From Arthrobacter woluwensis (GTDB lineage Bacteria; Actinomycetota; Actinomycetes; Actinomycetales; Micrococcaceae), in contig NZ_JAUSXR010000001.1 of the NCBI RefSeq assembly GCF_030816155.1, positions 1,178,001 through 1,242,000 of the forward strand: a stretch of 64,000 nucleotides of DNA, read 5' to 3'. The translations under genes were made by a program, and so were the position numbers. Under the pieces are notes generated by a model, which was not told the DNA's origin, searched no databases, and saw only the letters and a program-made list of their open reading frames with translations. Of this stretch, positions 1 to 64,000 are shown one piece after another (position 1 is the first letter of the stretch; each line of letters begins with the position of its first letter).

Positions 1-480
1 GAGGCGGGGCTGTCCGCCGGCGCCGTGTACGTGTACTACCGCAGCAAGGAGCAGCTGACGATCGACGTCGGGCGGAAGGTGCTCGGCGAGCGGGTCGCCA
101 TGCTGGAGGAGTACCTGGGCCACGACCAGGTGCCCGCGCCGGTGGAGGTCATCCCGGCGTTCCTCGAACAGATGCCCGAGAACGGCTTCTTCCCCGGCGT
201 CGCCGTGCAGGTCTGGGGCGAGGCGATCCACTCGCCGGCGCTGGCCGAGACGGCGGAGAAGCTCATCGGCGAGATCGGCGGTCACTTCGCCGACTACTTC
301 GCCGCCTGGTTCCGCCAGTCGCGCGGGCTGGGGGAGCGCGAGGCCCAGGCCGAGGGCCGTCGCGTGGCGCCCGCCGTGTTAGGGATGGTGCAGGGCTACA
401 TGGTGCAGAGCGTCTTCCTCGACGACGGCGCGCGGGCGCGGTATCGCGAGGCTGTGGCGGTGGTTGTTGGTGGGCTGTGA
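1..480 (+). CDS. TetR-family transcriptional regulator (5' truncated by window edge)
   Basis: The frame is open from base 1, so the gene begins before the window. The first visible residues (EAGLSAGAVYVYYRSKEQL) match the recognition helix and following Y-x-Y-F/Y-x-x-K-E-x-L motif of TetR-type helix-turn-helix domains. What remains is the end of the DNA-binding domain plus a ~135-residue helical ligand-binding/dimerisation domain. The family represses neighbouring genes and is released by small ligands. The ligand and targets cannot be read here because the upstream side is missing. The gene ends about 160 bases before tRNA-Pro and is chromosomal backbone, outside the integrated element. Confidence 0.85.
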   Translation, partial: EAGLSAGAVYVYYRSKEQLTIDVGRKVLGERVAMLEEYLGHDQVPAPVEVIPAFLEQMPENGFFPGVAVQVWGEAIHSPALAETAEKLIGEIGGHFADYFAAWFRQSRGLGEREAQAEGRRVAPAVLGMVQGYMVQSVFLDDGARARYREAVAVVVGGL

Positions 481-641
481 GGGGTGCTGGGGGCGGTGCT
501 CGCGATGCGTTTGTGGCGTGCTGGCTGTGGGCGACACGAGGGGTCTCCGGGGTGGCGAGGATTTCGCATCTGGGCCGGTTTTCGTATAGGGTAGAACCCG
601 TTGCTTGAACGGCCGCGAACAGCGATAACGGTCAGGCAAGG

Positions 642-716
<75 letters not shown>

Positions 717-719
717 AAG

Positions 720-755
720 AAAGTCGCGGAAACTCACGGGTTTCCGCGACTTTTT
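720..755 (+). terminator. Rho-independent terminator after tRNA-Pro
   Basis: AAAGTCGCGGAAAC pairs with GTTTCCGCGACTTT around a short loop and ends in a run of five T. It lies just inside the element, so the element supplies its own terminator for the reconstituted tRNA. The likely original terminator is at 14323-14357 beyond attR. Confidence 0.85.
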
Positions 756-814
756 CGTTGGTGAGATTTGATCCAGTCATCACAAACCCATCACTTTGAC
801 ACTCCGTACCGCAC

Positions 815-840
815 GTTGAGCGAGCGCAGCGAGTCGAAAC
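815..840. repeat. Dispersed intergenic repeat-like motif
   Basis: The stretch beginning GTTGAGCGAGCGCAGCGAG and ending TCGAAAC resembles a short repeat that is common between genes in Microbacteriaceae genomes. Only one copy is visible in this window, so calling it a repeat is recall and not observation. If correct it hints at where the element came from. Confidence 0.3.
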
Positions 841-897
841 CAAGGTCCTCCCCGGTTGCTGTCGGTTCGTGCGGCGACGGCTCCGCACCTGTTCGGC

Positions 898-1143
898 ATG
901 GACACCGAACGCATCACAGAGAACCCGTGGGGCCTGGAGCCCCTGCTCGACGTTGGCGAGTTCGCCGCTTACCTGGGCGTTCCCGTCTCGACGGTCTACG
1001 ACTGGCGCACCCGCGGCCTCGGTCCGCGCGCGTATCGCTTCGGCAAGCATCTGAAGTTCGCGCTCTCGGACGGTGCGGATCTGGATCGAGCAGCAGCGCG
1101 CCCCCGAGCCGCCAGCGTCGGCGGACGGGCGGTGAGCCGATGA
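898..1143 (+). CDS. Excisionase-like helix-turn-helix protein, C-terminus frameshifted
   Basis: This is an 81-residue MerR/excisionase-type winged helix. LLDVGEFAAYLGVPVSTVYD followed by WRTRGLGP and GKHLKFALSD is the usual HTH_17 pattern of element-encoded recombination directionality factors. After SD (codon ending at 1071) the frame appears to slip by one base. The +1 frame reads VRIWIEQQRAPEPPASADGR and then a stop at 1133-1135, which is the tail expected for the family, while the open frame gives an unrelated arginine-rich tail. One extra G at about 1072 explains this. The open frame overlaps the integrase start by four bases (ATGA), whereas the repaired gene would end 4 bases before it. 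There is no clear ribosome-binding site at 898. Confidence 0.6.
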   Translation: MDTERITENPWGLEPLLDVGEFAAYLGVPVSTVYDWRTRGLGPRAYRFGKHLKFALSDGADLDRAAARPRAASVGGRAVSR

Positions 1144-2321
1144 GCCGGCAGCGGTTGAGCATCGGTACCTTCGGGGAGATCGGCCACCTCGTGAGCCCCA
1201 GCGGACGGGTCGTCGCGCGTGCCCGCTACCGCGACTGGGATGGCAAGACGCGGCTTGTTCAGTCGACTGGGGATACACGGAAGTCCGCGGAGCGGGCGTT
1301 GAAGGCGAAGTTCGCCGACCGGAGCCTCTTCCAGCCGTCGTCCTCGGCGCTCACGCCGGATAGCCCGTTCCCGGACCTGGTCGCGTACTGGCTCGAGGAT
1401 CTTGAGCTCGAAGACCAACTGTCGAAGCGAACCCTGCAGCTGTATGAGCGGAACATGCAGACGCTCGTCCTGCCGGTCTTCGGGAACCTGACCTTGCGGG
1501 AGATCGGCGTCACCCTTTGCGATCACTTCCTCAAGCAGCTCGCGAAGCAGAGCTACAACCGCGCCAAGCAGGCCCGCGTGGTCCTCCGACTCGCACTCGG
1601 TCTCGCCGTCAGACATGAGGTGCTGCCGCGGAACCCGATGGACCACGTCTCGCGACTGCACCGGCCGGCGTGCACTCCGAACGCGTTGACACCGGCGGAG
1701 GTGAACGCGATCCGCACGGCGATCGCGTACTGGGAGGGCGGACGCTCGATCTCCGGTCCCAAGCCCGACGGACAGCTCGGCACGATCATCGAGGTCATGC
1801 TCGGCACCTCCGCCCGCATCGGCGAAGTCCTCGCCATCCGCCGCCGCGACATCGACGTCACCAGCCCGACCCCTTCCATCCGGATCACCGGCACGGTCGT
1901 CAGTCACCGGGGTGAGCCGACCAAGCGGCAGGATCGCCCGAAGACAGCGAAGTCCAGGCGTACGGTAGCGATCCCCTCGTTCACCGCTGAAGCGGTACGA
2001 CGCAGGCTGACCCGGTTGGAGGATACGTCACTAGACGCGTTGTTGTTCTGCAGCCGTGAGGGAACGCCGCTGACGACGAACAACGTGCGCCGTCAGCTCC
2101 GGCACGTGCTCGACCTTGCCGGCATCACCGGGATCACGCCGCACATGTTCCGCCGCACGGTCGCGACCGCGATCAACGAGCAGGGCGGCGTCGAACTCGC
2201 TGCCGAGTTGCTCGGGCACACGGACCCGAAGATCACGATCCAGCACTACATTCGCCGCAGCGAGATGGTGAACCCCGCGACCGCCGAGATGTTGGATCGT
2301 GTCTTCTCAAGGGAAGAATGA
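1140..2321 (+). CDS. Tyrosine site-specific integrase
   Basis: This 393-residue phage-type integrase catalyses recombination between the tRNA-Pro attB and the element att site. The N-terminal ~65 residues form an arm-binding region (GxVVARARYRDWDGKTR). A SAM-like core-binding domain follows at about 75-170, then the catalytic domain. The catalytic residues are visible: R226 in TSARIGEV, H335-x-x-R338 in TPHMFRRT, H360 in LLGHTDP and nucleophile Y370 in IQHYI. The ATG overlaps the stop of the upstream excisionase-like frame, so the two are probably co-transcribed. Length and motif order look intact. Confidence 0.93.
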   Translation: MSRQRLSIGTFGEIGHLVSPSGRVVARARYRDWDGKTRLVQSTGDTRKSAERALKAKFADRSLFQPSSSALTPDSPFPDLVAYWLEDLELEDQLSKRTLQLYERNMQTLVLPVFGNLTLREIGVTLCDHFLKQLAKQSYNRAKQARVVLRLALGLAVRHEVLPRNPMDHVSRLHRPACTPNALTPAEVNAIRTAIAYWEGGRSISGPKPDGQLGTIIEVMLGTSARIGEVLAIRRRDIDVTSPTPSIRITGTVVSHRGEPTKRQDRPKTAKSRRTVAIPSFTAEAVRRRLTRLEDTSLDALLFCSREGTPLTTNNVRRQLRHVLDLAGITGITPHMFRRTVATAINEQGGVELAAELLGHTDPKITIQHYIRRSEMVNPATAEMLDRVFSREE

Positions 2322-2392
2322 GGAATGCTCTCCACCGCGGTACTCAGAGTGGAGAAGGCCATACGGGAGAGTGGCCGGAGGATCGGATGGCA

Positions 2393-2659
2393 TCACGGCT
2401 CGGATTGCTCAGGACTTGCCATGTGAGTGAGCACTGCCTGCAACGCGGCGACGATCTGTTCAGGCGCGAACCCGTCTGTGCTATTGATGCTCTCCCAGAA
2501 CCGGTCGTACGCTTCGGTCGCGAACTTCAGGAAGCTCCAGAGCGCAGGGGCCTCCTGTTCGGCGGTGGTGAGGAACTCCGCCCAGCGATCGCGGTCCTCG
2601 AGGAGGTACGCGACCCCTCGCACCGTGTGGAGCCGAGCCTCTTCGTTGTCGAAACGCAT
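2393..2659 (-). CDS. Small hypothetical protein (88 aa)
   Basis: The ATG at 2659-2657 follows a strong AAGGAG ribosome-binding site. The protein starts MRFDNEEARLHTVRGVAYLL and is acidic, soluble-looking and mainly helical, with no signal peptide or membrane segment. I do not recognise the family. It lies convergent to the integrase inside the element, between the integrase and the recombinase remnant, and could be cargo or an element accessory gene. The strong ribosome-binding site and compositionally sensible protein support a real gene. Confidence 0.65.
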   Translation of the reverse strand: MRFDNEEARLHTVRGVAYLLEDRDRWAEFLTTAEQEAPALWSFLKFATEAYDRFWESINSTDGFAPEQIVAALQAVLTHMASPEQSEP

Positions 2660-2827
2660 GTTGCTTCTCCTTAGATCGTCGGGCGGGTCTTGTTCATGCC
2701 CTTCACGACAGGTGCGCGCCGCCACCCCAAAGCTCTGATGGAAGCGGTGAGGGCGCCACGATCCGCCACTCGGGACGAGTGAGGCTGATGGCTGGCGAGT
2801 GGTGCCAGGTAGCGATAGGCGGGCCAG

Positions 2828-2872
2828 GTTCGCAGTGAGAAGGTCAGGGGTTCGAATCCCCTTAGGTCCGCC
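2828..2872 (+). pseudogene. tRNA 3'-end fragment (possible old attachment site)
   Basis: AGGGG-TTCGAAT-CCCCT (2846-2862) is a perfect T-arm. It is preceded by a plausible variable loop (AAGGTC) and part of an anticodon 3' stem, and followed by TAGGTCCGCC like an acceptor strand. No matching 5' half lies upstream, so it is a fragment. tRNA identity could not be determined. It directly abuts the point where the serine recombinase remnant loses homology, which suggests a decayed attachment site of a second, older element. Confidence 0.5.
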
Positions 2873-2904
2873 TGGCGCGCGTTGTGCGAAACGACCGGTG
2901 ATCG

Positions 2905-3327
2905 TGTGCCGTTCGGAGTCATGTCGATGCCCTTGGTACTTGATATGAGTCGGGCGCCCGCAGCATGAACGGCCTGGGTGATTGCGATGTCGTCGGCACG
3001 TGGTCGGGCCAGCCGGTCGAGCTTGTGGACGATGACGTAGTCGACGGGATGCTCCTGCAGATAGGTGAGCATCCGTTGGAGCTCTGGGCGGTTCGTGCTT
3101 CGGCCCGATTGACCACGATCAACGAACTCAGCGGAGATGAGAGCGCCCAGTCCGTGCGCTTGCTTTCTGTTCGCCTCGTGCTGGGCCGGGATAGAGAAAC
3201 CCTCTCGCTCGCCTCCACGGTCAGCTTGGAGAACCGTCGAGACACGGATATACGAGACGGCTGAAAGAGGCGAGGACGCTGCGCGGATCCAAGTTAAAAC
3301 GGGAGAAGGTTTGAGAAGATGAGCCAT
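2905..3327 (-). pseudogene. Serine recombinase remnant (N-terminal catalytic domain only)
   Basis: The minus strand encodes a resolvase/invertase catalytic domain: SYIRVST with the nucleophilic serine, GFSIPAQ, FVDRGQSGRSTNRPELQRML, VDYVIVHKLDRLARP and a degenerate version of the usual ExxDTPxG ending (KGIDMTPNGT). Similarity stops near 2905, and the frame then runs through the antisense of a tRNA fragment. Large serine recombinases need several hundred further residues for DNA binding, so this copy cannot be functional. The start is uncertain (ATG at 3327 has no clear ribosome-binding site). It is a relic of an earlier mobile element. Confidence 0.75.
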
Positions 3328-3369
3328 TCTGTCAACGCTGACAGCAGGGGCTACTGAGGACATCCCGTC

Positions 3370-6300
3370 TTGAACTCGTCCGCGGCGGAGGAAGATTGGC
3401 GCCGCGAGCACCTCCAACGTCGATCTCTGTACCTGTTGACGCACCCAGTTGTGTCACTGGCCGCCGATACTATCAAATACATGACACGTCGAAGCTCCGA
3501 GCGCGCGGTAGCCGAAGCGCGCCGACGAGGTGCCGCGCAGGAGCGCCGCGGTCAGAAACGGGAGACCTTATCTCCTGCCAGCCCAGCGTCAACTAGCGTG
3601 CCAAGCGACTCACAGGCTGCATTGTGGGTCGCTTCCCGAGCCGGTGCGCGTGCCGGGCGCGGCTTTCGTTTTCAGGATCTGGTCGCGACGCTCGTCGTAT
3701 TGCGTCTGTGGAGCGAAGGCGACGCGACCGCGTTAGTGACGCCGGAAGGGTACGACGACATTTCGGTGCAGTCGTCCAGCGGGGCGTTCTTCATCCAGGT
3801 CAAGTCGCGACGCGATAGTGCGGGCGATTTCGCGGCGACGGACCTACGCAAGGACTTGCGTTCCGTAGCAAAGGCTTGGGTGAAGCGTAGGGACGCCGGA
3901 CTCCCAGCCACGACGACCCTCTTGCTCGAGCGCCCGGTCGCTCGAATCCCCGTACCCGAGTGGGGGAGTGAGGGTGCACAACCTGGCTCGAGTCCCCCGA
4001 GTGAATTGGCTAAGGAACTTGACGCTCTATCGTTCGAAAACGATCAGGATTCGGTTGCCTTTGCGGCCTCCGCCTCAGTTGTAGTCTGTCCTGACCCGCA
4101 CGCGCGGGCGATCAGCATCATTACCGGAACTCGCGATTTTCCGGATGGTCTTGCGGAGATCATTGTGGCTGCCGTCTGCACCCAAGTGGGTCAGGCTAGC
4201 GACGCGAACGCGGACCCGGATATCGCGAAGCGCGCGACCGTGGAAATCGCAGGCATCGATGTCCTCATAGACCAGGTCCTTGCGACCGTCGACCTCGAAT
4301 TGCTCGATGAGGCAAGGTCGTTGGGGATCTGCGAGGCAATCGACTGGAGATCATCTGCTGATGGTTCGGACCTACGGCAGGGCGTGCACGTGGGAGCTTC
4401 TCACGTCGTTGCCGGGTTGCTCGTGCCTCGTGTTGAACTCACACAGCAGGTGGTCGAAGTCGCGGCGACCCGCCGGTTGGCAGTCATCGCCGGACCGAGC
4501 GGCAGCGGCAAGAGCGCACTCGCGTACGCAGCCGCGTACGAAACCCGGAGGCTATATCGCTGGCAGCATGTCCACTCGTTGACACCAACGGGGCGCACAG
4601 GGCGCGATGCTGTCGCACTTCTTTCCGCGCGCATTGAGGCTTTGCGGCCGAGTGCGTATGCGCCTGTGGGGGTCCTCATCGACGACGCTGGGCGCCACGA
4701 CTCAGATCTCCTCGATCGACTACTGAGACGGCTCGCGGACCTGTCGAACGTGATCGCCATTGTTTCGATTCGAGAGGAAGACCGCTTCCCTGTCCCGCTG
4801 TTGTCGGCCATCGCCACGATAACGCCGATGCTTGACGACAGCTTTGCAGAGCAGCTTTGGCGCGACTACCGGGCGGACAATCTCACTGAATGGGCCGGAT
4901 GGCGGGAACCAGCCGAGCGAGCAGGCGGCCTTCTACTGGAGTACGTCACGCTGCTCACCGAGGGTGTGAATCTCGCCACCGTCGTCAGCGCGCAAGTCGC
5001 CGCACGCGAATCAGACCCGAGTCGACATCTTGAGCTTGAGATCCTCCGGCTCGCATCGTGTGCCAACCAATACGGCGTCGCCGTCCCTGCCCATGCGATC
5101 CAATCCGCTCTGGATGCCGATCACGGCGCATTCGTCGCTGCCAGCCGCCGCCTCATAGACGAGCACCTTATCGTTGAGGACTCGGGCAACCTCATGCGGC
5201 CGCTGCACGAAATCCGATCCGCAGCACTCGCCCGGGCAGCTCACCCCTTTGGGCAGCAGGACACTCTCCAGCGCATTGTCCCTCTAGTGACCAGCGCCGA
5301 GCTCGCGCGATTTCTCCGACGAGCACTCGAGTCCGGGGCTGACCAAGCCGTGATGATCCAGGCCGCAACCGAGCGCATCACACGCGATCGCACTCTCCAG
5401 ACGCTCGTCGCAGTCGCATCCGCTTTCCGTGCTGATGGACTTCGAAGGCGGGCCGACGACTGGAAGCGCATCCTCGATGAATGTGACGTTGATGCTGGCA
5501 AGGCTGTAAATGCGTTTACGATGTCTCGCACCAAGCCGCGCCCCGACACAGAACATCTCTTCAAGCCCGAGATTGTGGCAGCCATTGAGAGGCTCCGCAG
5601 CGTCCCGACCGATCCAGATCTGCAACCCTTGTGGCGAAAGATCGACGCGACGCTGGTCGAAGACCTCACGACCGCTGCGGTCCTCGATGACGAGGCACCC
5701 CAACTCCTGTTGCAGGCCATCACTGTACTTCGCGGTTTTGACGTCACAGCTCTGGAGGCCACCGCGGGTGCAATCGGTGCACGCCTGACGGGATGGCCGC
5801 TGCACGACTCGGCCGACATGACGGAGGCGTTACGTCGCGCGGCACCTGAGCTTGCGGAACACGCTGTCATCACAGCCGGCGGCGAGCAGCTCCTCCTGCG
5901 CAGGATCGCGACAGAAACACCGTGGCTAGCGTCGCTGGAACGCGTAGCCGACGGGGTGGATGGCAGATGGATCTTCATCGACGAGGAGCTACAGCCGAAC
6001 CAGAACGACGCGGTCGTTGAGGTCTGCCGACTGGCCCTCGCTCTTGCGCCGACAGCGTTGATCGCCCGGGTGGGTGCGGTGGATGCCCTCGGGCGCTTGG
6101 CCAAGCTCGGCGACTACCCGCTCGCTGACAAAGCGATTCCCCGAGAGAATTTGCCCCATGCCCTCGAAGTCTCCGATAACAGAGCCCAGGCTCGAGCCTT
6201 GTCGCGAAAGTACGGCGCGGGCACGTTGACGTCCAAGCTTGCGGCCGAGGCGATAGCACTCGGGGCGCTCCTCGATCTGCTCCCAGAGATCGCGATCGCC

Positions 6301-7599
6301 CACCTAGGCAATCGAACTGTGCCTCGAACGATCGTTCGCCGGCTCGAATCGGTCACCGCGCTGCTTTCCGAGATGGACTCTCCGGCAGACGAGGGCTACA
6401 CGGACGAAGTGCCCGGCGCTCTCGGTGACTATCCCGTCGAGAGCGACGCCGCCACCGTCGTGCGAATGCTGCTCCAGCAAGTCATTCCAAGTCTTGCACG
6501 GGCAGATATAGCCGAGCGGCGCCCCATCCTGACTGTCGGAACGCTCGACAGTCTCATCCAGAAGGTCGGTGCACTGATCGAACTCGACCGATACCGCTAC
6601 CTCCCCGACCCGCCCGATTGCGCTCAGCTACTCGACTCTCTCCGCCAATTGCGAATAATCGCGTCCGCCAGTGCAGGATCGGACTCATCAGTCCGCCTAT
6701 CCATGCGGGCCGCTGCTGGGCGACACACGGGAACCGCTCGGATCGCCGCAGCAGCTACCGTTGCGACCGAGCGCTCTTCCGCAGCCTTGCAGAAAGAGGC
6801 TGATCGAATGCAACTTGCGCTCGCAGACGCGGGGTACGCGGTCGCCGTAGTGCCGAGCCTCTCCGATCACACGATGATGAGTTGGCCGCCCGGAGACCTA
6901 GCGATTATCGTGGAAGGAGAGTGCCTCCTCGCCCATCTAATTGCTCTCGCATCTCTCGCGGATGCTGCGAGAACTGCTGTCGAACATCCAGACCGGCGTA
7001 TATGGATTGGACTGCGCTCAGCTAACGGCTACTTGTCTGCCTCGATCTTCCAGGTTGCGCATCACGGGGTGATCCCACTTGGCGATCGTGGAGCGCCGTC
7101 CGCATTCGCAGGCTCGATCGCTGCGACCCCAATTTCTGATCCCTATGCGGCTTACCTCAAGCAAGCTCGTCGTCTCTCATCGATCGCAGCCGTCATCGCG
7201 ATCCGCGGGAGCACTCTGATTCCCGACGTGGAAGGACGGGTGCTTGACGAATCCTGGGACCGTCTCGTCGGCCTCAAAGCGCAGATCGATGAACTCACCT
7301 CCGCTCACGCCGGGACCGAGTACGTGTCCGCGCTCAGCAACATCTTGACGGTCATCGGCGCAGCGATCACTGATGACCTGTCGGCTGCAATTGGCCTAGC
7401 GGAGAAGGGGCAATCTGGATGGGATGAGATCGCGAGCCTGCAGAGTCCGATGCTGCTTGATACGGAACAGGCGGCCATATCGGGCACTGACGCTGCGATT
7501 GTCTATGGTACGGCTGTTGTCATCGCGGACATCGAGGACGATTTTGTGGGTGCGGATGCCCGCGTTGCACACATGCAGGAACATGAGGCGAGTTCCTAA
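3370..7599 (+). CDS. PD-(D/E)XK nuclease-STAND NTPase (Avs/Cap4-like), candidate defence protein
   Basis: This is a very large protein of 1409 residues. At about 85-190 there is a restriction-endonuclease-like domain: RGFRFQDLV, D129-D130 in GYDDISVQ, and Q143-V-K145 in FFIQVKSR. This resembles DUF4297/Cap4-type DNases. A P-loop follows at about 370-385 (GPSGSGKS, residues 375-382) with a Walker B-like strand VGVLIDDA (about 433-440). The remaining ~900 residues are helical and repeat-like, as in STAND sensors. Such proteins recognise a phage product, oligomerise and unleash the nuclease (known for Avs proteins; inferred here). The TTG start at 3370 has GAGGA 9 bases upstream; ATG at 3481 is the alternative. 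No partner gene is adjacent on the same strand. Confidence 0.8.
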   Translation: MNSSAAEEDWRREHLQRRSLYLLTHPVVSLAADTIKYMTRRSSERAVAEARRRGAAQERRGQKRETLSPASPASTSVPSDSQAALWVASRAGARAGRGFRFQDLVATLVVLRLWSEGDATALVTPEGYDDISVQSSSGAFFIQVKSRRDSAGDFAATDLRKDLRSVAKAWVKRRDAGLPATTTLLLERPVARIPVPEWGSEGAQPGSSPPSELAKELDALSFENDQDSVAFAASASVVVCPDPHARAISIITGTRDFPDGLAEIIVAAVCTQVGQASDANADPDIAKRATVEIAGIDVLIDQVLATVDLELLDEARSLGICEAIDWRSSADGSDLRQGVHVGASHVVAGLLVPRVELTQQVVEVAATRRLAVIAGPSGSGKSALAYAAAYETRRLYRWQHVHSLTPTGRTGRDAVALLSARIEALRPSAYAPVGVLIDDAGRHDSDLLDRLLRRLADLSNVIAIVSIREEDRFPVPLLSAIATITPMLDDSFAEQLWRDYRADNLTEWAGWREPAERAGGLLLEYVTLLTEGVNLATVVSAQVAARESDPSRHLELEILRLASCANQYGVAVPAHAIQSALDADHGAFVAASRRLIDEHLIVEDSGNLMRPLHEIRSAALARAAHPFGQQDTLQRIVPLVTSAELARFLRRALESGADQAVMIQAATERITRDRTLQTLVAVASAFRADGLRRRADDWKRILDECDVDAGKAVNAFTMSRTKPRPDTEHLFKPEIVAAIERLRSVPTDPDLQPLWRKIDATLVEDLTTAAVLDDEAPQLLLQAITVLRGFDVTALEATAGAIGARLTGWPLHDSADMTEALRRAAPELAEHAVITAGGEQLLLRRIATETPWLASLERVADGVDGRWIFIDEELQPNQNDAVVEVCRLALALAPTALIARVGAVDALGRLAKLGDYPLADKAIPRENLPHALEVSDNRAQARALSRKYGAGTLTSKLAAEAIALGALLDLLPEIAIAHLGNRTVPRTIVRRLESVTALLSEMDSPADEGYTDEVPGALGDYPVESDAATVVRMLLQQVIPSLARADIAERRPILTVGTLDSLIQKVGALIELDRYRYLPDPPDCAQLLDSLRQLRIIASASAGSDSSVRLSMRAAAGRHTGTARIAAAATVATERSSAALQKEADRMQLALADAGYAVAVVPSLSDHTMMSWPPGDLAIIVEGECLLAHLIALASLADAARTAVEHPDRRIWIGLRSANGYLSASIFQVAHHGVIPLGDRGAPSAFAGSIAATPISDPYAAYLKQARRLSSIAAVIAIRGSTLIPDVEGRVLDESWDRLVGLKAQIDELTSAHAGTEYVSALSNILTVIGAAITDDLSAAIGLAEKGQSGWDEIASLQSPMLLDTEQAAISGTDAAIVYGTAVVIADIEDDFVGADARVAHMQEHEASS

Positions 7600-7797
7600 G
7601 TCGGTAGGTCGTCATTTATGGAATGGCTGGCAGATCCTCGGTGCAGGGTTTCTTGACGTGCCGTCAGAGACTACCGGAATCATGCAAACCGGGCATATCG
7701 TGACGTGCTCTGCTCGCGTCCGCCATACCGAGACGCGACATCGCCCCGACCCTAACGGGCACGACACGTCGCGCGCATCCGCCTCACCGGCGCATCG

Positions 7798-9609
7798 TTA
7801 CAACGACGCAAGCTCCGCAAGCAGCTTCGCCACGGATCGCGGCCAATCGACCAACCCGGCGATCGAATCACGAAGAACGATCGCCTGAGCGCGCGCCACG
7901 TCCGGGGCATCGAGGACACGTTGGATCGCGTCAACCCACTCGTCCACCGCAAACCCGGACCGCGTATTGGCCGTCGATGCGATCGAGGACGGGCTCGTGT
8001 CGATAGACGAGTCACGAATGAACTCCGCAAGGCCCGACTCCGCACTAATGATGACCGGGACACCGCTCGCGATCGCTTCATACGCGGCCAGACCGAAGCC
8101 TTCATGCCGTGAAGGCATCAGCAGTACTCGCGCTTGCGCGAGATCCTGCATGATGTCCTCCTCCGTCTCGGAGAACGGACGCAGGTGGTACGGCACGCGT
8201 CCTTCCATAATTAGGTCCAGACGCTCCTTGACCTCCCTGGCCGCCGCGTCGGGCACACCTCGAATGATGAGGACGGGACGATGCGACGCCTTCGAGGGCC
8301 ACTTGTCGACGACTCTAAGCATCGCTTCCGCAGCGATATCGATGCCCTTCGAGCGAAAGTCTTCCGCGCGTCCCACGAGCAACACATGGTTGCGTACGGG
8401 GGCGTGAGTTTTGCTGACATCAAAAGTGTCACGCAAGCCCGGCATCAAACCGATCACAGGGGTCGTGGGCCCGCGTCCGATGAGATCGTCACGGATACTT
8501 GCTGCGAGCAGCGGTCCCACGCCGACTACGAGATGTGCCGACCGCGCGAGTTCCTGCTCCAACCGCCGACGGGCCGCGGAATCCGACATACGCGAAGGCC
8601 CGCCGGGCACTTCCTTCGCCGACTCCAGTTGTTCAGCGTCCGTATGGACGAAATGCACACGACGTGCCTCTGGGAAGAACTCTTGCTGTTGAGCAGCCGC
8701 ATAGGGACCGAGAAGACGCCCGTGTCCGACGATCACGTCAGGGACCCACGATTGATCCGCGAAGATGGGACGAAGAAGCAATGCCTCACGATCGGTCAAA
8801 CCTGGCACTCGGGCCGGCGTCACGAGTGCAACATTGGCATCCGATGCAGCCTTGATATCTTCCGCGGACGCGTCCGCAACCATGACCGCCGCATCAATAC
8901 CCGTCGCGGCAAGAGCGATCGCCAACTCGCGATTCACCGTGGAGATGCCGCCCCGTCCCGAACGCCACTCATCACACACAAGCAAGAACCGGTCAAGTCG
9001 GCGCGGCGGCACATTCGCTGCGTCGGGGGCCGGAAGCGGGAGACCTCTGGTCAGCAGGCTTAGCGCCTCTTGCGTAGAACGCGGATCCTCCGAAACCGAG
9101 AGATCACCACCCGGCGCAGCGGCGACGAACTGCCATGTCATCTCCGCGTCCGCTGTGCCAACCAGCACCGAGTCGAATCCGACGCCGTCATCGCCTCGAA
9201 CAAGCCGCGCAGCGAAATCGGATGTAGTAACACCGCCCCGTCGACCGGCAGGCTCGTCAGCAGGATCTCCGTAGAACAGGATCACAGCCGCGATGCTCGC
9301 CTCGTCACGGAACGATCGGCGCAACTGCACCGACGTCGCCAGCATTTCCGACGCGCGATTTCGGAAGTTCTTCAGGAAGTACCGGCGATTGAAGATCTTC
9401 AGCTCTATAGCGAGAGGCGGAGCATCGCCTTGCGTCACGAGAATATCCGCACCGGAATCCCAGCCGCGCCGATTCTGCTGACCGCCCACTAGCTCCGCAA
9501 AATAGTTCTCGATTGCGAGATAGTTGCCGGCGGCCCGAGGATCTGCACGTGGACCCTGCAACAGCGACACCAAATGCTGTTCGACTGACTCCTCCATGGC
9601 GACCAGCAT
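7798..9609 (-). CDS. Nuclease-like (PD-(D/E)XK) domain fused to GT4 glycosyltransferase
   Basis: The protein has 603 residues in two parts. Residues ~1-130 look like a PD-(D/E)XK fold: D55 in SGADILV, then E69-L-K71 in LAIELKIF, after an N-terminal helix. Residues ~205-600 are a GT-B glycosyltransferase of family 4. GGISTVNRELAIAL is the acceptor-side loop, the second Rossmann half begins near VLLVGRAEDFRSKGID, and the E-x7-E donor motif is EGFGLAAYE followed by AIASGVPVI. GT4 enzymes transfer sugars from nucleotide-sugars. A nuclease-like fusion partner is not one I recognise. It is convergent with the nuclease-STAND gene, and the upstream SIR2 gene has the same orientation. The start may be ATG 9609 or 9597; neither has a clear ribosome-binding site. 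Confidence 0.75.
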   Translation of the reverse strand: MLVAMEESVEQHLVSLLQGPRADPRAAGNYLAIENYFAELVGGQQNRRGWDSGADILVTQGDAPPLAIELKIFNRRYFLKNFRNRASEMLATSVQLRRSFRDEASIAAVILFYGDPADEPAGRRGGVTTSDFAARLVRGDDGVGFDSVLVGTADAEMTWQFVAAAPGGDLSVSEDPRSTQEALSLLTRGLPLPAPDAANVPPRRLDRFLLVCDEWRSGRGGISTVNRELAIALAATGIDAAVMVADASAEDIKAASDANVALVTPARVPGLTDREALLLRPIFADQSWVPDVIVGHGRLLGPYAAAQQQEFFPEARRVHFVHTDAEQLESAKEVPGGPSRMSDSAARRRLEQELARSAHLVVGVGPLLAASIRDDLIGRGPTTPVIGLMPGLRDTFDVSKTHAPVRNHVLLVGRAEDFRSKGIDIAAEAMLRVVDKWPSKASHRPVLIIRGVPDAAAREVKERLDLIMEGRVPYHLRPFSETEEDIMQDLAQARVLLMPSRHEGFGLAAYEAIASGVPVIISAESGLAEFIRDSSIDTSPSSIASTANTRSGFAVDEWVDAIQRVLDAPDVARAQAIVLRDSIAGLVDWPRSVAKLLAELASL

Positions 9610-9696
9610 AGACGGCTCGCGAACGACGCCGGCCGCCGCAACCGTGAACGCAGCGTGTGTTGCGGCGTTCTGCAGCGACTGTTGGCACCATCAGCG

Positions 9697-10117
9697 TATG
9701 GGCTTCTACTTCGTGTGCCTTGGCCGGCGCAGCGGCCGTACCGCCTGCACGTTGAAGGCGCAGCAGGCGCATCTGACCGAGCAGGCCGTCCAGAGACTGA
9801 TCAACAGATCAGTCTCACCTCGCAGGAACGGCAGAGCGTAGAGGAACAGCTCCTCGCTGAATCTAAGGCGACCGTGCGGGAAGCCGATACTGGACGCGCG
9901 GAGTCGCTGTCGACGCAGTTGCCCCCAGGACCTCAACAAGTCTTGGAAGCAAAACGACATGTACGACATCGATGCGCTCGCCACTGCCGTTCCATATTGT
10001 GACATCGTCTTCGCGGATGCCGAGGCCCGCGATGATGTGATCCGCAGGCAGATGCAAGTCGCGATAGACACCGTCCGGCCTCGACGGTCGGGGGAACTGA
10101 TCGACGAACTGATCTGA
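9697..10117 (+). pseudogene. Decayed hypothetical gene (C-terminal remnant)
   Basis: The segment ending at 10117 reads NDMYDIDALATAVPYCDIVF and on to a stop. I recall this type of ending from a conserved actinobacterial hypothetical family. Upstream, the matching coding signal jumps between frames (for example DLNKSWKQ continues into a different frame), so the gene carries frameshifts and lacks a credible full-length frame. The 9610-10307 interval contains nothing else that I can support. Confidence 0.45.
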
Positions 10118-10307
10118 TCCGCGCCGATCTGATAACTAGACTGTCGAGTATCCGTAGGCCCACCAGCTCACTACACTCGGGGCCGGCCCGTCGACGCTGG
10201 CGCAGTGAGAGCGGCATACCGGGCGGGAGGGCATCACCCAATCACACTTTCGAGCGGGTGACGATGGTTGCGCCTTGTGGTCGGTGCAGGTCTCATCGCC
10301 GCCGGAC

Positions 10308-13300
10308 TTAAGAACTGATCCAGGAGAGAGCTTCGTGAACGCCGCGTGCAACGGCGAGCTCGGCAAGCGCACGAAGTGACGCGGGGTCGGCGGCAGGCTT
10401 CACCCGCTCAACGAGCTCCTCCAACTCGTACTTCACGTGCCAGTCGATACTTTCCGTCAGGCGCAATCGAGTGGTGGCGATCCTGACCAACAAGTCCGCG
10501 ATCGGCTGCACGACCGGTGCCTCAAGGTGATGGAATCTCGTGCGGTCGCCCATGGCACCGGGGCACGATGCCGTGAGTGTAAGTGCCTCGGCGGTTCCGA
10601 GTTCAAGGGCGAGGTCCCCCCAGGCCGTCTTCTCCGTCGAGGGCTGGACACCTGGAGCAGCGGCTTGGCGCGTCTCGATCGCCTCCTTTAGCCAGGATGA
10701 CCAAAGCGCCTCACGGCCAGCGTCATCGAGCTCACCTACGGTTTCGCTAAGCGCTCGGATGAACTCCGCGAGTTGGCCAGCCCGCTCCGGCGCCGCCAGA
10801 AGATCGATCAAGGAGGGTCGATCCACGGAGGCTGCGGCGGAAAACGTCGCGACGGACGCCATTGTCCTCCAGTATCGGTAGGCCATATGGTCGTCACGGA
10901 TCGAGGCGGCATCCGCGGAGCGAAGAAGGAGTTGCCAGAAGCCCGCGTCCAGGAGATCGGGTGGTGTTCTCGGTTCGTGGAGGAAGCTGAACCACGCGTC
11001 AGGTGCAAACTCAGACGTGCCTGAGTCGAAGAGTGGGAAGACGTGCGCGGCGGTGAACACCGGGTCAGCGGCGAAAAGGAAATGGAGCTTCCCGGTCAGC
11101 ATGCTGGCGGCAGCGGGCTGTGCGGGCGTCGGCGAGTCCAGCATGGATCTCAGCGCGGTGGCTTCGGCCGCAGCCAGTCCCGCCCATCGTTCAGGTGCTG
11201 CCTGCCACCTTGAAGCAATGCGATTCAGCCAATACTGAGCCAAGATGCCAGGCCACGTGTTCAAGTCCCGCATGAGGGAATCGCTCCATCCCCCGGGATC
11301 GAACCGAGGCGCGTTCTTCACCCACAGCTCGGATGCAATCGTGTCGAGCCGTTCCAGCACTGGAGGACCTACTGCACCCTCCGATGGTTTCGAAACTGAC
11401 CTCAGCACCTCACTCACCGCTCGAGTGAGCTCGGGTCTGGCGCTCAGCATTTCTAGCGTGTCGACGAGGTCGTCGATCCGCTCCACGAGGAGCGCGCTTT
11501 GGCTCCATCCATGCAGAATTGCCCCGAGGAGATCATGGTGCTGCGCGACGGGCACGAGCGTGACTTCCGGCAGCAGCTCAAGGCCGATTGCGGGCTGCGC
11601 CGCCGCGGCCTCTCGTATGAGTTTGCAAGTGTCGTCCCACGTTGGTTCGTCGAAGTTTCGTTCCGAATAGTCGAGGTTGAGGAGCGACTGGACGCTGACG
11701 CGTGCCCCGTTCTCACGTACACGCGCGAGAAAGTCGTCGACGGTGTGCGGCATCTTTCCGCCCCACGTGCCCGATATCAAGTAATGATCGAAGTCCGGGT
11801 GGGGACGAATCTCCATCTCTGGCTCTTCGTCCTGGATCTCGGAGATGGCGGCATCCAGTTCCGGCCATGAGGTGACATACCTGCTGAGCCATTCTGCCCG
11901 GTCAAAGATCGCTCTGCGGCGGAATCGTGGTTCGCCCCCCTCCGCCGGGTCATCATGTGGAGGGCCAGCGAGAACTGCTGCGAGCAACTGTTGCCTGGAG
12001 CCAGGGCTCAGGTCAGGCGCGACGACCTGAAGCAGACGGAAGACTTCGTGCTTCGCTTCAGGGTCGTAAAGTAGATCGCCGAACACAGTCGCGCACTTCT
12101 CGTCGCCGTTCAGGTGTGGAGACTCAATGACCAGGTGCAGTCCGAGCCTTCGGAAGAGAGCATGAGGACTCGCGAGCCATCTGGCCGATAAGTCTGCGCA
12201 ATTCGACGTGGTGAGCGCGGCGCTGTCGCGGAGCATGTCGATTACCGTGCCCTCCTCATCGCCGAACCGGTCCTGTTCATGCGGTTCAATTGCGGAGCGG
12301 CGAAAGGACCAAGGATCGAAGGTGCGCTCTGGATCGAACGCACGCAACAGTTCATAAGCATCGGTCAGTGCCTGTTCCGCGATCTGAAGCACCCGGTCAG
12401 CGCTCTCATCCGCTTCCTCCGCGACCTGCTCCCACAACTTCTTCAGGATCTGATCTGAGGTCGCCCACTCAATCTCTGCCGATACGCGACGCGGCTGTGT
12501 CTCGTCCTCGTTGGTTGGGAACCACGGGCGGTCTTCCTTCAGCACGAGGCGGGGTACAAGCGCACGGCGAAGCAACGGGAGCGCATCGACGCCCGATAGC
12601 GGGTTGCCGTAGCCCAGGAACCAGGTCAGGCCTGACTCTGCGGGGTCTGTTCGCAACGCGGCGATCAGAATAGTCATCCAGCGACGCGCATCTTCGGGCG
12701 CCGTCGCTCGCAACGCGCGCGCAGCGCGCGAGATCTCCCACTGGAGCTCCGTCGATACGACCGGTCCGAGCCGGGCGACAGTACTAAGCGCGAGCGCCGA
12801 ACGCTCGGGAACCGCAACGTACTCGTCGACGAACCACCTTGCCAGCACCCGAGACGCCTCGTTCTCGACTCGTCCCGTACTGAAGAGCGTCGTGAATGCC
12901 GGTTGCTCCTCAGCCCATCGGAGCCACTCGTAGCCCGTCGCCGCGGCTACGAAGCCACGTGCGCCCGACGGTGTGTTCAACACATCGGCGAGGTAGTCCG
13001 CTTCCTCCGGTACCGCCGGAGGAGCCCCGGCCGCGAGTTCCTTCGCGCGTGCGTGGTGATCCAACAAGCCCATACTCATCAAGGACGCCCAGGCGTCCAA
13101 GGCCAAGGGAAGTGCCGCGTGCCCGTCGTCGCTTGGATACGCCACCGGAGTGATCCGGAGGTTCTCCCACCGGGCGCTGTTCGGCTCGTCGGTAAGCACG
13201 AACCGCGGCTGCGCACTCGGCGGAAGCCCGCGAGCTAAGTACGTCATGACGACATCGCTGTGGCTGTAGCCGACGAAGAGCACTGTCCAATGCTCGAAGA

Positions 13301-13853
13301 GATCCTGCACGAACCGTCGAGCCCACCCGTCGGTGAGATAGGCCCGCCCGAAGTCGTCGTCCGTGACTACAAGCTCCGACGCTGGACGAGACACGGAGCC
13401 GTGTAGGTGGACCAGCCCCCGAACCTCTCTCCCCACCGGCAGAGCAGGCCCGGAGTATGCTTCGCCGAGACTCAGAGCCGTCTCGGAGGCGGCGGCTTCA
13501 ATATGTAGGTCGTAGTTCGTCGTAACGATCGGCGCACCGGCTGCGCTCGCGAGGCGAGCGAGTGCTCGGTGATTGGCGTTGGGAAGCGACTGCGCACTCC
13601 CGGTGATCGCGCGCACCTGATCCTTGACGAGCGGATGCGCCTGCATCAGCTGGCCCAGGAACCGGTCCGGCGTGAGAGTAGCGTCGTACTCCTCACCGAG
13701 AGTTTGAGCGATTGTGCAAGCCAGGCCGTCGTAGAGCGGGAGGCTAGACGGTGCGTTGATGGATACGCCCGCACCAACGAACAAGACCAGTCGAGCGTTA
13801 CGTGCGGCTGCCAACAGTTCGTTTGGGACGTCGACATCGTTGGTAAGCCTCAC
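10308..13853 (-). CDS. SIR2-domain protein (DSR-like), candidate NAD+-depleting defence protein
   Basis: The protein has 1181 residues. The N-terminal ~200 residues are a SIR2-like NAD-binding domain: FVGAGVS (25-31), TTNYD with N113 and D115, HLHGS with candidate catalytic H151, and VGYSHSD (194-200). The remaining ~950 residues are helical, with many Trp/Leu/Ala-rich segments and no recognisable second enzyme. This is the layout of defence-associated sirtuins (DSR1/DSR2), where the C-terminal region senses phage proteins and SIR2 destroys NAD+ to abort infection. That role is inferred. The start is GTG at 13853. It is the last gene of the element before attR and reads away from it. Confidence 0.8.
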   Translation of the reverse strand: MRLTNDVDVPNELLAAARNARLVLFVGAGVSINAPSSLPLYDGLACTIAQTLGEEYDATLTPDRFLGQLMQAHPLVKDQVRAITGSAQSLPNANHRALARLASAAGAPIVTTNYDLHIEAAASETALSLGEAYSGPALPVGREVRGLVHLHGSVSRPASELVVTDDDFGRAYLTDGWARRFVQDLFEHWTVLFVGYSHSDVVMTYLARGLPPSAQPRFVLTDEPNSARWENLRITPVAYPSDDGHAALPLALDAWASLMSMGLLDHHARAKELAAGAPPAVPEEADYLADVLNTPSGARGFVAAATGYEWLRWAEEQPAFTTLFSTGRVENEASRVLARWFVDEYVAVPERSALALSTVARLGPVVSTELQWEISRAARALRATAPEDARRWMTILIAALRTDPAESGLTWFLGYGNPLSGVDALPLLRRALVPRLVLKEDRPWFPTNEDETQPRRVSAEIEWATSDQILKKLWEQVAEEADESADRVLQIAEQALTDAYELLRAFDPERTFDPWSFRRSAIEPHEQDRFGDEEGTVIDMLRDSAALTTSNCADLSARWLASPHALFRRLGLHLVIESPHLNGDEKCATVFGDLLYDPEAKHEVFRLLQVVAPDLSPGSRQQLLAAVLAGPPHDDPAEGGEPRFRRRAIFDRAEWLSRYVTSWPELDAAISEIQDEEPEMEIRPHPDFDHYLISGTWGGKMPHTVDDFLARVRENGARVSVQSLLNLDYSERNFDEPTWDDTCKLIREAAAAQPAIGLELLPEVTLVPVAQHHDLLGAILHGWSQSALLVERIDDLVDTLEMLSARPELTRAVSEVLRSVSKPSEGAVGPPVLERLDTIASELWVKNAPRFDPGGWSDSLMRDLNTWPGILAQYWLNRIASRWQAAPERWAGLAAAEATALRSMLDSPTPAQPAAASMLTGKLHFLFAADPVFTAAHVFPLFDSGTSEFAPDAWFSFLHEPRTPPDLLDAGFWQLLLRSADAASIRDDHMAYRYWRTMASVATFSAAASVDRPSLIDLLAAPERAGQLAEFIRALSETVGELDDAGREALWSSWLKEAIETRQAAAPGVQPSTEKTAWGDLALELGTAEALTLTASCPGAMGDRTRFHHLEAPVVQPIADLLVRIATTRLRLTESIDWHVKYELEELVERVKPAADPASLRALAELAVARGVHEALSWISS

Positions 13854-14274
13854 CTATAGAATCTCTCACGTCTTGTCCGTTCAGTCATCCTTGACGCTCC
13901 GGGCGCTGGTGCAACCGTCCGTCCCAGCGGGACAGTGGATGGGAGGGCAGGCTTCCGATGTAAACGATCGGATCGGCCCCATCTGGGTGCATGCATTGGT
14001 CCTTGAGCCGCCACGTGGTGTCGGCGAGATGGGTTGAGCCGGTGAGGAGCGCGAAGCGATGAGCATTGCCGTGCCATGATTCGCCTAGAGCCCGTCAGTT
14101 GTTCTTAGCGCGCGCCCGAGACCTGGCTCATCAAGAACCCACCGAAATCACCCGCCGAGGTCCGCAACCGACCGGCTGCACTCGTACCAAGCGAACCGCC
14201 CGGTTCCCTGTAAACACAAGGGATCCGCGAGTTCCCGAGACGATCGGCAGAGACCGGAAATCGACCGGATCCTC
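13854..14274. other. Non-coding right end of the element
   Basis: No frame here has coding character. It presumably holds the SIR2 promoter (minus strand) and the integrase arm sites expected near attR, but I could not identify either by eye. Confidence 0.5.
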
Positions 14275-14309
14275 CAAGGGGTCGCAGGTTCAAATCCTGT
14301 CAGCCCGAC
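14275..14309 (+). repeat. Right attachment site (attR)
   Basis: This is a perfect 35-base copy of 682-716 (tRNA-Pro 3' end), without the 5' part of a tRNA. It marks the right boundary of the integrated element. DNA beyond it would have been directly downstream of tRNA-Pro before insertion. Confidence 0.9.
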
Positions 14310-14322
14310 CGCGAAGTGGCTA

Positions 14323-14357
14323 AGAACCCCGGAATATCGAAGATGTTCCGGGGTTTT
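14323..14357 (+). terminator. Rho-independent terminator, probably the original tRNA-Pro terminator
   Basis: AACCCCGGAA (14325-14334) pairs with TTCCGGGGTT (14346-14355), followed by TTTT. It stands 14 bases after attR, the position expected for the tRNA terminator before the element inserted. Confidence 0.75.
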
Positions 14358-14582
14358 CACGTCCTGGGACGGCATCCATACTTGATGATCTCTAGGCCAG
14401 CCTAGCTCCTTGGCCAGTTCGGACATGTTCGGGTAAAAGTGCCAAACGCCTGCGACGTGAGGTACGGACAATTCCCCCCGCCGCCAGCCTAATCTGTATC
14501 CGAGATCGCAGACGCTCGTCGGAAGCCCGCGCGAATCGTTACCCAAGGTCCGGATCCAGTCGAGTCCGATATGATTCCGCAC

Positions 14583-14954
14583 ATGGAACCAATCGCGGCC
14601 ACCGCAGCTGCCATCGGACTGATCAATGCTGGAGTGACCCCTACTAAGACCACCACAAGCGCGGTCGCTAAAACCGTGCAGCGTCTAAGACTGGCCGGAA
14701 CCTACGATCCACAATGGTTAGTCCTCGACCCTTCTCTAAGTGGTGGGTTGACCAGTTCGGAGATCTCGGATCTGAGCAGTTTTCTTCGATCAGACGAGAT
14801 GAAACCGGTGCTCGCCTTCTCGGCAATTTCAATCATGTACGACCGACAGATCAACCAGCCGGAAATGATCGCCACGGCAAAAGAGCTGATTCGAAACCAA
14901 ATTAGGGCCTGGAGAGTCACTCCAAGGCCAAGTGGGCTAGAAGTCCAGATCTGA
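14583..14954 (+). CDS. Helical N-terminal region of the NACHT protein, separated by an in-frame stop
   Basis: This 123-residue open frame starts MEPIAATAAAIGLINAGVTP and continues with helical segments such as SSEISDLSSFLRSDEMK. It ends at TGA 14952-14954 in the same reading frame as the NACHT gene, and the frame stays open between the two. Actinobacterial NACHT proteins often carry a ~120-residue helical region of this kind before the NTPase, so the two frames look like one gene interrupted by a stop. A TATGAT hexamer at 14570-14575 lies 7 bases before ATG 14583 and would suit a leaderless transcript. An earlier ATG at 14571 overlaps it. Alternatively this is an independent small partner protein. 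Confidence 0.55.
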   Translation: MEPIAATAAAIGLINAGVTPTKTTTSAVAKTVQRLRLAGTYDPQWLVLDPSLSGGLTSSEISDLSSFLRSDEMKPVLAFSAISIMYDRQINQPEMIATAKELIRNQIRAWRVTPRPSGLEVQI

Positions 14955-14962
14955 TCTGGACT
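14942..14962 (+). promoter_or_regulatory. Perfect 9-bp hairpin spanning the TGA stop
   Basis: AGTCCAGAT and ATCTGGACT form a perfect stem with the three-base loop CTG. The TGA stop (14952-14954) sits in the loop and first stem base. No T-run follows, so it is not an obvious terminator. It could influence termination, reinitiation or readthrough into the downstream NACHT frame. This is inference from position only. Confidence 0.5.
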
Positions 14963-14996
14963 CATCTCGAAAAGCTGTATCGAGGTGCAATTTAGC

Positions 14997-17387
14997 ATGG
15001 CGGATGGCGACGACGACATCGCCGACGAAGTCGAAGCATTCAATACTTTCATGGATAGTCCGATAAGTGCAAAGCAACAAGAGTCCATTTATACAGCATT
15101 TACGGACCGACTAATCGGCATAGGAACCGACGTCTCCAGACTTCAGGTCGCACTGCGCACGGCTGATGATCTAGCTATCGCAATATCGGCCCGTGGCATT
15201 GGAACGATAATTGACCACGCAACGACTCCTAGAGAGGTGAGCTTTAAGCACCAGTACGTCGATCGAGATCTTAAAATCGTAGAATCGGGCCAGACGAGAC
15301 CTTCCGACACGCTAGTCACCACTGGTAGGCCTTTCCGGGCAGTCCTCATCGGACCACCCGGGGCAGGTAAAAGTACGTTTGTGAAGTATTTAGTTGATGC
15401 CCTTGCGGACCCCTCACTTAGGGATACTCCTATACCAAGCGTAATTGTCCCTTGCCGGGAGTATAATCGGCTCGGATGGTCCACGCAATTGGCCGAGTTT
15501 GCCTCCAAGCAAATCAGTATATCGACTGCAGTTGACGTAGATCAAAGGACTTTCGAGGATATTCTTCTTTTCGGGAAGGTCGCAGTGATATTCGATGGTT
15601 TGGATGAGATTACGGATTTGAGCCGGCGTAGTGAGATGGTTAGGCGCATTACTGTATTCAGGAATGCCTATCCGACTGCCTCTGTACTGGTCACCTCGAG
15701 AGAGGTTGGATACTCGCACGCCCCGTTGGATAGGCAACTTTTCCCCGAAGTCAAGCTCGAGGAGTTCAATGAGGGGCAGATCGAAGAATATGCATCCAAG
15801 TGGTTTTCCGGGTATGGGCGAAGTGAACTTGTGGATTCGTTCATGCGCGAGTCTCAAACGCTTGCGGATCTGAGGCGTAATCCACTTTTGTTGTCACTTG
15901 TGTGCCTACTTTACAAGGAGAGCGGAAATATCCCTGCAAGTCGCCGTGGGATCTACCGACAATGTGCGGATCTGCTTTTCCATCGCTGGGACGCTCATCG
16001 ACAGATCGCACAGCACGAATCTATGCCTGAGTTCGGCGATAGAATAATGCAAGAAATTGCTACTTGGTTCTACAAGTTCCCGACAACCCAAACCGGCGTT
16101 GAAGAACGCCAAATAGTGAGGGTCGTGGCCGCCTATATGAGGGACAATATTGGATTCCTCGAGAACCGAGCTGAGTCGGTGGCGACAGACTTCGTCAAGT
16201 TCTGTGCTGATCGTGCTTGGCTTTTGAGCGTGATAGGCGTCTCAGAGCGGGGGGAACGGTTATTTTCGTTCGTCCACCGTACCTTCTTCGAATTTTTTAC
16301 TGCCGAATCATTCGCCAGACAAGCAGCAGACTCCGCCGCTGCGGCAAAGTTCCTCATCGAGGCATACAATCGAGACCAGACATCCGTCGTTCCCGAACTG
16401 TTAGTTCAGAGTTTTGACTTCTATAAGGACCGGGGCGCGACAAACCTCTACATAGAGCTTTGCGCTCGGGCGCCAGTCCCTCTATTGATGCGACTTCTTC
16501 AAGGAATCGCAATTGCGCCCCATGCTTTGACGGCGGGATTTGATAGGTTTTGTCGGGAGGTCGAGTCTCGTCGGAATGGCGTCCCCTATTTTCCGGAGGA
16601 TAATTTCGATTCGCTTATCCAACTCGGTCCTATTGCTAGAGAGTTCTTCGTGGACCGCTATCTTTTCTCAGATGATGGTAACCGTGTTCGCGAGACGTTT
16701 CTCGCAAGCTGGGCTGCTGTCATTCTGAGCGGTTCGCCTGCCATTGGTATGTCCTCTTGGGATGAAGTTGTGGGCAGGATGCTTGTTGAGTACCGACACG
16801 AAGTTGAAGGCTCGCCGGCCGAGGTAGTGTCTAACTGGCGTGCACTAATGGGCTTAGAGGCTTCGGACCGAAGTAGCTTGGATCCCTTGCACTTTGTTGG
16901 AATTTTTGGTCCATATGGTCAGGCAATCGGGACTGTCGGATGGGCGATCCTTTCGGTCTTCGGTGACGGTCAGATGATTTCACTAAATTCGAGTTTGATC
17001 GATGCGATAGACTCCGTGCATTGCCGTGTCGAGAGTGATGCTCTTCTTCCTGTATCTCGAATGGGATTGATCAGCTCGGGGCTGGGTAACTATATAGGTG
17101 AGGGCTGGAGTGTCCCTGTTCAGATGGATCCGGTGGTGATTAAGCTCTACGAGATACTGGGCTTGCTCGCGCTGGCGCTCCACGATTTTCGAGGTAGTTC
17201 CGAGTACAGGTCCATCTCACACCTTTGGCCGGGCAAAGGGCTCATCGGCGTCGTAGACGCTAGAGAAGCCGTCGGTCGCCCCGTTCACGGTCGCAGAATG
17301 AGCGAGATTAGTGACGTGTTCAGAGTCTTACCGACGCGCTGTCAGGACTGGGCGGCGGGCAAGTGTGCTCTGACTCAGAGTCCCTAG
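14997..17387 (+). CDS. NACHT-family NTPase (bacterial NLR-like), candidate defence protein
   Basis: The protein has ~796 residues from ATG 14997, with GTG at 14985 also possible and GAGG at 14982-14985 as ribosome-binding site. Counting from the GTG, Walker A is GPPGAGKS (123-130) and the Walker B/NACHT signature is VIFDGLDEI (201-209). The motif SVLVTSREVGY (sensor-like), the NPLLLSLVCLLY segment and the winged-helix FVHRTFFEFF follow, as in NACHT proteins. The C-terminal ~350 residues are helical or unclassified and would be the sensor. Bacterial NACHT proteins protect against phages (family knowledge). The DNA is clearly more A/T-rich than the flanking backbone. The gene lies outside the 35-bp-bounded element. 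See the upstream in-frame stop for possible inactivation. Confidence 0.8.
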   Translation: MADGDDDIADEVEAFNTFMDSPISAKQQESIYTAFTDRLIGIGTDVSRLQVALRTADDLAIAISARGIGTIIDHATTPREVSFKHQYVDRDLKIVESGQTRPSDTLVTTGRPFRAVLIGPPGAGKSTFVKYLVDALADPSLRDTPIPSVIVPCREYNRLGWSTQLAEFASKQISISTAVDVDQRTFEDILLFGKVAVIFDGLDEITDLSRRSEMVRRITVFRNAYPTASVLVTSREVGYSHAPLDRQLFPEVKLEEFNEGQIEEYASKWFSGYGRSELVDSFMRESQTLADLRRNPLLLSLVCLLYKESGNIPASRRGIYRQCADLLFHRWDAHRQIAQHESMPEFGDRIMQEIATWFYKFPTTQTGVEERQIVRVVAAYMRDNIGFLENRAESVATDFVKFCADRAWLLSVIGVSERGERLFSFVHRTFFEFFTAESFARQAADSAAAAKFLIEAYNRDQTSVVPELLVQSFDFYKDRGATNLYIELCARAPVPLLMRLLQGIAIAPHALTAGFDRFCREVESRRNGVPYFPEDNFDSLIQLGPIAREFFVDRYLFSDDGNRVRETFLASWAAVILSGSPAIGMSSWDEVVGRMLVEYRHEVEGSPAEVVSNWRALMGLEASDRSSLDPLHFVGIFGPYGQAIGTVGWAILSVFGDGQMISLNSSLIDAIDSVHCRVESDALLPVSRMGLISSGLGNYIGEGWSVPVQMDPVVIKLYEILGLLALALHDFRGSSEYRSISHLWPGKGLIGVVDAREAVGRPVHGRRMSEISDVFRVLPTRCQDWAAGKCALTQSP

Positions 17388-17800
17388 GATTGTCAGCTTA
17401 CCCGCTTTAGTTTGTGCGCGCGGTCGTGGGCCAACATTTGTGTGGAGTCTGCTTCGTGCGTCGCGATTGAGTTTTCCGCGTGTTGGCTCCTGCGTGGTTT
17501 TTCTGACCTGATTGTGTAGGAGCTTGGTGAATTCGAGCGGGCTATTGAGAGATGCAGTTTGGCTGGTCCTTTGTAGCTTTTTGAGGGGGGGCAACTTCGG
17601 GCAATCCTAGGGATCTATTGTATGAGCCTAGACTCCGGTTGTGCGGCTGATGGTTCAACGTATTAGATGTGCGGAGGCGCAGGCTTCCGGTGGGCGTCCC
17701 TGGCTTTGGTTGGAAGCCTTCCGAGTTTAGCTTGGGTCGAATTCGACAATCATCGACTTTTGGTAACGGGAGATTTCCCATAATCGTCGATCAGTGACTT
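17388..17800. other. A/T-richer non-coding stretch, junction of foreign DNA and backbone
   Basis: No credible gene, tRNA or terminator was found. Composition is like the NACHT gene until about 17.79 kb, where GC-rich backbone coding begins with the Lrp regulator. No third copy of the tRNA-Pro repeat is present, so the right limit of this foreign segment is not marked. Confidence 0.5.
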
Positions 17801-18229
17801 TCACCGCACCTCCACATCCTCAAACACCAGGAACGTCTGCGTATCCAGCACCTCGGGCATGTTCTGCAGTTGGTCGAACACGACTCGCCTCAGGTCCGCG
17901 TTATCAACGGCTCGCACCAGCAAGATCACGTCGAAGTCCCCGCCCACCAGCGCCACGTGGTGGACCTCGGGGATGTCGCTGAGCTTCGCTCGTAACTCCC
18001 GCCACGAGTGCTGGCGGACCTTGAGGGTCACGTAGGCGCTCGAGCGGAGGCCGGCCTTGAGCGGGTCGATCTTGGTGGTGAAGCCTGTGATGATGCCCTG
18101 GTCCTGCAGTTTCGCGATGCGGTTGTAGGCGTGTGCCCGGGAGACGTGCACCTTCTCCGCGATCGTCGTCACCGATTGGCGGGCATCCTCCGTGAGCAGC
18201 GCGAGAATGGCGCGGTCCACTTCGTCCAC
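17801..18229 (-). CDS. Lrp/AsnC-family regulator of the adjacent 2-oxoacid dehydrogenase operon
   Basis: The protein has 142 residues, standard for the family. The N-terminal winged helix runs from MDEVDRAILALLTEDAR, with VTTIAEKVHVSRAHAYNRI as the helix-turn-helix, to about residue 50. The C-terminal RAM ligand-binding domain contains VHHVALVGGDFDVILLV. It is transcribed divergently from the bkd-type operon, an arrangement typical of BkdR activators that sense branched-chain amino acids. It probably binds the inverted repeat at 18284-18327. The start ATG 18229 follows GGAGG (on the minus strand). Confidence 0.9.
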   Translation of the reverse strand: MDEVDRAILALLTEDARQSVTTIAEKVHVSRAHAYNRIAKLQDQGIITGFTTKIDPLKAGLRSSAYVTLKVRQHSWRELRAKLSDIPEVHHVALVGGDFDVILLVRAVDNADLRRVVFDQLQNMPEVLDTQTFLVFEDVEVR

Positions 18230-18283
18230 GGGACCTCCTGTGATTCAGCTCATATTCGACGTTCCGTCTACAAGATACTCACT

Positions 18284-18327
18284 TTCGAATCCACATTTCC
18301 AGGATTCCGCCGATTCGTGGATACGAA
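18284..18327. promoter_or_regulatory. Candidate Lrp operator between divergent regulator and dehydrogenase operon
   Basis: TTCGAATCCAC (18284-18294) and GTGGATACGAA (18317-18327) are inverted copies matching at 10 of 11 positions, centred in the 162-base divergent intergenic region. Dyad sites of this kind are where AsnC/Lrp regulators usually bind. Binding is inferred. Confidence 0.45.
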
Positions 18328-18391
18328 ACGATCCTCCGGGCCATACTGATCCCAACACATCGCTGTCAGGACCATGCTGCAAGGAGGCATC

Positions 18392-19732
18392 ATGACCATT
18401 TCCGTCAGCCCGCCCGGAGGCGGCTGGTCCGCCGAGGACACAGGCGCCGCAGACGGCGCGGCGACCCCGCAAGCCTCGCCGCAGGGCGTTCCACAGACCG
18501 TCTCGCCACAGGCCACCTCACCACAAGCCACCGCACCGCAAACCACGAGCCTCCAAGAAGCTGTCCAGAATTTCGGCATCAGCATTGAGGACTACCTGCT
18601 CCCGGTCCACGGCCAGATCCAGATCCTCGCCGAGGACGGGACCATGCTCCCCGAGGACCGGCGAGGTTCCAGCCCCGGCCACCAGTACCCCGTCCCCGCG
18701 GACGAGGAACTCCTCGAGGCGTACCGCCGGCTCGTCGTCGGGCGCAGGGTGAACGACCAGAACTCGGCGCTCGTCCGCCAGGGCCGCCTCGCCGTCTACC
18801 CGTCGAGCCACGGCCAGGAGGCCTGCCAGGTCGCGGCGGCGTTGTGCCTGGCCAGCCAAGACTGGATGTTCCCCACCTACCGCGACGCCGTCGCGGTCAT
18901 GACGCGCGGCGTCGACCCGGTGGAGGTCATGACCATCTTCCGCGGCGACTGGCACGGCGGCTACGACCCGCACGCCCACCATGTCGGCATCCAGAGCACC
19001 CCGCTCACCACGCAGTTGCTGCACGCGGTCGGCGTCGCGCACGCCGCGAAGCTCCGCGGCGAGGACACGGTCGTTCTCGCGATGTGCGGCGACGGCGCCA
19101 CGAGCGAGGGGGACTTCCACGAGGCCCTCAACTTCGCCGCCGTCTTCCGCCTGCCGGTCGTGTTCTTCGTGCAGAACAACCAGTACGCCATCTCGGTGCC
19201 GCTCGCGCACCAGACCGCGGCGCCGTCGCTCGCGCACAAGGCCGTCGGCTACGGCATGGCGGGGGAGCGGGTCGACGGCAATGACCTGGTCGCGCTCCTG
19301 GCCGTCCTCGACCGCGCCGTCACCCTGGCGCGCTCCGGTTCCGGCCCGCTCCTGGTCGAGGCGAACACCTACCGCATGCAGGCCCACACCAACGCGGACG
19401 ACGCCACCCGCTACCGCAACCAGGCCGAGGTCGAGGCATGGGCGGCCAAGGACCCGCTCAACCGCATGCGCCACTACCTCCGCGCAGCCGGGCAGCTCAC
19501 CGACGACGTCGAGGCCGCCTTCGCGCACGACGCCGAGCAGGTGGCGCAGCGGCTCCGCGAGGGGCTGAGTGCGGAGCCCGACATCGACCCGCAGGACCTC
19601 TTCCGCTACGTCTTCACCGAGCCCACCCCGCAGCTGCGCGAACAGGCCGCCTTCCTGGCTGACGAGCTCGCGCGCGACGCCGAGGGCGCCGCCGCCGGCA
19701 CAGACACCGCCGACACCCGAGAGGAGCGCTGA
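18392..19732 (+). CDS. bkdA: Branched-chain 2-oxoacid dehydrogenase E1 alpha subunit
   Basis: The protein has 446 residues and is thiamine-diphosphate dependent, decarboxylating branched-chain 2-oxoacids with E1 beta. The ThDP motif is GDGATSEGDFHEALNF followed by VQNNQYAIS. The YRMQAHTNADDATRYR loop is typical of E1 alpha phosphorylation-loop regions. The start is ATG 18392 behind AAGGAGG (18381-18387); an upstream ATG at 18374 is less likely. The first ~50 residues form an unusual low-complexity PQ-A/T-S repeat linker. The operon continues with E1 beta after one base. No E3 gene lies in the window. A pyruvate dehydrogenase role is possible, but the Lrp neighbour favours branched-chain substrates. 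Confidence 0.87.
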   Translation: MTISVSPPGGGWSAEDTGAADGAATPQASPQGVPQTVSPQATSPQATAPQTTSLQEAVQNFGISIEDYLLPVHGQIQILAEDGTMLPEDRRGSSPGHQYPVPADEELLEAYRRLVVGRRVNDQNSALVRQGRLAVYPSSHGQEACQVAAALCLASQDWMFPTYRDAVAVMTRGVDPVEVMTIFRGDWHGGYDPHAHHVGIQSTPLTTQLLHAVGVAHAAKLRGEDTVVLAMCGDGATSEGDFHEALNFAAVFRLPVVFFVQNNQYAISVPLAHQTAAPSLAHKAVGYGMAGERVDGNDLVALLAVLDRAVTLARSGSGPLLVEANTYRMQAHTNADDATRYRNQAEVEAWAAKDPLNRMRHYLRAAGQLTDDVEAAFAHDAEQVAQRLREGLSAEPDIDPQDLFRYVFTEPTPQLREQAAFLADELARDAEGAAAGTDTADTREER

Positions 19733-19733
19733 G

Positions 19734-20828
19734 ATGAGCACCGTCGCAGAAGCGGCAGCGGCCCGGGCGGCCGCCACCGCCGGGCCGTCTGTTGAAGGAC
19801 ACAGCCCCGTGACCTTCGCCAAGGCCCTCACCACCGCCATGGCGGACGCGATGCGCGCCGACCCCGGCGTCGTCGTGTTCGGGGAGGATGTGGCCACGCT
19901 GGGCGGCGTCTTCCGCATCACCGACGGACTCCAGAAGGAGTTCGGCGAGCAGCGCTGCTTCGACACGCCGCTGGCGGAATCCGGGATCGTCGGCATGGCA
20001 CTCGGCATGGCCATGAACGGCCTCCGCCCGGTGATCGAGATGCAGTTCGACGCCTTCGCGTACCCGGCGTTCGAGCAGATCGCGAGCCACGTCGCCAAGA
20101 TGCACAACCGCACTCGCGGACGCATCACGCTGCCGCTCGTCATCCGGGTGCCGTACGCGGGCGGCATCGGCGGCGTCGAGCACCATTGCGACTCCTCCGA
20201 GGCGTACTACGCCCACACACCGGGGCTCAAGGTCTTCACGCCGTCGAGCGTCGCGGACGCGTACCTCCTCCTGCGCGAGGCCATCGCAAGCGAGGACCCT
20301 GTGGTGTTCATGGAGCCCAAGAAGCTGTACTGGTCCAAAGAATCGGTGGACCTGGACGCGCTGCGGGAGGCGTTCGAAGGCGCTGCGTCAGAGGGCACCG
20401 GTGCGTCGGCCGGCGTCCGCGAAGAGGGCCGGGCCGCCGTCGTGCGTCCGGGAACCGACGCGACGATCATCGCCTACGGCCCCGCCGTCCCGCCCGCGCT
20501 CGCCGCGGCCGAAGCGGCGGCTGCCGAGGGACGGAGCGTGGAGGTCGTCGACGTGCGGACCATCGTCCCGTTCGACGACGAGACCATCAGCGCCTCGGTC
20601 CGCAAGACCGGGCGGGTCGTGGTGGTCGCGGAGGCGCAGGGCTTCGCGTCCGTCGCCTCGGAGATCACCGCGCGCGTCCAGGAACGCTGCTTTCACTCGC
20701 TCGCCGCGCCGATCCGCCGCGTCACCGGCTTCGACATCCCGTACCCGGCGCCGAAATTCGAGCACTGGTACCTGCCCGGCGTCGACCGCATCCTCGACGC
20801 CCTCGACGAACTGCAGTGGGAGGACTGA
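19734..20828 (+). CDS. bkdB: Branched-chain 2-oxoacid dehydrogenase E1 beta subunit
   Basis: The protein has 364 residues and forms the E1 heterotetramer with the preceding subunit. Typical E1 beta features are VTFAKALTTAMADAM, VVVFGEDVATLGGVF, CFDTPLAESGIVGMALGMA, the FDAFAYPAFEQI segment and VRVPYAGGIGG-EHHCDS. The C-terminal transketolase domain contains VEVVDVRTIVPFDDETI and ends with FDIPYPAPKFEHWYLPG. The start ATG 19734 is two bases past the E1 alpha stop with GAGGAG upstream. It overlaps the E2 start (ATGA), so translation is probably coupled. A ~25-residue Ala-rich N-terminal extension precedes the conserved part. Confidence 0.9.
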   Translation: MSTVAEAAAARAAATAGPSVEGHSPVTFAKALTTAMADAMRADPGVVVFGEDVATLGGVFRITDGLQKEFGEQRCFDTPLAESGIVGMALGMAMNGLRPVIEMQFDAFAYPAFEQIASHVAKMHNRTRGRITLPLVIRVPYAGGIGGVEHHCDSSEAYYAHTPGLKVFTPSSVADAYLLLREAIASEDPVVFMEPKKLYWSKESVDLDALREAFEGAASEGTGASAGVREEGRAAVVRPGTDATIIAYGPAVPPALAAAEAAAAEGRSVEVVDVRTIVPFDDETISASVRKTGRVVVVAEAQGFASVASEITARVQERCFHSLAAPIRRVTGFDIPYPAPKFEHWYLPGVDRILDALDELQWED

Positions 20829-22228
20829 TGAGCCGCGAGTTTCTGCTGCCCGATCTGGGGGAGGGCCTGACCGAGGCGGAGCTGGTCCGCTGGCTGGTCG
20901 CCGTCGGGGACAGCGTCACGATCGACCAGCCCGTGGCCGAGGTCGAGACCGCGAAGGCCGTGGTCGAGGTGCCGTCACCGTTCGCGGGGACGGTCGCCGT
21001 GCTGCACGGCGCGGAAGGCGAGACGCTCGACGTCGGCAAGCCGCTCATCAGCATCGACGAGGGCGGGGCGTCGGCCGCGCCGGTCGTGGAGACGGCCTCT
21101 GACTATCGCACCGAGGAGCGTGCCGGCTCCGGCAACGTCCTCATCGGCTACGGCACCTCGGGATCGACCGACGGCGGCCGGTCCCGCAGGCGGAAAACCG
21201 CGGCTCCCGCGCGGCTCGCCTCAGCCCGGGAGACACCGCGGATCTCGCCGCCTCCGGTGGAGCGCGAGTCCGTGGACGCCGTCCGCGTCGTCTCCCCGCT
21301 GGTCCGCAAGCTGGCCCGGGACCTCGGCGTCGCATTGCACGCCCTCGACGGTTCCGGCCCCGACGGGCTGATCCTGCGTCGGGACGTCGAGCAGGCGTCG
21401 GCTGGTTCGTCGGCGGCGGCCAGTGCAGCGGCCACCGCCACGGCAGCCTCCGCCACGACGGTCAACGCCGTGGGCGAGGGCACCGCCAGCACCGCCGCGC
21501 CGACCGACCCCTCGACCGGCCTGCCGATCGCCGCTCGCACGCCGCTGCGGGGGATGCGGCGCACGATCGCCCAGGCGATGGTCCGCAGCCGCACCGAGAT
21601 CCCCGAGGCGACGGTCTGGGTGGATGTCGACGCGACGGAACTTGTCGAGCTCCGTGCCGGTCTCAAGCGGCGCGACCCGGAGAACGCGCCGAGTCTGCTG
21701 GCGTTCATCGCGCGGTTCGTGCTGGCCGGGCTGGCGAAGTATCCCGAGCTGAACACCCGGATCGAGACGGCGGAGGACGGCGGCCAGGAGATCGTCTCCT
21801 TCCACGGCGTGAACCTCGGGTTCGCGGCCCAGACCGACCGCGGACTCGTGGTGCCCAGCATCCGGGCCGCCCATCGCCTGAGCGCCCGCGCCCTGGACGG
21901 CGAGCTGAAGCGGCTGACCGGCGTCGCGCGTGAAGGGAAGGCGAGTCCCGCCGACCTCTCCGGCAGCACGTTCACCCTCAACAACTACGGGGTGTTCGGC
22001 GTGGACGGCAGCGCGGCGATCATCAACCACCCCGAAGCGGCGATCCTGGGCGTCGGGCGGATCATCGACCGACCGTGGGTGGTCGACGGGGCGCTCGCGG
22101 TGCGGAAGGTCGTGGAGCTCTCGCTCGTGTTCGACCACCGGGTGTGCGACGGCGGCACGGCCGGCGGCTTCCTGCGGTACGTCGCGGACGCGATCGAGAG
22201 CCCGGGCACGGTCCTGGCGGACCTGTAA
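20828..22228 (+). CDS. bkdC: Dihydrolipoamide acyltransferase E2 of the branched-chain complex
   Basis: The protein has 466 residues. One N-terminal lipoyl domain is present (LPDLGEGLTEAELVRWLV; lipoylated K43 in ETAKAVVEVPSP). A peripheral subunit-binding domain follows at ~145-185 (SPLVRKLARDLGVALHALDG, GLILRRDV). An Ala-rich linker leads to the catalytic acyltransferase domain (about 235-466) with the active-site motif DHRVCDGG near the end. This is the core of the complex, transferring the acyl group to CoA. It is the third gene of the operon with a 1-base ATGA overlap. A single lipoyl domain and normal length fit actinobacterial BkdC/E2 proteins. Confidence 0.9.
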   Translation: MSREFLLPDLGEGLTEAELVRWLVAVGDSVTIDQPVAEVETAKAVVEVPSPFAGTVAVLHGAEGETLDVGKPLISIDEGGASAAPVVETASDYRTEERAGSGNVLIGYGTSGSTDGGRSRRRKTAAPARLASARETPRISPPPVERESVDAVRVVSPLVRKLARDLGVALHALDGSGPDGLILRRDVEQASAGSSAAASAAATATAASATTVNAVGEGTASTAAPTDPSTGLPIAARTPLRGMRRTIAQAMVRSRTEIPEATVWVDVDATELVELRAGLKRRDPENAPSLLAFIARFVLAGLAKYPELNTRIETAEDGGQEIVSFHGVNLGFAAQTDRGLVVPSIRAAHRLSARALDGELKRLTGVAREGKASPADLSGSTFTLNNYGVFGVDGSAAIINHPEAAILGVGRIIDRPWVVDGALAVRKVVELSLVFDHRVCDGGTAGGFLRYVADAIESPGTVLADL

Positions 22229-22254
22229 GGGCACCGCTAAGGGGTCCTGCCTCG

Positions 22255-22317
22255 CGTTGCGTGCTCAGTTGTTGCGGGTCTAGACGGCGAATACCCGCAA
22301 TAACTGAGCACGCAACG
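22255..22317. repeat. 25-bp perfect-length palindrome (terminator or REP-like element)
   Basis: The arm 22255-22279 (CGTTGCGTGCTCAGTTGTTG then CGGGT) pairs along all 25 bases with 22293-22317, with a single G-T wobble, leaving a 13-base loop. It lies between convergent genes (E2 and the secreted protein), so it can terminate both. The length, near-perfect arms and lack of a T-run also suit a dispersed palindromic repeat. Confidence 0.7.
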
Positions 22318-22355
22318 GAAGGAGCTCTGTACTGCGACTCTCAGTACAGCGCCCC

Positions 22356-22844
22356 TCAGTATTTGGAGATCGTGGTGTAGTACGGCGGAGTCGACGACTT
22401 CTTCTCCACGTAGCAACCGGCGTCGTAGGCGGCCTGCCAGGCGGCATTCTTCGCCGCTCCGACGTCGGAGTAGGAGAAATTGACCTGACCGGCGTAGCTG
22501 CAGAGCTGGTTCCACGTCTTGGCGCCGACGATGCCGTCCGAGGTGAGGTACGTCCATTGCTGGAAGCGGCGGACGTTGGTCTCCGTGTTGGCGCCGAAGC
22601 TGTTGTCCACCGTGAGGCTGTATCCGCCGTACTGGGAGCCGTACGCGGCCCTGATGCCGTTCAGCATCCGCTGGATGTGGCCGACGCAGGTGGCATACCC
22701 GCCGCGAGAGTACTGGTAGGCGGTGCACCCCTTGCCGGTGGTGCCGCTGTAAGCATTGGCCGCTCCGACCGGACTGGCGGACATCAGTCCGGCGAGCGCG
22801 AATGCGGCAGCGCCCGCAGCGAGACCCTTTTTGATCCTCATCAT
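22356..22844 (-). CDS. Secreted peptidoglycan-binding-like protein
   Basis: The protein has 162 residues. The Sec signal peptide has basic MMRIKKG, an Ala/Leu-rich core and probable cleavage after GAANA or near it. The mature part has a PG_binding_1-like region: YATCVGHIQRMLNGI, LTVDNSFGANTETNVRRFQQ, LTSDGIVGAKTWNQLC. Four Cys could form disulfides. It is expected outside the membrane in contact with the cell wall. No catalytic domain is visible, so it may be a binding or structural protein or an inhibitor-like factor. GGGAGG precedes two consecutive ATG codons (22844 and 22841). It is convergent with the bkd operon. Confidence 0.8.
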   Translation of the reverse strand: MMRIKKGLAAGAAAFALAGLMSASPVGAANAYSGTTGKGCTAYQYSRGGYATCVGHIQRMLNGIRAAYGSQYGGYSLTVDNSFGANTETNVRRFQQWTYLTSDGIVGAKTWNQLCSYAGQVNFSYSDVGAAKNAAWQAAYDAGCYVEKKSSTPPYYTTISKY

Positions 22845-23054
22845 GATCCTCCCTGATCCGAGCGGACGTGCCCGCTCCGTGGGGTCAGACTAATGCCTGA
22901 ATCGCCGGCCGTCACGGGTTCCTCCGAGGAAACCGGCACGTTACTGGTTGGTTGGATTGGGTGGACTGGACGGGTTGGACTGCCAGGTCTTCGCGCCGCC
23001 GTAGCAGTCGGAAACACAAGCGGGCGTGACTCCGCACGCCCGTAGTCTGGTGCC

Positions 23055-26000
23055 ATGCCTCGTTTCGCGCTCGACATCGACTCCGTGCCCCGCCCCGTCC
23101 GAGCCCAGGCGCTCCTGGACGCCGTGAACCAGCGGGTGGTCATCGCGGACGGAGCCATGGGCACCATGCTGCAGGGCCGCGAGCTGTCCCTGGACACCGA
23201 TTTCCAGGGCCTGGAGGGCTGTAACGAGATCCTCAACGACACCCGCCCCGACGTCATCGCGGACATCCACGACGCCTACTTCGCGGTCGGCATCGACGCC
23301 GTGGAGACCAACACCTTCGGCGCGAACTGGTCGAACCTCTCGGACTACGGCATCGATGACCGGATCGAGGAACTGGCCCGCAAGGGTGCGGCGATCGCCC
23401 GCGAACGTGCGGAGGGGGCGGAGGCCCAGGACGGCCGGATGCGCTGGGTGCTCGGGTCCATGGGTCCCGGCACGAAGCTCCCGAGCCTCGGCCACACCAG
23501 CTACGACCACCTCAAGCAGACCTTCGCGCTGCAGGCGGAGGGACTCATCGACGGCGGCGCGGACGCGTTCCTGATCGAGACCAGCCAGGACCTGCTCCAG
23601 ACCAAGTCCGCGGTCAACGGCTGCAAGCAGGCGATCGTCAACCGCGGCGTCCGCCTCCCGATCTTCGTGGAGGTGACGGTCGAGACCACGGGCACCATGC
23701 TCATGGGCTCGGAGATCGGCGCCGCCCTCACCGCGCTGGAACCACTCGGCGTCGACGCGATCGGCCTGAACTGCGCCACCGGGCCGGAGGAGATGAGCGA
23801 GCACCTCCGGCACCTCTCCAAGCAGTCCACCGTGGCGATCGCCTGCATGCCCAACGCCGGTCTGCCGGTCCTCGGCGCCAACGGGGCACACTATCCGCTG
23901 ACTCCCGCTGAGCTGGCCACCGCCCACGAGCAGTTCGTGCGTGAGTTCGGCCTGGGCCTGGTGGGCGGCTGTTGCGGCACGACGCCGGAGCACCTGGCCG
24001 CCGTCGTCGAGCGCTTGGCGCCCTTCCGTCAGCCTGGCGCGGGCGGGCGCACGCCGAGCGAGCAGGACGCTGGCATCGCCTCGCTGTACCAGCACGTCTC
24101 CTTCGACCAGGACTCCTCCTACCTGGCGATCGGGGAGCGCACCAACGCCAACGGCTCCAAGGCGTTCCGCCAGGCCATGCTGGACGAGCGCTGGGATGAC
24201 TGCGTGGACATCGCGCGGGAGCAGATCCGCGTGGGCGCGCACCTCCTGGATGTCTGCGTGGACTATGTGGGGCGCGACGGCGTGGCGGACATCCAGCAGG
24301 TCGTGTCCCGTTTCGCCTCGGCCTCCACCCTCCCGCTCGTCATCGACTCGACGGAACCGCCCGTGCTGAGGGCGGGGCTGGAACTGATCGGCGGCCGCCC
24401 CGTCATCAACTCCGTCAACTACGAGGACGGCGACGGGCCGGACAGCCGTTTCGCCCGCATCATGCCGCTCGTGAAGGAGCACGGCACGGCCGTCATCGCG
24501 CTGACCATCGACGAGGAGGGGCAGGCCCGCACCACCGAGGGCAAGGTCGCGATCGCGTCGCGTCTCGTGGACTCGCTCGTGGGTGAATGGGGGATGAAGG
24601 TCGAGGACATCATCGTCGACGCGCTCACTTTCCCGATCGCCACGGGCCAGGAGGAGACGCGTCGCGACGGCATCGAGACCATCGAGGCGATCCGCCAGAT
24701 CACCGCGAAGTACCCCGGCATCCACACGACCCTCGGCGTCTCCAACGTCTCCTTCGGCCTCAACCCGGCGGCGCGCATGGCCCTGAACTCGGTGTTTCTC
24801 CACGAGGCCGTCCAGGCAGGCCTCTCCAGCGGCATCATCGACGCCGCCAAGATCGTCCCGCTCGCGTCCCTCCCCGAGGAGCAGCGTAAGGTCGCGCTGG
24901 ACCTCGTGTGGGACCGCCGTGAATACGACGCTGACGGCAACGTCACCTACGACCCCCTCGCGACGATGCTGGACCTGTTCGCCGGCGTCGACACCGCGGC
25001 GCTGCGTGACCAGCGCGCCGCGGAACTCGCCGCGCTGCCCACGGGTGAGCGGCTCCAGCGCCGCATCATCGACGGCGAGGGCAAGGGCCTCGAGGCGGAC
25101 CTCGACCTCGCTCGGGCCGAGGGTATGACCCCGCTCGGCATCATCAACGACCACCTCCTGGAAGGCATGAAGGTGGTGGGTGAGCGGTTCGGCGCGGGCG
25201 AGATGCAGCTGCCGTTCGTGCTCCAGTCCGCCGAGGTCATGAAGAACGCGGTGGCCCTCCTGGAACCGCACATGGAGAAATCCGACGCGTCCGGCAAGGG
25301 CACCATGGTGATCGCGACGGTGCGCGGTGATGTGCACGACATCGGCAAGAACCTCGTGGACATCATCCTCACCAACAACGGCTACAAGGTCATCAACCTC
25401 GGCATCAAGCAGCCCATCGCGGACATCATCGCCGCCGCCGAGGAACACGACGCGGACGTGATCGGCATGTCCGGCCTGCTCGTGAAGTCGACCGTGGTCA
25501 TGAAGGAGAACCTCGAGGAGCTCCAGTCGCGGGGCCTGGCCAAGAAGTGGCCCATCATCCTGGGTGGTGCGGCGCTGACCCGCACCTATGTCGAGGACGA
25601 TCTGGCCGGGATGTTCGAAGGTCAGGTCCGGTACGCCAAGGACGCGTTCGAGGGGCTGGCCCTCATGGAGCCGCTCGTGCGGGTCGCCCGCGGTGAGGAT
25701 CCGAAAGCGGTCGGCCTTCCGGCGCTGAAGAAGCGCATCCACCGCGCGGGCGGCGGGCTCACGCTCACCGAGCCGGACGCCATGCCGGGCCGCTCCGACG
25801 TCGCGACGGACAACGCGGTGCCCGCCCCGCCGTTCTGGGGCACCCGGATCGTGCGCGGCGTCGCGCTCGCGGACTTCGCGGCGTTCCTCGACGAGCGCGC
25901 TACCTTCATGGGGCAGTGGGGCCTCAAGCCCGGCCGCGGCGAGGGAGGCGCGAGCTACGAGGAACTCGTGGAGCGCGAGGGCCGTCCGCGGCTGCGCTAC

Positions 26001-26678
26001 TGGCTGGACCGGATCCTGGCGGAGGGGATGATCGACCCGTCGATCGCCTACGGGTACTTCCCGGTGGTCGCCGAGGGTGACCAGGTGGTCGTGCTGCACC
26101 ACGGTGAGGACCCCGACGGCGTGCTGGGCGTCCCCGGCTTGCTGGCCCCCGACGGCGGCTCGGGCGGGCCGATCGGCACCGAACGCCTGCGCTTCGACTT
26201 CCCGCGGCAGCGCCGGGACCGCCACCTGTGTCTCGCGGACTTCGTGCGGTCCCGGGGATCCGGCCAGGTGGACGTGCTGCCCGTGCAGCTCGTCACGGCC
26301 GGCGCGAAGATCGACGAGTTCACGGCCAAGATGTTCGCCGCGAACCAGTACCGCGACTACTACGAGGTCCACGGCCTGGTCATGCAGCTCACCGAGGCGC
26401 TGGCCGAGTTCTGGCACTCCCGGATCCGTGAAGAGCTGGGCTTCGCCTCCGAAGAGCCTGCCGACAAGGAGGGCCTGTTCAAGCTGGACTACCGCGGCGC
26501 CCGCTTCTCGCTCGGTTACCCGGCCTGCCCGGACATGGAGGACCGTCGCAAGGTGATGGAACTCCTGCACGCCGAACGCATGGGCGTGATTCTGAGCGAT
26601 GAGCTCATGCTTCACCCCGAGCAGTCCACGGACGCGTTCGTGTTCCACCACCCGGAGGCGAAGTACTTCAAGGTGTGA
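23055..26678 (+). CDS. metH: Cobalamin-dependent methionine synthase
   Basis: The protein has 1207 residues, full length for MetH, and transfers methyl from methyltetrahydrofolate to homocysteine through methylcobalamin. The modules appear in order. The homocysteine domain (IADGAMGTMLQGRELS, zinc-binding GLVGGCCGTTPEH) comes first. The pterin domain (ERTNANGSKAFR) follows, then the cobalamin cap and Rossmann domain (DVHDIGKNLVDIILTNNGY, with the base-off His). The C-terminal reactivation domain (GYFPVVAEGDQV, RQRRDRHLCLADF, ending LGYPACPD) closes the protein. The last 11 bases overlap the convergent transporter gene. No cobalamin riboswitch was recognisable in the ~200 bases upstream. Confidence 0.97.
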   Translation: MPRFALDIDSVPRPVRAQALLDAVNQRVVIADGAMGTMLQGRELSLDTDFQGLEGCNEILNDTRPDVIADIHDAYFAVGIDAVETNTFGANWSNLSDYGIDDRIEELARKGAAIARERAEGAEAQDGRMRWVLGSMGPGTKLPSLGHTSYDHLKQTFALQAEGLIDGGADAFLIETSQDLLQTKSAVNGCKQAIVNRGVRLPIFVEVTVETTGTMLMGSEIGAALTALEPLGVDAIGLNCATGPEEMSEHLRHLSKQSTVAIACMPNAGLPVLGANGAHYPLTPAELATAHEQFVREFGLGLVGGCCGTTPEHLAAVVERLAPFRQPGAGGRTPSEQDAGIASLYQHVSFDQDSSYLAIGERTNANGSKAFRQAMLDERWDDCVDIAREQIRVGAHLLDVCVDYVGRDGVADIQQVVSRFASASTLPLVIDSTEPPVLRAGLELIGGRPVINSVNYEDGDGPDSRFARIMPLVKEHGTAVIALTIDEEGQARTTEGKVAIASRLVDSLVGEWGMKVEDIIVDALTFPIATGQEETRRDGIETIEAIRQITAKYPGIHTTLGVSNVSFGLNPAARMALNSVFLHEAVQAGLSSGIIDAAKIVPLASLPEEQRKVALDLVWDRREYDADGNVTYDPLATMLDLFAGVDTAALRDQRAAELAALPTGERLQRRIIDGEGKGLEADLDLARAEGMTPLGIINDHLLEGMKVVGERFGAGEMQLPFVLQSAEVMKNAVALLEPHMEKSDASGKGTMVIATVRGDVHDIGKNLVDIILTNNGYKVINLGIKQPIADIIAAAEEHDADVIGMSGLLVKSTVVMKENLEELQSRGLAKKWPIILGGAALTRTYVEDDLAGMFEGQVRYAKDAFEGLALMEPLVRVARGEDPKAVGLPALKKRIHRAGGGLTLTEPDAMPGRSDVATDNAVPAPPFWGTRIVRGVALADFAAFLDERATFMGQWGLKPGRGEGGASYEELVEREGRPRLRYWLDRILAEGMIDPSIAYGYFPVVAEGDQVVVLHHGEDPDGVLGVPGLLAPDGGSGGPIGTERLRFDFPRQRRDRHLCLADFVRSRGSGQVDVLPVQLVTAGAKIDEFTAKMFAANQYRDYYEVHGLVMQLTEALAEFWHSRIREELGFASEEPADKEGLFKLDYRGARFSLGYPACPDMEDRRKVMELLHAERMGVILSDELMLHPEQSTDAFVFHHPEAKYFKV

Positions 26679-29559
26679 GGCTCAACCGCCCGGTACGGTC
26701 CTCGGACGCCGTGCCGGGGCGGGAGCCATGTCGGTGCCGGTGTGCCGTGACGGGTTTCGCGCGCCGGAGCGCGGCGAGCACCGCCCGGCCCACGACGGCG
26801 ATCCCCACCACCGTGGTGACGGCCCGCAGGGTGTCCCAGCCCGCCGTCGACGTCAGCAGGGAGTAGAGCAGGAAGCTGCGGAGGTTGTCGAGCAGCGGGG
26901 CGCCCGGCAGGTACGAGATGCCCGTCCCGGCGCCCACTGCGAACGGCCAGAACCACAGATTCGTCAGCAGGCCGAAGAGGTACGACGCGACCACGCCGTA
27001 CACCCCGAGCATCCACAGCTCCGCGACGCCTCGGACCCGCCGGGGGAGCAGACCCGCGCCCGCCCCGACCCACGCGCACGCGAAGATCTGGAACGGCGTC
27101 CACGGGCCGATCCCGCCCCACACCGCGCTCGATAGGGCGATCGTCGCGGCGCCGAGCAGCAGCCCGAACCGCGCACCGTAGGCCCGGCCGGCCAGGATCA
27201 GCAGGATGAACACGGCCTCGACCCCGCCGACGCCGGTGCTCGCCACGCGGACCGTTGAACCGACCGCGGCCAGCACTCCCAGCAGGGCCACGGTGTGCGC
27301 CGATCTGACCGAGCCGTCCAGACAGATCACGACGGCGATCGCCGCCAACGGCGTGATCGCCAGGGCCGCATACGGGGTCGCCGCAGCGGCGTCCTCGGGC
27401 AGCGCCGTCGCCACCAAGGGCCAGCAGAAGGCGGCGAACGCCAGAAGGTTCGCCAGGAGCAGGGTGATGGCTTCGGTGCCGCGGGGAAGGAGGGGGCGCC
27501 AGGTGCGCCGGGTGCTCCGGCGGGGTCCGACAGGCCGTGAGGCGGACGGGAGTGGCTGGGCCCAGAGCTGATTCGTCGACGCCGGCTCCTCGTGTCCAAA
27601 GGACTGGCCCTCGTCTTCGCTTCCGGCCTCAGACGGCACCGGCGTGACGCCGTCGCGCATCGCCAGGATCCGCGCGCCGAGCCCGCGGGCGAAGTCGTGG
27701 TCGTGGGTCGCGAGGAGCACCGCGGCGCCCGCACCGGCAGCGGCCTCCAGCGCTGTGCCGACCGCTTCCCGGGCCGCAGGGTCCAGGCCGCGGGTCGGTT
27801 CGTCGATCAGGAGCACCCCGGGCTCGCCGAGGCTCTGCAGGGTGAGGGCGAGGATCCGGCGCTCGCCCGCGGAGAGATCGCGGGGGTGCTCGCGGGCGTC
27901 GGGGATCCGGCCGGCCGCGCGCAGCAGCCGGAGCCGGTCCCACGCGTCGCTTTCCACGACCTCGCCCGGTGCACGCCGCGCCGCGGCCCGGAGTTCGGCG
28001 CCGACGGTGTCGCGGGTGAAGAGGTCGTCGGAGGCGTCGGGCACGAGGGCGATCCGGACGCCGGCGCCGGCCACTGTGCCGCGGAGTTCCTTGTCCCGGT
28101 GTCTCCCGGAGAGCGCCAGCGCGACGAGGAAGGACGATTTCCCGGCGCCGTTAGGTCCGACGAGCGCCGTGATGCGGCCCCGGTGCAGGTCCAGTGAGGC
28201 GTCGCGGAGGAGGGTCTTCCCGTGGCGTGTGAGGGACAGGCCGGTGGCGGTGAGAAGAGGGTCGCCGTCGAGCCCGGCGCCCGGACCGGTCACGTTCTCG
28301 AACGGAGCGGCCTCCGCTGACCGAGCCGCGACGGATGCGGCACCCGGCGCCAGCACGCCGCCGTCGAGCGTCCACCAGGCGTCGGCCACGGAGACCAGCG
28401 CCCCGGCGCGGTGCTCCGCGACCAGGACGCACACCCCGTGGAGGTGGGCGAGCTCGCCGAGCACGGCGACGACGCGGCGCCGCGCGGACGTGTCCAGGTC
28501 GGCGAGCGGTTCGTCCACGAGCAGCAGCATCGGTTCCTGCACGACGGCGGCCGCGATGGCCACGAGGGTCGCCTCACCTGCGGACAAGGTCGGCAGATCG
28601 CGGTCCAGGAGCGCTTCGACGCCGACGGCCGCCGCAACGTCCAGCACCCGGGTACGCGCCGCCGGGCCGTGGACGCCGCGCAGTTCCAGGGCGAGGGCGA
28701 TCTCGTCCCGGACCCGCGTGGTGGCGAACGCGGCGCGGGGATTCTGGAGCACCACGCCCACGAAGCCTGCGGTGTCGCGCGGCGGGACGCTCGCACGGTC
28801 GATGCCGGCGACGCGCACTGTGCCGTCGACGGTGCCGCCGTCTACGTGGGACAGCAGCCCGGCCAGGCCGCGCAGCACCGTGGATTTGCCGGAGCCGGTG
28901 GGGCCCGTGAGCACGGTCAGGGTCCCGGGCGCCGGCGCGAAAGCGGGAACGGTGATCGCCGTCCCGCCGATGCCGAATGTGGCGTGCTCAACGAGGACGG
29001 GCTCGGCCGGGCGGGCGCCCGCCGTAGGGCCGTACGCCGGCTGCACGCCGGCCCCGGCGAAGCCGCGCAGTTCCAGCGCGGCGGCCACGCGGCTCGCGTG
29101 CTCGAGGGTGCGTTCCAGGACCGGGACCAGGGCCCGCGCCCCGAACCGTTCACCGCGCAGGAGGCAGGCCAGCCGCACCGACCGGACCGCGTCCGCCAGC
29201 GCGGGCAGCGCGGCCCACGCCACCACGAGCATCCGGGCGGCCCCACGCAACGGGCCGCGGCGCGCGAGCATCGTGAACCCCCGGCCCACGTCGACCAGCG
29301 AGTTGAGCAGCGCGAACGCCAGGATGCCCGCCGCGATCGGGAGCGCTGACAGGACCGCTTCCCCGAGGCCGGACCCGGTGACGGGCCCCAGGAAGGTGAC
29401 CGAGGAGTACGGCGCCGGCAGCGGGTAGGCCGGGAGGTCGAGGAGGACGATCCCGCCGTCGTCGGCCCCGTTGAAGAGGACGCGGTAGAGGACCCGCGCC
29501 ACCACGAAGAAGGCGGCGAGGGCCGCCCCGGCGCGTAGCGGCGCGGGCCTGAAGGTCAC
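26668..29559 (-). CDS. Single-chain ECF vitamin transporter: T, two ATPases and S component fused
   Basis: The protein has 963 residues from GTG 29559, which overlaps the lipoprotein stop (GTGA). Residues ~1-185 are membrane-spanning and end in an EcfT-like coupling helix (ASRVAAALELRGF). ATPase 1 has Walker A GPTGSGKS (219-226), signature LSAGE and Walker B LLLVDEP. ATPase 2 has GPNGAGKS (468-475), LSAGERR and LLIDEP. The last ~230 residues hold several hydrophobic helices resembling an S component. Energy-coupling factor transporters are normally made from separate chains, so all four parts in one gene is notable. The substrate is unproven. The DUF4430-like lipoprotein and the neighbouring metH suggest cobalamin. 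Confidence 0.85.
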   Translation of the reverse strand: MTFRPAPLRAGAALAAFFVVARVLYRVLFNGADDGGIVLLDLPAYPLPAPYSSVTFLGPVTGSGLGEAVLSALPIAAGILAFALLNSLVDVGRGFTMLARRGPLRGAARMLVVAWAALPALADAVRSVRLACLLRGERFGARALVPVLERTLEHASRVAAALELRGFAGAGVQPAYGPTAGARPAEPVLVEHATFGIGGTAITVPAFAPAPGTLTVLTGPTGSGKSTVLRGLAGLLSHVDGGTVDGTVRVAGIDRASVPPRDTAGFVGVVLQNPRAAFATTRVRDEIALALELRGVHGPAARTRVLDVAAAVGVEALLDRDLPTLSAGEATLVAIAAAVVQEPMLLLVDEPLADLDTSARRRVVAVLGELAHLHGVCVLVAEHRAGALVSVADAWWTLDGGVLAPGAASVAARSAEAAPFENVTGPGAGLDGDPLLTATGLSLTRHGKTLLRDASLDLHRGRITALVGPNGAGKSSFLVALALSGRHRDKELRGTVAGAGVRIALVPDASDDLFTRDTVGAELRAAARRAPGEVVESDAWDRLRLLRAAGRIPDAREHPRDLSAGERRILALTLQSLGEPGVLLIDEPTRGLDPAAREAVGTALEAAAGAGAAVLLATHDHDFARGLGARILAMRDGVTPVPSEAGSEDEGQSFGHEEPASTNQLWAQPLPSASRPVGPRRSTRRTWRPLLPRGTEAITLLLANLLAFAAFCWPLVATALPEDAAAATPYAALAITPLAAIAVVICLDGSVRSAHTVALLGVLAAVGSTVRVASTGVGGVEAVFILLILAGRAYGARFGLLLGAATIALSSAVWGGIGPWTPFQIFACAWVGAGAGLLPRRVRGVAELWMLGVYGVVASYLFGLLTNLWFWPFAVGAGTGISYLPGAPLLDNLRSFLLYSLLTSTAGWDTLRAVTTVVGIAVVGRAVLAALRRAKPVTAHRHRHGSRPGTASEDRTGRLSLTP

Positions 29560-30125
29560 GCCGCGGGTGCGGCCGGTGCGCCGTCGACGGTGAAGAGCAG
29601 TTCCAGGCTCTGGCCCGGACTGACCTTCAGCGTGGCGAGGCCCTCCTGCGCGTAAGCCCAGGCTCCCGTGGCCGGCTTGACCCAGAGGGACCAGTAGGCG
29701 AAGGCGGCGGGCATCTTCTGGCACGGCTCACGGTAGGTGCCGCCCTTGTGGGTGATGTCGAAGTCGGCGGCGGGGACGCCGTTGACGCGGCAGACCAGTT
29801 CCTTCGGGTAGGCGGTGGTGCCGACCGTCGTCACCTTAGCGTCCGCGAGGACCTTCGAGGCGGCAGTGGGGCCGCTGACCGGCACACAGACGGGCCCGAC
29901 GTCGGCGGCGGACTGCTTCAGCGCGCCGGAGGACACGATCACCTTCACGCCGTCGCAGGGGCCGTCCGCGGCAGCGGAGGCCGACGGAACGCCCGAAGCG
30001 GTGGACGTCGTGGAAGCCGAACCCGACGAGGACGGCGCCGGGCTGGAACAGGCGCCCAGCGTGAGGACGAGGGCCGCGGCGGCGACAGCGCTCGCGGCGG
30101 CGGTGCGGAATGTAGTGGGAGTCAC
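29556..30125 (-). CDS. Lipoprotein with DUF4430-like (transcobalamin-type) domain
   Basis: The protein has 189 residues from GTG 30125. The signal peptide ends in the lipobox LTLGAC (Cys about residue 26), followed by a Ser/Thr/Pro-rich linker. The globular part has KVIVSSGALKQ and the YWSLWVKPATGAWAYAQEG segment, like DUF4430 domains, which include the C-terminal part of cobalamin-binding transcobalamins. Anchored outside the membrane and translationally coupled to the ECF transporter, it probably delivers or captures the substrate. The family call is from motif recall and is moderately sure. Confidence 0.7.
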   Translation of the reverse strand: MTPTTFRTAAASAVAAAALVLTLGACSSPAPSSSGSASTTSTASGVPSASAAADGPCDGVKVIVSSGALKQSAADVGPVCVPVSGPTAASKVLADAKVTTVGTTAYPKELVCRVNGVPAADFDITHKGGTYREPCQKMPAAFAYWSLWVKPATGAWAYAQEGLATLKVSPGQSLELLFTVDGAPAAPAA

Positions 30126-30309
30126 GTCACCAGGGTAGGGGGAGTGGGCCCGGGAAACGGAGGCCGTGGCGTTGTGTGACGAGGTCAGCGGGGTGCCGTA
30201 CCGTCGTGGTGCGGAAGTTGTCCACAGAGGCCAACTCGTCTCTGTACCGTGCGGATGCACCCTTCTAACGTCGGATCATGAAATCGACCAGTCCGGGGGA
30301 ACCTCATCC

Positions 30310-30660
30310 ATGAACCAATCAGAAAATCCGGCCCGCCCGCCGGAAGAGGGAGGCTTCCCGTACTACCCGACATCCCACGATTCGGATGGCCCCGACAGTG
30401 GACTGCGGCTTAGATCCACCGCGCTCCTTTCGTGGGGCATCGCGGGAACGGTGTCGGGGGTCCTGGCAATGGCACTGAGCGTGGTGCTGGATATCGCCCG
30501 GCTGGGCTTGTACTTGGTGGGAGGCGGCGGTTCCTCACACGAATTCGACCAGCAGACCTTCGATTGGCACATGCTCACCGGGATACTTGCTGCCTTCGGC
30601 ATCACGGCGTGCGGCTTCGGAGTCGTGGCGTTGATCGTGCGCGGCGCCAGAACTCGGTGA
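30310..30660 (+). CDS. Small membrane protein (hypothetical)
   Basis: The protein has 116 residues from ATG 30310 (G-rich GGGGGAA ribosome-binding region upstream). The N-terminal ~35 residues are polar and Pro-rich (NPARPPEEGGFPYYP). Two hydrophobic helices follow: LLSWGIAGTVSGVLAMALSV and MLTGILAAFGITACGFGVVA. The layout resembles DUF4190-type actinobacterial membrane proteins, but I do not recognise a specific family. It stands alone between the divergent lipoprotein gene and the convergent LysR gene. Confidence 0.6.
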   Translation: MNQSENPARPPEEGGFPYYPTSHDSDGPDSGLRLRSTALLSWGIAGTVSGVLAMALSVVLDIARLGLYLVGGGGSSHEFDQQTFDWHMLTGILAAFGITACGFGVVALIVRGARTR

Positions 30661-30696
30661 AGGTCGGCGGTGGCATCGCTGGCCACGGGCACGCGC

Positions 30697-31584
30697 TCAA
30701 CCGCGGAAGACGCTGACGAACTCGTTCACCAGGGCGGAGCTCACCGGAGGGGTCACGACGCCGATCACCCGGTGCGCGGCGGGATGGTCGATGGGGACTT
30801 CCGCGACCTCGAGACCGGACCCGAGACCCGGCGGGAGGACGGAGACGCCGAGCCCGGCCGCAGCGAGTCCCCGGGCGTCACGTGTGTCGTCCACTTCGAA
30901 GGTCACGTTCGGCAGTTCACCGCGAGTGCCGAGGATCCGATGCACCGAGTCATACAGGCCGTAGCCGCGGCGCAGGATGATGAGGTCCTGGGTCTTCAGA
31001 TCGTCCACCGTCACGGGCCTGCCGCGGTGGGCGAGCGGATGCTGCGGGCTCATGGCGGCCACGAGCGGCTCGGTGAAGAACTCCACGGTGCGCAGATCCT
31101 CCGCATGCGGCGGATCCGCGACGACGGCGAGATCCACCTCGCCGTCCCGTACCTGACGGATGCACGCGGCGCGCGAGCCGTGGCTGAGTTCGAAGCGCAC
31201 CTTGGGGTGGCGTGTGGTCAGCCGCGCGATGGCCCGGGGCACGTAGGTCTCGCCGAGGACGTTCTGATACGCCACGGAGACCACGGCCTCCTCCTGGAGG
31301 CCGTGCGCCCGCGCGGCCGCGACGCCGTCCTCCACCCGCGCGAGGGCAGTCGCGGCCGCATCGGCCAGGATTCCGCCGGCCTCGGTCAACCGGACCCCTC
31401 GTCCGACGCGCTGGAGCAGCGGCACTCCCAGGAGGTCGCCGAGCCGGGCCAGCGATCGGCTCGCGGACGGCTGGGGCACCCCGAGTTCCTCGGCTGCAGC
31501 CGTCACGGAACCGGTCCGGGCGAGCTCCACGAGGACCGGCAGATGGGGCAGCAACTGGCGCACGAGATGTGGATTCATGTCCAT
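30697..31584 (-). CDS. LysR-family transcriptional regulator
   Basis: The protein has 295 residues. The N-terminal winged helix (LPVLVELARTGSVTAAAEEL, PQPSASRSLARLGDLLGVPL) is canonical LysR. The periplasmic-binding-like effector domain fills the rest. It is divergent from the MFS exporter gene with a 46-base gap containing the inverted repeat at 31606-31619, so it most likely controls that exporter and itself. The effector is unknown. The start is ATG 31584; a second in-frame ATG lies at 31578. Confidence 0.9.
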   Translation of the reverse strand: MDMNPHLVRQLLPHLPVLVELARTGSVTAAAEELGVPQPSASRSLARLGDLLGVPLLQRVGRGVRLTEAGGILADAAATALARVEDGVAAARAHGLQEEAVVSVAYQNVLGETYVPRAIARLTTRHPKVRFELSHGSRAACIRQVRDGEVDLAVVADPPHAEDLRTVEFFTEPLVAAMSPQHPLAHRGRPVTVDDLKTQDLIILRRGYGLYDSVHRILGTRGELPNVTFEVDDTRDARGLAAAGLGVSVLPPGLGSGLEVAEVPIDHPAAHRVIGVVTPPVSSALVNEFVSVFRG

Positions 31585-31605
31585 GGTGGATGAGTCTAGG
31601 AGGAA

Positions 31606-31619
31606 ATGACATTAGTCAT
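31606..31619. promoter_or_regulatory. Candidate LysR box
   Basis: ATGAC-ATTA-GTCAT is a perfect inverted repeat in the short gap between the divergent LysR and MFS genes. The position and dyad suit a LysR operator overlapping both promoters. The role is inferred. Confidence 0.45.
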
Positions 31620-31630
31620 AACCCCATTGC

Positions 31631-32944
31631 GTGAGTACCGTCGGAAGAGTGAGTCGTTCACCGTCCAAAACACCCGTCGTGAGGGCGTCCTCGCCCGACT
31701 CCACCGCCCACGGTGACGGTCGTGCGGATCCCCGGGACGGGCTCGGGGAGCAACGCAGATACCGTCGGATGATGGCGGCGCTCCTGGCCGCCGGCGTCGC
31801 GACGTTCGCCCAGCTGTATGCGATTCAGGGGGTGCTGCCGGGGATCGCCCGCGAGCTGTCGCTGAGTGCGTCCACGGCGGCGCTGAGCGTCTCGGCCGCC
31901 ACCACCGGCCTCGCGGTGGGCGTGCTGCTCTGGGCCGCCGTCGCCGACCGGATCGGGCGGCTGCGGTGCATGCGGATCGCGGTGGCGGGGACCGTGGTGC
32001 TCGGACTGGCGACGGCCGTGGCGCCGGGCCTGGAACTCCTCCTCGGGCTGCGGTTCCTCACGGGGCTCGTGGTCGGTGGTGTCCCGGTGCTCGCCGTCGC
32101 TTATGTGTATGAGCAGCTGGCGGGGTCGCGGGCCGCGGTCGCCGCGACGGTGTACATCTCGGGGACCACGGTCGGGGGAGCGCTGGGGCGGCTCGTGGCC
32201 GGGCCGCTCGGGGCGTGGGCCGGATGGCGCAGTGCGCTGCTCGGCGTGGGACTCATGAGCTTGGCGGCCGCAGTGATCTTCCTCTGGCTCGCGCCTCGGG
32301 AGCGGGGGCCGCACGGCAGGGCGACGGGATCTTCCGCGCGAGGTGCGCGTTCACCCGGCACGCCCGGCCGTATCCGCCAGGCGCTGAAGCCGGCCCGGCT
32401 GAACGTGCTGTACGTGCAGGCTTTTCTGGTCACCGGCAGTTTCGTGGCGGTGTTCAACTTTCTGACGTTCCGGCTCGAAGCGGCGCCGTTCTTCCTGCCG
32501 GCGGCGCTCGTGTCCCTGGTGTTCCTGGCCTATTTCGCGGGGACGGCCTCTTCGCGGCTCGCCGGACGGTGGCTCAGCCGCCGTGGCTTCGCGTGGACCA
32601 GCCTGTGCGGCGTGCTCGCGATGATCGCCGGACTGGCGATCCTGCTGGTCGACCGTCTGCCCGCGATCATCGTGGGATTGCTGCTCTTCACCGCGGGGAA
32701 TTTCATGTCCCATGCCGCGGCGGTCGCCACGGTCGGGGCCAGGGCGGGGGAAGCGTTCCGCGGCCAGGCCAGCGCGCTGTACAACATCGCCTTCTATCTG
32801 GGATCGTCTGTGCTCGGCTGGCTGCTGGGCCTGGCGTTCGACGGCGCGGGCTGGCTCGGGATGAGCTGCGGCATCGCCGGCGCGCTGCTCCTCGTCGTGG
32901 TCCTCAACGTGGTGGGGCTGCGGAGGGCGGCGGGCCGGGCGTAA
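31631..32944 (+). CDS. MFS transporter (YnfM/AraJ-type drug or metabolite exporter)
   Basis: The frame encodes 437 residues from GTG 31631; a later start nearer MMAALLAAGVATF (about residue 47) would remove a polar N-terminus. Twelve hydrophobic segments are discernible. The MFS loop 2-3 motif appears as AAVADRIGRLRCMRIAV, and YVYEQLAGSRAAVAATVYISG recalls the YnfM/YdhP family. The exported substrate is unknown. Regulation by the divergent LysR protein is likely. Confidence 0.85.
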   Translation: MSTVGRVSRSPSKTPVVRASSPDSTAHGDGRADPRDGLGEQRRYRRMMAALLAAGVATFAQLYAIQGVLPGIARELSLSASTAALSVSAATTGLAVGVLLWAAVADRIGRLRCMRIAVAGTVVLGLATAVAPGLELLLGLRFLTGLVVGGVPVLAVAYVYEQLAGSRAAVAATVYISGTTVGGALGRLVAGPLGAWAGWRSALLGVGLMSLAAAVIFLWLAPRERGPHGRATGSSARGARSPGTPGRIRQALKPARLNVLYVQAFLVTGSFVAVFNFLTFRLEAAPFFLPAALVSLVFLAYFAGTASSRLAGRWLSRRGFAWTSLCGVLAMIAGLAILLVDRLPAIIVGLLLFTAGNFMSHAAAVATVGARAGEAFRGQASALYNIAFYLGSSVLGWLLGLAFDGAGWLGMSCGIAGALLLVVVLNVVGLRRAAGRA

Positions 32945-32945
32945 C

Positions 32946-33488
32946 CTACCTGGCCAGCTCACCCCGCCCGGGCCACCGGCCGTTCACCTCGCGGTACCGG
33001 ATCGCCAGGAGCAACGGGGCGACGTCGAAGGTCCGGATGTTGAGGCTGAGCCGAGCGCCGTCGATCGAGGTGACGGTCAGGATCGGTTGCCCCTTCCGTT
33101 CCACCATGCGGTACGAGGCCAGGTCGCTGTACGGCACCACGTGCTCCGTGCCGAGAAACGTCCTGAACGCCACGTCGTCCGCGCCGGCCGCGACGTACCA
33201 GTTGCGATACAGCGCCAGGAACAGCACTCCGCCCATGAAGACCGCGAGCGAGGCGATCTGGAACCCGAGGGGGTTTTCGGCGTCGTCCGACGTGAAGGCC
33301 ACCAGGCCCATCAGGAGGCCCACCGCCGCGAAGAGCCAGCCCACCACGGCGACGAGTTTCGGCATCCGGACGCGCTCGGGGAAGTCCTTCGCACGGTTCG
33401 GGTGCCGCCGCGCCCACCACACGATCGCCGCGATCAGCAGGGCTGCCGCGAGGAGGATCAGCGTTTTCAGCAGGATCGCCGTGGTCAT
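32946..33488 (-). CDS. Membrane protein with PH-like cytosolic domain (hypothetical)
   Basis: The protein has 180 residues from ATG 33488. Three hydrophobic helices come first: LLKTLILLAAALLIAAIVWW, LVAVVGWLFAAVGLLMGLVA and IASLAVFMGGVLFLALY. The soluble tail (EHVVPYSDLASYRM, ILTVTSIDGARLSLNIRTFD) resembles bacterial PH-domain membrane proteins. It is convergent with the MFS gene (one-base gap). No function is assigned. Confidence 0.65.
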   Translation of the reverse strand: MTTAILLKTLILLAAALLIAAIVWWARRHPNRAKDFPERVRMPKLVAVVGWLFAAVGLLMGLVAFTSDDAENPLGFQIASLAVFMGGVLFLALYRNWYVAAGADDVAFRTFLGTEHVVPYSDLASYRMVERKGQPILTVTSIDGARLSLNIRTFDVAPLLLAIRYREVNGRWPGRGELAR

Positions 33489-33603
33489 GGGTCGATGGTA
33501 CGCAGATATGGCCTGACAGGGCTCGGGCTGACCTGGCCTGGGCTGCTGGGACTTGGACTGCTCGGGCCTGGACCCGGCGGGCGGGATGCCGTGTACTGAA
33601 CGC

Positions 33604-34014
33604 ATGGAACACCGGCCCACCCGATTCGCCATCGACGCCGCGACCGCCAGCCGCATCATCGCCGAGGACCCCACGCTCGGAGCACGGCGGGCCCTGGTCG
33701 GCCCGGCCGTGCTCCGCAGCGAGGTGCTGTCCATGCTCTACCGTGAAGCCCACGCAGGACTCCTGGACGAGAAAGAGGCCCGAGCGCGGCTCACCGGTCT
33801 GGCGACCCTCAGGATCCGCCTGCTGGGGGACCGCGTCAGCCGCGCCACGGCATGGAGGATCGCCCGGCGGCTCGGCTGGGACGACGTCGGACCGGCGGAG
33901 TATCTCGCCGTGGCCTCCCTGCAGGCCGACGCCCTCGTGACCTCCGAGGAGCGTTTGATCGCCGCCGCGGACGGGATCATTCCGGTGTCCTCGTATGAGG
34001 ACCTGCTCGCCTGA
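33604..34014 (+). CDS. PIN-domain-like protein, VapC-type without a visible antitoxin
   Basis: The protein has 136 residues from ATG 33604. The pattern fits a PIN ribonuclease: an early acidic residue (FAIDAAT), SEVLSMLYREA with the conserved Glu, and the C-terminal block EYLAVASLQADALVTSEERL. In VapC toxins these acids bind Mg2+ and cleave RNA. However, the first Asp sits in an unusual N-terminal context and no antitoxin-sized gene lies immediately upstream, so it may be a solitary or diverged member. Confidence 0.6.
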   Translation: MEHRPTRFAIDAATASRIIAEDPTLGARRALVGPAVLRSEVLSMLYREAHAGLLDEKEARARLTGLATLRIRLLGDRVSRATAWRIARRLGWDDVGPAEYLAVASLQADALVTSEERLIAAADGIIPVSSYEDLLA

Positions 34015-34043
34015 CGCGTGGGTGGGAGAGGCGCGGGTTGCGC

Positions 34044-35645
34044 CTAACCGTCGAGGCTTCGGCGGCGCGTCAGGGTGCCGCCATGCTCCACCGCGAGGAC
34101 GGCATCCAGCCCGAGCCGGTCGAGGAAGGCATGGTCGTGGCTGACAATGAGAACTGCGCCACGGTACGCCTCCAGGGCCTCGGCGAGGTGCCCGACAGTG
34201 GAGACGTCCAGATTGTTGCTCGGTTCATCCAGGATGAGCAGTTGAGCGGGTGGGTCGGCGAGCAGGAGCATGGCCAGGCTGGCTCGGAAGCGCTCGCCGC
34301 CCGACAGCGTGCTGACGGGCCGGTCGGCGGCTGAGCCTCTCAGCAAGAGCCGGGCGAGCTGATTGCGGATCGTTCCCTGCGGAGTCGCCGTGGCCACGCG
34401 CTGGATGTTCTCGAGGGGACTCGCTGCGTCGTCGAGTCCATCCAGCCGCTGCGGCAAGTACCCGACCCGATCAGTCAGCAGCCGCCCGCCCGGCCGTCCG
34501 GGTTCCACGGGCGCGCCGGCGAGGAGGCGCTCGAGGAGGCTGGTTTTCCCCGCCCCATTCGGCCCGACCAGTGCGATCCGCTCGGGACCTTGAATGCCAT
34601 GGTGCCGCTCGCCGTCGGACAATTCGGCGATGCGGCGCCCTCGTGGAACGTCCGGGTCCGGCAGCACGAGGCTCACGTGCTGTTCCTCGCGGACCCGGGC
34701 ATCCGCGGCGTCGACGGCGGCTTGTGCGGCGACGACCTTCTGATCCAGAGTGCCCCGCAGATTGCCGGCCGAAACCTGCGCCTTGCTGGCGCGGTTGCCG
34801 GCCAGGATCTTCGGGATTCCGCCGTCCCGCTGCGTCTTTTTCGCGGTGCGCTCCCGTCGCGCGAGCTTCGATTCCGCTTCCTGACGCTGCCGTTTCTCCG
34901 TTTTCAAGAGCTGCTGCGCCGATTGGGCGGCCTGCACGGCAGCAGCCTGCGTCCGCTCCCGGTGTTCTCGCCACGCGCTGTAGGGTCCACCGAAGGTGTC
35001 CAGCGCGCCGGCGTGCAGCTCCGTGGTCTGGTCCATGACCTCCAGGAGCTCCAGGTCGTGGCTCACGACCACCAGAGAACCGGGCCACTCCTGAACCATG
35101 TCCCTGAGCCGTGCACGGGTGGGCCGATCCAGATTGTTGGTCGGTTCATCCAGCAGCGTGACACCGAAGCGGCGCAACCGCAGCCCGGTGACGGCGATGA
35201 GCATCGCTTCTCCTCCCGACAGCTGCGGAATCTGCCGGTGCAGCACCCCGCCGGAAAACCCGATGCTGTTGAGAGCCTCGGTGGCACGTGATTCGATGTC
35301 CCAATCGTCGCCGACGGTATCAAAGTGTTCCTGAGCGATGTCCCCGGCTTCAATGGCTCGCAGGGCATTCAGGACGTGCTCGATGCCGAGCAGCTGGGCC
35401 ACGGTCGTGGTGCGGCGCAAGGTGAGATTCTGCGGCAGATACCCCACCTCGGCTCCGCGATCGATCCGGCCTCCGGTGGGGGACAGGATCCCGGCCATCA
35501 ACTTCAGAAGGGTGGACTTTCCGGCGCCGTTGCGTCCCACCAGGCCGGTCCGGCCGGTGGGGAATGAGCCGCTGACACTGTCGAGCACGACGGCGCCGTC
35601 CGGCCAGGAGAAGGACAGGTCATGGAGGGTGATGGCTGATTTCAT
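34044..35645 (-). CDS. ABC-F family ATPase (ribosome-associated, possible antibiotic protection)
   Basis: The protein has 533 residues from ATG 35645 (AAAGAG upstream). Two ABC domains share one chain and there are no membrane segments. Domain 1 has GRNGAGKS, LSGGEA and LLDEPTNNLD; domain 2 has GPNGAGKT, LSGGERF and LILDEPSNNLD. Between them is a basic, Gln/Lys-rich linker (KTEKRQRQEAESKLARRERT). This is the ABC-F layout, whose members act on the ribosome as translation factors or protect it from antibiotics. Which of these applies is not evident. The 334-base upstream leader could hold attenuation, as is common for resistance-type ABC-F genes. Confidence 0.88.
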   Translation of the reverse strand: MKSAITLHDLSFSWPDGAVVLDSVSGSFPTGRTGLVGRNGAGKSTLLKLMAGILSPTGGRIDRGAEVGYLPQNLTLRRTTTVAQLLGIEHVLNALRAIEAGDIAQEHFDTVGDDWDIESRATEALNSIGFSGGVLHRQIPQLSGGEAMLIAVTGLRLRRFGVTLLDEPTNNLDRPTRARLRDMVQEWPGSLVVVSHDLELLEVMDQTTELHAGALDTFGGPYSAWREHRERTQAAAVQAAQSAQQLLKTEKRQRQEAESKLARRERTAKKTQRDGGIPKILAGNRASKAQVSAGNLRGTLDQKVVAAQAAVDAADARVREEQHVSLVLPDPDVPRGRRIAELSDGERHHGIQGPERIALVGPNGAGKTSLLERLLAGAPVEPGRPGGRLLTDRVGYLPQRLDGLDDAASPLENIQRVATATPQGTIRNQLARLLLRGSAADRPVSTLSGGERFRASLAMLLLADPPAQLLILDEPSNNLDVSTVGHLAEALEAYRGAVLIVSHDHAFLDRLGLDAVLAVEHGGTLTRRRSLDG

Positions 35646-35979
35646 GAGGACTCTTTTCGTCCGGGCACGAGCATGACACGGCACACGTTGTGTGCCGGTC
35701 GAGAGTGCATCTGGGAGAGTGGGACAGGCCGGGCGCGTGATCGGAAGTGCGCTGGCCGGACAGTCGAAGCTCCGTCAGCCGGACACGCGGCATCGCTACG
35801 GTGCCTGGGTGTCAGGGAAGGGGCGCAGGCCACGACGAGAACCGCTCAGACCAGGAAGGATCCCGGGAGCATGTACTCAACTGGGGCGCTGGCCACCGGA
35901 ACTCCGGCGGCTAGCTTCTGTCGACCTCGATCTCCATGCCGACGAGGCTATCACGGCCCGCGGTGCCTGACGGGTGGCT
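35646..35979. other. Leader/intergenic region of the ABC-F gene
   Basis: There is no convincing gene on either strand. It should contain the ABC-F promoter (minus strand) and possibly a regulatory leader, but I found no clear uORF or attenuator hairpin. Confidence 0.4.
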
Positions 35980-36411
35980 CTACGAACCCCGCTCCCACGA
36001 CTCCACCGGTCCGTCGATCACCGTGAAAAGGGGGTGCGGCACGGGTTCCGACGCCGCCCACCGTTCGGCGTCGGCCGGGCTGCGACGTGCCAGTTTGGCT
36101 CCCAGGTGGGCCCATTCATAGGCGAGCTGGCCGCTCGTGACGGGGATGGCGCCCTCCGGCCGTCCCGGGCGAAGGATGCGGTCGGCGTCGAAACGGTACC
36201 CGCGAGCGGTCGCCTCGGCGTGGACCTCGCTCAGATAGGCGCCGACGGCGGCCAGGGGCTCCGCCGTCGCGCGGAACCGTTCCAGCTGCGGATGGTTCTG
36301 ATAGCCCTGGGTCCGGCCGGACAGCACGGCCTGGGCGAGCAGCGTCTCTCTCCAGCACGCGACCAGGCCGGCCCGGTCCAGTTGGCTGGGGTGCACGGAC
36401 CAGATCCTCAT
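35980..36411 (-). CDS. Pyrimidine-dimer DNA glycosylase-like protein
   Basis: The protein has 143 residues starting MRIWSVHPSQLDRAGLVACW. GYQNHPQLERFR, YLSEVHAEATARGYRFD and a C-terminal segment with YEWAHLGAKLARR follow the pattern of the phage T4 endonuclease V-related family annotated as pyrimidine dimer DNA glycosylases, which excise UV photoproducts. The N-terminal residue serves as nucleophile in T4 endonuclease V; whether that holds here is inferred. It stands alone, convergent with nothing, upstream of the ABC-F leader. Confidence 0.75.
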   Translation of the reverse strand: MRIWSVHPSQLDRAGLVACWRETLLAQAVLSGRTQGYQNHPQLERFRATAEPLAAVGAYLSEVHAEATARGYRFDADRILRPGRPEGAIPVTSGQLAYEWAHLGAKLARRSPADAERWAASEPVPHPLFTVIDGPVESWERGS

Positions 36412-36640
36412 GTTCCCGCCGCCGTTCCGTCGTGACAGGACTCGTCCACCGGGGACGAAACAAGCAGGCCAGGGAACATTCCGTCAGCCTATCGGCGATC
36501 TGCGCCGGTCTCGTGCGGTCCAGCCGCACATCATGTCGGCGGAGCCGTCTCTTGCCAGAGCCACACCATCGACGGAGAGTAGTGTCACTGACAAGCGACG
36601 ACATCGCACGGAAAAAACGTCCAGGAAAGCAGGTTCATCG

Positions 36641-37093
36641 ATGAACACAGCCGCCAAGGAACGCGTCAAGGAAGCACTGAAGGCGCAGGCCCTCTCGGAG
36701 AACCGGGCCGTCGGAAGCGACGCCGAGGCGGAACGCTCCGCGGCCGAGATCGACACCAGTTCGCCCATCGAGCCGGATGACCTGTCGCATTCGGACGAGG
36801 AGGGCGAGTTCGTCGAGCTGTTCGAAGGTGTCGAGGCGCACCAGAAGGAGCTCCTGGCGGCCATCGACGCCCTTGATGTAAGCGTGACGGACACGGTGCG
36901 CCCGGGCGCCATCGTCGCGTACGGCGGAGACCACTATGTGGTGGGCGTGGCGTCCAGCTCCTTCGACAGCGACGGTGTCAGCTACGAAGGCATCGCCCCC
37001 GGGTCTCCCGTGTTCGACGCGATCCAGGGGCTTCACCAGGGCGACAGCTTCACCTTCCGCGGGACGGAGCACGTTCTCGACCTGGTGGGCTGA
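36641..37093 (+). CDS. GreA/GreB C-terminal-domain-like protein
   Basis: The protein has 150 residues from ATG 36641. The N-terminal ~55 residues are acidic and helical. The C-terminal half (VRPGAIVAYGGDHYVVGVA, GVSYEGIAPGSPVFDAIQGL, GDSFTFRG) matches the FKBP-like C-terminal domain of Gre transcription factors. The antiparallel coiled coil that reaches the RNA-polymerase channel is missing. It may modulate RNA polymerase as Rnk or Gfh-type proteins do, or do something unrelated. Family similarity is seen; function is inference. Confidence 0.65.
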   Translation: MNTAAKERVKEALKAQALSENRAVGSDAEAERSAAEIDTSSPIEPDDLSHSDEEGEFVELFEGVEAHQKELLAAIDALDVSVTDTVRPGAIVAYGGDHYVVGVASSSFDSDGVSYEGIAPGSPVFDAIQGLHQGDSFTFRGTEHVLDLVG

Positions 37094-37115
37094 GACGCTC
37101 TGAAACTGCGCAGGC

Positions 37116-38405
37116 TCACCGGCTCACCGCATCCAGCTGAGCCTGGAGGTGGTCACGGACCGCTTCATCCCGCGTCAGCCGCAGCGCGTGCTTCAGGCAC
37201 TCAGCGGCGGCGTCGGGGCGTCCGGCACTGCGGAGCGCATCCGCGCGGACGACGGCATAGGGCTGGAATCTCTCGCATTCCCGCGGATGCCGCTCCGAGA
37301 GCAGATCGAGGCGGCGCAGCGCCGCAAGTGGGCCGTCCGTTCGTCTGATCACCGCTGCTTCCGCCACCTGGGCGCCCAGCGTCGGCGCCAGCAACGTGAG
37401 TGCCGCGTACAGGGTGGCCAGCACGGTCCACTCGGTCCGTCCGGTCCGGGCGCGGTCGGCGTGCACCGCCTGAATCGCGGCTTCGAGCTGGAATCGGCCC
37501 GGTGTTCCAGGACCTCCCGCTCCTGCGGTCAGCGCCGAGGCCTTCCGCAGGTGATCCTCCGCTCGGCGTATCAGGGTGGCGTTCCAGGATCCGGTGTCCT
37601 GGTCCTCGAGCGGCACGTAGGCGGATCCGGTGGGGCGCGACGCCAGGAACGCCGCCAGCGCCGCGAGTGACCAGGCCTCGGCGTCGTCCTGGAGACTGGC
37701 AGCGACCACTTCGGCGAGATACAGGCCCTCGGCGAGCATCGGCCGAGTGGCGGGAAGGGCCTCGTCGGAGTTCTCGGCACCGGCGGGCGCCGGGATCGAC
37801 AGACACCCGTATACCGCCTCCAGGACCGAGGGCAGCCGGGAGGCCAGATGTTCGGGGCCGGGGAGCTCGAACGGGATCCTCGCGTCACGGATCCGGCGTT
37901 TGGCGCGCACCAGCCGTTGTGCCATGGTGGCGGCGGGGACCGCGAACGCCTCGCCGATCTGTGCCGCCTCGAAGCCCAGCACGGTCTGGAGCATGAGCGG
38001 AGTGCGGATGTCCTCCGCGATCGCCGGATGAGCGCAGGTCAGCAGCAATGACAACCGTCGGTCCGGAAAGCCCGCATCGCCCGAATCCATCACCGGCACC
38101 TCGATTCCTTCCAGCGCGGCGTTCAGACGGCGCCGTGCGGACTTCCATTCGTCCCTCTGCCGGTTACGCGCCACGGTGAGCAGCCAGCCCTCCGGACTGG
38201 CCGGCACTCCGTCCTCGGGCCAGCGCCGCAGCGCCTGTTCGAACGCGTCGGCCAAGGCGTCCTCTGCGAGGAGCACGTCTCCGGTGCCGGCGGCCAGGGT
38301 GGCGAGCAAGCGGCCGTACGACGCGCGGGCGGCCAGTTCCGCGGCCGCCCGCGCGTCGCCGTCGTGCTCCCGAAGGGGACCCGGCGTCAGCTGTTCGGCA
38401 CCCAC
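37116..38405 (-). CDS. ECF sigma factor, ECF42 (SigJ/DUF6596-like) group
   Basis: The protein has about 429 residues from GTG 38405. The sigma2 region (AEDALADAFEQALRRWP, WLLTVARNRQRDEWKSARRR) and the sigma4 helix-turn-helix (AAQIGEAFAVPAATMAQRLV) are followed by the ~200-residue C-terminal TPR-like extension characteristic of ECF42 factors. These replace anti-sigma control with the extension and are nearly always paired with a DGPF/YCII protein, present directly upstream with a 19-base overlap. The exact start is uncertain because in-frame codons extend upstream into the partner gene. Confidence 0.88.
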   Translation of the reverse strand: MGAEQLTPGPLREHDGDARAAAELAARASYGRLLATLAAGTGDVLLAEDALADAFEQALRRWPEDGVPASPEGWLLTVARNRQRDEWKSARRRLNAALEGIEVPVMDSGDAGFPDRRLSLLLTCAHPAIAEDIRTPLMLQTVLGFEAAQIGEAFAVPAATMAQRLVRAKRRIRDARIPFELPGPEHLASRLPSVLEAVYGCLSIPAPAGAENSDEALPATRPMLAEGLYLAEVVAASLQDDAEAWSLAALAAFLASRPTGSAYVPLEDQDTGSWNATLIRRAEDHLRKASALTAGAGGPGTPGRFQLEAAIQAVHADRARTGRTEWTVLATLYAALTLLAPTLGAQVAEAAVIRRTDGPLAALRRLDLLSERHPRECERFQPYAVVRADALRSAGRPDAAAECLKHALRLTRDEAVRDHLQAQLDAVSR

Positions 38406-38764
38406 ACGCCGTCCACGGTGTGCGTCGCTCCCGGACGGATCTCGACGCTGCCCCACTGGGCGCCCGGCGCCTGGCGGGCCCAGTCGAGGGCGGCATCCAG
38501 ATCCGGCACGTCCAGGACGAAGTACCCGCCGAGCTGTTCCTTCGTGTCCGCGAAGGGCCCGTCCTGGATGTGCAGTTTTCCGTCCCGGACGGTCACGGTG
38601 GTGCTCGCATGGGAAGGTTGCAGAACCTCCGCCGCGAGCAGCACACCGGCCTGCTGAAGAGTCGCGGCGTAGGAACGCATCGCTTCCTGGCCTTTGGCCA
38701 GGACCTCCGGGCCGAGCTCATCGGGGCTCATCTCCGGGTAATGCAGCAACAGGGTGTATCGCAT
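38387..38764 (-). CDS. YCII/DGPF-domain protein, partner of ECF42 sigma factor
   Basis: The protein has 125 residues from ATG 38764 behind GGAGGAGAG. MRYTLLLHYPE, the LHIQDGPFADTKEQLGGYF block carrying the D-G-P-F signature and FVLDVPDLDAALDWA are typical of COG3795. Proteins of this family occur in operon with ECF42 sigma factors and are among their targets. The biochemical role is unknown. Its 3' end overlaps the sigma gene, so expression is coupled. Confidence 0.9.
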   Translation of the reverse strand: MRYTLLLHYPEMSPDELGPEVLAKGQEAMRSYAATLQQAGVLLAAEVLQPSHASTTVTVRDGKLHIQDGPFADTKEQLGGYFVLDVPDLDAALDWARQAPGAQWGSVEIRPGATHTVDGVWVPNS

Positions 38765-39031
38765 GGTTCTCTCCTCCTTCACTTGATGGTGGTCCTTGGC
38801 GGGCTCAGCTACAAGACGATCGGGAGAGTTGTGGATCGACAGCCCTGGAGGATTTCCACAACTCCAGGGCGAAATCCCGCTCCCAGGGCACCACGGGATA
38901 CTGTCGAAGGCGGAAAGGCTCGATTGAGCACGAGACGATGAGAGGGGAACCGTGGGACGTCGGACGAGGGGCGGGGACAGGACTGCCGCGGGGCGGAGCG
39001 CCGTGGGACGCGCCGAGGCGGGGCGGGCGGC

Positions 39032-39271
39032 ATGAACCGGTTCTTCCGCATCCTGTACTTCGTGATCCTGGCGGCGGCCGTGGTGTTCGCGGTGGTCCGG
39101 GACGACCTGTCCTTCTGGGGCAGGTGTTTCACGGTGCTGTTCCCGCTGGTCGCGGTCGTGACCAACGAGATCCAGCTCTGGAAGGAGCGGAAGCATGAAG
39201 CGGGGGTCGCGGCTCATGCGCGGCCCGGTCTCGCGAACGACCTGCATCACGCCTACCGTGAGGAACGCTGA
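39032..39271 (+). CDS. Small membrane protein (79 aa)
   Basis: Residues 1-45 form two hydrophobic stretches (FFRILYFVILAAAVVFAVV and FTVLFPLVAVVT) around a short polar turn. A charged cytosolic tail (EIQLWKERKHEAG) follows. The family is not recognised. It is a single gene with no clear partner, and the ribosome-binding region is GGCGGGCGGC-rich and not decisive. Confidence 0.5.
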   Translation: MNRFFRILYFVILAAAVVFAVVRDDLSFWGRCFTVLFPLVAVVTNEIQLWKERKHEAGVAAHARPGLANDLHHAYREER

Positions 39272-39391
39272 CGGTCACAGCTGACCGGGGCCGACGACAC
39301 AGGACGGCATCCCAGACCCGCATCCCGAGGCCGGCATCCCGAGGCGAAGTGCCCTGGGACGCCGGCCCCGAAGTCAGAGCGACCGGAGAGT

Positions 39392-39413
39392 CAGGGCGCC
39401 TGAAGGCGCCCTG
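39392..39413 (-). terminator. Hairpin downstream of the epimerase operon
   Basis: CAGGGCGCC and GGCGCCCTG form a perfect 9-bp stem with loop TGAA, ten bases beyond the epimerase stop on the minus strand. No T-run follows, so termination is probable but not certain. Confidence 0.45.
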
Positions 39414-39422
39414 CCCGGCGGC

Positions 39423-40535
39423 TCAGGCCGAGACCTCCCAGCGGTCCACGGTCAGTTCCTCCAGCACGTCCGGATCGACGTCCACGCCGAGCCCGGGCCG
39501 GTCGGACACCAGGACCTCCGGGATACGGAACTCCAGGTTGCCCGGCTCGCGGGTGAACTTCACCGGGCCGGAGAGCTCCGTGGACACGATCGCCGGGTGA
39601 GCCAGCGCCAGGTGGTACCCGGCCGCCGAGGCGATGCTGGTCTCCAGCATCGAACCCACCTGGACCGAGAAGCCCGCGAGTTCGGCCTGCGTGGCCAGCC
39701 GATGGCACGGGGTGATGCCGCCGCTCTTCTGCAGCTTCAGATTCACCATGTCCACGCTGCGGGCCTTGACGAAACGGGCCAGGTCGGCCTGCGACACGAC
39801 CGCCTCGTCTGCCATGAGACGGACCCCCACCCGGGCGCGGATCAGCTCGAATCCCTCCACATCGTCCGCCCGGATCGGCTGTTCCACCCAATCGACGCCG
39901 AACTGTTCGAGTTCGCGGATCATCGCGATCGCCGTGGCGGGGTCACCCCAGCCCTGGTTGGCGTCCACACGGATCGCGAGGTCATGCCCGATCGCGGCGC
40001 GCACGGCCCGGACCCGTTCGACGTCGAGTCCGTCGCGGCCGCCGAGCTTCATCTTCAGGTGACGGAATCCCTCGTCCCGGGCCTCCACAGCCTGGGCGGC
40101 CAGGGTGTCGGGGGAGAGGATGCTCATGACGCGCGCGATCGTCGGGTTCTCCGGCTTCCGTCCACCGAGCAGCGCGTAGATCGGACGGTCCGCGGCCTTG
40201 CCCGCGAGGTCCCAGCAGGCGATGTCGACGGCGGCTTTGGCGGAGCCATTGCCCTTCAGCGCCGCGTCCATCCGCTGATGGACGGCCGTGATGTCCCGCG
40301 GGTCAAGACCGAGGACGGCCGGCAGCAGCAGGGTGCGCAGGGCCTCCACCGCGCCCCCGGGGGTCTCGCCCGTGACATGCGCGTCCGGCACGCTCTCGCC
40401 GAAGCCGACCAGGCCGTCGTCGGTCACCAGGGTCAGCACGATGCTGGGCATGGTCGCGTACGTGTCGTACGAGACCACGAACGGCTCCTTCAGCGGAACG
40501 TCGAGCAGGGAGATGGATGCTGAGGTGATCTTCAT
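39423..40535 (-). CDS. Dipeptide epimerase (L-Ala-D/L-Glu type), enolase superfamily
   Basis: The protein has 370 residues from ATG 40535. The muconate lactonizing enzyme subgroup is visible: MKLGGRD with the KxK-type base region (FRHLKMKLGG), IRVDANQGW, WVEQPI and MADEAVVS metal-ligand segments, and the second Lys in VNLKLQKSGGI, then GSMLETSIA. Such enzymes epimerise the alpha carbon of cell-wall dipeptides during peptidoglycan recycling. Exact dipeptide specificity is not readable. It is coupled to the upstream GNAT gene by a 4-base overlap. A PucR-type regulator is divergent from the pair and may control it. Confidence 0.85.
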   Translation of the reverse strand: MKITSASISLLDVPLKEPFVVSYDTYATMPSIVLTLVTDDGLVGFGESVPDAHVTGETPGGAVEALRTLLLPAVLGLDPRDITAVHQRMDAALKGNGSAKAAVDIACWDLAGKAADRPIYALLGGRKPENPTIARVMSILSPDTLAAQAVEARDEGFRHLKMKLGGRDGLDVERVRAVRAAIGHDLAIRVDANQGWGDPATAIAMIRELEQFGVDWVEQPIRADDVEGFELIRARVGVRLMADEAVVSQADLARFVKARSVDMVNLKLQKSGGITPCHRLATQAELAGFSVQVGSMLETSIASAAGYHLALAHPAIVSTELSGPVKFTREPGNLEFRIPEVLVSDRPGLGVDVDPDVLEELTVDRWEVSA

Positions 40536-41431
40536 CGTGCGTTCTCCGGATTCTTGAGCATTGAGGCTTCGGAGGCCAGGGCAGGGGAGAGCCGGTACCA
40601 GCCGTCGCGCGTCACACCGTCGGCGGTCCGGTCCGCCGCGAACGCGGATTCGAAGACATCCCGCAGCTCCCGTCGCCAGGCCGCGGCCAGGCCGGGGTTC
40701 TGCGCGCGCAGGGCCACGATGTCCCTGGGCGCCCGCGCCCACAGGGTGTCCCCGGACCGCAGGAGGTGTGCCTCGCCGTCCGGGCCCGTGCCGAGGACCG
40801 TCGAGTCCTCAGCCGGCGGGAGCTCGACGTCGCGGGAACGGCCTTCGCTGCACGCGACGGAATCCTCACTCGCGAGCGGCCAGACGGCCACCAGGCGGTC
40901 GCTTTCGTCCTGGGCGTTGATCTCGTCGTCCATGATCCCGTAGAAGTTCCGCGCGTACTCCGTGACGTGCGCCCCGAGTTTGGCCAGGTTGAACCGGGCG
41001 TTCCGGCTCACGAGCGGGTCGAAGGTCCAGCTCATCGTCTCGATGCCCCGTTCCAGGCACCAGGCCCGCTGGTGCTGTTTGAGGGCGAAGCCCACCCCCT
41101 TGTCGCCGATGCCCGGCGCAACTCCGGCGATCAGCGAGTAGCTCCCGTGGTCCGGAGTGACGAGGGCGGCGGCTGCGCCGCAGACGCGCCCGTCCGGCAG
41201 ATAGGCGGTGGAGATGTTGCAGCCCGCGTGTGAGATGCCGCGCAGCACGTCGAAGGGGATGGGAGCGCCTTGCGGGGACATGCCCCAGACGGACACCAGG
41301 AGCGCCTCGATCTCGCGATGGCGTTCGAGGTCGTGCTCATCACGGAGCGTCACTCCGGCGGCGTCGGCGGCGTTCTGAGCCGCCCGCTGGGCCTGTTCCG
41401 TCAAGGGATGGGGATGGCGAAGTGGAGACAT
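40532..41431 (-). CDS. GNAT-superfamily protein (COG3375-like)
   Basis: The protein has 299 residues from ATG 41431. VWGMSPQGAPIPFDVLRGISHAG, GSYSLIAGVAPGIGDKGVGF, ALKQHQRAWCLERGIETMSW and TFDPLVSRNARFNLAKLGA match predicted acetyltransferases of COG3375. Members are commonly found beside mandelate racemase/epimerase-type genes, as here. The acceptor is unknown. The ATGA overlap with the epimerase gene shows a two-gene operon. Confidence 0.82.
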   Translation of the reverse strand: MSPLRHPHPLTEQAQRAAQNAADAAGVTLRDEHDLERHREIEALLVSVWGMSPQGAPIPFDVLRGISHAGCNISTAYLPDGRVCGAAAALVTPDHGSYSLIAGVAPGIGDKGVGFALKQHQRAWCLERGIETMSWTFDPLVSRNARFNLAKLGAHVTEYARNFYGIMDDEINAQDESDRLVAVWPLASEDSVACSEGRSRDVELPPAEDSTVLGTGPDGEAHLLRSGDTLWARAPRDIVALRAQNPGLAAAWRRELRDVFESAFAADRTADGVTRDGWYRLSPALASEASMLKNPENAR

Positions 41432-41576
41432 GCTTCCACTCTGGCCGACGACTTCGCCTGATGCTTCGGCGTACAGCACTAAGATCAGAGCTGTTCTTAG
41501 TGCTGAGCCACCATGAATCGCATGGACTCGCGGCCGACCGTCAGAACGGCATCAACCAGACCACGGAGGGCAGCTC

Positions 41577-43259
41577 ATGGAGCCGATCGATCGCCGCACC
41601 GCTTCGCGCCCCACCCGGGAACGTTCAGTCCGTGAACGCCCCACCCGTGAACGCCCGACGCCCGAACGCTCCGTCCGGGAACTGGCCTCGGTGCTCGACT
41701 CGTCCGGCCTGGCCGTCACGCCTCTGGGTCCGGACCGGCCGCTCGTCCTGGCCAGCCCGGTCATCCTGGACCCCTTGGAACCGTCACGGTCCGTGCCCGG
41801 CGGACTGCTGCTGGGCGTCGGGGTCGCGGCGGACAGCGCCGGCCCGGCACTGCGGGAGGCGGCGCGCGCGGGCTATGCCGCCGTCGTGCTCAAAGGATCC
41901 GTGAGTCCGCAGGACCGATCCGGGACGACCGCACGCCTGAGCGCTGAGGCGGATGCGGCCGGCATCGCGGTGCTCGTCGTGGAAGGAGAGCTCTCCTGGC
42001 GGCAGCTCGACACGCTACTGGAGTCCGCGCTGGGTGCGGTCGCCGAGGCGGGGGAGGCTCCGACGGCTCTAGGCGCCGGAGATCTGTTCGCACTCGCCAA
42101 CGCCATCGCGGCGATGGTGGGCGGGGCCACCACGATCGAGAATCTCCAGGAGGAAGTCCTCGCCTATTCCACCTTGCCGGGTCAGCCCATCGACCTGGAC
42201 CGTCAGCAGGGGATCCTGGGCCGGCAGGTCCCGCACCTCCCGGAGAACGCCGCCCAGTACGCTTCGGTGTTCCGGGCTCGCGGCGCCGTGCGGATCCCCG
42301 GCGAGGGTGAGGCGCTGGGCCGGCTGGCGGTCGCGGTCCGCGCCGGGAATGAGCCGCTCGGCTCGGTGTGGGTGGTCGACCCGGGCGAGGACCTTCCCGA
42401 CGAAGCTGCGACAGCGCTCGAACGTGGCGCGGACCTCGCAGCGCTCCACCTGCTCCGTGCCCGCAGCGGGCGCGACCTGGCTCGGCTGCGGCGCGCGGAG
42501 GGCCTGCGCCGGCTGATCCACGGCGACGACGACGCCGCGCTCGTGGCGCGCCACCTGAACCTCGGGCTGCGGCCCCCGTTCGCCGTGCTCGCCTTCGAAG
42601 CCGATCTCCCCGCGGGTGCCGAGGCGGTGACGCTCACCCGCCTGACCGACCTGGTGAGCACCATGACCGAGTCTCAGCGCCGCGGGACCTGGTGCGTGGG
42701 GGAGGACGGTGCCGTGTACGCCGTGCTCAGCGAGGTGAGCGCGAAGGAGGGACCGCTGCTCCGGACCCTCGCGCGCCGCGTGATCGACCGGGCGTCGACG
42801 GCGCTCGGCGTGAGGCTCCGTGCGGCCCTGGGCACGTCCGTGGATTCGGCCCCGGCCATCGTCGCGTCGCGGCATTCCGCCGACCAGGCGCTGCTGCTTC
42901 TGGATCCGGAGGGGAAGGGACCGGAGGGGGACGGATTCGTCCGCGCGGCGGATCTGCACAGCCGGCTGAGTCTCCTGGAACTCGGCGCGTTTCTCCAGAC
43001 GAAGGAGCAGCTTGTCTCTCCGGCGGCTCAGGAGATGGCGTCTTATGACACCAGGAACGGCAGCGAATACGCCACAACGCTCCTCGCCTATCTCGAGTCG
43101 GGCCGGGATTCCGCTCTCGCGGCGGCGGCGCTCTCGCTCCACCAGAACACGCTCAGGTACCGGTTGAAGCGGATCCGGGAGCTCTTCGACGTGGATCTGA
43201 GTCACGCGGACGACGTGCTCCTGCTCTGGATCAGTCTCAGGGTGAAGCGGACGGGGTGA
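41577..43259 (+). CDS. PucR/CdaR-family transcriptional regulator
   Basis: The protein has 560 residues. An N-terminal purine-catabolism-type sensor domain (about 45-170) and a GAF-like middle region are followed by the C-terminal PucR helix-turn-helix (LAAAALSLHQNTLRYRLKRI then RELFDV). The first ~35 residues contain repeated RER/R-P-T units encoded by near-identical short DNA repeats (about 41611-41685). It is divergent from the GNAT/epimerase operon across 145 bases and could activate it in response to a dipeptide or amino acid. The target and ligand are inferred from position only. Confidence 0.87.
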   Translation: MEPIDRRTASRPTRERSVRERPTRERPTPERSVRELASVLDSSGLAVTPLGPDRPLVLASPVILDPLEPSRSVPGGLLLGVGVAADSAGPALREAARAGYAAVVLKGSVSPQDRSGTTARLSAEADAAGIAVLVVEGELSWRQLDTLLESALGAVAEAGEAPTALGAGDLFALANAIAAMVGGATTIENLQEEVLAYSTLPGQPIDLDRQQGILGRQVPHLPENAAQYASVFRARGAVRIPGEGEALGRLAVAVRAGNEPLGSVWVVDPGEDLPDEAATALERGADLAALHLLRARSGRDLARLRRAEGLRRLIHGDDDAALVARHLNLGLRPPFAVLAFEADLPAGAEAVTLTRLTDLVSTMTESQRRGTWCVGEDGAVYAVLSEVSAKEGPLLRTLARRVIDRASTALGVRLRAALGTSVDSAPAIVASRHSADQALLLLDPEGKGPEGDGFVRAADLHSRLSLLELGAFLQTKEQLVSPAAQEMASYDTRNGSEYATTLLAYLESGRDSALAAAALSLHQNTLRYRLKRIRELFDVDLSHADDVLLLWISLRVKRTG

Positions 43260-43441
43260 TGAACCCGGGGTGGTGTTTCCGCTGTGAAATCCTGTAGACT
43301 GAACGTGTTGTTGTGTTTGGCATTTCGTAGTTCAGTATTTGCGGTCCCCGGATCGCACCTTTCTGAAGTAACGGTGGAGAGCACCCCACACCGGAGGCCC
43401 GATCGTCGGGACCAACCTCCCCTTCAGTGAGGAACTGAATT

Positions 43442-43645
43442 ATGGCTACAGGTACAGTGAAGTGGTTTAACGCGGAAAAGGGCTTCGGCTTCATTTCCCC
43501 CGATGACGGCAGCCAGGACGTGTTCGCGCACTTCTCCGCGATCAACTCCTCGGGCTACCGCTCCCTCGAAGAGAACCAGAAGGTTTCCTTCGACGTTCAG
43601 CAGGGCCCGAAGGGCCCGCAGGCTGCAGACATCCAGCCTCTCTGA
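43442..43645 (+). CDS. cspA: Cold shock protein, CspA family
   Basis: The protein has 67 residues and is an OB-fold nucleic-acid chaperone with both RNA-binding motifs: KGFGFIS (RNP1) and DVFAHFS (RNP2), starting [12 protein letters not shown]. The ~180-base upstream region starting near a TAGACT hexamer (43295-43300) is consistent with the long 5' leader typical of csp genes, which controls temperature-dependent translation. A strong hairpin terminator follows at 43665-43690, so it is monocistronic. Confidence 0.96.
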
Positions 43646-43664
43646 GACTCTCTCAGTTTCCATC

Positions 43665-43690
43665 GCAGGGCCGGTTTTCACCGGCCCTGC
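43665..43690 (+). terminator. Rho-independent terminator after cspA
   Basis: GCAGGGCCGGT and ACCGGCCCTGC form a perfect 11-bp stem with a 4-base loop, followed by GGTGTTTT. Confidence 0.85.
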
Positions 43691-43850
43691 GGTGTTTTAA
43701 GCGTGGTGTTTTAAGTGGTGCGCTTTCCAGGCCAGTGCTGCCGTGAGTGGTGTGCTGGCCTGAGTGGTGCCGTCGTGAAGATCTCCGACACCACCGCCGG
43801 GAACGGCCCTCCGCCCTCCGCCTCGACCGCGGTTCTCTTCGACCGCCGTT

Positions 43851-44300
43851 CTACTCCTGTGCCGTCGCCCGCCGGACGAGTTCCACGATCTTCGCCTCGA
43901 CCGCCGGCGTGAGCTTCGTGAGGGCATACGAGGTGGGCCACATTTCGCCGTCGTCGAGCGTCGCGCTCTCCTGGAAGCCCAGCGTGGCATAGCGGGCCTT
44001 GAACTTCTTCGCGTCCTGGAAGAACACCACCGACTTGCCGGCAGTATTCGCATAGCTCTGCATGCCGTACCAGAGCTTGGGGCTCAGCTGGGGCGCGTGT
44101 TCCAGGACGATCTGGTGGACCTTCTCCGCCAGGACCCGATCGGCCTCATCCATGGACGCGATCTTCTCCAGGACCTCGGCGGCCAGCTCCTCCGGCGTCG
44201 CCTTGTTCTTGCCACGTGAGGCCTTGACCTCGCGGGAACGCTCCTTCATCGCGGCGCGCTCCTCGTCGCTGAAGGCGGGGCCGCTGTCCTTCTCTGCCAT
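43851..44300 (-). CDS. DUF1801/YdhG-like domain protein
   Basis: The protein has 149 residues. An N-terminal charged helix (KERSREVKASRGKNKATPEE) precedes a domain with MDEADRVLAEKVHQIVLEHA, LSPKLWYGMQSYANTAGK and VVFFQDAKKFKARYATLGF, the pattern of DUF1801 proteins related to a frataxin-like fold. Some members were proposed as iron chaperones. Function in this organism is unknown. It is a single gene convergent with cspA. Confidence 0.8.
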   Translation of the reverse strand: MAEKDSGPAFSDEERAAMKERSREVKASRGKNKATPEELAAEVLEKIASMDEADRVLAEKVHQIVLEHAPQLSPKLWYGMQSYANTAGKSVVFFQDAKKFKARYATLGFQESATLDDGEMWPTSYALTKLTPAVEAKIVELVRRATAQE

Positions 44301-44395
44301 GCTGGGTCCTCTCTCGAGTGGGGCCTTTTCAGCCTAGGCGACGGCGGTCCCGCGGGGAACGGTTTCCGGCCGGGACGTCACGTCCACGGCGATGC

Positions 44396-44962
44396 TCAGC
44401 GCAGCGGAGAGGCCCGCCATTCGTCCTCCAGCATGGCGAACACGAGCTCCGTGGACCACTCACCCTTGAACCATTCGTTCTGGACCAGGCGCGCCTCAAG
44501 CCGCATTCCAAGGCGCTCGGCCACGCGCGCGGACGCGGTGTTGCGTTCATCGAGGCGGGCGACCATGCGGTGCAGTCCCAGTTCGTCGAACCCCAGGCGC
44601 AGGATCGCCGTCGCCGCTTCCGTCGCATAGCCGTGCCCGGTCGCGTCGGGGGAGAGGATGTAGCCGACCTCGCCGGAGCGGTGCTCGGCGCTGTGCCAGA
44701 AGAGGACGGCGTCACCCACCAGGCGGCCCGTCTCCCGTTCCTCGAGAGCGAGGGTGACGGACTGGCCGGGTTCCGTTAGCTCGGTCCGGCCCCAGCGTCC
44801 GGAGATCCGCTCGGCGATGTCCGCCCTGGTCAAGGGCCCGTAGGGGACGAAGCGGACCACCTCGGGCCGGGACTTGTACCGCAGCATGGGGTCGATGTCC
44901 TCGGCGGTCATGGGCCGCAGCAGGAGCCGGTCGGTGTGGACGGGATAATCGGGGCTCAGCAC
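44396..44962 (-). CDS. RimJ/RimL-type GNAT N-acetyltransferase
   Basis: The protein has 188 residues. TDRLLLRPMTAEDI is the characteristic start and GEVGYILSPDATGHGYATEA the acetyl-CoA-binding motif A. It closes with LGLHRMVARLDERNTASARV and AERLGMRLEA. It acetylates an amine, often a protein N-terminus or an amino-sugar antibiotic; the substrate is not predictable. It is a single gene. Confidence 0.9.
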   Translation of the reverse strand: MLSPDYPVHTDRLLLRPMTAEDIDPMLRYKSRPEVVRFVPYGPLTRADIAERISGRWGRTELTEPGQSVTLALEERETGRLVGDAVLFWHSAEHRSGEVGYILSPDATGHGYATEAATAILRLGFDELGLHRMVARLDERNTASARVAERLGMRLEARLVQNEWFKGEWSTELVFAMLEDEWRASPLR

Positions 44963-45014
44963 AGCTCCATGCTAGGCCCAGGCGGGCCCGCGTCGCGCCC
45001 TGGAATCCCGGCGA

Positions 45015-45713
45015 TCACGATCTCACCAGGGTGATCGCCTGGGCACGATCCCGCACGGCAAGCTTGGCGAAGAGCGAATTGATGTGGGTCTTGACCGTCG
45101 AGATCCCCAGGAACAGCGTCGCGGCGATCTCGCCGTTGCTGAACCCTTCCGCCACGAGCACCAGGACCTCGGCTTCCCGGCGCGTGAGCTGCGGGAACCG
45201 CGCCTGGAGGGCGCCGGCGTCGTCGGCCGCGCGGGGAGGGCCCGACGGCGCGGCGGGGCCGCCCTGGGCGAGGGCCGTGACCAGGACGGCGCTCACCTCC
45301 GGCGCGAAGGTGGACTGGCCGCGGGCGACGGCGCGCACGGCCGCGGTGAGTTCGGCCCGTCCGGCGTCCTTCGTCAGATAGCCGCGGGCGCCCGCGGTCA
45401 GCGCCCGGAGGATCGATGCGTCGTCGGCGAACGTGGTGAGGACCAGGACAGCCGTGTCCGGGAAATCCGCCGTGATCCTGGCCGTGGCGCCCACGCCGTC
45501 GAGGCCGGGCATCCGCAGATCCATGAGGACCACGTCCGGACGCAATTCCGCGGTCCGGGCGACGGCCGCGTCGCCGTCCGCCGCCTCGGCGACCACTTCG
45601 AACCCCGGCACGAGGCGCAGCACCGTGACCAGGCCGTCCCGGACGATCGCCTGGTCGTCCACGACCACGATGCGGATCACCGGGTCTTCCATTGCGGCAT
45701 CCATTTCTCTCAC
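45015..45713 (-). CDS. LuxR/NarL-family response regulator
   Basis: The protein has 232 residues. The receiver domain begins VIRIVVVDDQAIVRDGL with phospho-acceptor Asp in VVLMDLRMPG. The C-terminal LuxR helix-turn-helix is LTRREAEVLVLVAEGFSNGE then IAATLFLGISTVKTHI. The gene overlaps the histidine kinase stop by four bases (GTGA), forming one operon. GTG 45713 or ATG 45704 may start it. The target promoters are not visible. Confidence 0.93.
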   Translation of the reverse strand: MREMDAAMEDPVIRIVVVDDQAIVRDGLVTVLRLVPGFEVVAEAADGDAAVARTAELRPDVVLMDLRMPGLDGVGATARITADFPDTAVLVLTTFADDASILRALTAGARGYLTKDAGRAELTAAVRAVARGQSTFAPEVSAVLVTALAQGGPAAPSGPPRAADDAGALQARFPQLTRREAEVLVLVAEGFSNGEIAATLFLGISTVKTHINSLFAKLAVRDRAQAITLVRS

Positions 45714-46861
45714 AGTTCCGCCTCCGCGGTCACGACGAAGCGGTCGCCCTGCACCCCGGCCCGCACGGAGGATCCGGGCCCCAGCGCTGCGAAGCGTTCC
45801 CGCATGCCGGTCAGTCCGTAGCCGCGGCCCGGGGATTCCCCGGCGAGCCGCTCCGTGTCCGGGAGGGGGTTGGACACGGTCAGAGTCAGGGTTCCTTCAG
45901 TCCAGACGAGTCCGGCCCGGACGGGTTCCCCGGGGGCGTGTTTGCGCGCGTTGCTCAGGGCCTCCTGCAGTGCCCGGAGCACGGCGTCGGCCGCCTGCGA
46001 CGTCAAGCGCTGTGCCGTGCCGGTCCACGTGAAGTCCACGACCCCGCCGAGCGAGCGGTGGGCCTGAAGGAGCCGCTCGACGCCGGAGGTGAGGGATTCC
46101 CGCCCCGCGAACCGGACGCCACCGCCGGCGCCGTCCGGGTCCCGCAGCGTCGCGACGGCGCGACGGGCTTCGCTCAGGCCGTCGGACGCCAGGCGCCTTG
46201 CGGCCGCGACACGCTCGGCCGCCGCGGACTGGTCACCGGCTTCGAGCAGGGCCTCCGCGGCGTCGAGCTGCAGCACCAGACCGCCGAGGCTGTGGGCCAG
46301 CACATCGTGCAGATCCCGGGCGATCGCGACGCGTTCCGCCTCCTGCCGCATGGTGAGTTCCCGCTCCCTCAGGAGGGCCGTCTGCGCCTCCGCCTCCCGG
46401 AACTGCCGCCGGCTGAACCCTCCGACCGCCGCGAGGACCAGACCGCCCATCATGGTGACGACGGCGGGAACGGAGGCGTGCGCGGGCACCCCGCTCACGG
46501 CCACGAGCGCGCAGCTCACGAGAGCGGCCGCGACGCCCCGGACCAGCGGGACGGCCGGGGCCGAGATCACGATGAGGATGCCGATCGCGGCCGGGACGAC
46601 CGTCAGGCCGTCGGTGGGCCCGGCCGACGCGGCTCCGGTGAGCGCTGCCACGAGTCCCAGCGGGACATCCGCACGCCGGTCCCGCCGGACGAGACCGGAC
46701 ACGCCGCGGACGGCCCACGCGGTCAGGGACAGCCCAGCGAGGATCGTCACCCAGAGCGGCCGGCCGCCGTCGTCCGTCCGGAAGACGGCGTAGCCCACCA
46801 CGGCGCTGCCGATCACGTTCAGCAGCGGGGCGGACCAGCCTCGCGGTTCGTCGGTGTTCAT
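45710..46861 (-). CDS. Sensor histidine kinase, HisKA_3/NarL-type
   Basis: The protein has 383 residues from ATG 46861. Several hydrophobic segments fill the N-terminal ~150 residues. The dimerisation/phospho-acceptor motif VAIARDLHDVLAHSLGGLV contains the active His, and the HATPase region ends with GRGYGLTGMRERFAALG. It phosphorylates the adjacent response regulator. The extracellular loops are very short, so the signal is probably membrane-derived (inference). It is the middle gene of a three-gene operon with the membrane protein upstream. Confidence 0.92.
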   Translation of the reverse strand: MNTDEPRGWSAPLLNVIGSAVVGYAVFRTDDGGRPLWVTILAGLSLTAWAVRGVSGLVRRDRRADVPLGLVAALTGAASAGPTDGLTVVPAAIGILIVISAPAVPLVRGVAAALVSCALVAVSGVPAHASVPAVVTMMGGLVLAAVGGFSRRQFREAEAQTALLRERELTMRQEAERVAIARDLHDVLAHSLGGLVLQLDAAEALLEAGDQSAAAERVAAARRLASDGLSEARRAVATLRDPDGAGGGVRFAGRESLTSGVERLLQAHRSLGGVVDFTWTGTAQRLTSQAADAVLRALQEALSNARKHAPGEPVRAGLVWTEGTLTLTVSNPLPDTERLAGESPGRGYGLTGMRERFAALGPGSSVRAGVQGDRFVVTAEAEL

Positions 46862-46868
46862 AGGACCA

Positions 46869-47414
46869 TCATGCGGCAGGAGTGCGGTCCGGCAGAGCCG
46901 GCGCCTCCGCGGACTGCCGTGCCACGCGTCCCGCGAAGACGAAGGTCCGGGCGGCACGGTTGGCGGCCAGCATCAGCAGGATCACCCCGGTCGATTCGGC
47001 CAGATGGGAGCCGGCCATCCCGGCCAGGATGTCGACGCCCACCCGCACCATGATCACCAGGAACCACAGAGCCAGCCCCAGGCCACCGGTGCGCGATTCG
47101 TACGTGGCCGGCGAATCGCCGTTGCGTCCGCTGCGGACGGGAGTCGCCAAGCGCCGGAAGGAGGCGATGCGCCCCATGGCGGCGCCGATCCCGAGGGAGA
47201 TGACCAGCTCGACGACCAGCACGGCCAGATCCAGGGGACTCAGCGAGGACGGCGGGGCGGTCTTGAGCAGGAGGGCCGCCCCGATGACGCCCATCACCAG
47301 CGGAGTGCGCCACATGCGGCTGATGTCGACGGGCCGCCAGGTCATCTGGCGGTAGCCGATCCAGCCGATCAGCGCGAGTGAGAGAAGTACGTTGCCGAGC
47401 ATCTGCAGGGACAT
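46869..47414 (-). CDS. Membrane protein co-transcribed with the two-component system
   Basis: The protein has 181 residues from ATG 47414 (AAAGG upstream). Hydrophobic helices include LGNVLLSLALIGWIGY, LVMGVIGAALLL, LAVLVVELVISLGIGAAMG and LGLALWFLVIMVRVGVDILA. It lies seven bases before the kinase start. It could be the signal-sensing partner or the regulated transporter component of the two-component system. It resembles DUF1453-type membrane proteins, but I am not sure. Confidence 0.7.
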   Translation of the reverse strand: MSLQMLGNVLLSLALIGWIGYRQMTWRPVDISRMWRTPLVMGVIGAALLLKTAPPSSLSPLDLAVLVVELVISLGIGAAMGRIASFRRLATPVRSGRNGDSPATYESRTGGLGLALWFLVIMVRVGVDILAGMAGSHLAESTGVILLMLAANRAARTFVFAGRVARQSAEAPALPDRTPAA

Positions 47415-47585
47415 GGCCGTGCCTTTCAGGATCCGTGCCGGCATGTTTTGCCGGTGATTCCAGCCTCCCGTTTCCGTGTCCGGGCCGGGACCACCCCGGG
47501 GTGGAACGACGGGTGGAGATCCGGGGTGGAGCCTGGCTGTCCGCTCGGTGCCACACAGTCCGGACAAGGCTGGCAGGATGGTGGC

Positions 47586-48341
47586 ATGGCTGAGACTTTC
47601 AATGAGCTGATCGCCCTGGGGGAGAACGCGGACATCACGGGCTGGGATTTCGGCTGGCTGGAGGGCCGGGCCACCGAGGAACGGCCCGACTGGGGCTACG
47701 CCGCCCGCCTGGCCGAGCGGCTGGCGACGGCCACGGCCTCCCTCGACATCCAGACCGGCGGAGGAGAAGTGCTCGCCGAAGCGCACACCTTCCCGCCCGT
47801 CGCCGTGGCGACGGAGTCCTGGCCCCCGAATGTCGCGAAGGCGACGGCTCTGCTGCATCCGCGAGGCGTCGCGGTCGTGGCGGCCCCGGATGAACCACCC
47901 CTGCCCTTCGCTGACGGCGCCTTCGACCTCGTCACGAGCCGTCACCCCGCCACCATCCACTGGGATGAGATCGCCCGGGTGCTGCGGCCCGGCGGCGTCT
48001 ACTTCGCCCAGCACGTCGGACCCGCCAGTGTCTTCGAGCTGATCGAGTTCTTCCTCGGGCCACAGCCGGAGGCGCGTCGTGGACGCCATCACGACGACGA
48101 GGCGGCCGCCGCCCGGGCCGCCGGACTCGAGGTGACGGGGCTGAGCACCGCCCGGCTGCGCATCGAGATCCACGATGTGGCCGCCGTCGTCTACCTCCTC
48201 CGCAAGGTCATCTGGTGGGTGCCCGGGTTCACCGTGGAGAAGCACCGCGACCGCCTGCGGGACCTGCACGAGCTGATCCAGGCGGAAGGGCCGTTCATCG
48301 CCCACTCCACTCGGCACCTGATCGAGGCCCGCAGGCCGTGA
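47586..48341 (+). CDS. Class I SAM-dependent methyltransferase
   Basis: The protein has 251 residues. The SAM-binding loop is SLDIQTGGGEVLAE and the motif V region is LPFADGAFDLVTSRHPATIH-like, with WDEIARVLRPGGVYFAQHV as the post-motif. The methyl acceptor is unknown. It is monocistronic or followed loosely by the DUF1349 gene. It is divergent from the two-component operon. Confidence 0.85.
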   Translation: MAETFNELIALGENADITGWDFGWLEGRATEERPDWGYAARLAERLATATASLDIQTGGGEVLAEAHTFPPVAVATESWPPNVAKATALLHPRGVAVVAAPDEPPLPFADGAFDLVTSRHPATIHWDEIARVLRPGGVYFAQHVGPASVFELIEFFLGPQPEARRGRHHDDEAAAARAAGLEVTGLSTARLRIEIHDVAAVVYLLRKVIWWVPGFTVEKHRDRLRDLHELIQAEGPFIAHSTRHLIEARRP

Positions 48342-48384
48342 CCCTCGCGGGCGAGGGGTGCGGTGGGAGGCCGACCCGGGCAGA

Positions 48385-49002
48385 ATGCTGTTCATGACGT
48401 CTTTCCGCCTCCCGGGTGTGCCCGATGAGTTCCGTTCCCTGCGTCCCGGGGAAGGGGAAGCGGCCGTCGACGGCGGGACCGTCATCCTTCGCGCGGCCGC
48501 CGGAGACGATCTCTTCAACCGGCCCGGCACGGACTCCGTGGTCCAGAGCGCCAGGGTCTTCGCCTTCCCCGTGGAGGGCGATTTCACCCTGGAAGCCGAG
48601 GTCGAGGTCGACTTCCGGGACTGTTTCGACTCGGCCGTCCTCGTCGGGCACCTCGACGGTCTCCAATGGTTCAAGCTCTGCGCCGAACTCGATGAGGTCG
48701 GCCGGCCCCGGATCATGTCGGTCGTCACCCGCGATCGTTCCGACGACGCCACCGGAATCCACCTCCCCGCCGGACCCGTGCGGCTGCGGATGTCACGAGC
48801 CGGCACTATGATCAGCCTGCACCACCTCTCGGAAGGCCGCTGGGAACTGGCCCGGTACTTCGGATTCCCCCTTACGGGGTCCGAAGGCGGGCTCAAAGTG
48901 GGGATCGCCGTCCAGTCACCGCGAGGCGACGGCACGACGGCGACCTTCCGCCACGTCACGTTCCGCCCCGCAGGCATCACGGACGTCCGCTCGGGCGAGT
49001 GA
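48385..49002 (+). CDS. DUF1349 domain protein (concanavalin-like fold)
   Basis: The protein has 205 residues from ATG 48385, with ATG 48394 also in frame. It contains VILRAAAGDDLFNRPGTD, FTLEAEVEVDFRDCFDSAVL, WFKLCAELDE, and GLKVGIAVQSPRGDGTTA. These match DUF1349 proteins (yeast YER067W-related family of unknown role, with a beta-sandwich fold). No signal peptide is present, so it is probably cytosolic. The next gene starts 22 bases later and may be co-transcribed. Confidence 0.82.
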   Translation: MLFMTSFRLPGVPDEFRSLRPGEGEAAVDGGTVILRAAAGDDLFNRPGTDSVVQSARVFAFPVEGDFTLEAEVEVDFRDCFDSAVLVGHLDGLQWFKLCAELDEVGRPRIMSVVTRDRSDDATGIHLPAGPVRLRMSRAGTMISLHHLSEGRWELARYFGFPLTGSEGGLKVGIAVQSPRGDGTTATFRHVTFRPAGITDVRSGE

Positions 49003-49024
49003 CCGGCAACCGCGAGGAGGAGTG

Positions 49025-50731
49025 ATGGCACCACAGTCGACGCCGCAGGATGGGACACAACGGCCCGGCGTGCTCTCCACCGACTTCCTGATCATCGGCG
49101 CAGGCCCCACCGGGCTCATGCTGGCGGCCTGCCTGCAGCGGCTCGGTGTGCGGTTCCTCATCGCCGACCGGAAACACGGGCCCACCCGCGAATCCCGCGC
49201 CCTCGCACTGCAGGCTCGCAGCCTCGAGATCTACGACCAGCTCGGGCTCGTGCAGCGGGTCCTGGAACAGGCGGCGGTGGCCCCGGCGATCGCCCCCGGC
49301 TACCGGGATCACCCCTTCGCGACCGTGAACTTCGGCGAGCTGGGCAAAGGCGTGACCCCGTTTCCGGGCATCCACATCCTGGAGCAGAGCCGCAATGAAC
49401 GGCTCCTCGTCGCCGCGCTGGAGGAGCGCGGAGGATCCGTTCTCTGGGGTCACGAGTTGCTCGGGCTGGCGCAGGGAGAGGGCGGCGTCACCGCGCGGCT
49501 CGGCACCGACGACGGAGAGGTCCGCCGGGTCGAGGCCCGCTATCTGGTGGGTGCGGACGGCGCCTCCTCCACGGTGAGGGAGCTCAGCGGAATACCCTTT
49601 GAGGGGGTGACGAACCCGGACACCTTCTACGTCGCCGACGCCCGCGGCGTGACCGGACTGGTCGAGGACGCGGTGAATCTCCGCTTCAGCGCCGACGACT
49701 TCCTCCTCACCTTCCCCCAGGGGGCGGTGGGACACCACCGGCTGATCGGCGTCGTCCGCACGCCGGACGGAGAACAGGTCACCGAGGAGGAGACCCGGCG
49801 GACGGTGGGGTGTGAGTTCGGTGTCGGGTACCGGGACTCGAGCTGGTTCTCCACCTACCGGGTCCACCACCGCGTGGCGGCCCGGTTCCGTGCAGGGCGG
49901 GTGTTCCTCGCCGGAGATGCCGCCCACGTGCACTCACCGGTCGGCGCCCAGGGGATGAACACGGGGCTGCAGGACGCGCACGGTCTGGCCTGCGCGCTTG
50001 CGGACGTGCTCCTCCGAGGCTCCGGCGACGAGCAGCTGGACCGGTACGAGGTGGAGCGGCGGCCCGTCGCGCTGCGCCTCGTGAGGACCACGGACCGGCT
50101 GTTCAGCACCATCACGGCGGATTCGTCCCTCGCCCGCGTGATCCGCGCCGGATTCCTGCCCCGCCTGGCGCCGCTGCTCGGACGGGTGCTGCCGCGCCTG
50201 GCGCGTCGCGCGAAGCTGTATGAGTACGTCTCGCAGATCCGGATCCACTACTGGATGAGTGCCGATGCCCGGCGTCGCGCCCGGGGACGCCGGGGCCGGC
50301 TCATCGGTCGGCGGCTGGCCTGGAACGAGGACAATTTCGCGGCGCTCCGGAGTCTGGGCTGGCAGATTCACGTCTACGGCGCCGCGGACCAGGCGTCGCT
50401 CGCCCGCATGGGTGAGGAGAGCGGCCTGCCGGTCCACCACTTCGAGACCGTGCGGAACCCGCGGCTCATGGGAGGACAAGCCGTCGCTGGTGCGGCCCGA
50501 CGGGTTCGTTCAGGACGCGCGGAAGCTGCCTGCCGCCGTCGCGGACTGGGCCGTGCATTCCACCCGCGGCCGGACCGTCAGGACTCCTGTTCCATGGACG
50601 GGCTGACCGCGGTCACCAGGAGGGCGCTCACCGGCAGCCTGAACTCGCCGTCACCGAACCGCTCCGTCAGGAGCGTGGTGACGGATGCGAGGAGCTGGTC
50701 CCCGTCCTCCGGGGCGTCGAGCACGAGGTAG
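49025..50731 (+). CDS. FAD-dependent aromatic monooxygenase (PHBH family), 3' end frameshifted
   Basis: This flavoprotein of the p-hydroxybenzoate/pentachlorophenol hydroxylase type begins with dinucleotide motif IIGAGPTGLMLAACLQRLG. It has the DG motif YLVGADGASSTV and the GD motif FLAGDAAHVHSPVGAQGMN. Up to about 50465 the frame matches the family. Then the natural ending (EDKPSLVRPDGFVQDARKLP) appears in another frame and stops at 50604-50606, whereas the open frame runs on to 50731 with a Ser/Arg-rich unnatural tail. A single-base indel near 50468-50475 would reconcile them. The substrate is unknown. It overlaps the convergent methyltransferase either way. The start is ATG 49025 after GAGGAGGAG. 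Confidence 0.8.
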   Translation: MAPQSTPQDGTQRPGVLSTDFLIIGAGPTGLMLAACLQRLGVRFLIADRKHGPTRESRALALQARSLEIYDQLGLVQRVLEQAAVAPAIAPGYRDHPFATVNFGELGKGVTPFPGIHILEQSRNERLLVAALEERGGSVLWGHELLGLAQGEGGVTARLGTDDGEVRRVEARYLVGADGASSTVRELSGIPFEGVTNPDTFYVADARGVTGLVEDAVNLRFSADDFLLTFPQGAVGHHRLIGVVRTPDGEQVTEEETRRTVGCEFGVGYRDSSWFSTYRVHHRVAARFRAGRVFLAGDAAHVHSPVGAQGMNTGLQDAHGLACALADVLLRGSGDEQLDRYEVERRPVALRLVRTTDRLFSTITADSSLARVIRAGFLPRLAPLLGRVLPRLARRAKLYEYVSQIRIHYWMSADARRRARGRRGRLIGRRLAWNEDNFAALRSLGWQIHVYGAADQASLARMGEESGLPVHHFETVRNPRLMGGQAVAGAARRVRSGRAEAACRRRGLGRAFHPRPDRQDSCSMDGLTAVTRRALTGSLNSPSPNRSVRSVVTDARSWSPSSGASSTR

Positions 50732-51408
50732 TTGTTCGTCGGCGTCCCGAACAGATGCGACCGTGCGATGCCGTTCGGCGTCGTCGGACCGCTCAGATGC
50801 TCGATGGTCCGCACCTGGACGAGCGAGAAGCCTGCGGCTTCCAGCTCGCCGGTCAGCAGTGGAGGGTCCGCCAGGGAGAAAGGCACGCGTTCCAGGAACG
50901 ACGCCGCCTCCTCCTGCCCCAGCTCGTGGAGCGACTCGACGATCGACCGCGGCACCGGATTGTGCTCCAGGCTGTCCCAGACCGTAAATGCGAACAGCCC
51001 GTCGGGTTCGAGGACCCTCGCCGCCTCCCGGAAGGCCCGGTGCCGGTCGGGGAAGAACATGACGCCGAAAGCGCAGGCCAGCGCGTCGAACGACCGGTCT
51101 TCGAAGGGGAGGTTGAGGGCATCGGCCTGGCGCCATTCGAGCGTCGCGGAGGCCGGCTGGACGGACCCGGCGCGGGCGAGCATCGCCGGGTTGAGGTCGG
51201 TGGCGGTCAGCTGGGCCTGGGGGAGAGCGGACGCCAGTTCACGCGTGACGACGCCGGTTCCGGCCGCGGTCTCCAGCACGCGGGCAGGCGCCGCGGTGGC
51301 GACTGCTGCGGCCAGGTCGCAGGCGAAGTCCTGGAACATCAGCGGCACCAGGATCTCGTCGTAGACGGTGGGGATCGAACCCACGAATTCCTTGTCCTTG
51401 GCATTCAT
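50578..51408 (-). CDS. Class I SAM-dependent methyltransferase (UbiE-like)
   Basis: The protein has 276 residues. The SAM motif is VLETAAGTGVVTRELASALP, followed by LTATDLNPAMLARA, LPFEDRSFDALACAFGVMFF and the AARVLEPDGLFAFTVWD strand. The family methylates diverse small molecules; the substrate is unknown. It is convergent with the monooxygenase gene, whose 3' end it overlaps, a further hint that the monooxygenase should end earlier. Confidence 0.85.
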   Translation of the reverse strand: MNAKDKEFVGSIPTVYDEILVPLMFQDFACDLAAAVATAAPARVLETAAGTGVVTRELASALPQAQLTATDLNPAMLARAGSVQPASATLEWRQADALNLPFEDRSFDALACAFGVMFFPDRHRAFREAARVLEPDGLFAFTVWDSLEHNPVPRSIVESLHELGQEEAASFLERVPFSLADPPLLTGELEAAGFSLVQVRTIEHLSGPTTPNGIARSHLFGTPTNNYLVLDAPEDGDQLLASVTTLLTERFGDGEFRLPVSALLVTAVSPSMEQES

Positions 51409-51480
51409 GATCCATTGTCCCGCCGCCGGGGCGACGGGACCAGACCTCCGCAGACCCGAAGGGGAAATGCGTCGCGGGCG

Positions 51481-51723
51481 TCAGGCCTGATGCCGCCGGA
51501 TGAGTTCGCGTGCGGTCTCGGCGGCCTCTTCCGCCGATGCCCCGCGTGCGACGGCGATCCCCACCAGGTACGTCGTGAGAGGGCCGGCGGGGCGGGTCAC
51601 GCCGTGAGCGGCGTCGCGGGTCAGGTCGAGCAGGAGCCCGGTGGGGACGTCGAGGTCCCCGAGATTCAGGGCTGCGCTCAGATCGGTGACCCAGGCGTCC
51701 AGTTCGGCGGGGGTGGAGCTCAT
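51481..51723 (-). CDS. DUF6457 domain protein associated with MobA
   Basis: The protein has 80 residues and is helical: LDAWVTDLSAALNLGDLDVP, LLLDLTRDAAHGVTRPAGPL and GASAEEAAETARELI. It is the short actinobacterial domain often found next to, or fused with, molybdenum-cofactor guanylyltransferase. It follows mobA after one base, so it belongs to the moeA-mobA operon. Its role is probably accessory to cofactor nucleotide attachment (inferred from context). Confidence 0.75.
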   Translation of the reverse strand: MSSTPAELDAWVTDLSAALNLGDLDVPTGLLLDLTRDAAHGVTRPAGPLTTYLVGIAVARGASAEEAAETARELIRRHQA

Positions 51724-51724
51724 G

Positions 51725-52345
51725 TCAGGATTCCTCTCGAAGGGTGTTGCACTGCTGTTCGCGATACTGCTCCACCGCGGCCCAGGTGTCCAGATCCAGG
51801 GACGCGTCCGCGGTGTCCGGGACGATGTGGAGGGTCAGGGGCGCCAGGAGCTGCCGCAGGGCTGCGCCGTCCACGTGCCCGAGCGCGGCGACCGCGCGGT
51901 GAAGAGCCTCGAGGCGGTACCGTCCGGCCAGCCACTGGGCACGTCCGTCCACGTCCGCGAGGACGACCGCCTCCGCGCCGTCCGGGATGGGGACGTCCTC
52001 CAGTGCCGCGATGATCCGTTCCGCCCTCGGCAGGTCACAGGCCAGCACCCAGGTCTCGGCGCCGGCTGCGCGTGCAGGGGAGTCGTCCGGGAGGGCGGCC
52101 ACGGCCTTCAGCGCGGCGGCGAGTGCTGCCACTGGACCACCGAAGGGCGGTTCCTCGCGCACCACGGTCACGCCGGGGCGCGCGAGCGAGTCCGGACCCA
52201 CGGCGATGACCGGAGCGCAGTCCGCCACCGCGGCATAGACGTGATCGACCAGGCGTCGCCCGGCAACCTCGACCGAGGCCTTGTCGGCGCCGCCCAGTCG
52301 GGAGGCCCGTCCGCCGGCCAGGACGATCGCCGCCCGCGCCGTCAT
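51725..52345 (-). CDS. mobA: Molybdenum cofactor guanylyltransferase
   Basis: The protein has 206 residues from ATG 52345. The nucleotidyltransferase signature is IVLAGGRASRLGGADKASV, with GGPVAALAAAL and WVLACDLPRAERII (Asp for Mg2+). It transfers GMP to molybdopterin, giving the dinucleotide cofactor used by formate dehydrogenase-type enzymes encoded downstream on the other strand. The start overlaps the moeA stop (ATGA), so translation is coupled. Confidence 0.9.
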   Translation of the reverse strand: MTARAAIVLAGGRASRLGGADKASVEVAGRRLVDHVYAAVADCAPVIAVGPDSLARPGVTVVREEPPFGGPVAALAAALKAVAALPDDSPARAAGAETWVLACDLPRAERIIAALEDVPIPDGAEAVVLADVDGRAQWLAGRYRLEALHRAVAALGHVDGAALRQLLAPLTLHIVPDTADASLDLDTWAAVEQYREQQCNTLREES

Positions 52346-53556
52346 GCCCACTCCGGCCCGAACGGCAGGACCGACACAGGGTCGCCCTCGTGGACCTCTT
52401 CCACGCCCTCGGGGATGACCACGAACGCGTTCACGGCGGCGGGGGAGATCTTCGGGTCGTCGGGTCCGCCGTGCCGCAGCGAGGGCCGGACCCGCTCACC
52501 CTCGAGGACGGCGGGGAGGATCTGGGTCCTGTGCCGGGGGCTGTGCCAGCTCGTGGCGGCCGCCCGGACCACGCGGGGCCTGTCGAGTTCCTGCTGCCCG
52601 GCCAGCGCGCGAAGGGCCGGCCGCACGAACAGTTCGAAGGAGACGGCGACGCCCACCGGGGTGCCGGGCAGGCAGAAGACGAGGGTGCCGTCGTCGAGCG
52701 TTCCGAAGCCCTGCGGTTTGCCGGGCTGCATCGCCACCGGGCCGAAGGTGATGGAGCCGTGGCCGTTCAGGAGGGCCTTGACGACGTCGAACGCGCCGAC
52801 GCTCGCCCCGCCGGACAGGATGATCACGTCACTGTCCACGGAGTCGAGCGCTTCGCGGAGGGCGTCCTCGTCGTCGTGCACGGTGAGGACGGAGGCCAGG
52901 TCCGCGCCGGCGTCCTGGACAGCCGCAGAGAGGTGGACGGAGTTGGATTCGGGGATCTGACCCCGGCGCGGAGTGCCGCCGGGGGCGATGAGTTCCGAGC
53001 CCGTGGCGATGATCGAGACCCGCGGCCGCGGATGCGCCAGCACGGTCGCGGCACCTGCCGAGGCGAGGGCCGCGAGCTGCCACGGCCCCAGGACCGTGCC
53101 GGCCTGCACCGCGACGCTGCCGGCCTCGGACTCCTCTCCGGCCCTCCGGATGTGGGCGCCGGGGGCCGGCTGCTGGAGCACTGTGATCCACGCGGGCGGC
53201 GTGGGTCCCGCCTCGGTGCCGAGATCGGTGCGTTCCAGGGGCACGACGGCATCCGCGGCACTCGGCACGGGAGCGCCGGTCATGATGCGCGCGGCTTCCC
53301 CTGGGCCGAGGGGCGGATCCAGCTCGGCCCCGGCCGGGAGGTCCGCGACCACGCGGAGCCGTGATCCTTCGGTGGCATCGAACAGCCGTACGGCATAACC
53401 GTCCATCGCGGAGTTGTCGAACAGGGGGATCGGCCAGCGATTGAGCACGTCCTCGGCGAGCACCAGACCCCGTGCCGCGGCCAGCGGCACACGCACCGGA
53501 GGCAGCGCCTGCGCACTGGCGAAAACCCTGCTGCGCTGCTGTTCCACGGTGATCAC
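52342..53556 (-). CDS. moeA: Molybdopterin molybdenumtransferase
   Basis: The protein has 404 residues from GTG 53556, the usual MoeA length; the frame is open further upstream to 53724 but would then overlap the fdhD promoter. The domain pattern includes [38 protein letters not shown], a molybdenum-binding MoCF segment ([15 protein letters not shown]) and [10 protein letters not shown]. It inserts molybdate into adenylated molybdopterin. It forms an operon with mobA and DUF6457, is divergent from fdhD, and serves the formate-dehydrogenase-like genes nearby. Confidence 0.92.
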
Positions 53557-53725
53557 AGGCGGGCCGCCGAGGGCGCGGAGCAGGTCCGCGAAGCGTGGGT
53601 GCGAAGGCGCCGGGCAGGCCGGGATCCGGAGGGGTGGGGGCGTGGCATGCGACCATGCTAGCGCGCGCCGGAAGGTGCTCCGCCGCCCCGGCGAGGGAGT
53701 GGCCAGGGAGTGTAGCCTTGGCACC

Positions 53726-54595
53726 GTGGGTCAGATCACGAGACGCCGTCCGCTATTGAAAATCGTCCTGGGCGAGGAGCCCCGCCGCAGGATCGACACC
53801 CTCGCGGTGGAGGAACCGCTGGAGATCAGGGTCGCCTCGTCGCCCCTGGCGGTCACCATGCGCACTCCCGGCCACGACGTCGAACTCGCCACCGGCTTCC
53901 TCGTCTCCGAGGGCATCATCGCCGACGGCGGGGACATCCGCACCGCCATCCACTGCGGTGGTCCCGGGACCGGCGGCGAGGAGAACACGTACAACGTCCT
54001 GGACATCGCGCTGGCACCTCATGTGGCCCCGCCCCGCCCGGACGCGGCACGGAACTTCTACACCACCAGCTCCTGCGGCGTCTGCGGCAAGGCCAGCATC
54101 GAGGCGGTGGAGACCGTCTCCCGGCACGACGTCTCAGTGGACCCGGTCACGGTGGACGCCGCGCTGCTGGCCACCTTCCCGGACCGGCTCCGCGAACGCC
54201 AGGCGGCGTTCGAGAAGACCGGCGGGCTCCACGCCGCCGCCCTGTTCGACGCCGCCACGGGCGAGCTGCTCGTGGTGCGGGAGGACGTGGGCCGCCACAA
54301 CGCCGTGGACAAGGTCGTGGGCTGGGCCGCCCAGAACGGCCGCCTGCCGCTGACGGGCACGGTCCTCCAGGTCTCCGGGCGCGCCAGCTTCGAACTGGTC
54401 CAGAAAGCGGTCATGGCCGGCATTCCGGTGCTGGCCGCCGTGTCCGCGCCATCGTCACTGGCCGCCGAACTCGCAGACGACCAAGGACTCACGCTGGTGG
54501 GCTTCCTGCGGGGGAACTCGATGAACGTGTACGCCGCAGCTCAGCGCATCCGCACCGAGTCGGTGGAACCTGCCGCTGTGCACGCCGGATCCTGA
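53726..54595 (+). CDS. fdhD: Formate dehydrogenase accessory sulfurtransferase FdhD
   Basis: The protein has 289 residues from GTG 53726. The conserved sulfur-relay loop [16 protein letters not shown] contains the paired cysteines. [34 protein letters not shown] and [20 protein letters not shown] are family hallmarks. FdhD passes sulfur from a cysteine desulfurase to the molybdenum cofactor of formate dehydrogenases and is needed for their activity. It precedes the OxlT-type transporter and two FdhF/YdeP oxidoreductases on the same strand and is divergent from moeA. Confidence 0.95.
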
Positions 54596-54617
54596 ACGGT
54601 CCCGCCGAACACTGGCA

Positions 54618-54646
54618 TTGACAATCGCTGACATCTGAATTGTTAT
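54618..54646 (+). promoter_or_regulatory. Sigma-70-type promoter upstream of the OxlT-like gene
   Basis: TTGACA (54618-54623), 17 bases, then TGTTAT (54641-54646), about 70 bases before the transporter ATG. The -35 is a perfect consensus. ACAAT and ATTGT flank the spacer as a small inverted repeat, which might bind a regulator. Confidence 0.6.
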
Positions 54647-54716
54647 TTTCGTCAGAGAAACTGACCGCTGATGGAACGTATCCCCGGGCCGGACGTTCCG
54701 GGTGGCAGGAGTTCAG

Positions 54717-56222
54717 ATGAGCGTGCTCGACCGTGAAGCCACGATCGCACCCCCCACTTTCAACCGCTGGCTGATGCCGGCCGCCGCCCTGGCGATCCAC
54801 CTGTGCATCGGCCAGGTCTATGCGCTGAGCGTCTTCAAGACCCCGTTCATGCAGCGCTTCGGCGCGGGAGACCTCGCGGTCGGGTGGGTGTTCTCCCTCG
54901 CGATCGTGGTGCTGGGCCTCTCGGCCGCGGTGGGCGGCACGTGGGTGGAGAAGGCGGGCCCGCGCAAGGCGATGGTGGTGGCGGGGACGTTCTGGGTCTG
55001 CGGATTCTGTGTGGCCAGCCTCGGCATCGCGACCGGCCAGCTCTGGCTCCTGTACCTCGGGTACGGCGTCATCGGCGGCATCGGACTGGGGCTCGGGTAC
55101 ATCTCGCCCGTGTCCACCCTCATGAAGTGGTTCCCGGACCGCCCCGGCCTGGCGACCGGCCTGGCCATCATGGGCTTCGGCGGCGGAGCGCTGATCGCCA
55201 GCCCGGTCTCGGCCGCACTGCTCAGTGCCTACGGCGGCGGGTCGGCCCCTGCGAACCTCGTCCAGGGTCTCGCTCCGACGTTCCTGACGCTGGCCGCGGT
55301 CTACGCCGTGGTCATCGCGATGGGCGCCTTCGTCATCCGGTTGCCGCACCCCGGCTGGAAGCCCGGTGGCGGCGCCGGTGGTCCGGGCCGCACCGTGGCC
55401 GCGGCGCCCGCGGGTGTCTCCGCCGCGAACGCCGTGAAGACCCCGCAGTTCTGGCTCCTGTGGACCGTGCTGTTCTGCAATGTGACCGCCGGGATCGGCA
55501 TCCTGGAGAACGCCTCGCCCATGATCCGGGACTACTTCTCCCAGATCGACGTCGCCTCGGCCGCCGGCTTCGTGGGCCTGCTGTCCCTGGCGAACATGGC
55601 GGGCCGGTTCGTCTGGTCCAGCGTCTCGGATTACCTCGGGCGCAAGCGGATGTACATGGCGTACCTCGGGATCGGCCTCCTCATGTACGCGGTGATCGCG
55701 GCCTTCGGCGGTGGCAGCCTCGTCGTCTTCGTCCTGGCGACCCTGGTCATCCTGTCCTTCTACGGCGGTGGCTTCGCGACCGCGCCGGCCTATCTGCGGG
55801 ACCTGTTCGGCGTCTATCAGGTGGGCGCCATCCACGGCCGCCTGCTGACGGCATGGTCCGCGGCGGGCGTCGCCGGTCCGGTGATCGTCAACGCGGTCGT
55901 GGAGCACCGCACGGCGGAAGGCGCCCGGGGCCCGGAGGTCTACACGACGTCATTGCTCATCATGGTCGGCGTCCTGGCCATCGGTTTCGTCGCGAACCTC
56001 CTCATCAAGCCGGTCGCCGCCCGATACGCGGTGAAGGCCTCGGCGGCGTCCGCGAACGAACCTGCGGCGCACGGCGCGACGACGGCGGCGGGCGCCCTGA
56101 CCGACGCGCCGTCCACCGTCGTGCACACGGTCGTCGCCACGGTGCTGAGCGCCGTCGTGATCCTCGCGCTCGGTTACGGTCTGACGCAGGTGACCCTTAA
56201 AGCGCTCGCGCTGTTCTCCTGA
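54717..56222 (+). CDS. MFS transporter, OxlT (oxalate/formate antiporter) family
   Basis: The protein has 501 residues with about 12 membrane helices. IHLCIGQVYALSVFKTPFMQ at the first helix and GYGVIGGIGLGLGYISPVST are typical of the OxlT/YhjX family, as is the loop GRFVWSSVSDYLGRKR. OxlT exchanges oxalate and formate in Oxalobacter; many relatives have unknown substrates. Position between fdhD and two formate-dehydrogenase-like genes makes a carboxylate such as formate or oxalate plausible. The C-terminal ~60 residues add an extra helix. The start is ATG 54717 with CAGGAG upstream. Confidence 0.85.
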   Translation: MSVLDREATIAPPTFNRWLMPAAALAIHLCIGQVYALSVFKTPFMQRFGAGDLAVGWVFSLAIVVLGLSAAVGGTWVEKAGPRKAMVVAGTFWVCGFCVASLGIATGQLWLLYLGYGVIGGIGLGLGYISPVSTLMKWFPDRPGLATGLAIMGFGGGALIASPVSAALLSAYGGGSAPANLVQGLAPTFLTLAAVYAVVIAMGAFVIRLPHPGWKPGGGAGGPGRTVAAAPAGVSAANAVKTPQFWLLWTVLFCNVTAGIGILENASPMIRDYFSQIDVASAAGFVGLLSLANMAGRFVWSSVSDYLGRKRMYMAYLGIGLLMYAVIAAFGGGSLVVFVLATLVILSFYGGGFATAPAYLRDLFGVYQVGAIHGRLLTAWSAAGVAGPVIVNAVVEHRTAEGARGPEVYTTSLLIMVGVLAIGFVANLLIKPVAARYAVKASAASANEPAAHGATTAAGALTDAPSTVVHTVVATVLSAVVILALGYGLTQVTLKALALFS

Positions 56223-56303
56223 GCGGCTCCCCGCGACGGCCGTCATCGCGAACATGACGCGTCCCTCATGGAACCGGTCCGCCCGGAGGGGTAGCCTCGG
56301 AGC

Positions 56304-58733
56304 ATGCCGGACAGATTCAACGATGTGAAGTCCCTGGCGAGTGCCCTTCTCCCGGGCGCCGCCGCACGACATGAGGCGAAGGACATCGACGAAGCGTCGC
56401 TCGTCGTCGAGCCGCGAGAGCAGTCCGCCGTCGGCGTTCCCGCCATCACGCACGCCATGGAGCACAGCCTCCAGCAGATGGGTCCCGTGCGCACGGTGCA
56501 GACACTCCTGGGGATCAACCAGCCCGAGGGCTTCGACTGCATGAGCTGTGCGTGGGCGGACCCGGCGCCGGGGGAGCGCAGCCACTTCGAGTTCTGCGAG
56601 AACGGCGCCAAGGCCGTTGCTGCCGAAGCCACGCGCAAGCGGGTGCGCCCGGAGATCTTCCAGCAGCACACCGTCGCAGAACTGGCCCGGCACGACGACC
56701 ACTGGCTCAGCGGCCAGGGACGGCTGACGCAGCCGCTCTTCAAAGACCTCGACTCCGAGCACTATGCGCCGATCGGCTGGGATGAGGCCTTCTCAATCAT
56801 CGCCGAGCAGCTCGCGGCACTGGACAGCCCGGATCAGGCGACCTTCTACACGTCCGGCCGCACGAGCAATGAGGCCGCCTTCCTCTATCAGCTCTTCGTC
56901 CGCGGCTTCGGCACCAACAATCTTCCGGACTGCTCCAACATGTGCCACGAATCGTCCGGCACGGCGCTCACCGAGACGATCGGCATCGGCAAGGGCTCCG
57001 TGGCGCTGGAAGACCTGGAGCAGGCCTCCTTGGTGTTCGTGGTGGGCCAGAACCCCGGGACCAACCACCCCCGTATGCTCACCGCCCTCGAAAAGGTGAA
57101 GCGGTCCGGCGGCACCATCGTGGCCGTCAACCCGCTGCCGGAAGCGGGCCTCATCCGGTACCGCAATCCTCAGAAGGTGCGGGGCGTGCTCGGCTCGGGC
57201 ACGGCGCTCGCGGATCATCACCTCCAGATCCGGCTCGGCGGGGACCAGGCCCTGTTCCGCGGCTTCGGCAAGGTCCTCCTCGAGGCGGAACGCGCCGGGG
57301 AACGCTCTCCGGGCCTGAGCACCGTCTTCGACCACGATTTCATCGCCTCCCACACCACGGGATTCGAGGACTGGCTCGCCCTCGTCGAAGGCACGCCGTG
57401 GGCCGACATCGAGGAGGCCACCGGAATCCCCGAGGAACGGATCCGGGAGATCGGCAGGCTCCTGCTGTCCTCGGACCGCACCGTCGTCTCCTGGGCCATG
57501 GGCCTCACCCAGCACCGTCACTCGGTGCAGACCATCCAGGAGGTGGTCAACGTCATCCTGGCCCAAGGGAACATCGGGCGGCCGGGCGCCGGCCTGCTCC
57601 CGGTCCGCGGCCATTCCAACGTCCAGGGTGACCGCACCATGGGCATCTTCGAACGCATGCCGGAGTGGTTCCACGACTCCCTGGACGAACGTTTCGCGTT
57701 CCAGAGTCCCCGCCGTCACGGCCACGACGTGGTCGACTCCATCCGTGGCATGCGGGACGGCGGCATCCGGGTCTTCATCGGCATGGGCGGCAATTTCGTC
57801 AAGGCGGCGCCGGACAGTGCCGTCACCGAAGCCGCGCTCGCGTCCTGTGACCTCACGGTGCAGGTGTCGACCAAGCTCAACCACTCCCACTTCCTGACGG
57901 GCAAGCGGGCCCTGATCCTGCCGACGCTCGGCCGGACCGACCGCGATCTGCAGGCGAGCGGCCCGCAGAGGGTGACCGTGGAGGACTCCATGAGCATGGT
58001 GCATGCCTCGCAGGGCCGCCTCGAGCCGCCGTCGCCGGAGCTGCTGTCCGAGGTGGCGATCATCGCCCGGCTCGCGCTCGCGGTGCTGTGCGACGCCGAC
58101 GGGCGGCCGAAGCGCGGAACGCCGCAGATCGACTGGCGTGCCGCGGCGGACGACTACCGGCTCATCCGCGAGCACATCCAGGCCGTCATCCCCGGATTCG
58201 AGGGCTTCGAGGAGCGCATCGACGTCCCCGGTGGTTTCAAGCTGCCGCACGGGCCGCAGGATTCGCGGACGTTCACCACCACGGATGCCAAGGCCCACTT
58301 CACGGCCTCGGAGCTCGACTGGATCCCGGTCCCGGAGGGCTGCCTGATCCTGCAGACCCTTCGCTCGCATGACCAGTACAACACCACGGTCTACAGCCAG
58401 GACGACCGCTACCGGGGCATCCATGGTGGACGCCGCGTGGTGTTCCTCAATGAGTCCGACTGCCGCGAGCTCGGGGTGGCGGACGGTCAGTTCGTGGATC
58501 TGGTGTCGGTGTGGGACGACGGTGTGGAGCGCCGGGCGCCCCGCTTCCGCGTGGTCGAATACGACACGGTCGAAGGTTCCGCCGCGGCGTACTACCCGGA
58601 GACCAACGTGCTCGTGCCGCTCGACTCCCAGGCCATCGGTTCCGGGACGCCGGCGTCGAAGTCGGTGGTGATCAGGCTGGAGCTCAGCCCGGTGCAGAAA
58701 CCGCTGGAACCGCTGGTGGAGGGCGGTTTCTGA
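56304..58733 (+). CDS. FdhF/YdeP-family molybdopterin oxidoreductase (copy 1)
   Basis: The protein has 809 residues. An N-terminal Cys motif (GFDCMSCAW then FEFCENGAK) is followed by the molybdopterin domain: FYTSGRTSNEAAFLYQLF and TNNLPDCSNMCHESSG, where the Cys before His corresponds to the Sec/Cys Mo ligand of formate dehydrogenases. The region VVGQNPGTNHPRMLTALEKV binds cofactor. Near the C-terminus RSHDQYNTTVYSQDDRYRGI and the ADGQFVDLVS strand belong to the dinucleotide-binding domain. It is a cytosolic, bis-MGD enzyme of the YdeP branch; the natural substrate is uncertain. FdhD and mobA/moeA nearby support cofactor dependence. The second copy follows 136 bases later. Confidence 0.88.
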   Translation: MPDRFNDVKSLASALLPGAAARHEAKDIDEASLVVEPREQSAVGVPAITHAMEHSLQQMGPVRTVQTLLGINQPEGFDCMSCAWADPAPGERSHFEFCENGAKAVAAEATRKRVRPEIFQQHTVAELARHDDHWLSGQGRLTQPLFKDLDSEHYAPIGWDEAFSIIAEQLAALDSPDQATFYTSGRTSNEAAFLYQLFVRGFGTNNLPDCSNMCHESSGTALTETIGIGKGSVALEDLEQASLVFVVGQNPGTNHPRMLTALEKVKRSGGTIVAVNPLPEAGLIRYRNPQKVRGVLGSGTALADHHLQIRLGGDQALFRGFGKVLLEAERAGERSPGLSTVFDHDFIASHTTGFEDWLALVEGTPWADIEEATGIPEERIREIGRLLLSSDRTVVSWAMGLTQHRHSVQTIQEVVNVILAQGNIGRPGAGLLPVRGHSNVQGDRTMGIFERMPEWFHDSLDERFAFQSPRRHGHDVVDSIRGMRDGGIRVFIGMGGNFVKAAPDSAVTEAALASCDLTVQVSTKLNHSHFLTGKRALILPTLGRTDRDLQASGPQRVTVEDSMSMVHASQGRLEPPSPELLSEVAIIARLALAVLCDADGRPKRGTPQIDWRAAADDYRLIREHIQAVIPGFEGFEERIDVPGGFKLPHGPQDSRTFTTTDAKAHFTASELDWIPVPEGCLILQTLRSHDQYNTTVYSQDDRYRGIHGGRRVVFLNESDCRELGVADGQFVDLVSVWDDGVERRAPRFRVVEYDTVEGSAAAYYPETNVLVPLDSQAIGSGTPASKSVVIRLELSPVQKPLEPLVEGGF

Positions 58734-58869
58734 ACGGCGCGGCCTCACGACACAGGCTCCGTGTCGGCCCTTGCCGGTGAAGGTGGCCCGCCGCCGTGCC
58801 GGACGTTGAAACGGGCTGTGCCAGGTGAGAAGGTGAGGTGACCGGATCACGGGATTGAAGGAGCCTGCA

Positions 58870-61221
58870 GTGGGAAGTCTTGATGAATCGACGGCGGGGC
58901 GCGCCTCGTCCGATGGCCTGATGCCGGAGGAGCCACGGCAGGGTGGTTACGGCCCCGTCGCCAAGGGCGCCCCCTCCCAGCATCCGTATCATCACCCGGC
59001 CGCGGCCTGGGGAGCGGCGACGTCGGTCATGAAGGTCCTCATCCGCGAGAAGGAGCTGCTGGCCGGGTCGCAGGCCATGTTCAGCATGAACCACCCGATC
59101 AAGGGCTTCGACTGCCCCGGGTGCGCGTGGCCTGACGACAACAAGGGCCTCAAGCTGGACATCTGTGAGAACGGCATCAAGCACGTCACGTGGGAGATGA
59201 CCCACAAGCGGGTGGGCCGTGAGTTCTTCGCCGCGCACACGGTGTCCGAGCTCTCCGACTGGACCGACTTCGATCTGGAGAACCAGGGCCGCCTCACGGA
59301 GCCCATGGTCTACGACCCGGAGACGGACCGCTACGTGCCGATCACCTGGCAGGAAGCCTTCGCCCTGGTAGGCGACGAACTGCGCGGCCTGGACAGCCCG
59401 GACGAGGCCACCTATTACACCTCGGGCCGCCTCAGCAATGAGGCCACCTTCCTGTACCAGCTGATGGCGCGCGAACTCGGCACCAACAACCTCCCGGACT
59501 GCTCCAACATGTGCCACGAAGCGTCCGGCCGAGCGCTCAAGGCCTCGATCGGAACCGGCAAGGGGACGGCGGACCTGGAGGACTGGGAGACGTGTGACGC
59601 CCTCTTCATCCTCGGCGTGAACGCCGCCTCCAACGCTCCGCGCATGCTCACCGCCCTCTCCGAGGCCGTTAAGCGCGGCGCCGAGGTCGTCCACATCAAC
59701 CCCCTCATCGAGGCGGGCGCCACCCGGACGATCGTGCCCCACGACATCGTGGACATGGCCACGTTCAAGACGCGGCCCACGAGCACTCTCAACCTTCAGG
59801 TCCGCCCCGGCGGTGATCTGGCCCTGATCCGCGCCATGGCGAAGGCCACCCTCGAAGCCGCGGAGCAGGATCCCTCGGTCCTGGACGCGGAGTTCCTCGA
59901 CGGCCTCACCGAAGGCTTCACCGAATACCGTGAGCTGCTCGCCCGGACCAGCTGGGCTGAGCTCGCCCTGCAGGCCGGCCTCAGCGAAGCCGATCTGCAC
60001 AAGGCCGCGGACATCTACCTCAAGTCCGAGCGGACCATCATCAGCTGGTGCCTGGGCGTGACCCAGCACGAGCACGGCGTGGACACCGCTCGCGAGATCG
60101 TGAACCTGCTGCTGCTCAAGGGCAACATCGGCCGCGAAGGCACGGGCCCGTCCCCGGTCCGCGGTCACAGCAATGTGCAGGGCAACAGGACCTGCGGCAT
60201 CGACCACCGCCCCTCGGACGAGTTCCTCGACCGGCTGGCCGAGGCCTGTGGCATCACCCCTCCGCGTCACCACGGCCTGGACACGGTGCGCACCATCCAG
60301 GGGATGCTGGACGGCACCGTCAAGGTGTTCGTGGGCATGGGCGGCAACTTCGTGCTGGCCGCCCCGGACACCGCCCGCACGGCGGAAGGTCTGCGCCAGT
60401 GCGAACTGACGGTCCAGGTCAGCACCAAGCTCAACCGCAGCCACCTGGTGCACGGACGCAAGGCCCTCATCCTGCCGTGCCTGGGACGCACCGAGCGCGA
60501 CCAGCAGGCCACCGGCCTTCAAGGCGTGACCGTGGAGGACGCCATGAGCATGGTGCACCTCTCCATCGGCCGTAAGCAGCCGGCGTCGACCCATCTTCTG
60601 TCCGAGCCGGCGATCATCGCCGGGATGGCCCGGGCCGCCCTGCCGGACAGCGTCACGCCGTGGGAATGGTACGTGGAGGACTACGACCGGATCCGTAACG
60701 TCATGGCCAAGGCCCTGCCCGGCTTCGAAGGCTTCAACGAGCTGATCCAGCAGCCGCTCGGCTTCCGCATTCCGCAGCCGGCCCGGGAGCGCGTGTTCCT
60801 GACTCCGTCGGGCCGGGCCGAGTTCTCCCTGGCGCCCCTGCCGGACGTGATCCCGGAGGCGGAGGACATGCTGGTCCTGCAGACCATGCGGTCCCACGAC
60901 CAGTGGAACACCACGATCTACTCGAACGATGACCGCTACCGTGGCGTCAAGAACCTCCGGGAACTCGTGTTCCTGAACGAGGAGGACATGCGGGCGCGTG
61001 GCATCGAGGAAGGTTCCCTGGTGGACATCGTCGCCACGTCGAAGGATGGATCCGAGCGCTCGGTGCGCCAGTACCGCGCTCTGCGCTACGACCTGCCGCG
61101 TGGCAGCGCCGCCGGGTACATGCCGGAGATGAACGTTCTGATCGGTCTGGCCGACTACAGCACGCAGAGCGACCAGCCGCTGATGAAGAACGTCAAGGTG
61201 CGCGTCGCGCCGTCGGCCTGA
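58870..61221 (+). CDS. FdhF/YdeP-family molybdopterin oxidoreductase (copy 2)
   Basis: The protein has 783 residues from GTG 58870 behind AAGGAG (58858-58863). It is a paralogue of the preceding gene with the same landmarks: GFDCPGCAWPD and LDICENGIK, YYTSGRLSNEATFLYQLMAR, TNNLPDCSNMCHEASG (Mo-ligand Cys), GNIGREGTGPSPVRGHSNVQ and RSHDQWNTTIYSNDDRYRG. The N-terminus differs (HPYHHPAAAWGAATSVMKVL, as in E. coli YdeP) and lacks the long insert of copy 1. The two copies may act on different substrates. They are on the same strand, possibly co-transcribed. A hairpin at 61258-61289 ends the unit. Confidence 0.9.
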   Translation: MGSLDESTAGRASSDGLMPEEPRQGGYGPVAKGAPSQHPYHHPAAAWGAATSVMKVLIREKELLAGSQAMFSMNHPIKGFDCPGCAWPDDNKGLKLDICENGIKHVTWEMTHKRVGREFFAAHTVSELSDWTDFDLENQGRLTEPMVYDPETDRYVPITWQEAFALVGDELRGLDSPDEATYYTSGRLSNEATFLYQLMARELGTNNLPDCSNMCHEASGRALKASIGTGKGTADLEDWETCDALFILGVNAASNAPRMLTALSEAVKRGAEVVHINPLIEAGATRTIVPHDIVDMATFKTRPTSTLNLQVRPGGDLALIRAMAKATLEAAEQDPSVLDAEFLDGLTEGFTEYRELLARTSWAELALQAGLSEADLHKAADIYLKSERTIISWCLGVTQHEHGVDTAREIVNLLLLKGNIGREGTGPSPVRGHSNVQGNRTCGIDHRPSDEFLDRLAEACGITPPRHHGLDTVRTIQGMLDGTVKVFVGMGGNFVLAAPDTARTAEGLRQCELTVQVSTKLNRSHLVHGRKALILPCLGRTERDQQATGLQGVTVEDAMSMVHLSIGRKQPASTHLLSEPAIIAGMARAALPDSVTPWEWYVEDYDRIRNVMAKALPGFEGFNELIQQPLGFRIPQPARERVFLTPSGRAEFSLAPLPDVIPEAEDMLVLQTMRSHDQWNTTIYSNDDRYRGVKNLRELVFLNEEDMRARGIEEGSLVDIVATSKDGSERSVRQYRALRYDLPRGSAAGYMPEMNVLIGLADYSTQSDQPLMKNVKVRVAPSA

Positions 61222-61257
61222 CGGATGCGCTGCGGCTGATCCATAGCCGAAACCACG

Positions 61258-61289
61258 GTGCCGGCGTCCTCCTCGGAGGGCGCCGGCAC
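61258..61289 (+). terminator. Terminator hairpin after the YdeP pair
   Basis: GTGCCGGCG pairs with CGCCGGCAC, extended inwards by CCTC/GAGG after one mismatch, giving a stem of about 13 bp. Only a weak T-rich tail (TGTCGTTGT) follows. Confidence 0.6.
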
Positions 61290-61436
61290 TGTCGTTGTCC
61301 AGGGGAGCCAGGACCGCTGCAAAGCCGCGTAAGGCTGTTTGAAGCGGAGACAACAGGGTGGATGTGAAGCGTGAGAACCGGGCAGATCGGCGTTAGTCTG
61401 GGGCCACGACAGGCGGAACCACAGGAGGGGGAGGCC

Positions 61437-62549
61437 ATGGGAGAGGAACCGACCCGGCGCGGTGCGCTGGCGGCGGGCGCCCTGCTGGCGGCCGGATTTC
61501 TGACGTCCTGCACCTCCGGTCCGGGAGGCGGAACCGACTCGACCGCGTCATCGGGTCCCGCGCCGTCCGGCTCCCCGGCGGCCGGCCTGGTCCCCGAGGA
61601 CATCGTCACCGGGCTGAGCGCACCCTGGGATCTCGTGTTCCTCGACGGCTCGGCGCTGGTGAGCGAACGGGACAGCGGACGGATCCTGGAGATCGTACGG
61701 CAGGGTGACGGGCCGGCGAACACCCGCGTCGTGGGCACGGTGCCCGGTGTCTCGCACGTGGGGGAGGGTGGCCTGCTCGGACTGGCCGTCGGCCCCGGAC
61801 GCACGCTCTACGCCTTCTCCACGGCGAAGGACGGCAATCGCCTGCAGCGCTTCCCTCTCACGGGAGCTCCGGGGTCTTTCGGGCTGGGCCGCGCCGAGAC
61901 CATTCTGAGCGGCATCCCGGCGGCGCGATTCCATCACGGCGGCCGCATCGCATTCGGTCCCGACGGGATGCTCTACGCCGGGATCGGGGACGCCCAGGAG
62001 CCGGACAAGGCCCAGGACGTCCGATCCGTGCAGGGAAAGATCCTGCGCCTCGCACCGGATGGGGCGGTGCCCGCGGACAATCCGTACCCCGGCTCGCTCA
62101 CCTACAGCTACGGCCACCGCAACGTCCAGGGCCTCGCCTGGTCTCCGGACGGACGACTCTTCGCCAGTGAATTCGGGCAGAATACGTGGGACGAGCTCAA
62201 CGAGATCGTGCGAGGCGCAAATTACGGCTGGCCGCTCGTGGAGGGGACCGCGCACCGCTCGGGGCTGCGTGACCCGGTGCAGCAATGGGCCCCCACGGAG
62301 GCGAGCCCGAGCGGCCTGGCTTTCCTGAACGGGGCGCTGTACCTGGCCAATCTCAAAGGGCAGTCGCTGCGCCGGGTGCCGCTCGCGGACCCGGGCCGCT
62401 CAGAGATTCTGCTGCGCGGGGAGCTGGGCCGTCTGCGGACCGTCGTCCCGGCTCCCGACGGCTCCCTGTGGATCCTGACGAACAACACGGACGGGCGGGG
62501 CTCGCCTCGCGCGGGAGACGACCGCGTCGTGCGGCTCCCGGTGCGGTGA
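61437..62549 (+). CDS. PQQ-type aldose sugar dehydrogenase-like lipoprotein
   Basis: The protein has 370 residues. The signal sequence has an RR pair (TRRGALAAG) and a lipobox LTSC at about residue 27, so it is a probable Tat-exported lipoprotein. The catalytic beta-propeller has APWDLVFLDG, HVGEGGLLGLAVGPG, FHHGGRIAFGPDGMLYAGIG, GKILRLAPDG, YGHRNVQGLAWSP and FGQNTWDELNEI. These match soluble glucose/sorbosone dehydrogenases (YliI-like) that oxidise sugars with PQQ on the cell surface. No PQQ synthesis genes are visible, so external PQQ or another cofactor use is possible. The start ATG 61437 follows GGAGG. Confidence 0.88.
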   Translation: MGEEPTRRGALAAGALLAAGFLTSCTSGPGGGTDSTASSGPAPSGSPAAGLVPEDIVTGLSAPWDLVFLDGSALVSERDSGRILEIVRQGDGPANTRVVGTVPGVSHVGEGGLLGLAVGPGRTLYAFSTAKDGNRLQRFPLTGAPGSFGLGRAETILSGIPAARFHHGGRIAFGPDGMLYAGIGDAQEPDKAQDVRSVQGKILRLAPDGAVPADNPYPGSLTYSYGHRNVQGLAWSPDGRLFASEFGQNTWDELNEIVRGANYGWPLVEGTAHRSGLRDPVQQWAPTEASPSGLAFLNGALYLANLKGQSLRRVPLADPGRSEILLRGELGRLRTVVPAPDGSLWILTNNTDGRGSPRAGDDRVVRLPVR

Positions 62550-62584
62550 GGCGCACGACGCGGCCCGGGCTGACCGGACCGCCA

Positions 62585-62630
62585 CACGACGACGGCGCCG
62601 CTCAGCGAGGTGAGCGGCGCCGTCGTCGTG
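62585..62630. terminator. 20-bp perfect stem, bidirectional terminator
   Basis: The arm at 62585-62604 (CACGACGACGGCGCCGCTCA) and 62611-62630 are perfect inverted copies with a 6-base loop. They lie between the convergent sugar dehydrogenase and permease genes, so the hairpin likely ends both transcripts. Confidence 0.75.
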
Positions 62631-62670
62631 CGCGGGGACACCGTGCGTCAGGCCCCTTGGGAGGTGACCG

Positions 62671-64000
62671 TCAGGAGTCCTCGGCGACCTCGAGTTCGAT
62701 CCGCCCGGTGTGCCGCGGCTTGATGGCGACGAGGTACACGACCGACAGTGCTGCGGCCAGCACCACGCCCACCAGCACCGCCAGCTGGCCGGTGTCCGAG
62801 AACAGCAGGACCACGAGGACGAAGGCCATGAACGCCAGAGCGATCCAGCTCAGGAGAGGCCACGCCGGCATCCGGTACGCGCCGCTGCCCACGCGTGCGC
62901 CACGCAGCTCGCGGCGCATCCGGTAGTGCGAGACGAGGATCATCACCCAGGTGAAGACGGTCGCGAAGGACGCGATGGACGCCACCAGGACGAACAAGGT
63001 GTCCGGGATCAGCAGGAACGCGACCAGGCCCAGGATCAGGCCGCTGAACACCATGGTGACGGGCAGGAAGGGAACGCCGGTGCGGCTCAGCTTCAGGAAG
63101 CTCCGCGGCGCCTGACCCTGCTGGGCCAGCCCGTACAGCGTGCGGATCAGGGTGTAGGTGATCGCGTTCATGGCGGAGAGCGCCGCCGTGAGGACCACCG
63201 CGTTGATGATGTGCTCCGCCGCGGGGATGTTCAGGCCGGTGAACACCTGGACGAAGGGGCTGCCCTGCGTGCCGATGTTCCGCCACGGGAACAGGCAGAA
63301 CATGACGCCGAGGGAGAGGATGTAGAAGATCAGGATGCGGAACGGCACGGAGTTCACGGCCTTCGGGATCGCCTTCCCGGGGTCGCCGGTCTCGCCTGCG
63401 GTCATCCCGAGGGTCTCCACGCCGCCGAAGCTGAACACGACGATCGCAAGGCTCATGACGATGCCCCACACACCGAACGGTGCGAAGCCGCCGTCGTCCA
63501 CGAGGTGGTGCAGGCCGGGCTGGACCCCGCCCATCGAGACGCCGAAGACGATCAGGCCGATGCCGCCGACGATCATCGCGATGATGGTGACGACCTTGAT
63601 GAGGGAGAACCAGAATTCGAGCTCGCCGAACACGCTCACCTGGAGCAGGTTCAGGCCGCAGATGATGAGCATGGCCGCGAGCATCCAGACCCAGCCGGGC
63701 GTGCTGGGGAACCACAGCCCCATGTATTTGCCGGCCGCCACCATGTCCGCGATGGCCACCATGAGCATCTCGAAGGCGAACACCCAGCCGGTCAGGAAGC
63801 CGGCGAGCGGGGAGATGTAGCGGTCCGCGTACTGGGCGAACGAGCCGGCCACCGGATGGCGGACGGCCATCTCGCCGAGCGCGCGCATGACGATGAACAC
63901 CATCGCACCGGCGACGATGTACGCCAGGAGCACGGCCGGGCCGGCGGCCTTGATGGTCTCCGAGGAGCCGTAGAAGAGGCCCGTGCCGATGGCCGAGCCG
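62671..64000 (-). CDS. Amino-acid permease (APC superfamily), 5' end beyond the window
   Basis: The frame is open to the last base, and the visible part starts GSAIGTGLFYGSSETIKAAG, the glycine-rich first helix of amino-acid/GABA permeases. About 443 residues are visible, with 11-12 hydrophobic helices (VLLAYIVAGAMVFIVMRALG, LAIVVFSFGGVETLGMTAGE among them). The conserved amphipathic motif after helix 2 (MRALGEMAVRHPVAGSFAQY) identifies the AAT family. It imports an amino acid with protons; specificity is undetermined. The cytosolic tail IELEVAEDS ends the protein. Confidence 0.9.
   Translation of the reverse strand, partial: GSAIGTGLFYGSSETIKAAGPAVLLAYIVAGAMVFIVMRALGEMAVRHPVAGSFAQYADRYISPLAGFLTGWVFAFEMLMVAIADMVAAGKYMGLWFPSTPGWVWMLAAMLIICGLNLLQVSVFGELEFWFSLIKVVTIIAMIVGGIGLIVFGVSMGGVQPGLHHLVDDGGFAPFGVWGIVMSLAIVVFSFGGVETLGMTAGETGDPGKAIPKAVNSVPFRILIFYILSLGVMFCLFPWRNIGTQGSPFVQVFTGLNIPAAEHIINAVVLTAALSAMNAITYTLIRTLYGLAQQGQAPRSFLKLSRTGVPFLPVTMVFSGLILGLVAFLLIPDTLFVLVASIASFATVFTWVMILVSHYRMRRELRGARVGSGAYRMPAWPLLSWIALAFMAFVLVVLLFSDTGQLAVLVGVVLAAALSVVYLVAIKPRHTGRIELEVAEDS

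What the first reader, a model, noticed from the sequence alone, without database searches (positions are those of the whole stretch)
7798..9609. PD-(D/E)XK-like domain fused to a GT4 glycosyltransferase in a defence island
An N-terminal region with D55...E69-L-K71 is joined to a complete GT-B family 4 enzyme with an intact E-x7-E motif. I know of no described anti-phage system with this pairing. Possible roles include glycosylating phage DNA, protein or a nucleotide signal with the nuclease-like domain as binder or effector, or a self/non-self marking scheme. This is the strongest candidate for something undescribed in the window.
Basis: partly seen in the sequence, partly recalled or inferred. 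Interest (0 to 1): 0.85.

Follow-up and report, generated by a model that had tools for sequence, protein, structure and literature searches.

The report
Nuclease-fold and sugar-transferase fusion protein
A mobile stretch of bacterial DNA that looks like an antivirus arsenal carries one protein joining a DNA-cutting-enzyme fold to a sugar-transferring enzyme; sugar transferases of this family were already predicted to act in bacterial immunity, and this compact two-part version is a convenient way to test that.

Summary
On the minus strand, 9609-7798 encodes a 603-aa protein (start probably M5, 9597): a PD-(D/E)XK-fold N-terminal domain (D55, E69, K71) joined to a complete GT-B glycosyltransferase of Pfam PF20706, 'GT4-conflict' (372 bits). 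It lies in a 13.6-kb integrative element at tRNA-Pro (35-bp att repeats, integrase) with a Cap4-nuclease/STAND-like protein and a SIR2 (Dsr1-like) protein. Relatives with the fusion are patchy and, where named, actinobacterial; 4 of 8 loci examined have type I or III restriction genes within 10 kb. Elsewhere GT4-conflict domains often follow Roc-COR, LRR or NTPase modules.

GT4 as a predicted conflict effector is published (Kaur 2021), so the kind is known; the passages I read do not describe a nuclease-fold fusion. New result: the nuclease triad is intact in only 45 of 63 relatives, with about 13 separate losses on one tree, whereas the GT site is intact in 62 of 63. Best reading: a stand-alone immune protein whose constant enzyme is the glycosyltransferase, with the nuclease fold as a nucleic-acid-engaging module that may cut in many lineages but is catalytically dispensable. 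Sugar, acceptor and defence activity are untested.

The parts
7798..9609 (-). The fusion protein, 603 aa (599 aa if M5, codon 9597-9595, is the start)
   Evidence: ORF; M5 nearly invariant
9010..9609 (-). N-terminal PD-(D/E)XK-fold domain, residues 1-200: helix 27-40 (E34), strand 44-45, strand 56-60 (after D55), strand 63-74 (E69, K71), helix 75-99 (ends R97 R98), strand 105-113, then an extension with G144, D146, W159
   Evidence: model pLDDT 86, pTM 0.85; fold matches; conservation
7819..8985 (-). GT4-conflict glycosyltransferase domain, residues 209-597: G220 G221, H322, R414, K421, E503-x7-E511
682..716 (+). attL: 35 bp, the 3' end of tRNA-Pro(GGG) (tRNA at 642-716)
   Evidence: tRNA; exact 35-bp repeat
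14275..14309 (+). attR: exact 35-bp direct repeat of attL; right end of the element
768..2321 (+). Tyrosine integrase of the element, next to the tRNA
   Evidence: PF00589, 2.5e-22
3370..7599 (+). Neighbour: 1409-aa protein with a Cap4-type dsDNA endonuclease domain and a STAND-like NTPase region
   Evidence: PF14130 7.1e-8, over its cut-off; nSTAND1 6.7e-5, under its cut-off; LmuA 3.9e-8
10308..13853 (-). Neighbour: 1181-aa SIR2 protein resembling Dsr1
   Evidence: PF13289 1.7e-18; Dsr1 4.3e-53

Best explanation
A stand-alone, single-gene immune protein carried as cargo on a tRNA-Pro integrative element. Shown here by computation: the domain composition, the predicted fold, an intact and strongly conserved GT active site, the mobile defence-like context and the repeated loss of the nuclease triad among relatives. 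Inferred: the N-terminal PD-(D/E)XK-fold domain engages invading (or infection-generated) nucleic acid and thereby switches on or aims the protein, perhaps cutting it in the lineages that keep the triad. The GT4 domain is the obligatory catalytic effector and transfers a sugar from a nucleotide-sugar onto an acceptor (phage or host macromolecule, or a small metabolite), which blocks phage growth or stops the infected cell. The nuclease fold would thus occupy the place that NTPase, Roc-COR or LRR modules hold in other GT4-conflict proteins.
For: Domain and fold. GT site (G220, H322, R414, K421, E503, E511) intact in 96 of 101 aligned GT4-conflict sequences and in 62 of 63 NTD-bearing ones, the exception being truncated. 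Nuclease triad intact in 45 of 63; 13 losses by a Dollo count on one midpoint-rooted GT4 tree. NTD residues R97, R98, G144, D146, W159 persist in 15, 15, 18, 14 and 16 of the 18 broken ones. dN/dS against the C. flaccumfaciens copy is 0.31 for the NTD and 0.15 for GT4. DNA homology to that record, within window 3001-15000, is confined to 7823-9611, as if it moved as one gene. Element with att repeats; no match to it beside tRNA-Pro in a same-genus genome. Relatives near type I RM (L011, L012, L019), type III RM (L014), patatin (L013). GT4-conflict behind LRR-Roc-COR (2), AAA (1) or TPR (1) regions in 4 of 7 other proteins scanned.
Confidence: 0.42

Rival explanations
1. The nuclease is the effector and the GT4 domain is a sensor or regulator: it binds a phage product (for example a sugar-nucleotide or glycosylated molecule) and releases the nuclease. 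This follows the usual layout of N-terminal effector and C-terminal sensor.
For: Kaur 2021 notes that GT4 often sits C-terminally, where other STAND proteins carry lectin-fold domains, and that TIR or caspase effectors occur N-terminally on some STAND-GT4 proteins (passage). Triad intact in 45 of 63. Fold matches include NucC and Can2, nucleases switched on by cyclic nucleotides (titles mention cAAA and cA4; the activation itself is recalled).
Against: About 13 triad losses while the GT catalytic site stays intact. A pure sensor would not obviously need an invariant E-x7-E, R/K pair and H.
Confidence: 0.22
2. Two independent effectors in one chain (nuclease plus glycosyltransferase), either of which can suffice, so that the nuclease is lost at little cost.
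For: Triad intact in 45 of 63 and GT site in 62 of 63; purifying selection on both domains.
Against: The asymmetry: the GT site is practically never lost. No trigger module is then explained.
Confidence: 0.14
3. A restriction-glycosylation system: the GT marks self DNA and the nuclease cuts unmarked DNA, like a one-chain type IIG enzyme with a sugar in place of a methyl group.
For: Layout nuclease at N-terminus, modifying enzyme at C-terminus; relatives sit near RM genes.
Against: No DNA-specificity domain is recognised by Pfam in the 603 aa; nuclease site broken in 18 of 63 with the GT kept, which a restriction system would hardly tolerate; closest solved GT relatives act on small molecules or glycans.
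Confidence: 0.05
4. An ordinary metabolic or envelope glycosyltransferase with a vestigial N-terminal domain, only by chance on an island.
For: GT4 folds like MshA and BshA; several database names are metabolic; the PF20706 cut-off is also passed by other GT4s in 99 of 99 genomes.
Against: 373.6 bits against at most 111 for any other protein in those 99 genomes; patchy occurrence, 1 of 395 genomes drawn from the family; neighbours of 8 fusion loci are led by restriction genes, those of 8 ordinary GT4 loci by glycosyltransferases.
Confidence: 0.1

Closest known systems
GT4-conflict (Pfam PF20706) domains of STAND, NACHT and Roc-COR conflict proteins (Kaur et al. 2021, eLife, PMC8195603; passages read)
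   Same: Same GT domain with the same catalytic residues; conflict-type neighbours; predicted effector.
   Different: No NTPase, GTPase, LRR or TPR match in this chain. A nuclease-fold domain takes their place and the protein is about 600 aa, against 1054-1639 aa for the 12 longest GT4 proteins seen.
PD-(D/E)XK type II restriction enzymes and relatives (PspGI, XhoI family, NucC)
   Same: Order of secondary-structure elements; D...E-x-K motif; fold matches.
   Different: Fused to a GT, below the XhoI family cut-off (16.4 against 25 bits), catalytic residues lost in 18 of 63 relatives.
MshA, BshA and sucrose-phosphate synthase (solved GT4 enzymes)
   Different: About 15-21% identity; different genomic setting; acceptor unknown.

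Membership tests
GT4-conflict (PF20706) | Match over the curated cut-off across the whole profile | tested here: met
   372.1 bits against 26, profile 1-385 of 385. The cut-off alone is weak evidence, as other GT4s pass it too; the next best in 99 genomes scores 111.
GT4-conflict (PF20706) | Conflict or defence genomic context | tested here: met
   Own element. Relatives: against controls 69, 79.
GT4 retaining glycosyltransferase (GT-B) | GT-B fold with E-x7-E, the R/K pair and Gly-rich loop | tested here: met
GT4 retaining glycosyltransferase (GT-B) | Sugar transfer from a nucleotide donor | not testable with these tools
   needs purified protein
PD-(D/E)XK superfamily | alpha-beta-beta-beta-alpha-beta core with D before one strand and E-x-K on the next | tested here: met
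   order of elements; motif; matches with middling scores. Whether the residues come together in space could not be measured: no coordinates are given out.
PD-(D/E)XK superfamily | Metal-dependent nuclease activity | not testable with these tools
   triad intact in this protein; broken in 18 of 63 relatives
XhoI restriction endonuclease (PF04555) | Score over the family cut-off | tested here: not met
   16.4 bits against 25 for residues 1-200; weak matches (E up to 1) in 10 of 59 members
STAND-GT4 conflict protein | P-loop STAND NTPase in the same chain | tested here: not met
   no NTPase match in the 603-aa protein at E up to 1
Type IIG restriction-modification enzyme | DNA methyltransferase and specificity domain in one chain with the nuclease | tested here: not met
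   no methyltransferase match; residues 204-603 are GT-B
Known anti-phage systems in PADLOC-DB 2.0.0 | Significant match of the protein to a model | tested here: not met
   only REase_II at E 0.015 over residues 55-104

The most novel reading that the evidence does not exclude
The nuclease-fold domain loads the GT4 onto nucleic acid and the enzyme glycosylates that nucleic acid (phage DNA or RNA, or host tRNA or rRNA) as the immune act: an antiviral nucleic-acid glycosyltransferase, the reverse of phages that sugar-coat their own DNA to escape restriction.
Probability: 0.13. Interest if true: 0.88.

Novelty: new variant of a known kind. Interest (0 to 1): 0.56.

Why it matters
GT4-conflict domains were predicted in 2021 to be immune effectors from bacteria to corals, but the nine text searches made here listed no paper that I recognised as testing one. 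Two of these lists were capped (20 shown of 598 and of 5,890), and apart from two papers read in passages the hits were seen as listings only. The longer GT4 proteins found here are 1054-1639 aa with unknown triggers. This 600-aa two-domain form, apparently moving as a single gene, lets two questions be asked with a handful of point mutants: what does the GT modify, and is the nuclease fold a trigger or a weapon. The asymmetric decay (nuclease triad lost about 13 times, GT practically never) gives a concrete prediction.

Tried and rejected
Self/non-self sugar marking was rejected as the main reading because the nuclease site is lost so often while the GT is kept.

A dedicated partner gene: I saw none that recurs across the fusion loci, by eye; no systematic all-against-all was run. 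Homology to the closest named genome is confined to the gene itself. L017 and L018 share a gene block upstream (513 aa, about 930 aa with a Walker-A-like motif seen by eye, 257 aa), but they are two species of one genus with broken triads, and the block was not found in the other loci I hold.

The NTD with other partners: two searches found it only in this fusion and as a fragment in one C. flaccumfaciens record. Both scored only about 8,000 candidates, and one search missed most fusions already known, so this absence is weak.

Phage carriage: no match in 50,697 phage records. The viral-contig scan with the single protein found none; with the alignment it found one relative, matching the GT part only, behind a long region with a P-loop-like motif seen by eye (L111). 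Plasmids: 9 of 72,556 records, GT part only.

The restriction-gene comparison by tblastn (4 of 8 fusion loci, 0 of 22 other GT4-conflict loci, 0 of 49 ordinary GT4 loci) is circular, since its queries came from the fusion loci. and 78/79 are the fairer control. There, neighbours were ORFs of at least 230 aa picked by my own rough rule: 83 from 8 fusion loci, 100 from the first 8 of 23 eligible control loci (49 held). PADLOC: 204 models against 5, many of the 204 being redundant type I RM models. Pfam (25 of 84 and 25 of 112 families shown): restriction families lead the first list, glycosyltransferases the second; a glycosyltransferase hitting one fusion neighbour could be hidden. The first list also holds unrelated metabolic genes (a family 1 glycoside hydrolase, a rhamnosidase and others). 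The controls come from other phyla.

Rows dropped: 12 of 113 sequences (P0023, P0038, P0060, P0065, P0071, P0073, P0086, P0087, P0088, L018, L039, L040) failed the split rule, leaving 101. Of these, P0065 (apparently the L017 protein) and L018 have degenerate triads; P0023 (apparently a shorter version of L012's) and P0060 look intact by eye. In one search, L015 (near-copy of L014) and L026 were also left out; P0070 is poorly alignable and counts among the 18. The 13 losses come from one FastTree tree, midpoint-rooted, with an intact root and no regain assumed. A fold family not listed is not excluded.

Full report
OBSERVATION. The reported ORF is real, on the minus strand: 9609-7798, 603 aa. 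M5 is nearly invariant among 66 sequences, the query included, so the true start is probably 9597. Residues 209-596 match Pfam PF20706, 'Family 4 Glycosyltransferase in conflict systems', at 372 bits over the whole profile. That family's cut-off is loose: other GT4 enzymes pass it in 99 of 99 genomes searched (the own genome included), but the best of them scores 111 bits against 373.6 here.

KEY RESULT. Among 63 relatives with an alignable N-terminal domain, D55, E/D69 and K71 are all present in 45 and not all present in 18. On one midpoint-rooted GT4 tree the 18 amount to 13 separate losses if the root was intact and nothing was regained. In the same 63 the GT site is complete in 62. In the 18 broken ones R97, R98, G144, D146 and W159 remain in 15, 15, 18, 14 and 16. 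So the family keeps the fold and other conserved residues of the domain but not always its presumed cutting site, and practically never gives up the GT. Caveats: the set was collected by similarity dominated by the GT part; 12 of 113 sequences were dropped by the split rule. Against the interrupted C. flaccumfaciens copy (L011), dN/dS is 0.31 for the NTD (185 codons) and 0.15 for GT4 (395 codons).

CONTEXT. A 35-bp exact repeat of the tRNA-Pro 3' end (682-716) recurs at 14275-14309, with an integrase at 768-2321, bounding a 13.6-kb element. In a same-genus genome (L099) tRNA-Pro is followed by other DNA without any match to 717-14274. The element's other large genes are a Cap4-nuclease/STAND-like protein and a SIR2 protein resembling Dsr1. 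A NACHT gene lies just outside (14985-17387). The protein is rare: at E up to 1e-45 only the own genome in 395 drawn from its family and 396 from its order, 2 of 396 in the phylum and 8 of 394 in the class, the own genome included; the others match mainly the GT part. These are draws from larger groups.

RELATIVES ELSEWHERE. The genome-contig scan kept 80 of 212 relatives; L011-L019 carry the fusion, or interrupted (L011) or decayed (L017, L018) forms of it; L020-L041 carry the GT4 in longer proteins or nearly alone. Of seven of these scanned with Pfam, two are LRR-Roc-COR-GT4, one AAA-GT4, one has TPR matches before the GT4, and three gave only GT families. Of 8 non-duplicate fusion loci, L011, L012 and L019 have type I RM genes within 10 kb (in L012 the HsdR gene ends 135 bp before the GT4 gene), L014 has type III RM, L013 a patatin, a phosphoribosyltransferase-like protein and a weak EAD1 match, L011 also HEPN/RES and a weak CHAT match, L016 a phage integrase. 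PADLOC models matching at 1e-10: 204 among 83 neighbours, against 5 among 100 neighbours of 8 ordinary GT4 loci. Pfam at 1e-8: the commonest families around the fusion are ResIII (5 members), SWI2_SNF2 and HSDR_N (3 each); around ordinary GT4 they are Glycos_transf_1 and Glyco_trans_1_4 (8 each), then ABC_tran, Glycos_transf_2 and Glyco_transf_4 (5 each) (caveats under Tried and rejected). The DNA match to L011 within window 3001-15000 runs only from 7823 to 9611, the gene's extent: the gene appears to travel alone.

LITERATURE. Kaur et al. 2021 (PMC8195603; passages) describe GT4 domains as predicted effectors fused to STAND modules, in AP-GTPase (LRR and COR) proteins, with TIR or caspase domains, in two-gene STAND operons, and expanded in corals; they suggest modification of invader molecules. 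The passages do not mention a nuclease-fold-GT4 fusion; figures and supplements were not available to me. Kaur et al. 2020 (PMC7159879; passages) mentions glycosyltransferases among effectors. Searches listed no experimental test of such a GT that I recognised; apart from the two papers above, hits were seen as listings only, and the lists were capped.

CONCLUSION. Ordinary in kind (a predicted GT4 conflict protein), new in architecture as far as I could see, and with an evolutionary asymmetry that points to the glycosyltransferase as the working enzyme and the nuclease fold as a trigger or targeting module. My odds: domain identities about 0.9, a defence role about 0.75, the specific division of labour 0.42.

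Noticed in passing
window 682-14309: 13.6-kb integrative element bounded by 35-bp att repeats at tRNA-Pro(GGG), carrying three large defence-like genes; no match to it beside tRNA-Pro in a same-genus genome.
   Followed up: yes
window 3370-7599 (+): 1409-aa protein: Cap4-type nuclease domain, STAND-like NTPase region (sub-threshold matches) and a long C-terminal region without Pfam match.
   Followed up: partly
window 10308-13853 (-): 1181-aa SIR2 protein resembling Dsr1, best at its N-terminus; about 700 bp without a convincing gene separate it from the fusion gene.
   Followed up: no
window 14985-17387 (+): 800-aa NACHT protein just outside attR, in a stretch (14318-17800) also without a match in the same-genus stretches compared.
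   Followed up: no
window 2671-3444 (-): Serine resolvase N-terminal domain in a 257-aa ORF, apparently truncated, inside the element: a second recombinase besides the integrase.
   Followed up: no
L017 3988-9441, L018 4389-9783: Two Paractinoplanes genomes with a decayed nuclease triad share a conserved gene block (513 aa, about 930 aa with a Walker-A-like motif by eye, 257 aa) upstream of the GT4 gene; possibly replacement partners.
   Followed up: partly
protein P0083: A coral (Acropora) protein of 868 aa with NACHT and GT4-conflict domains is 33% identical to the window's protein over 67% of it, in line with the transfer to animals proposed in PMC8195603.
   Followed up: no
L111: A viral contig encodes a long protein with a P-loop-like motif (by eye) and a GT4-conflict-like end (33% identity), so such proteins may ride on viral or prophage DNA.
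   Followed up: no
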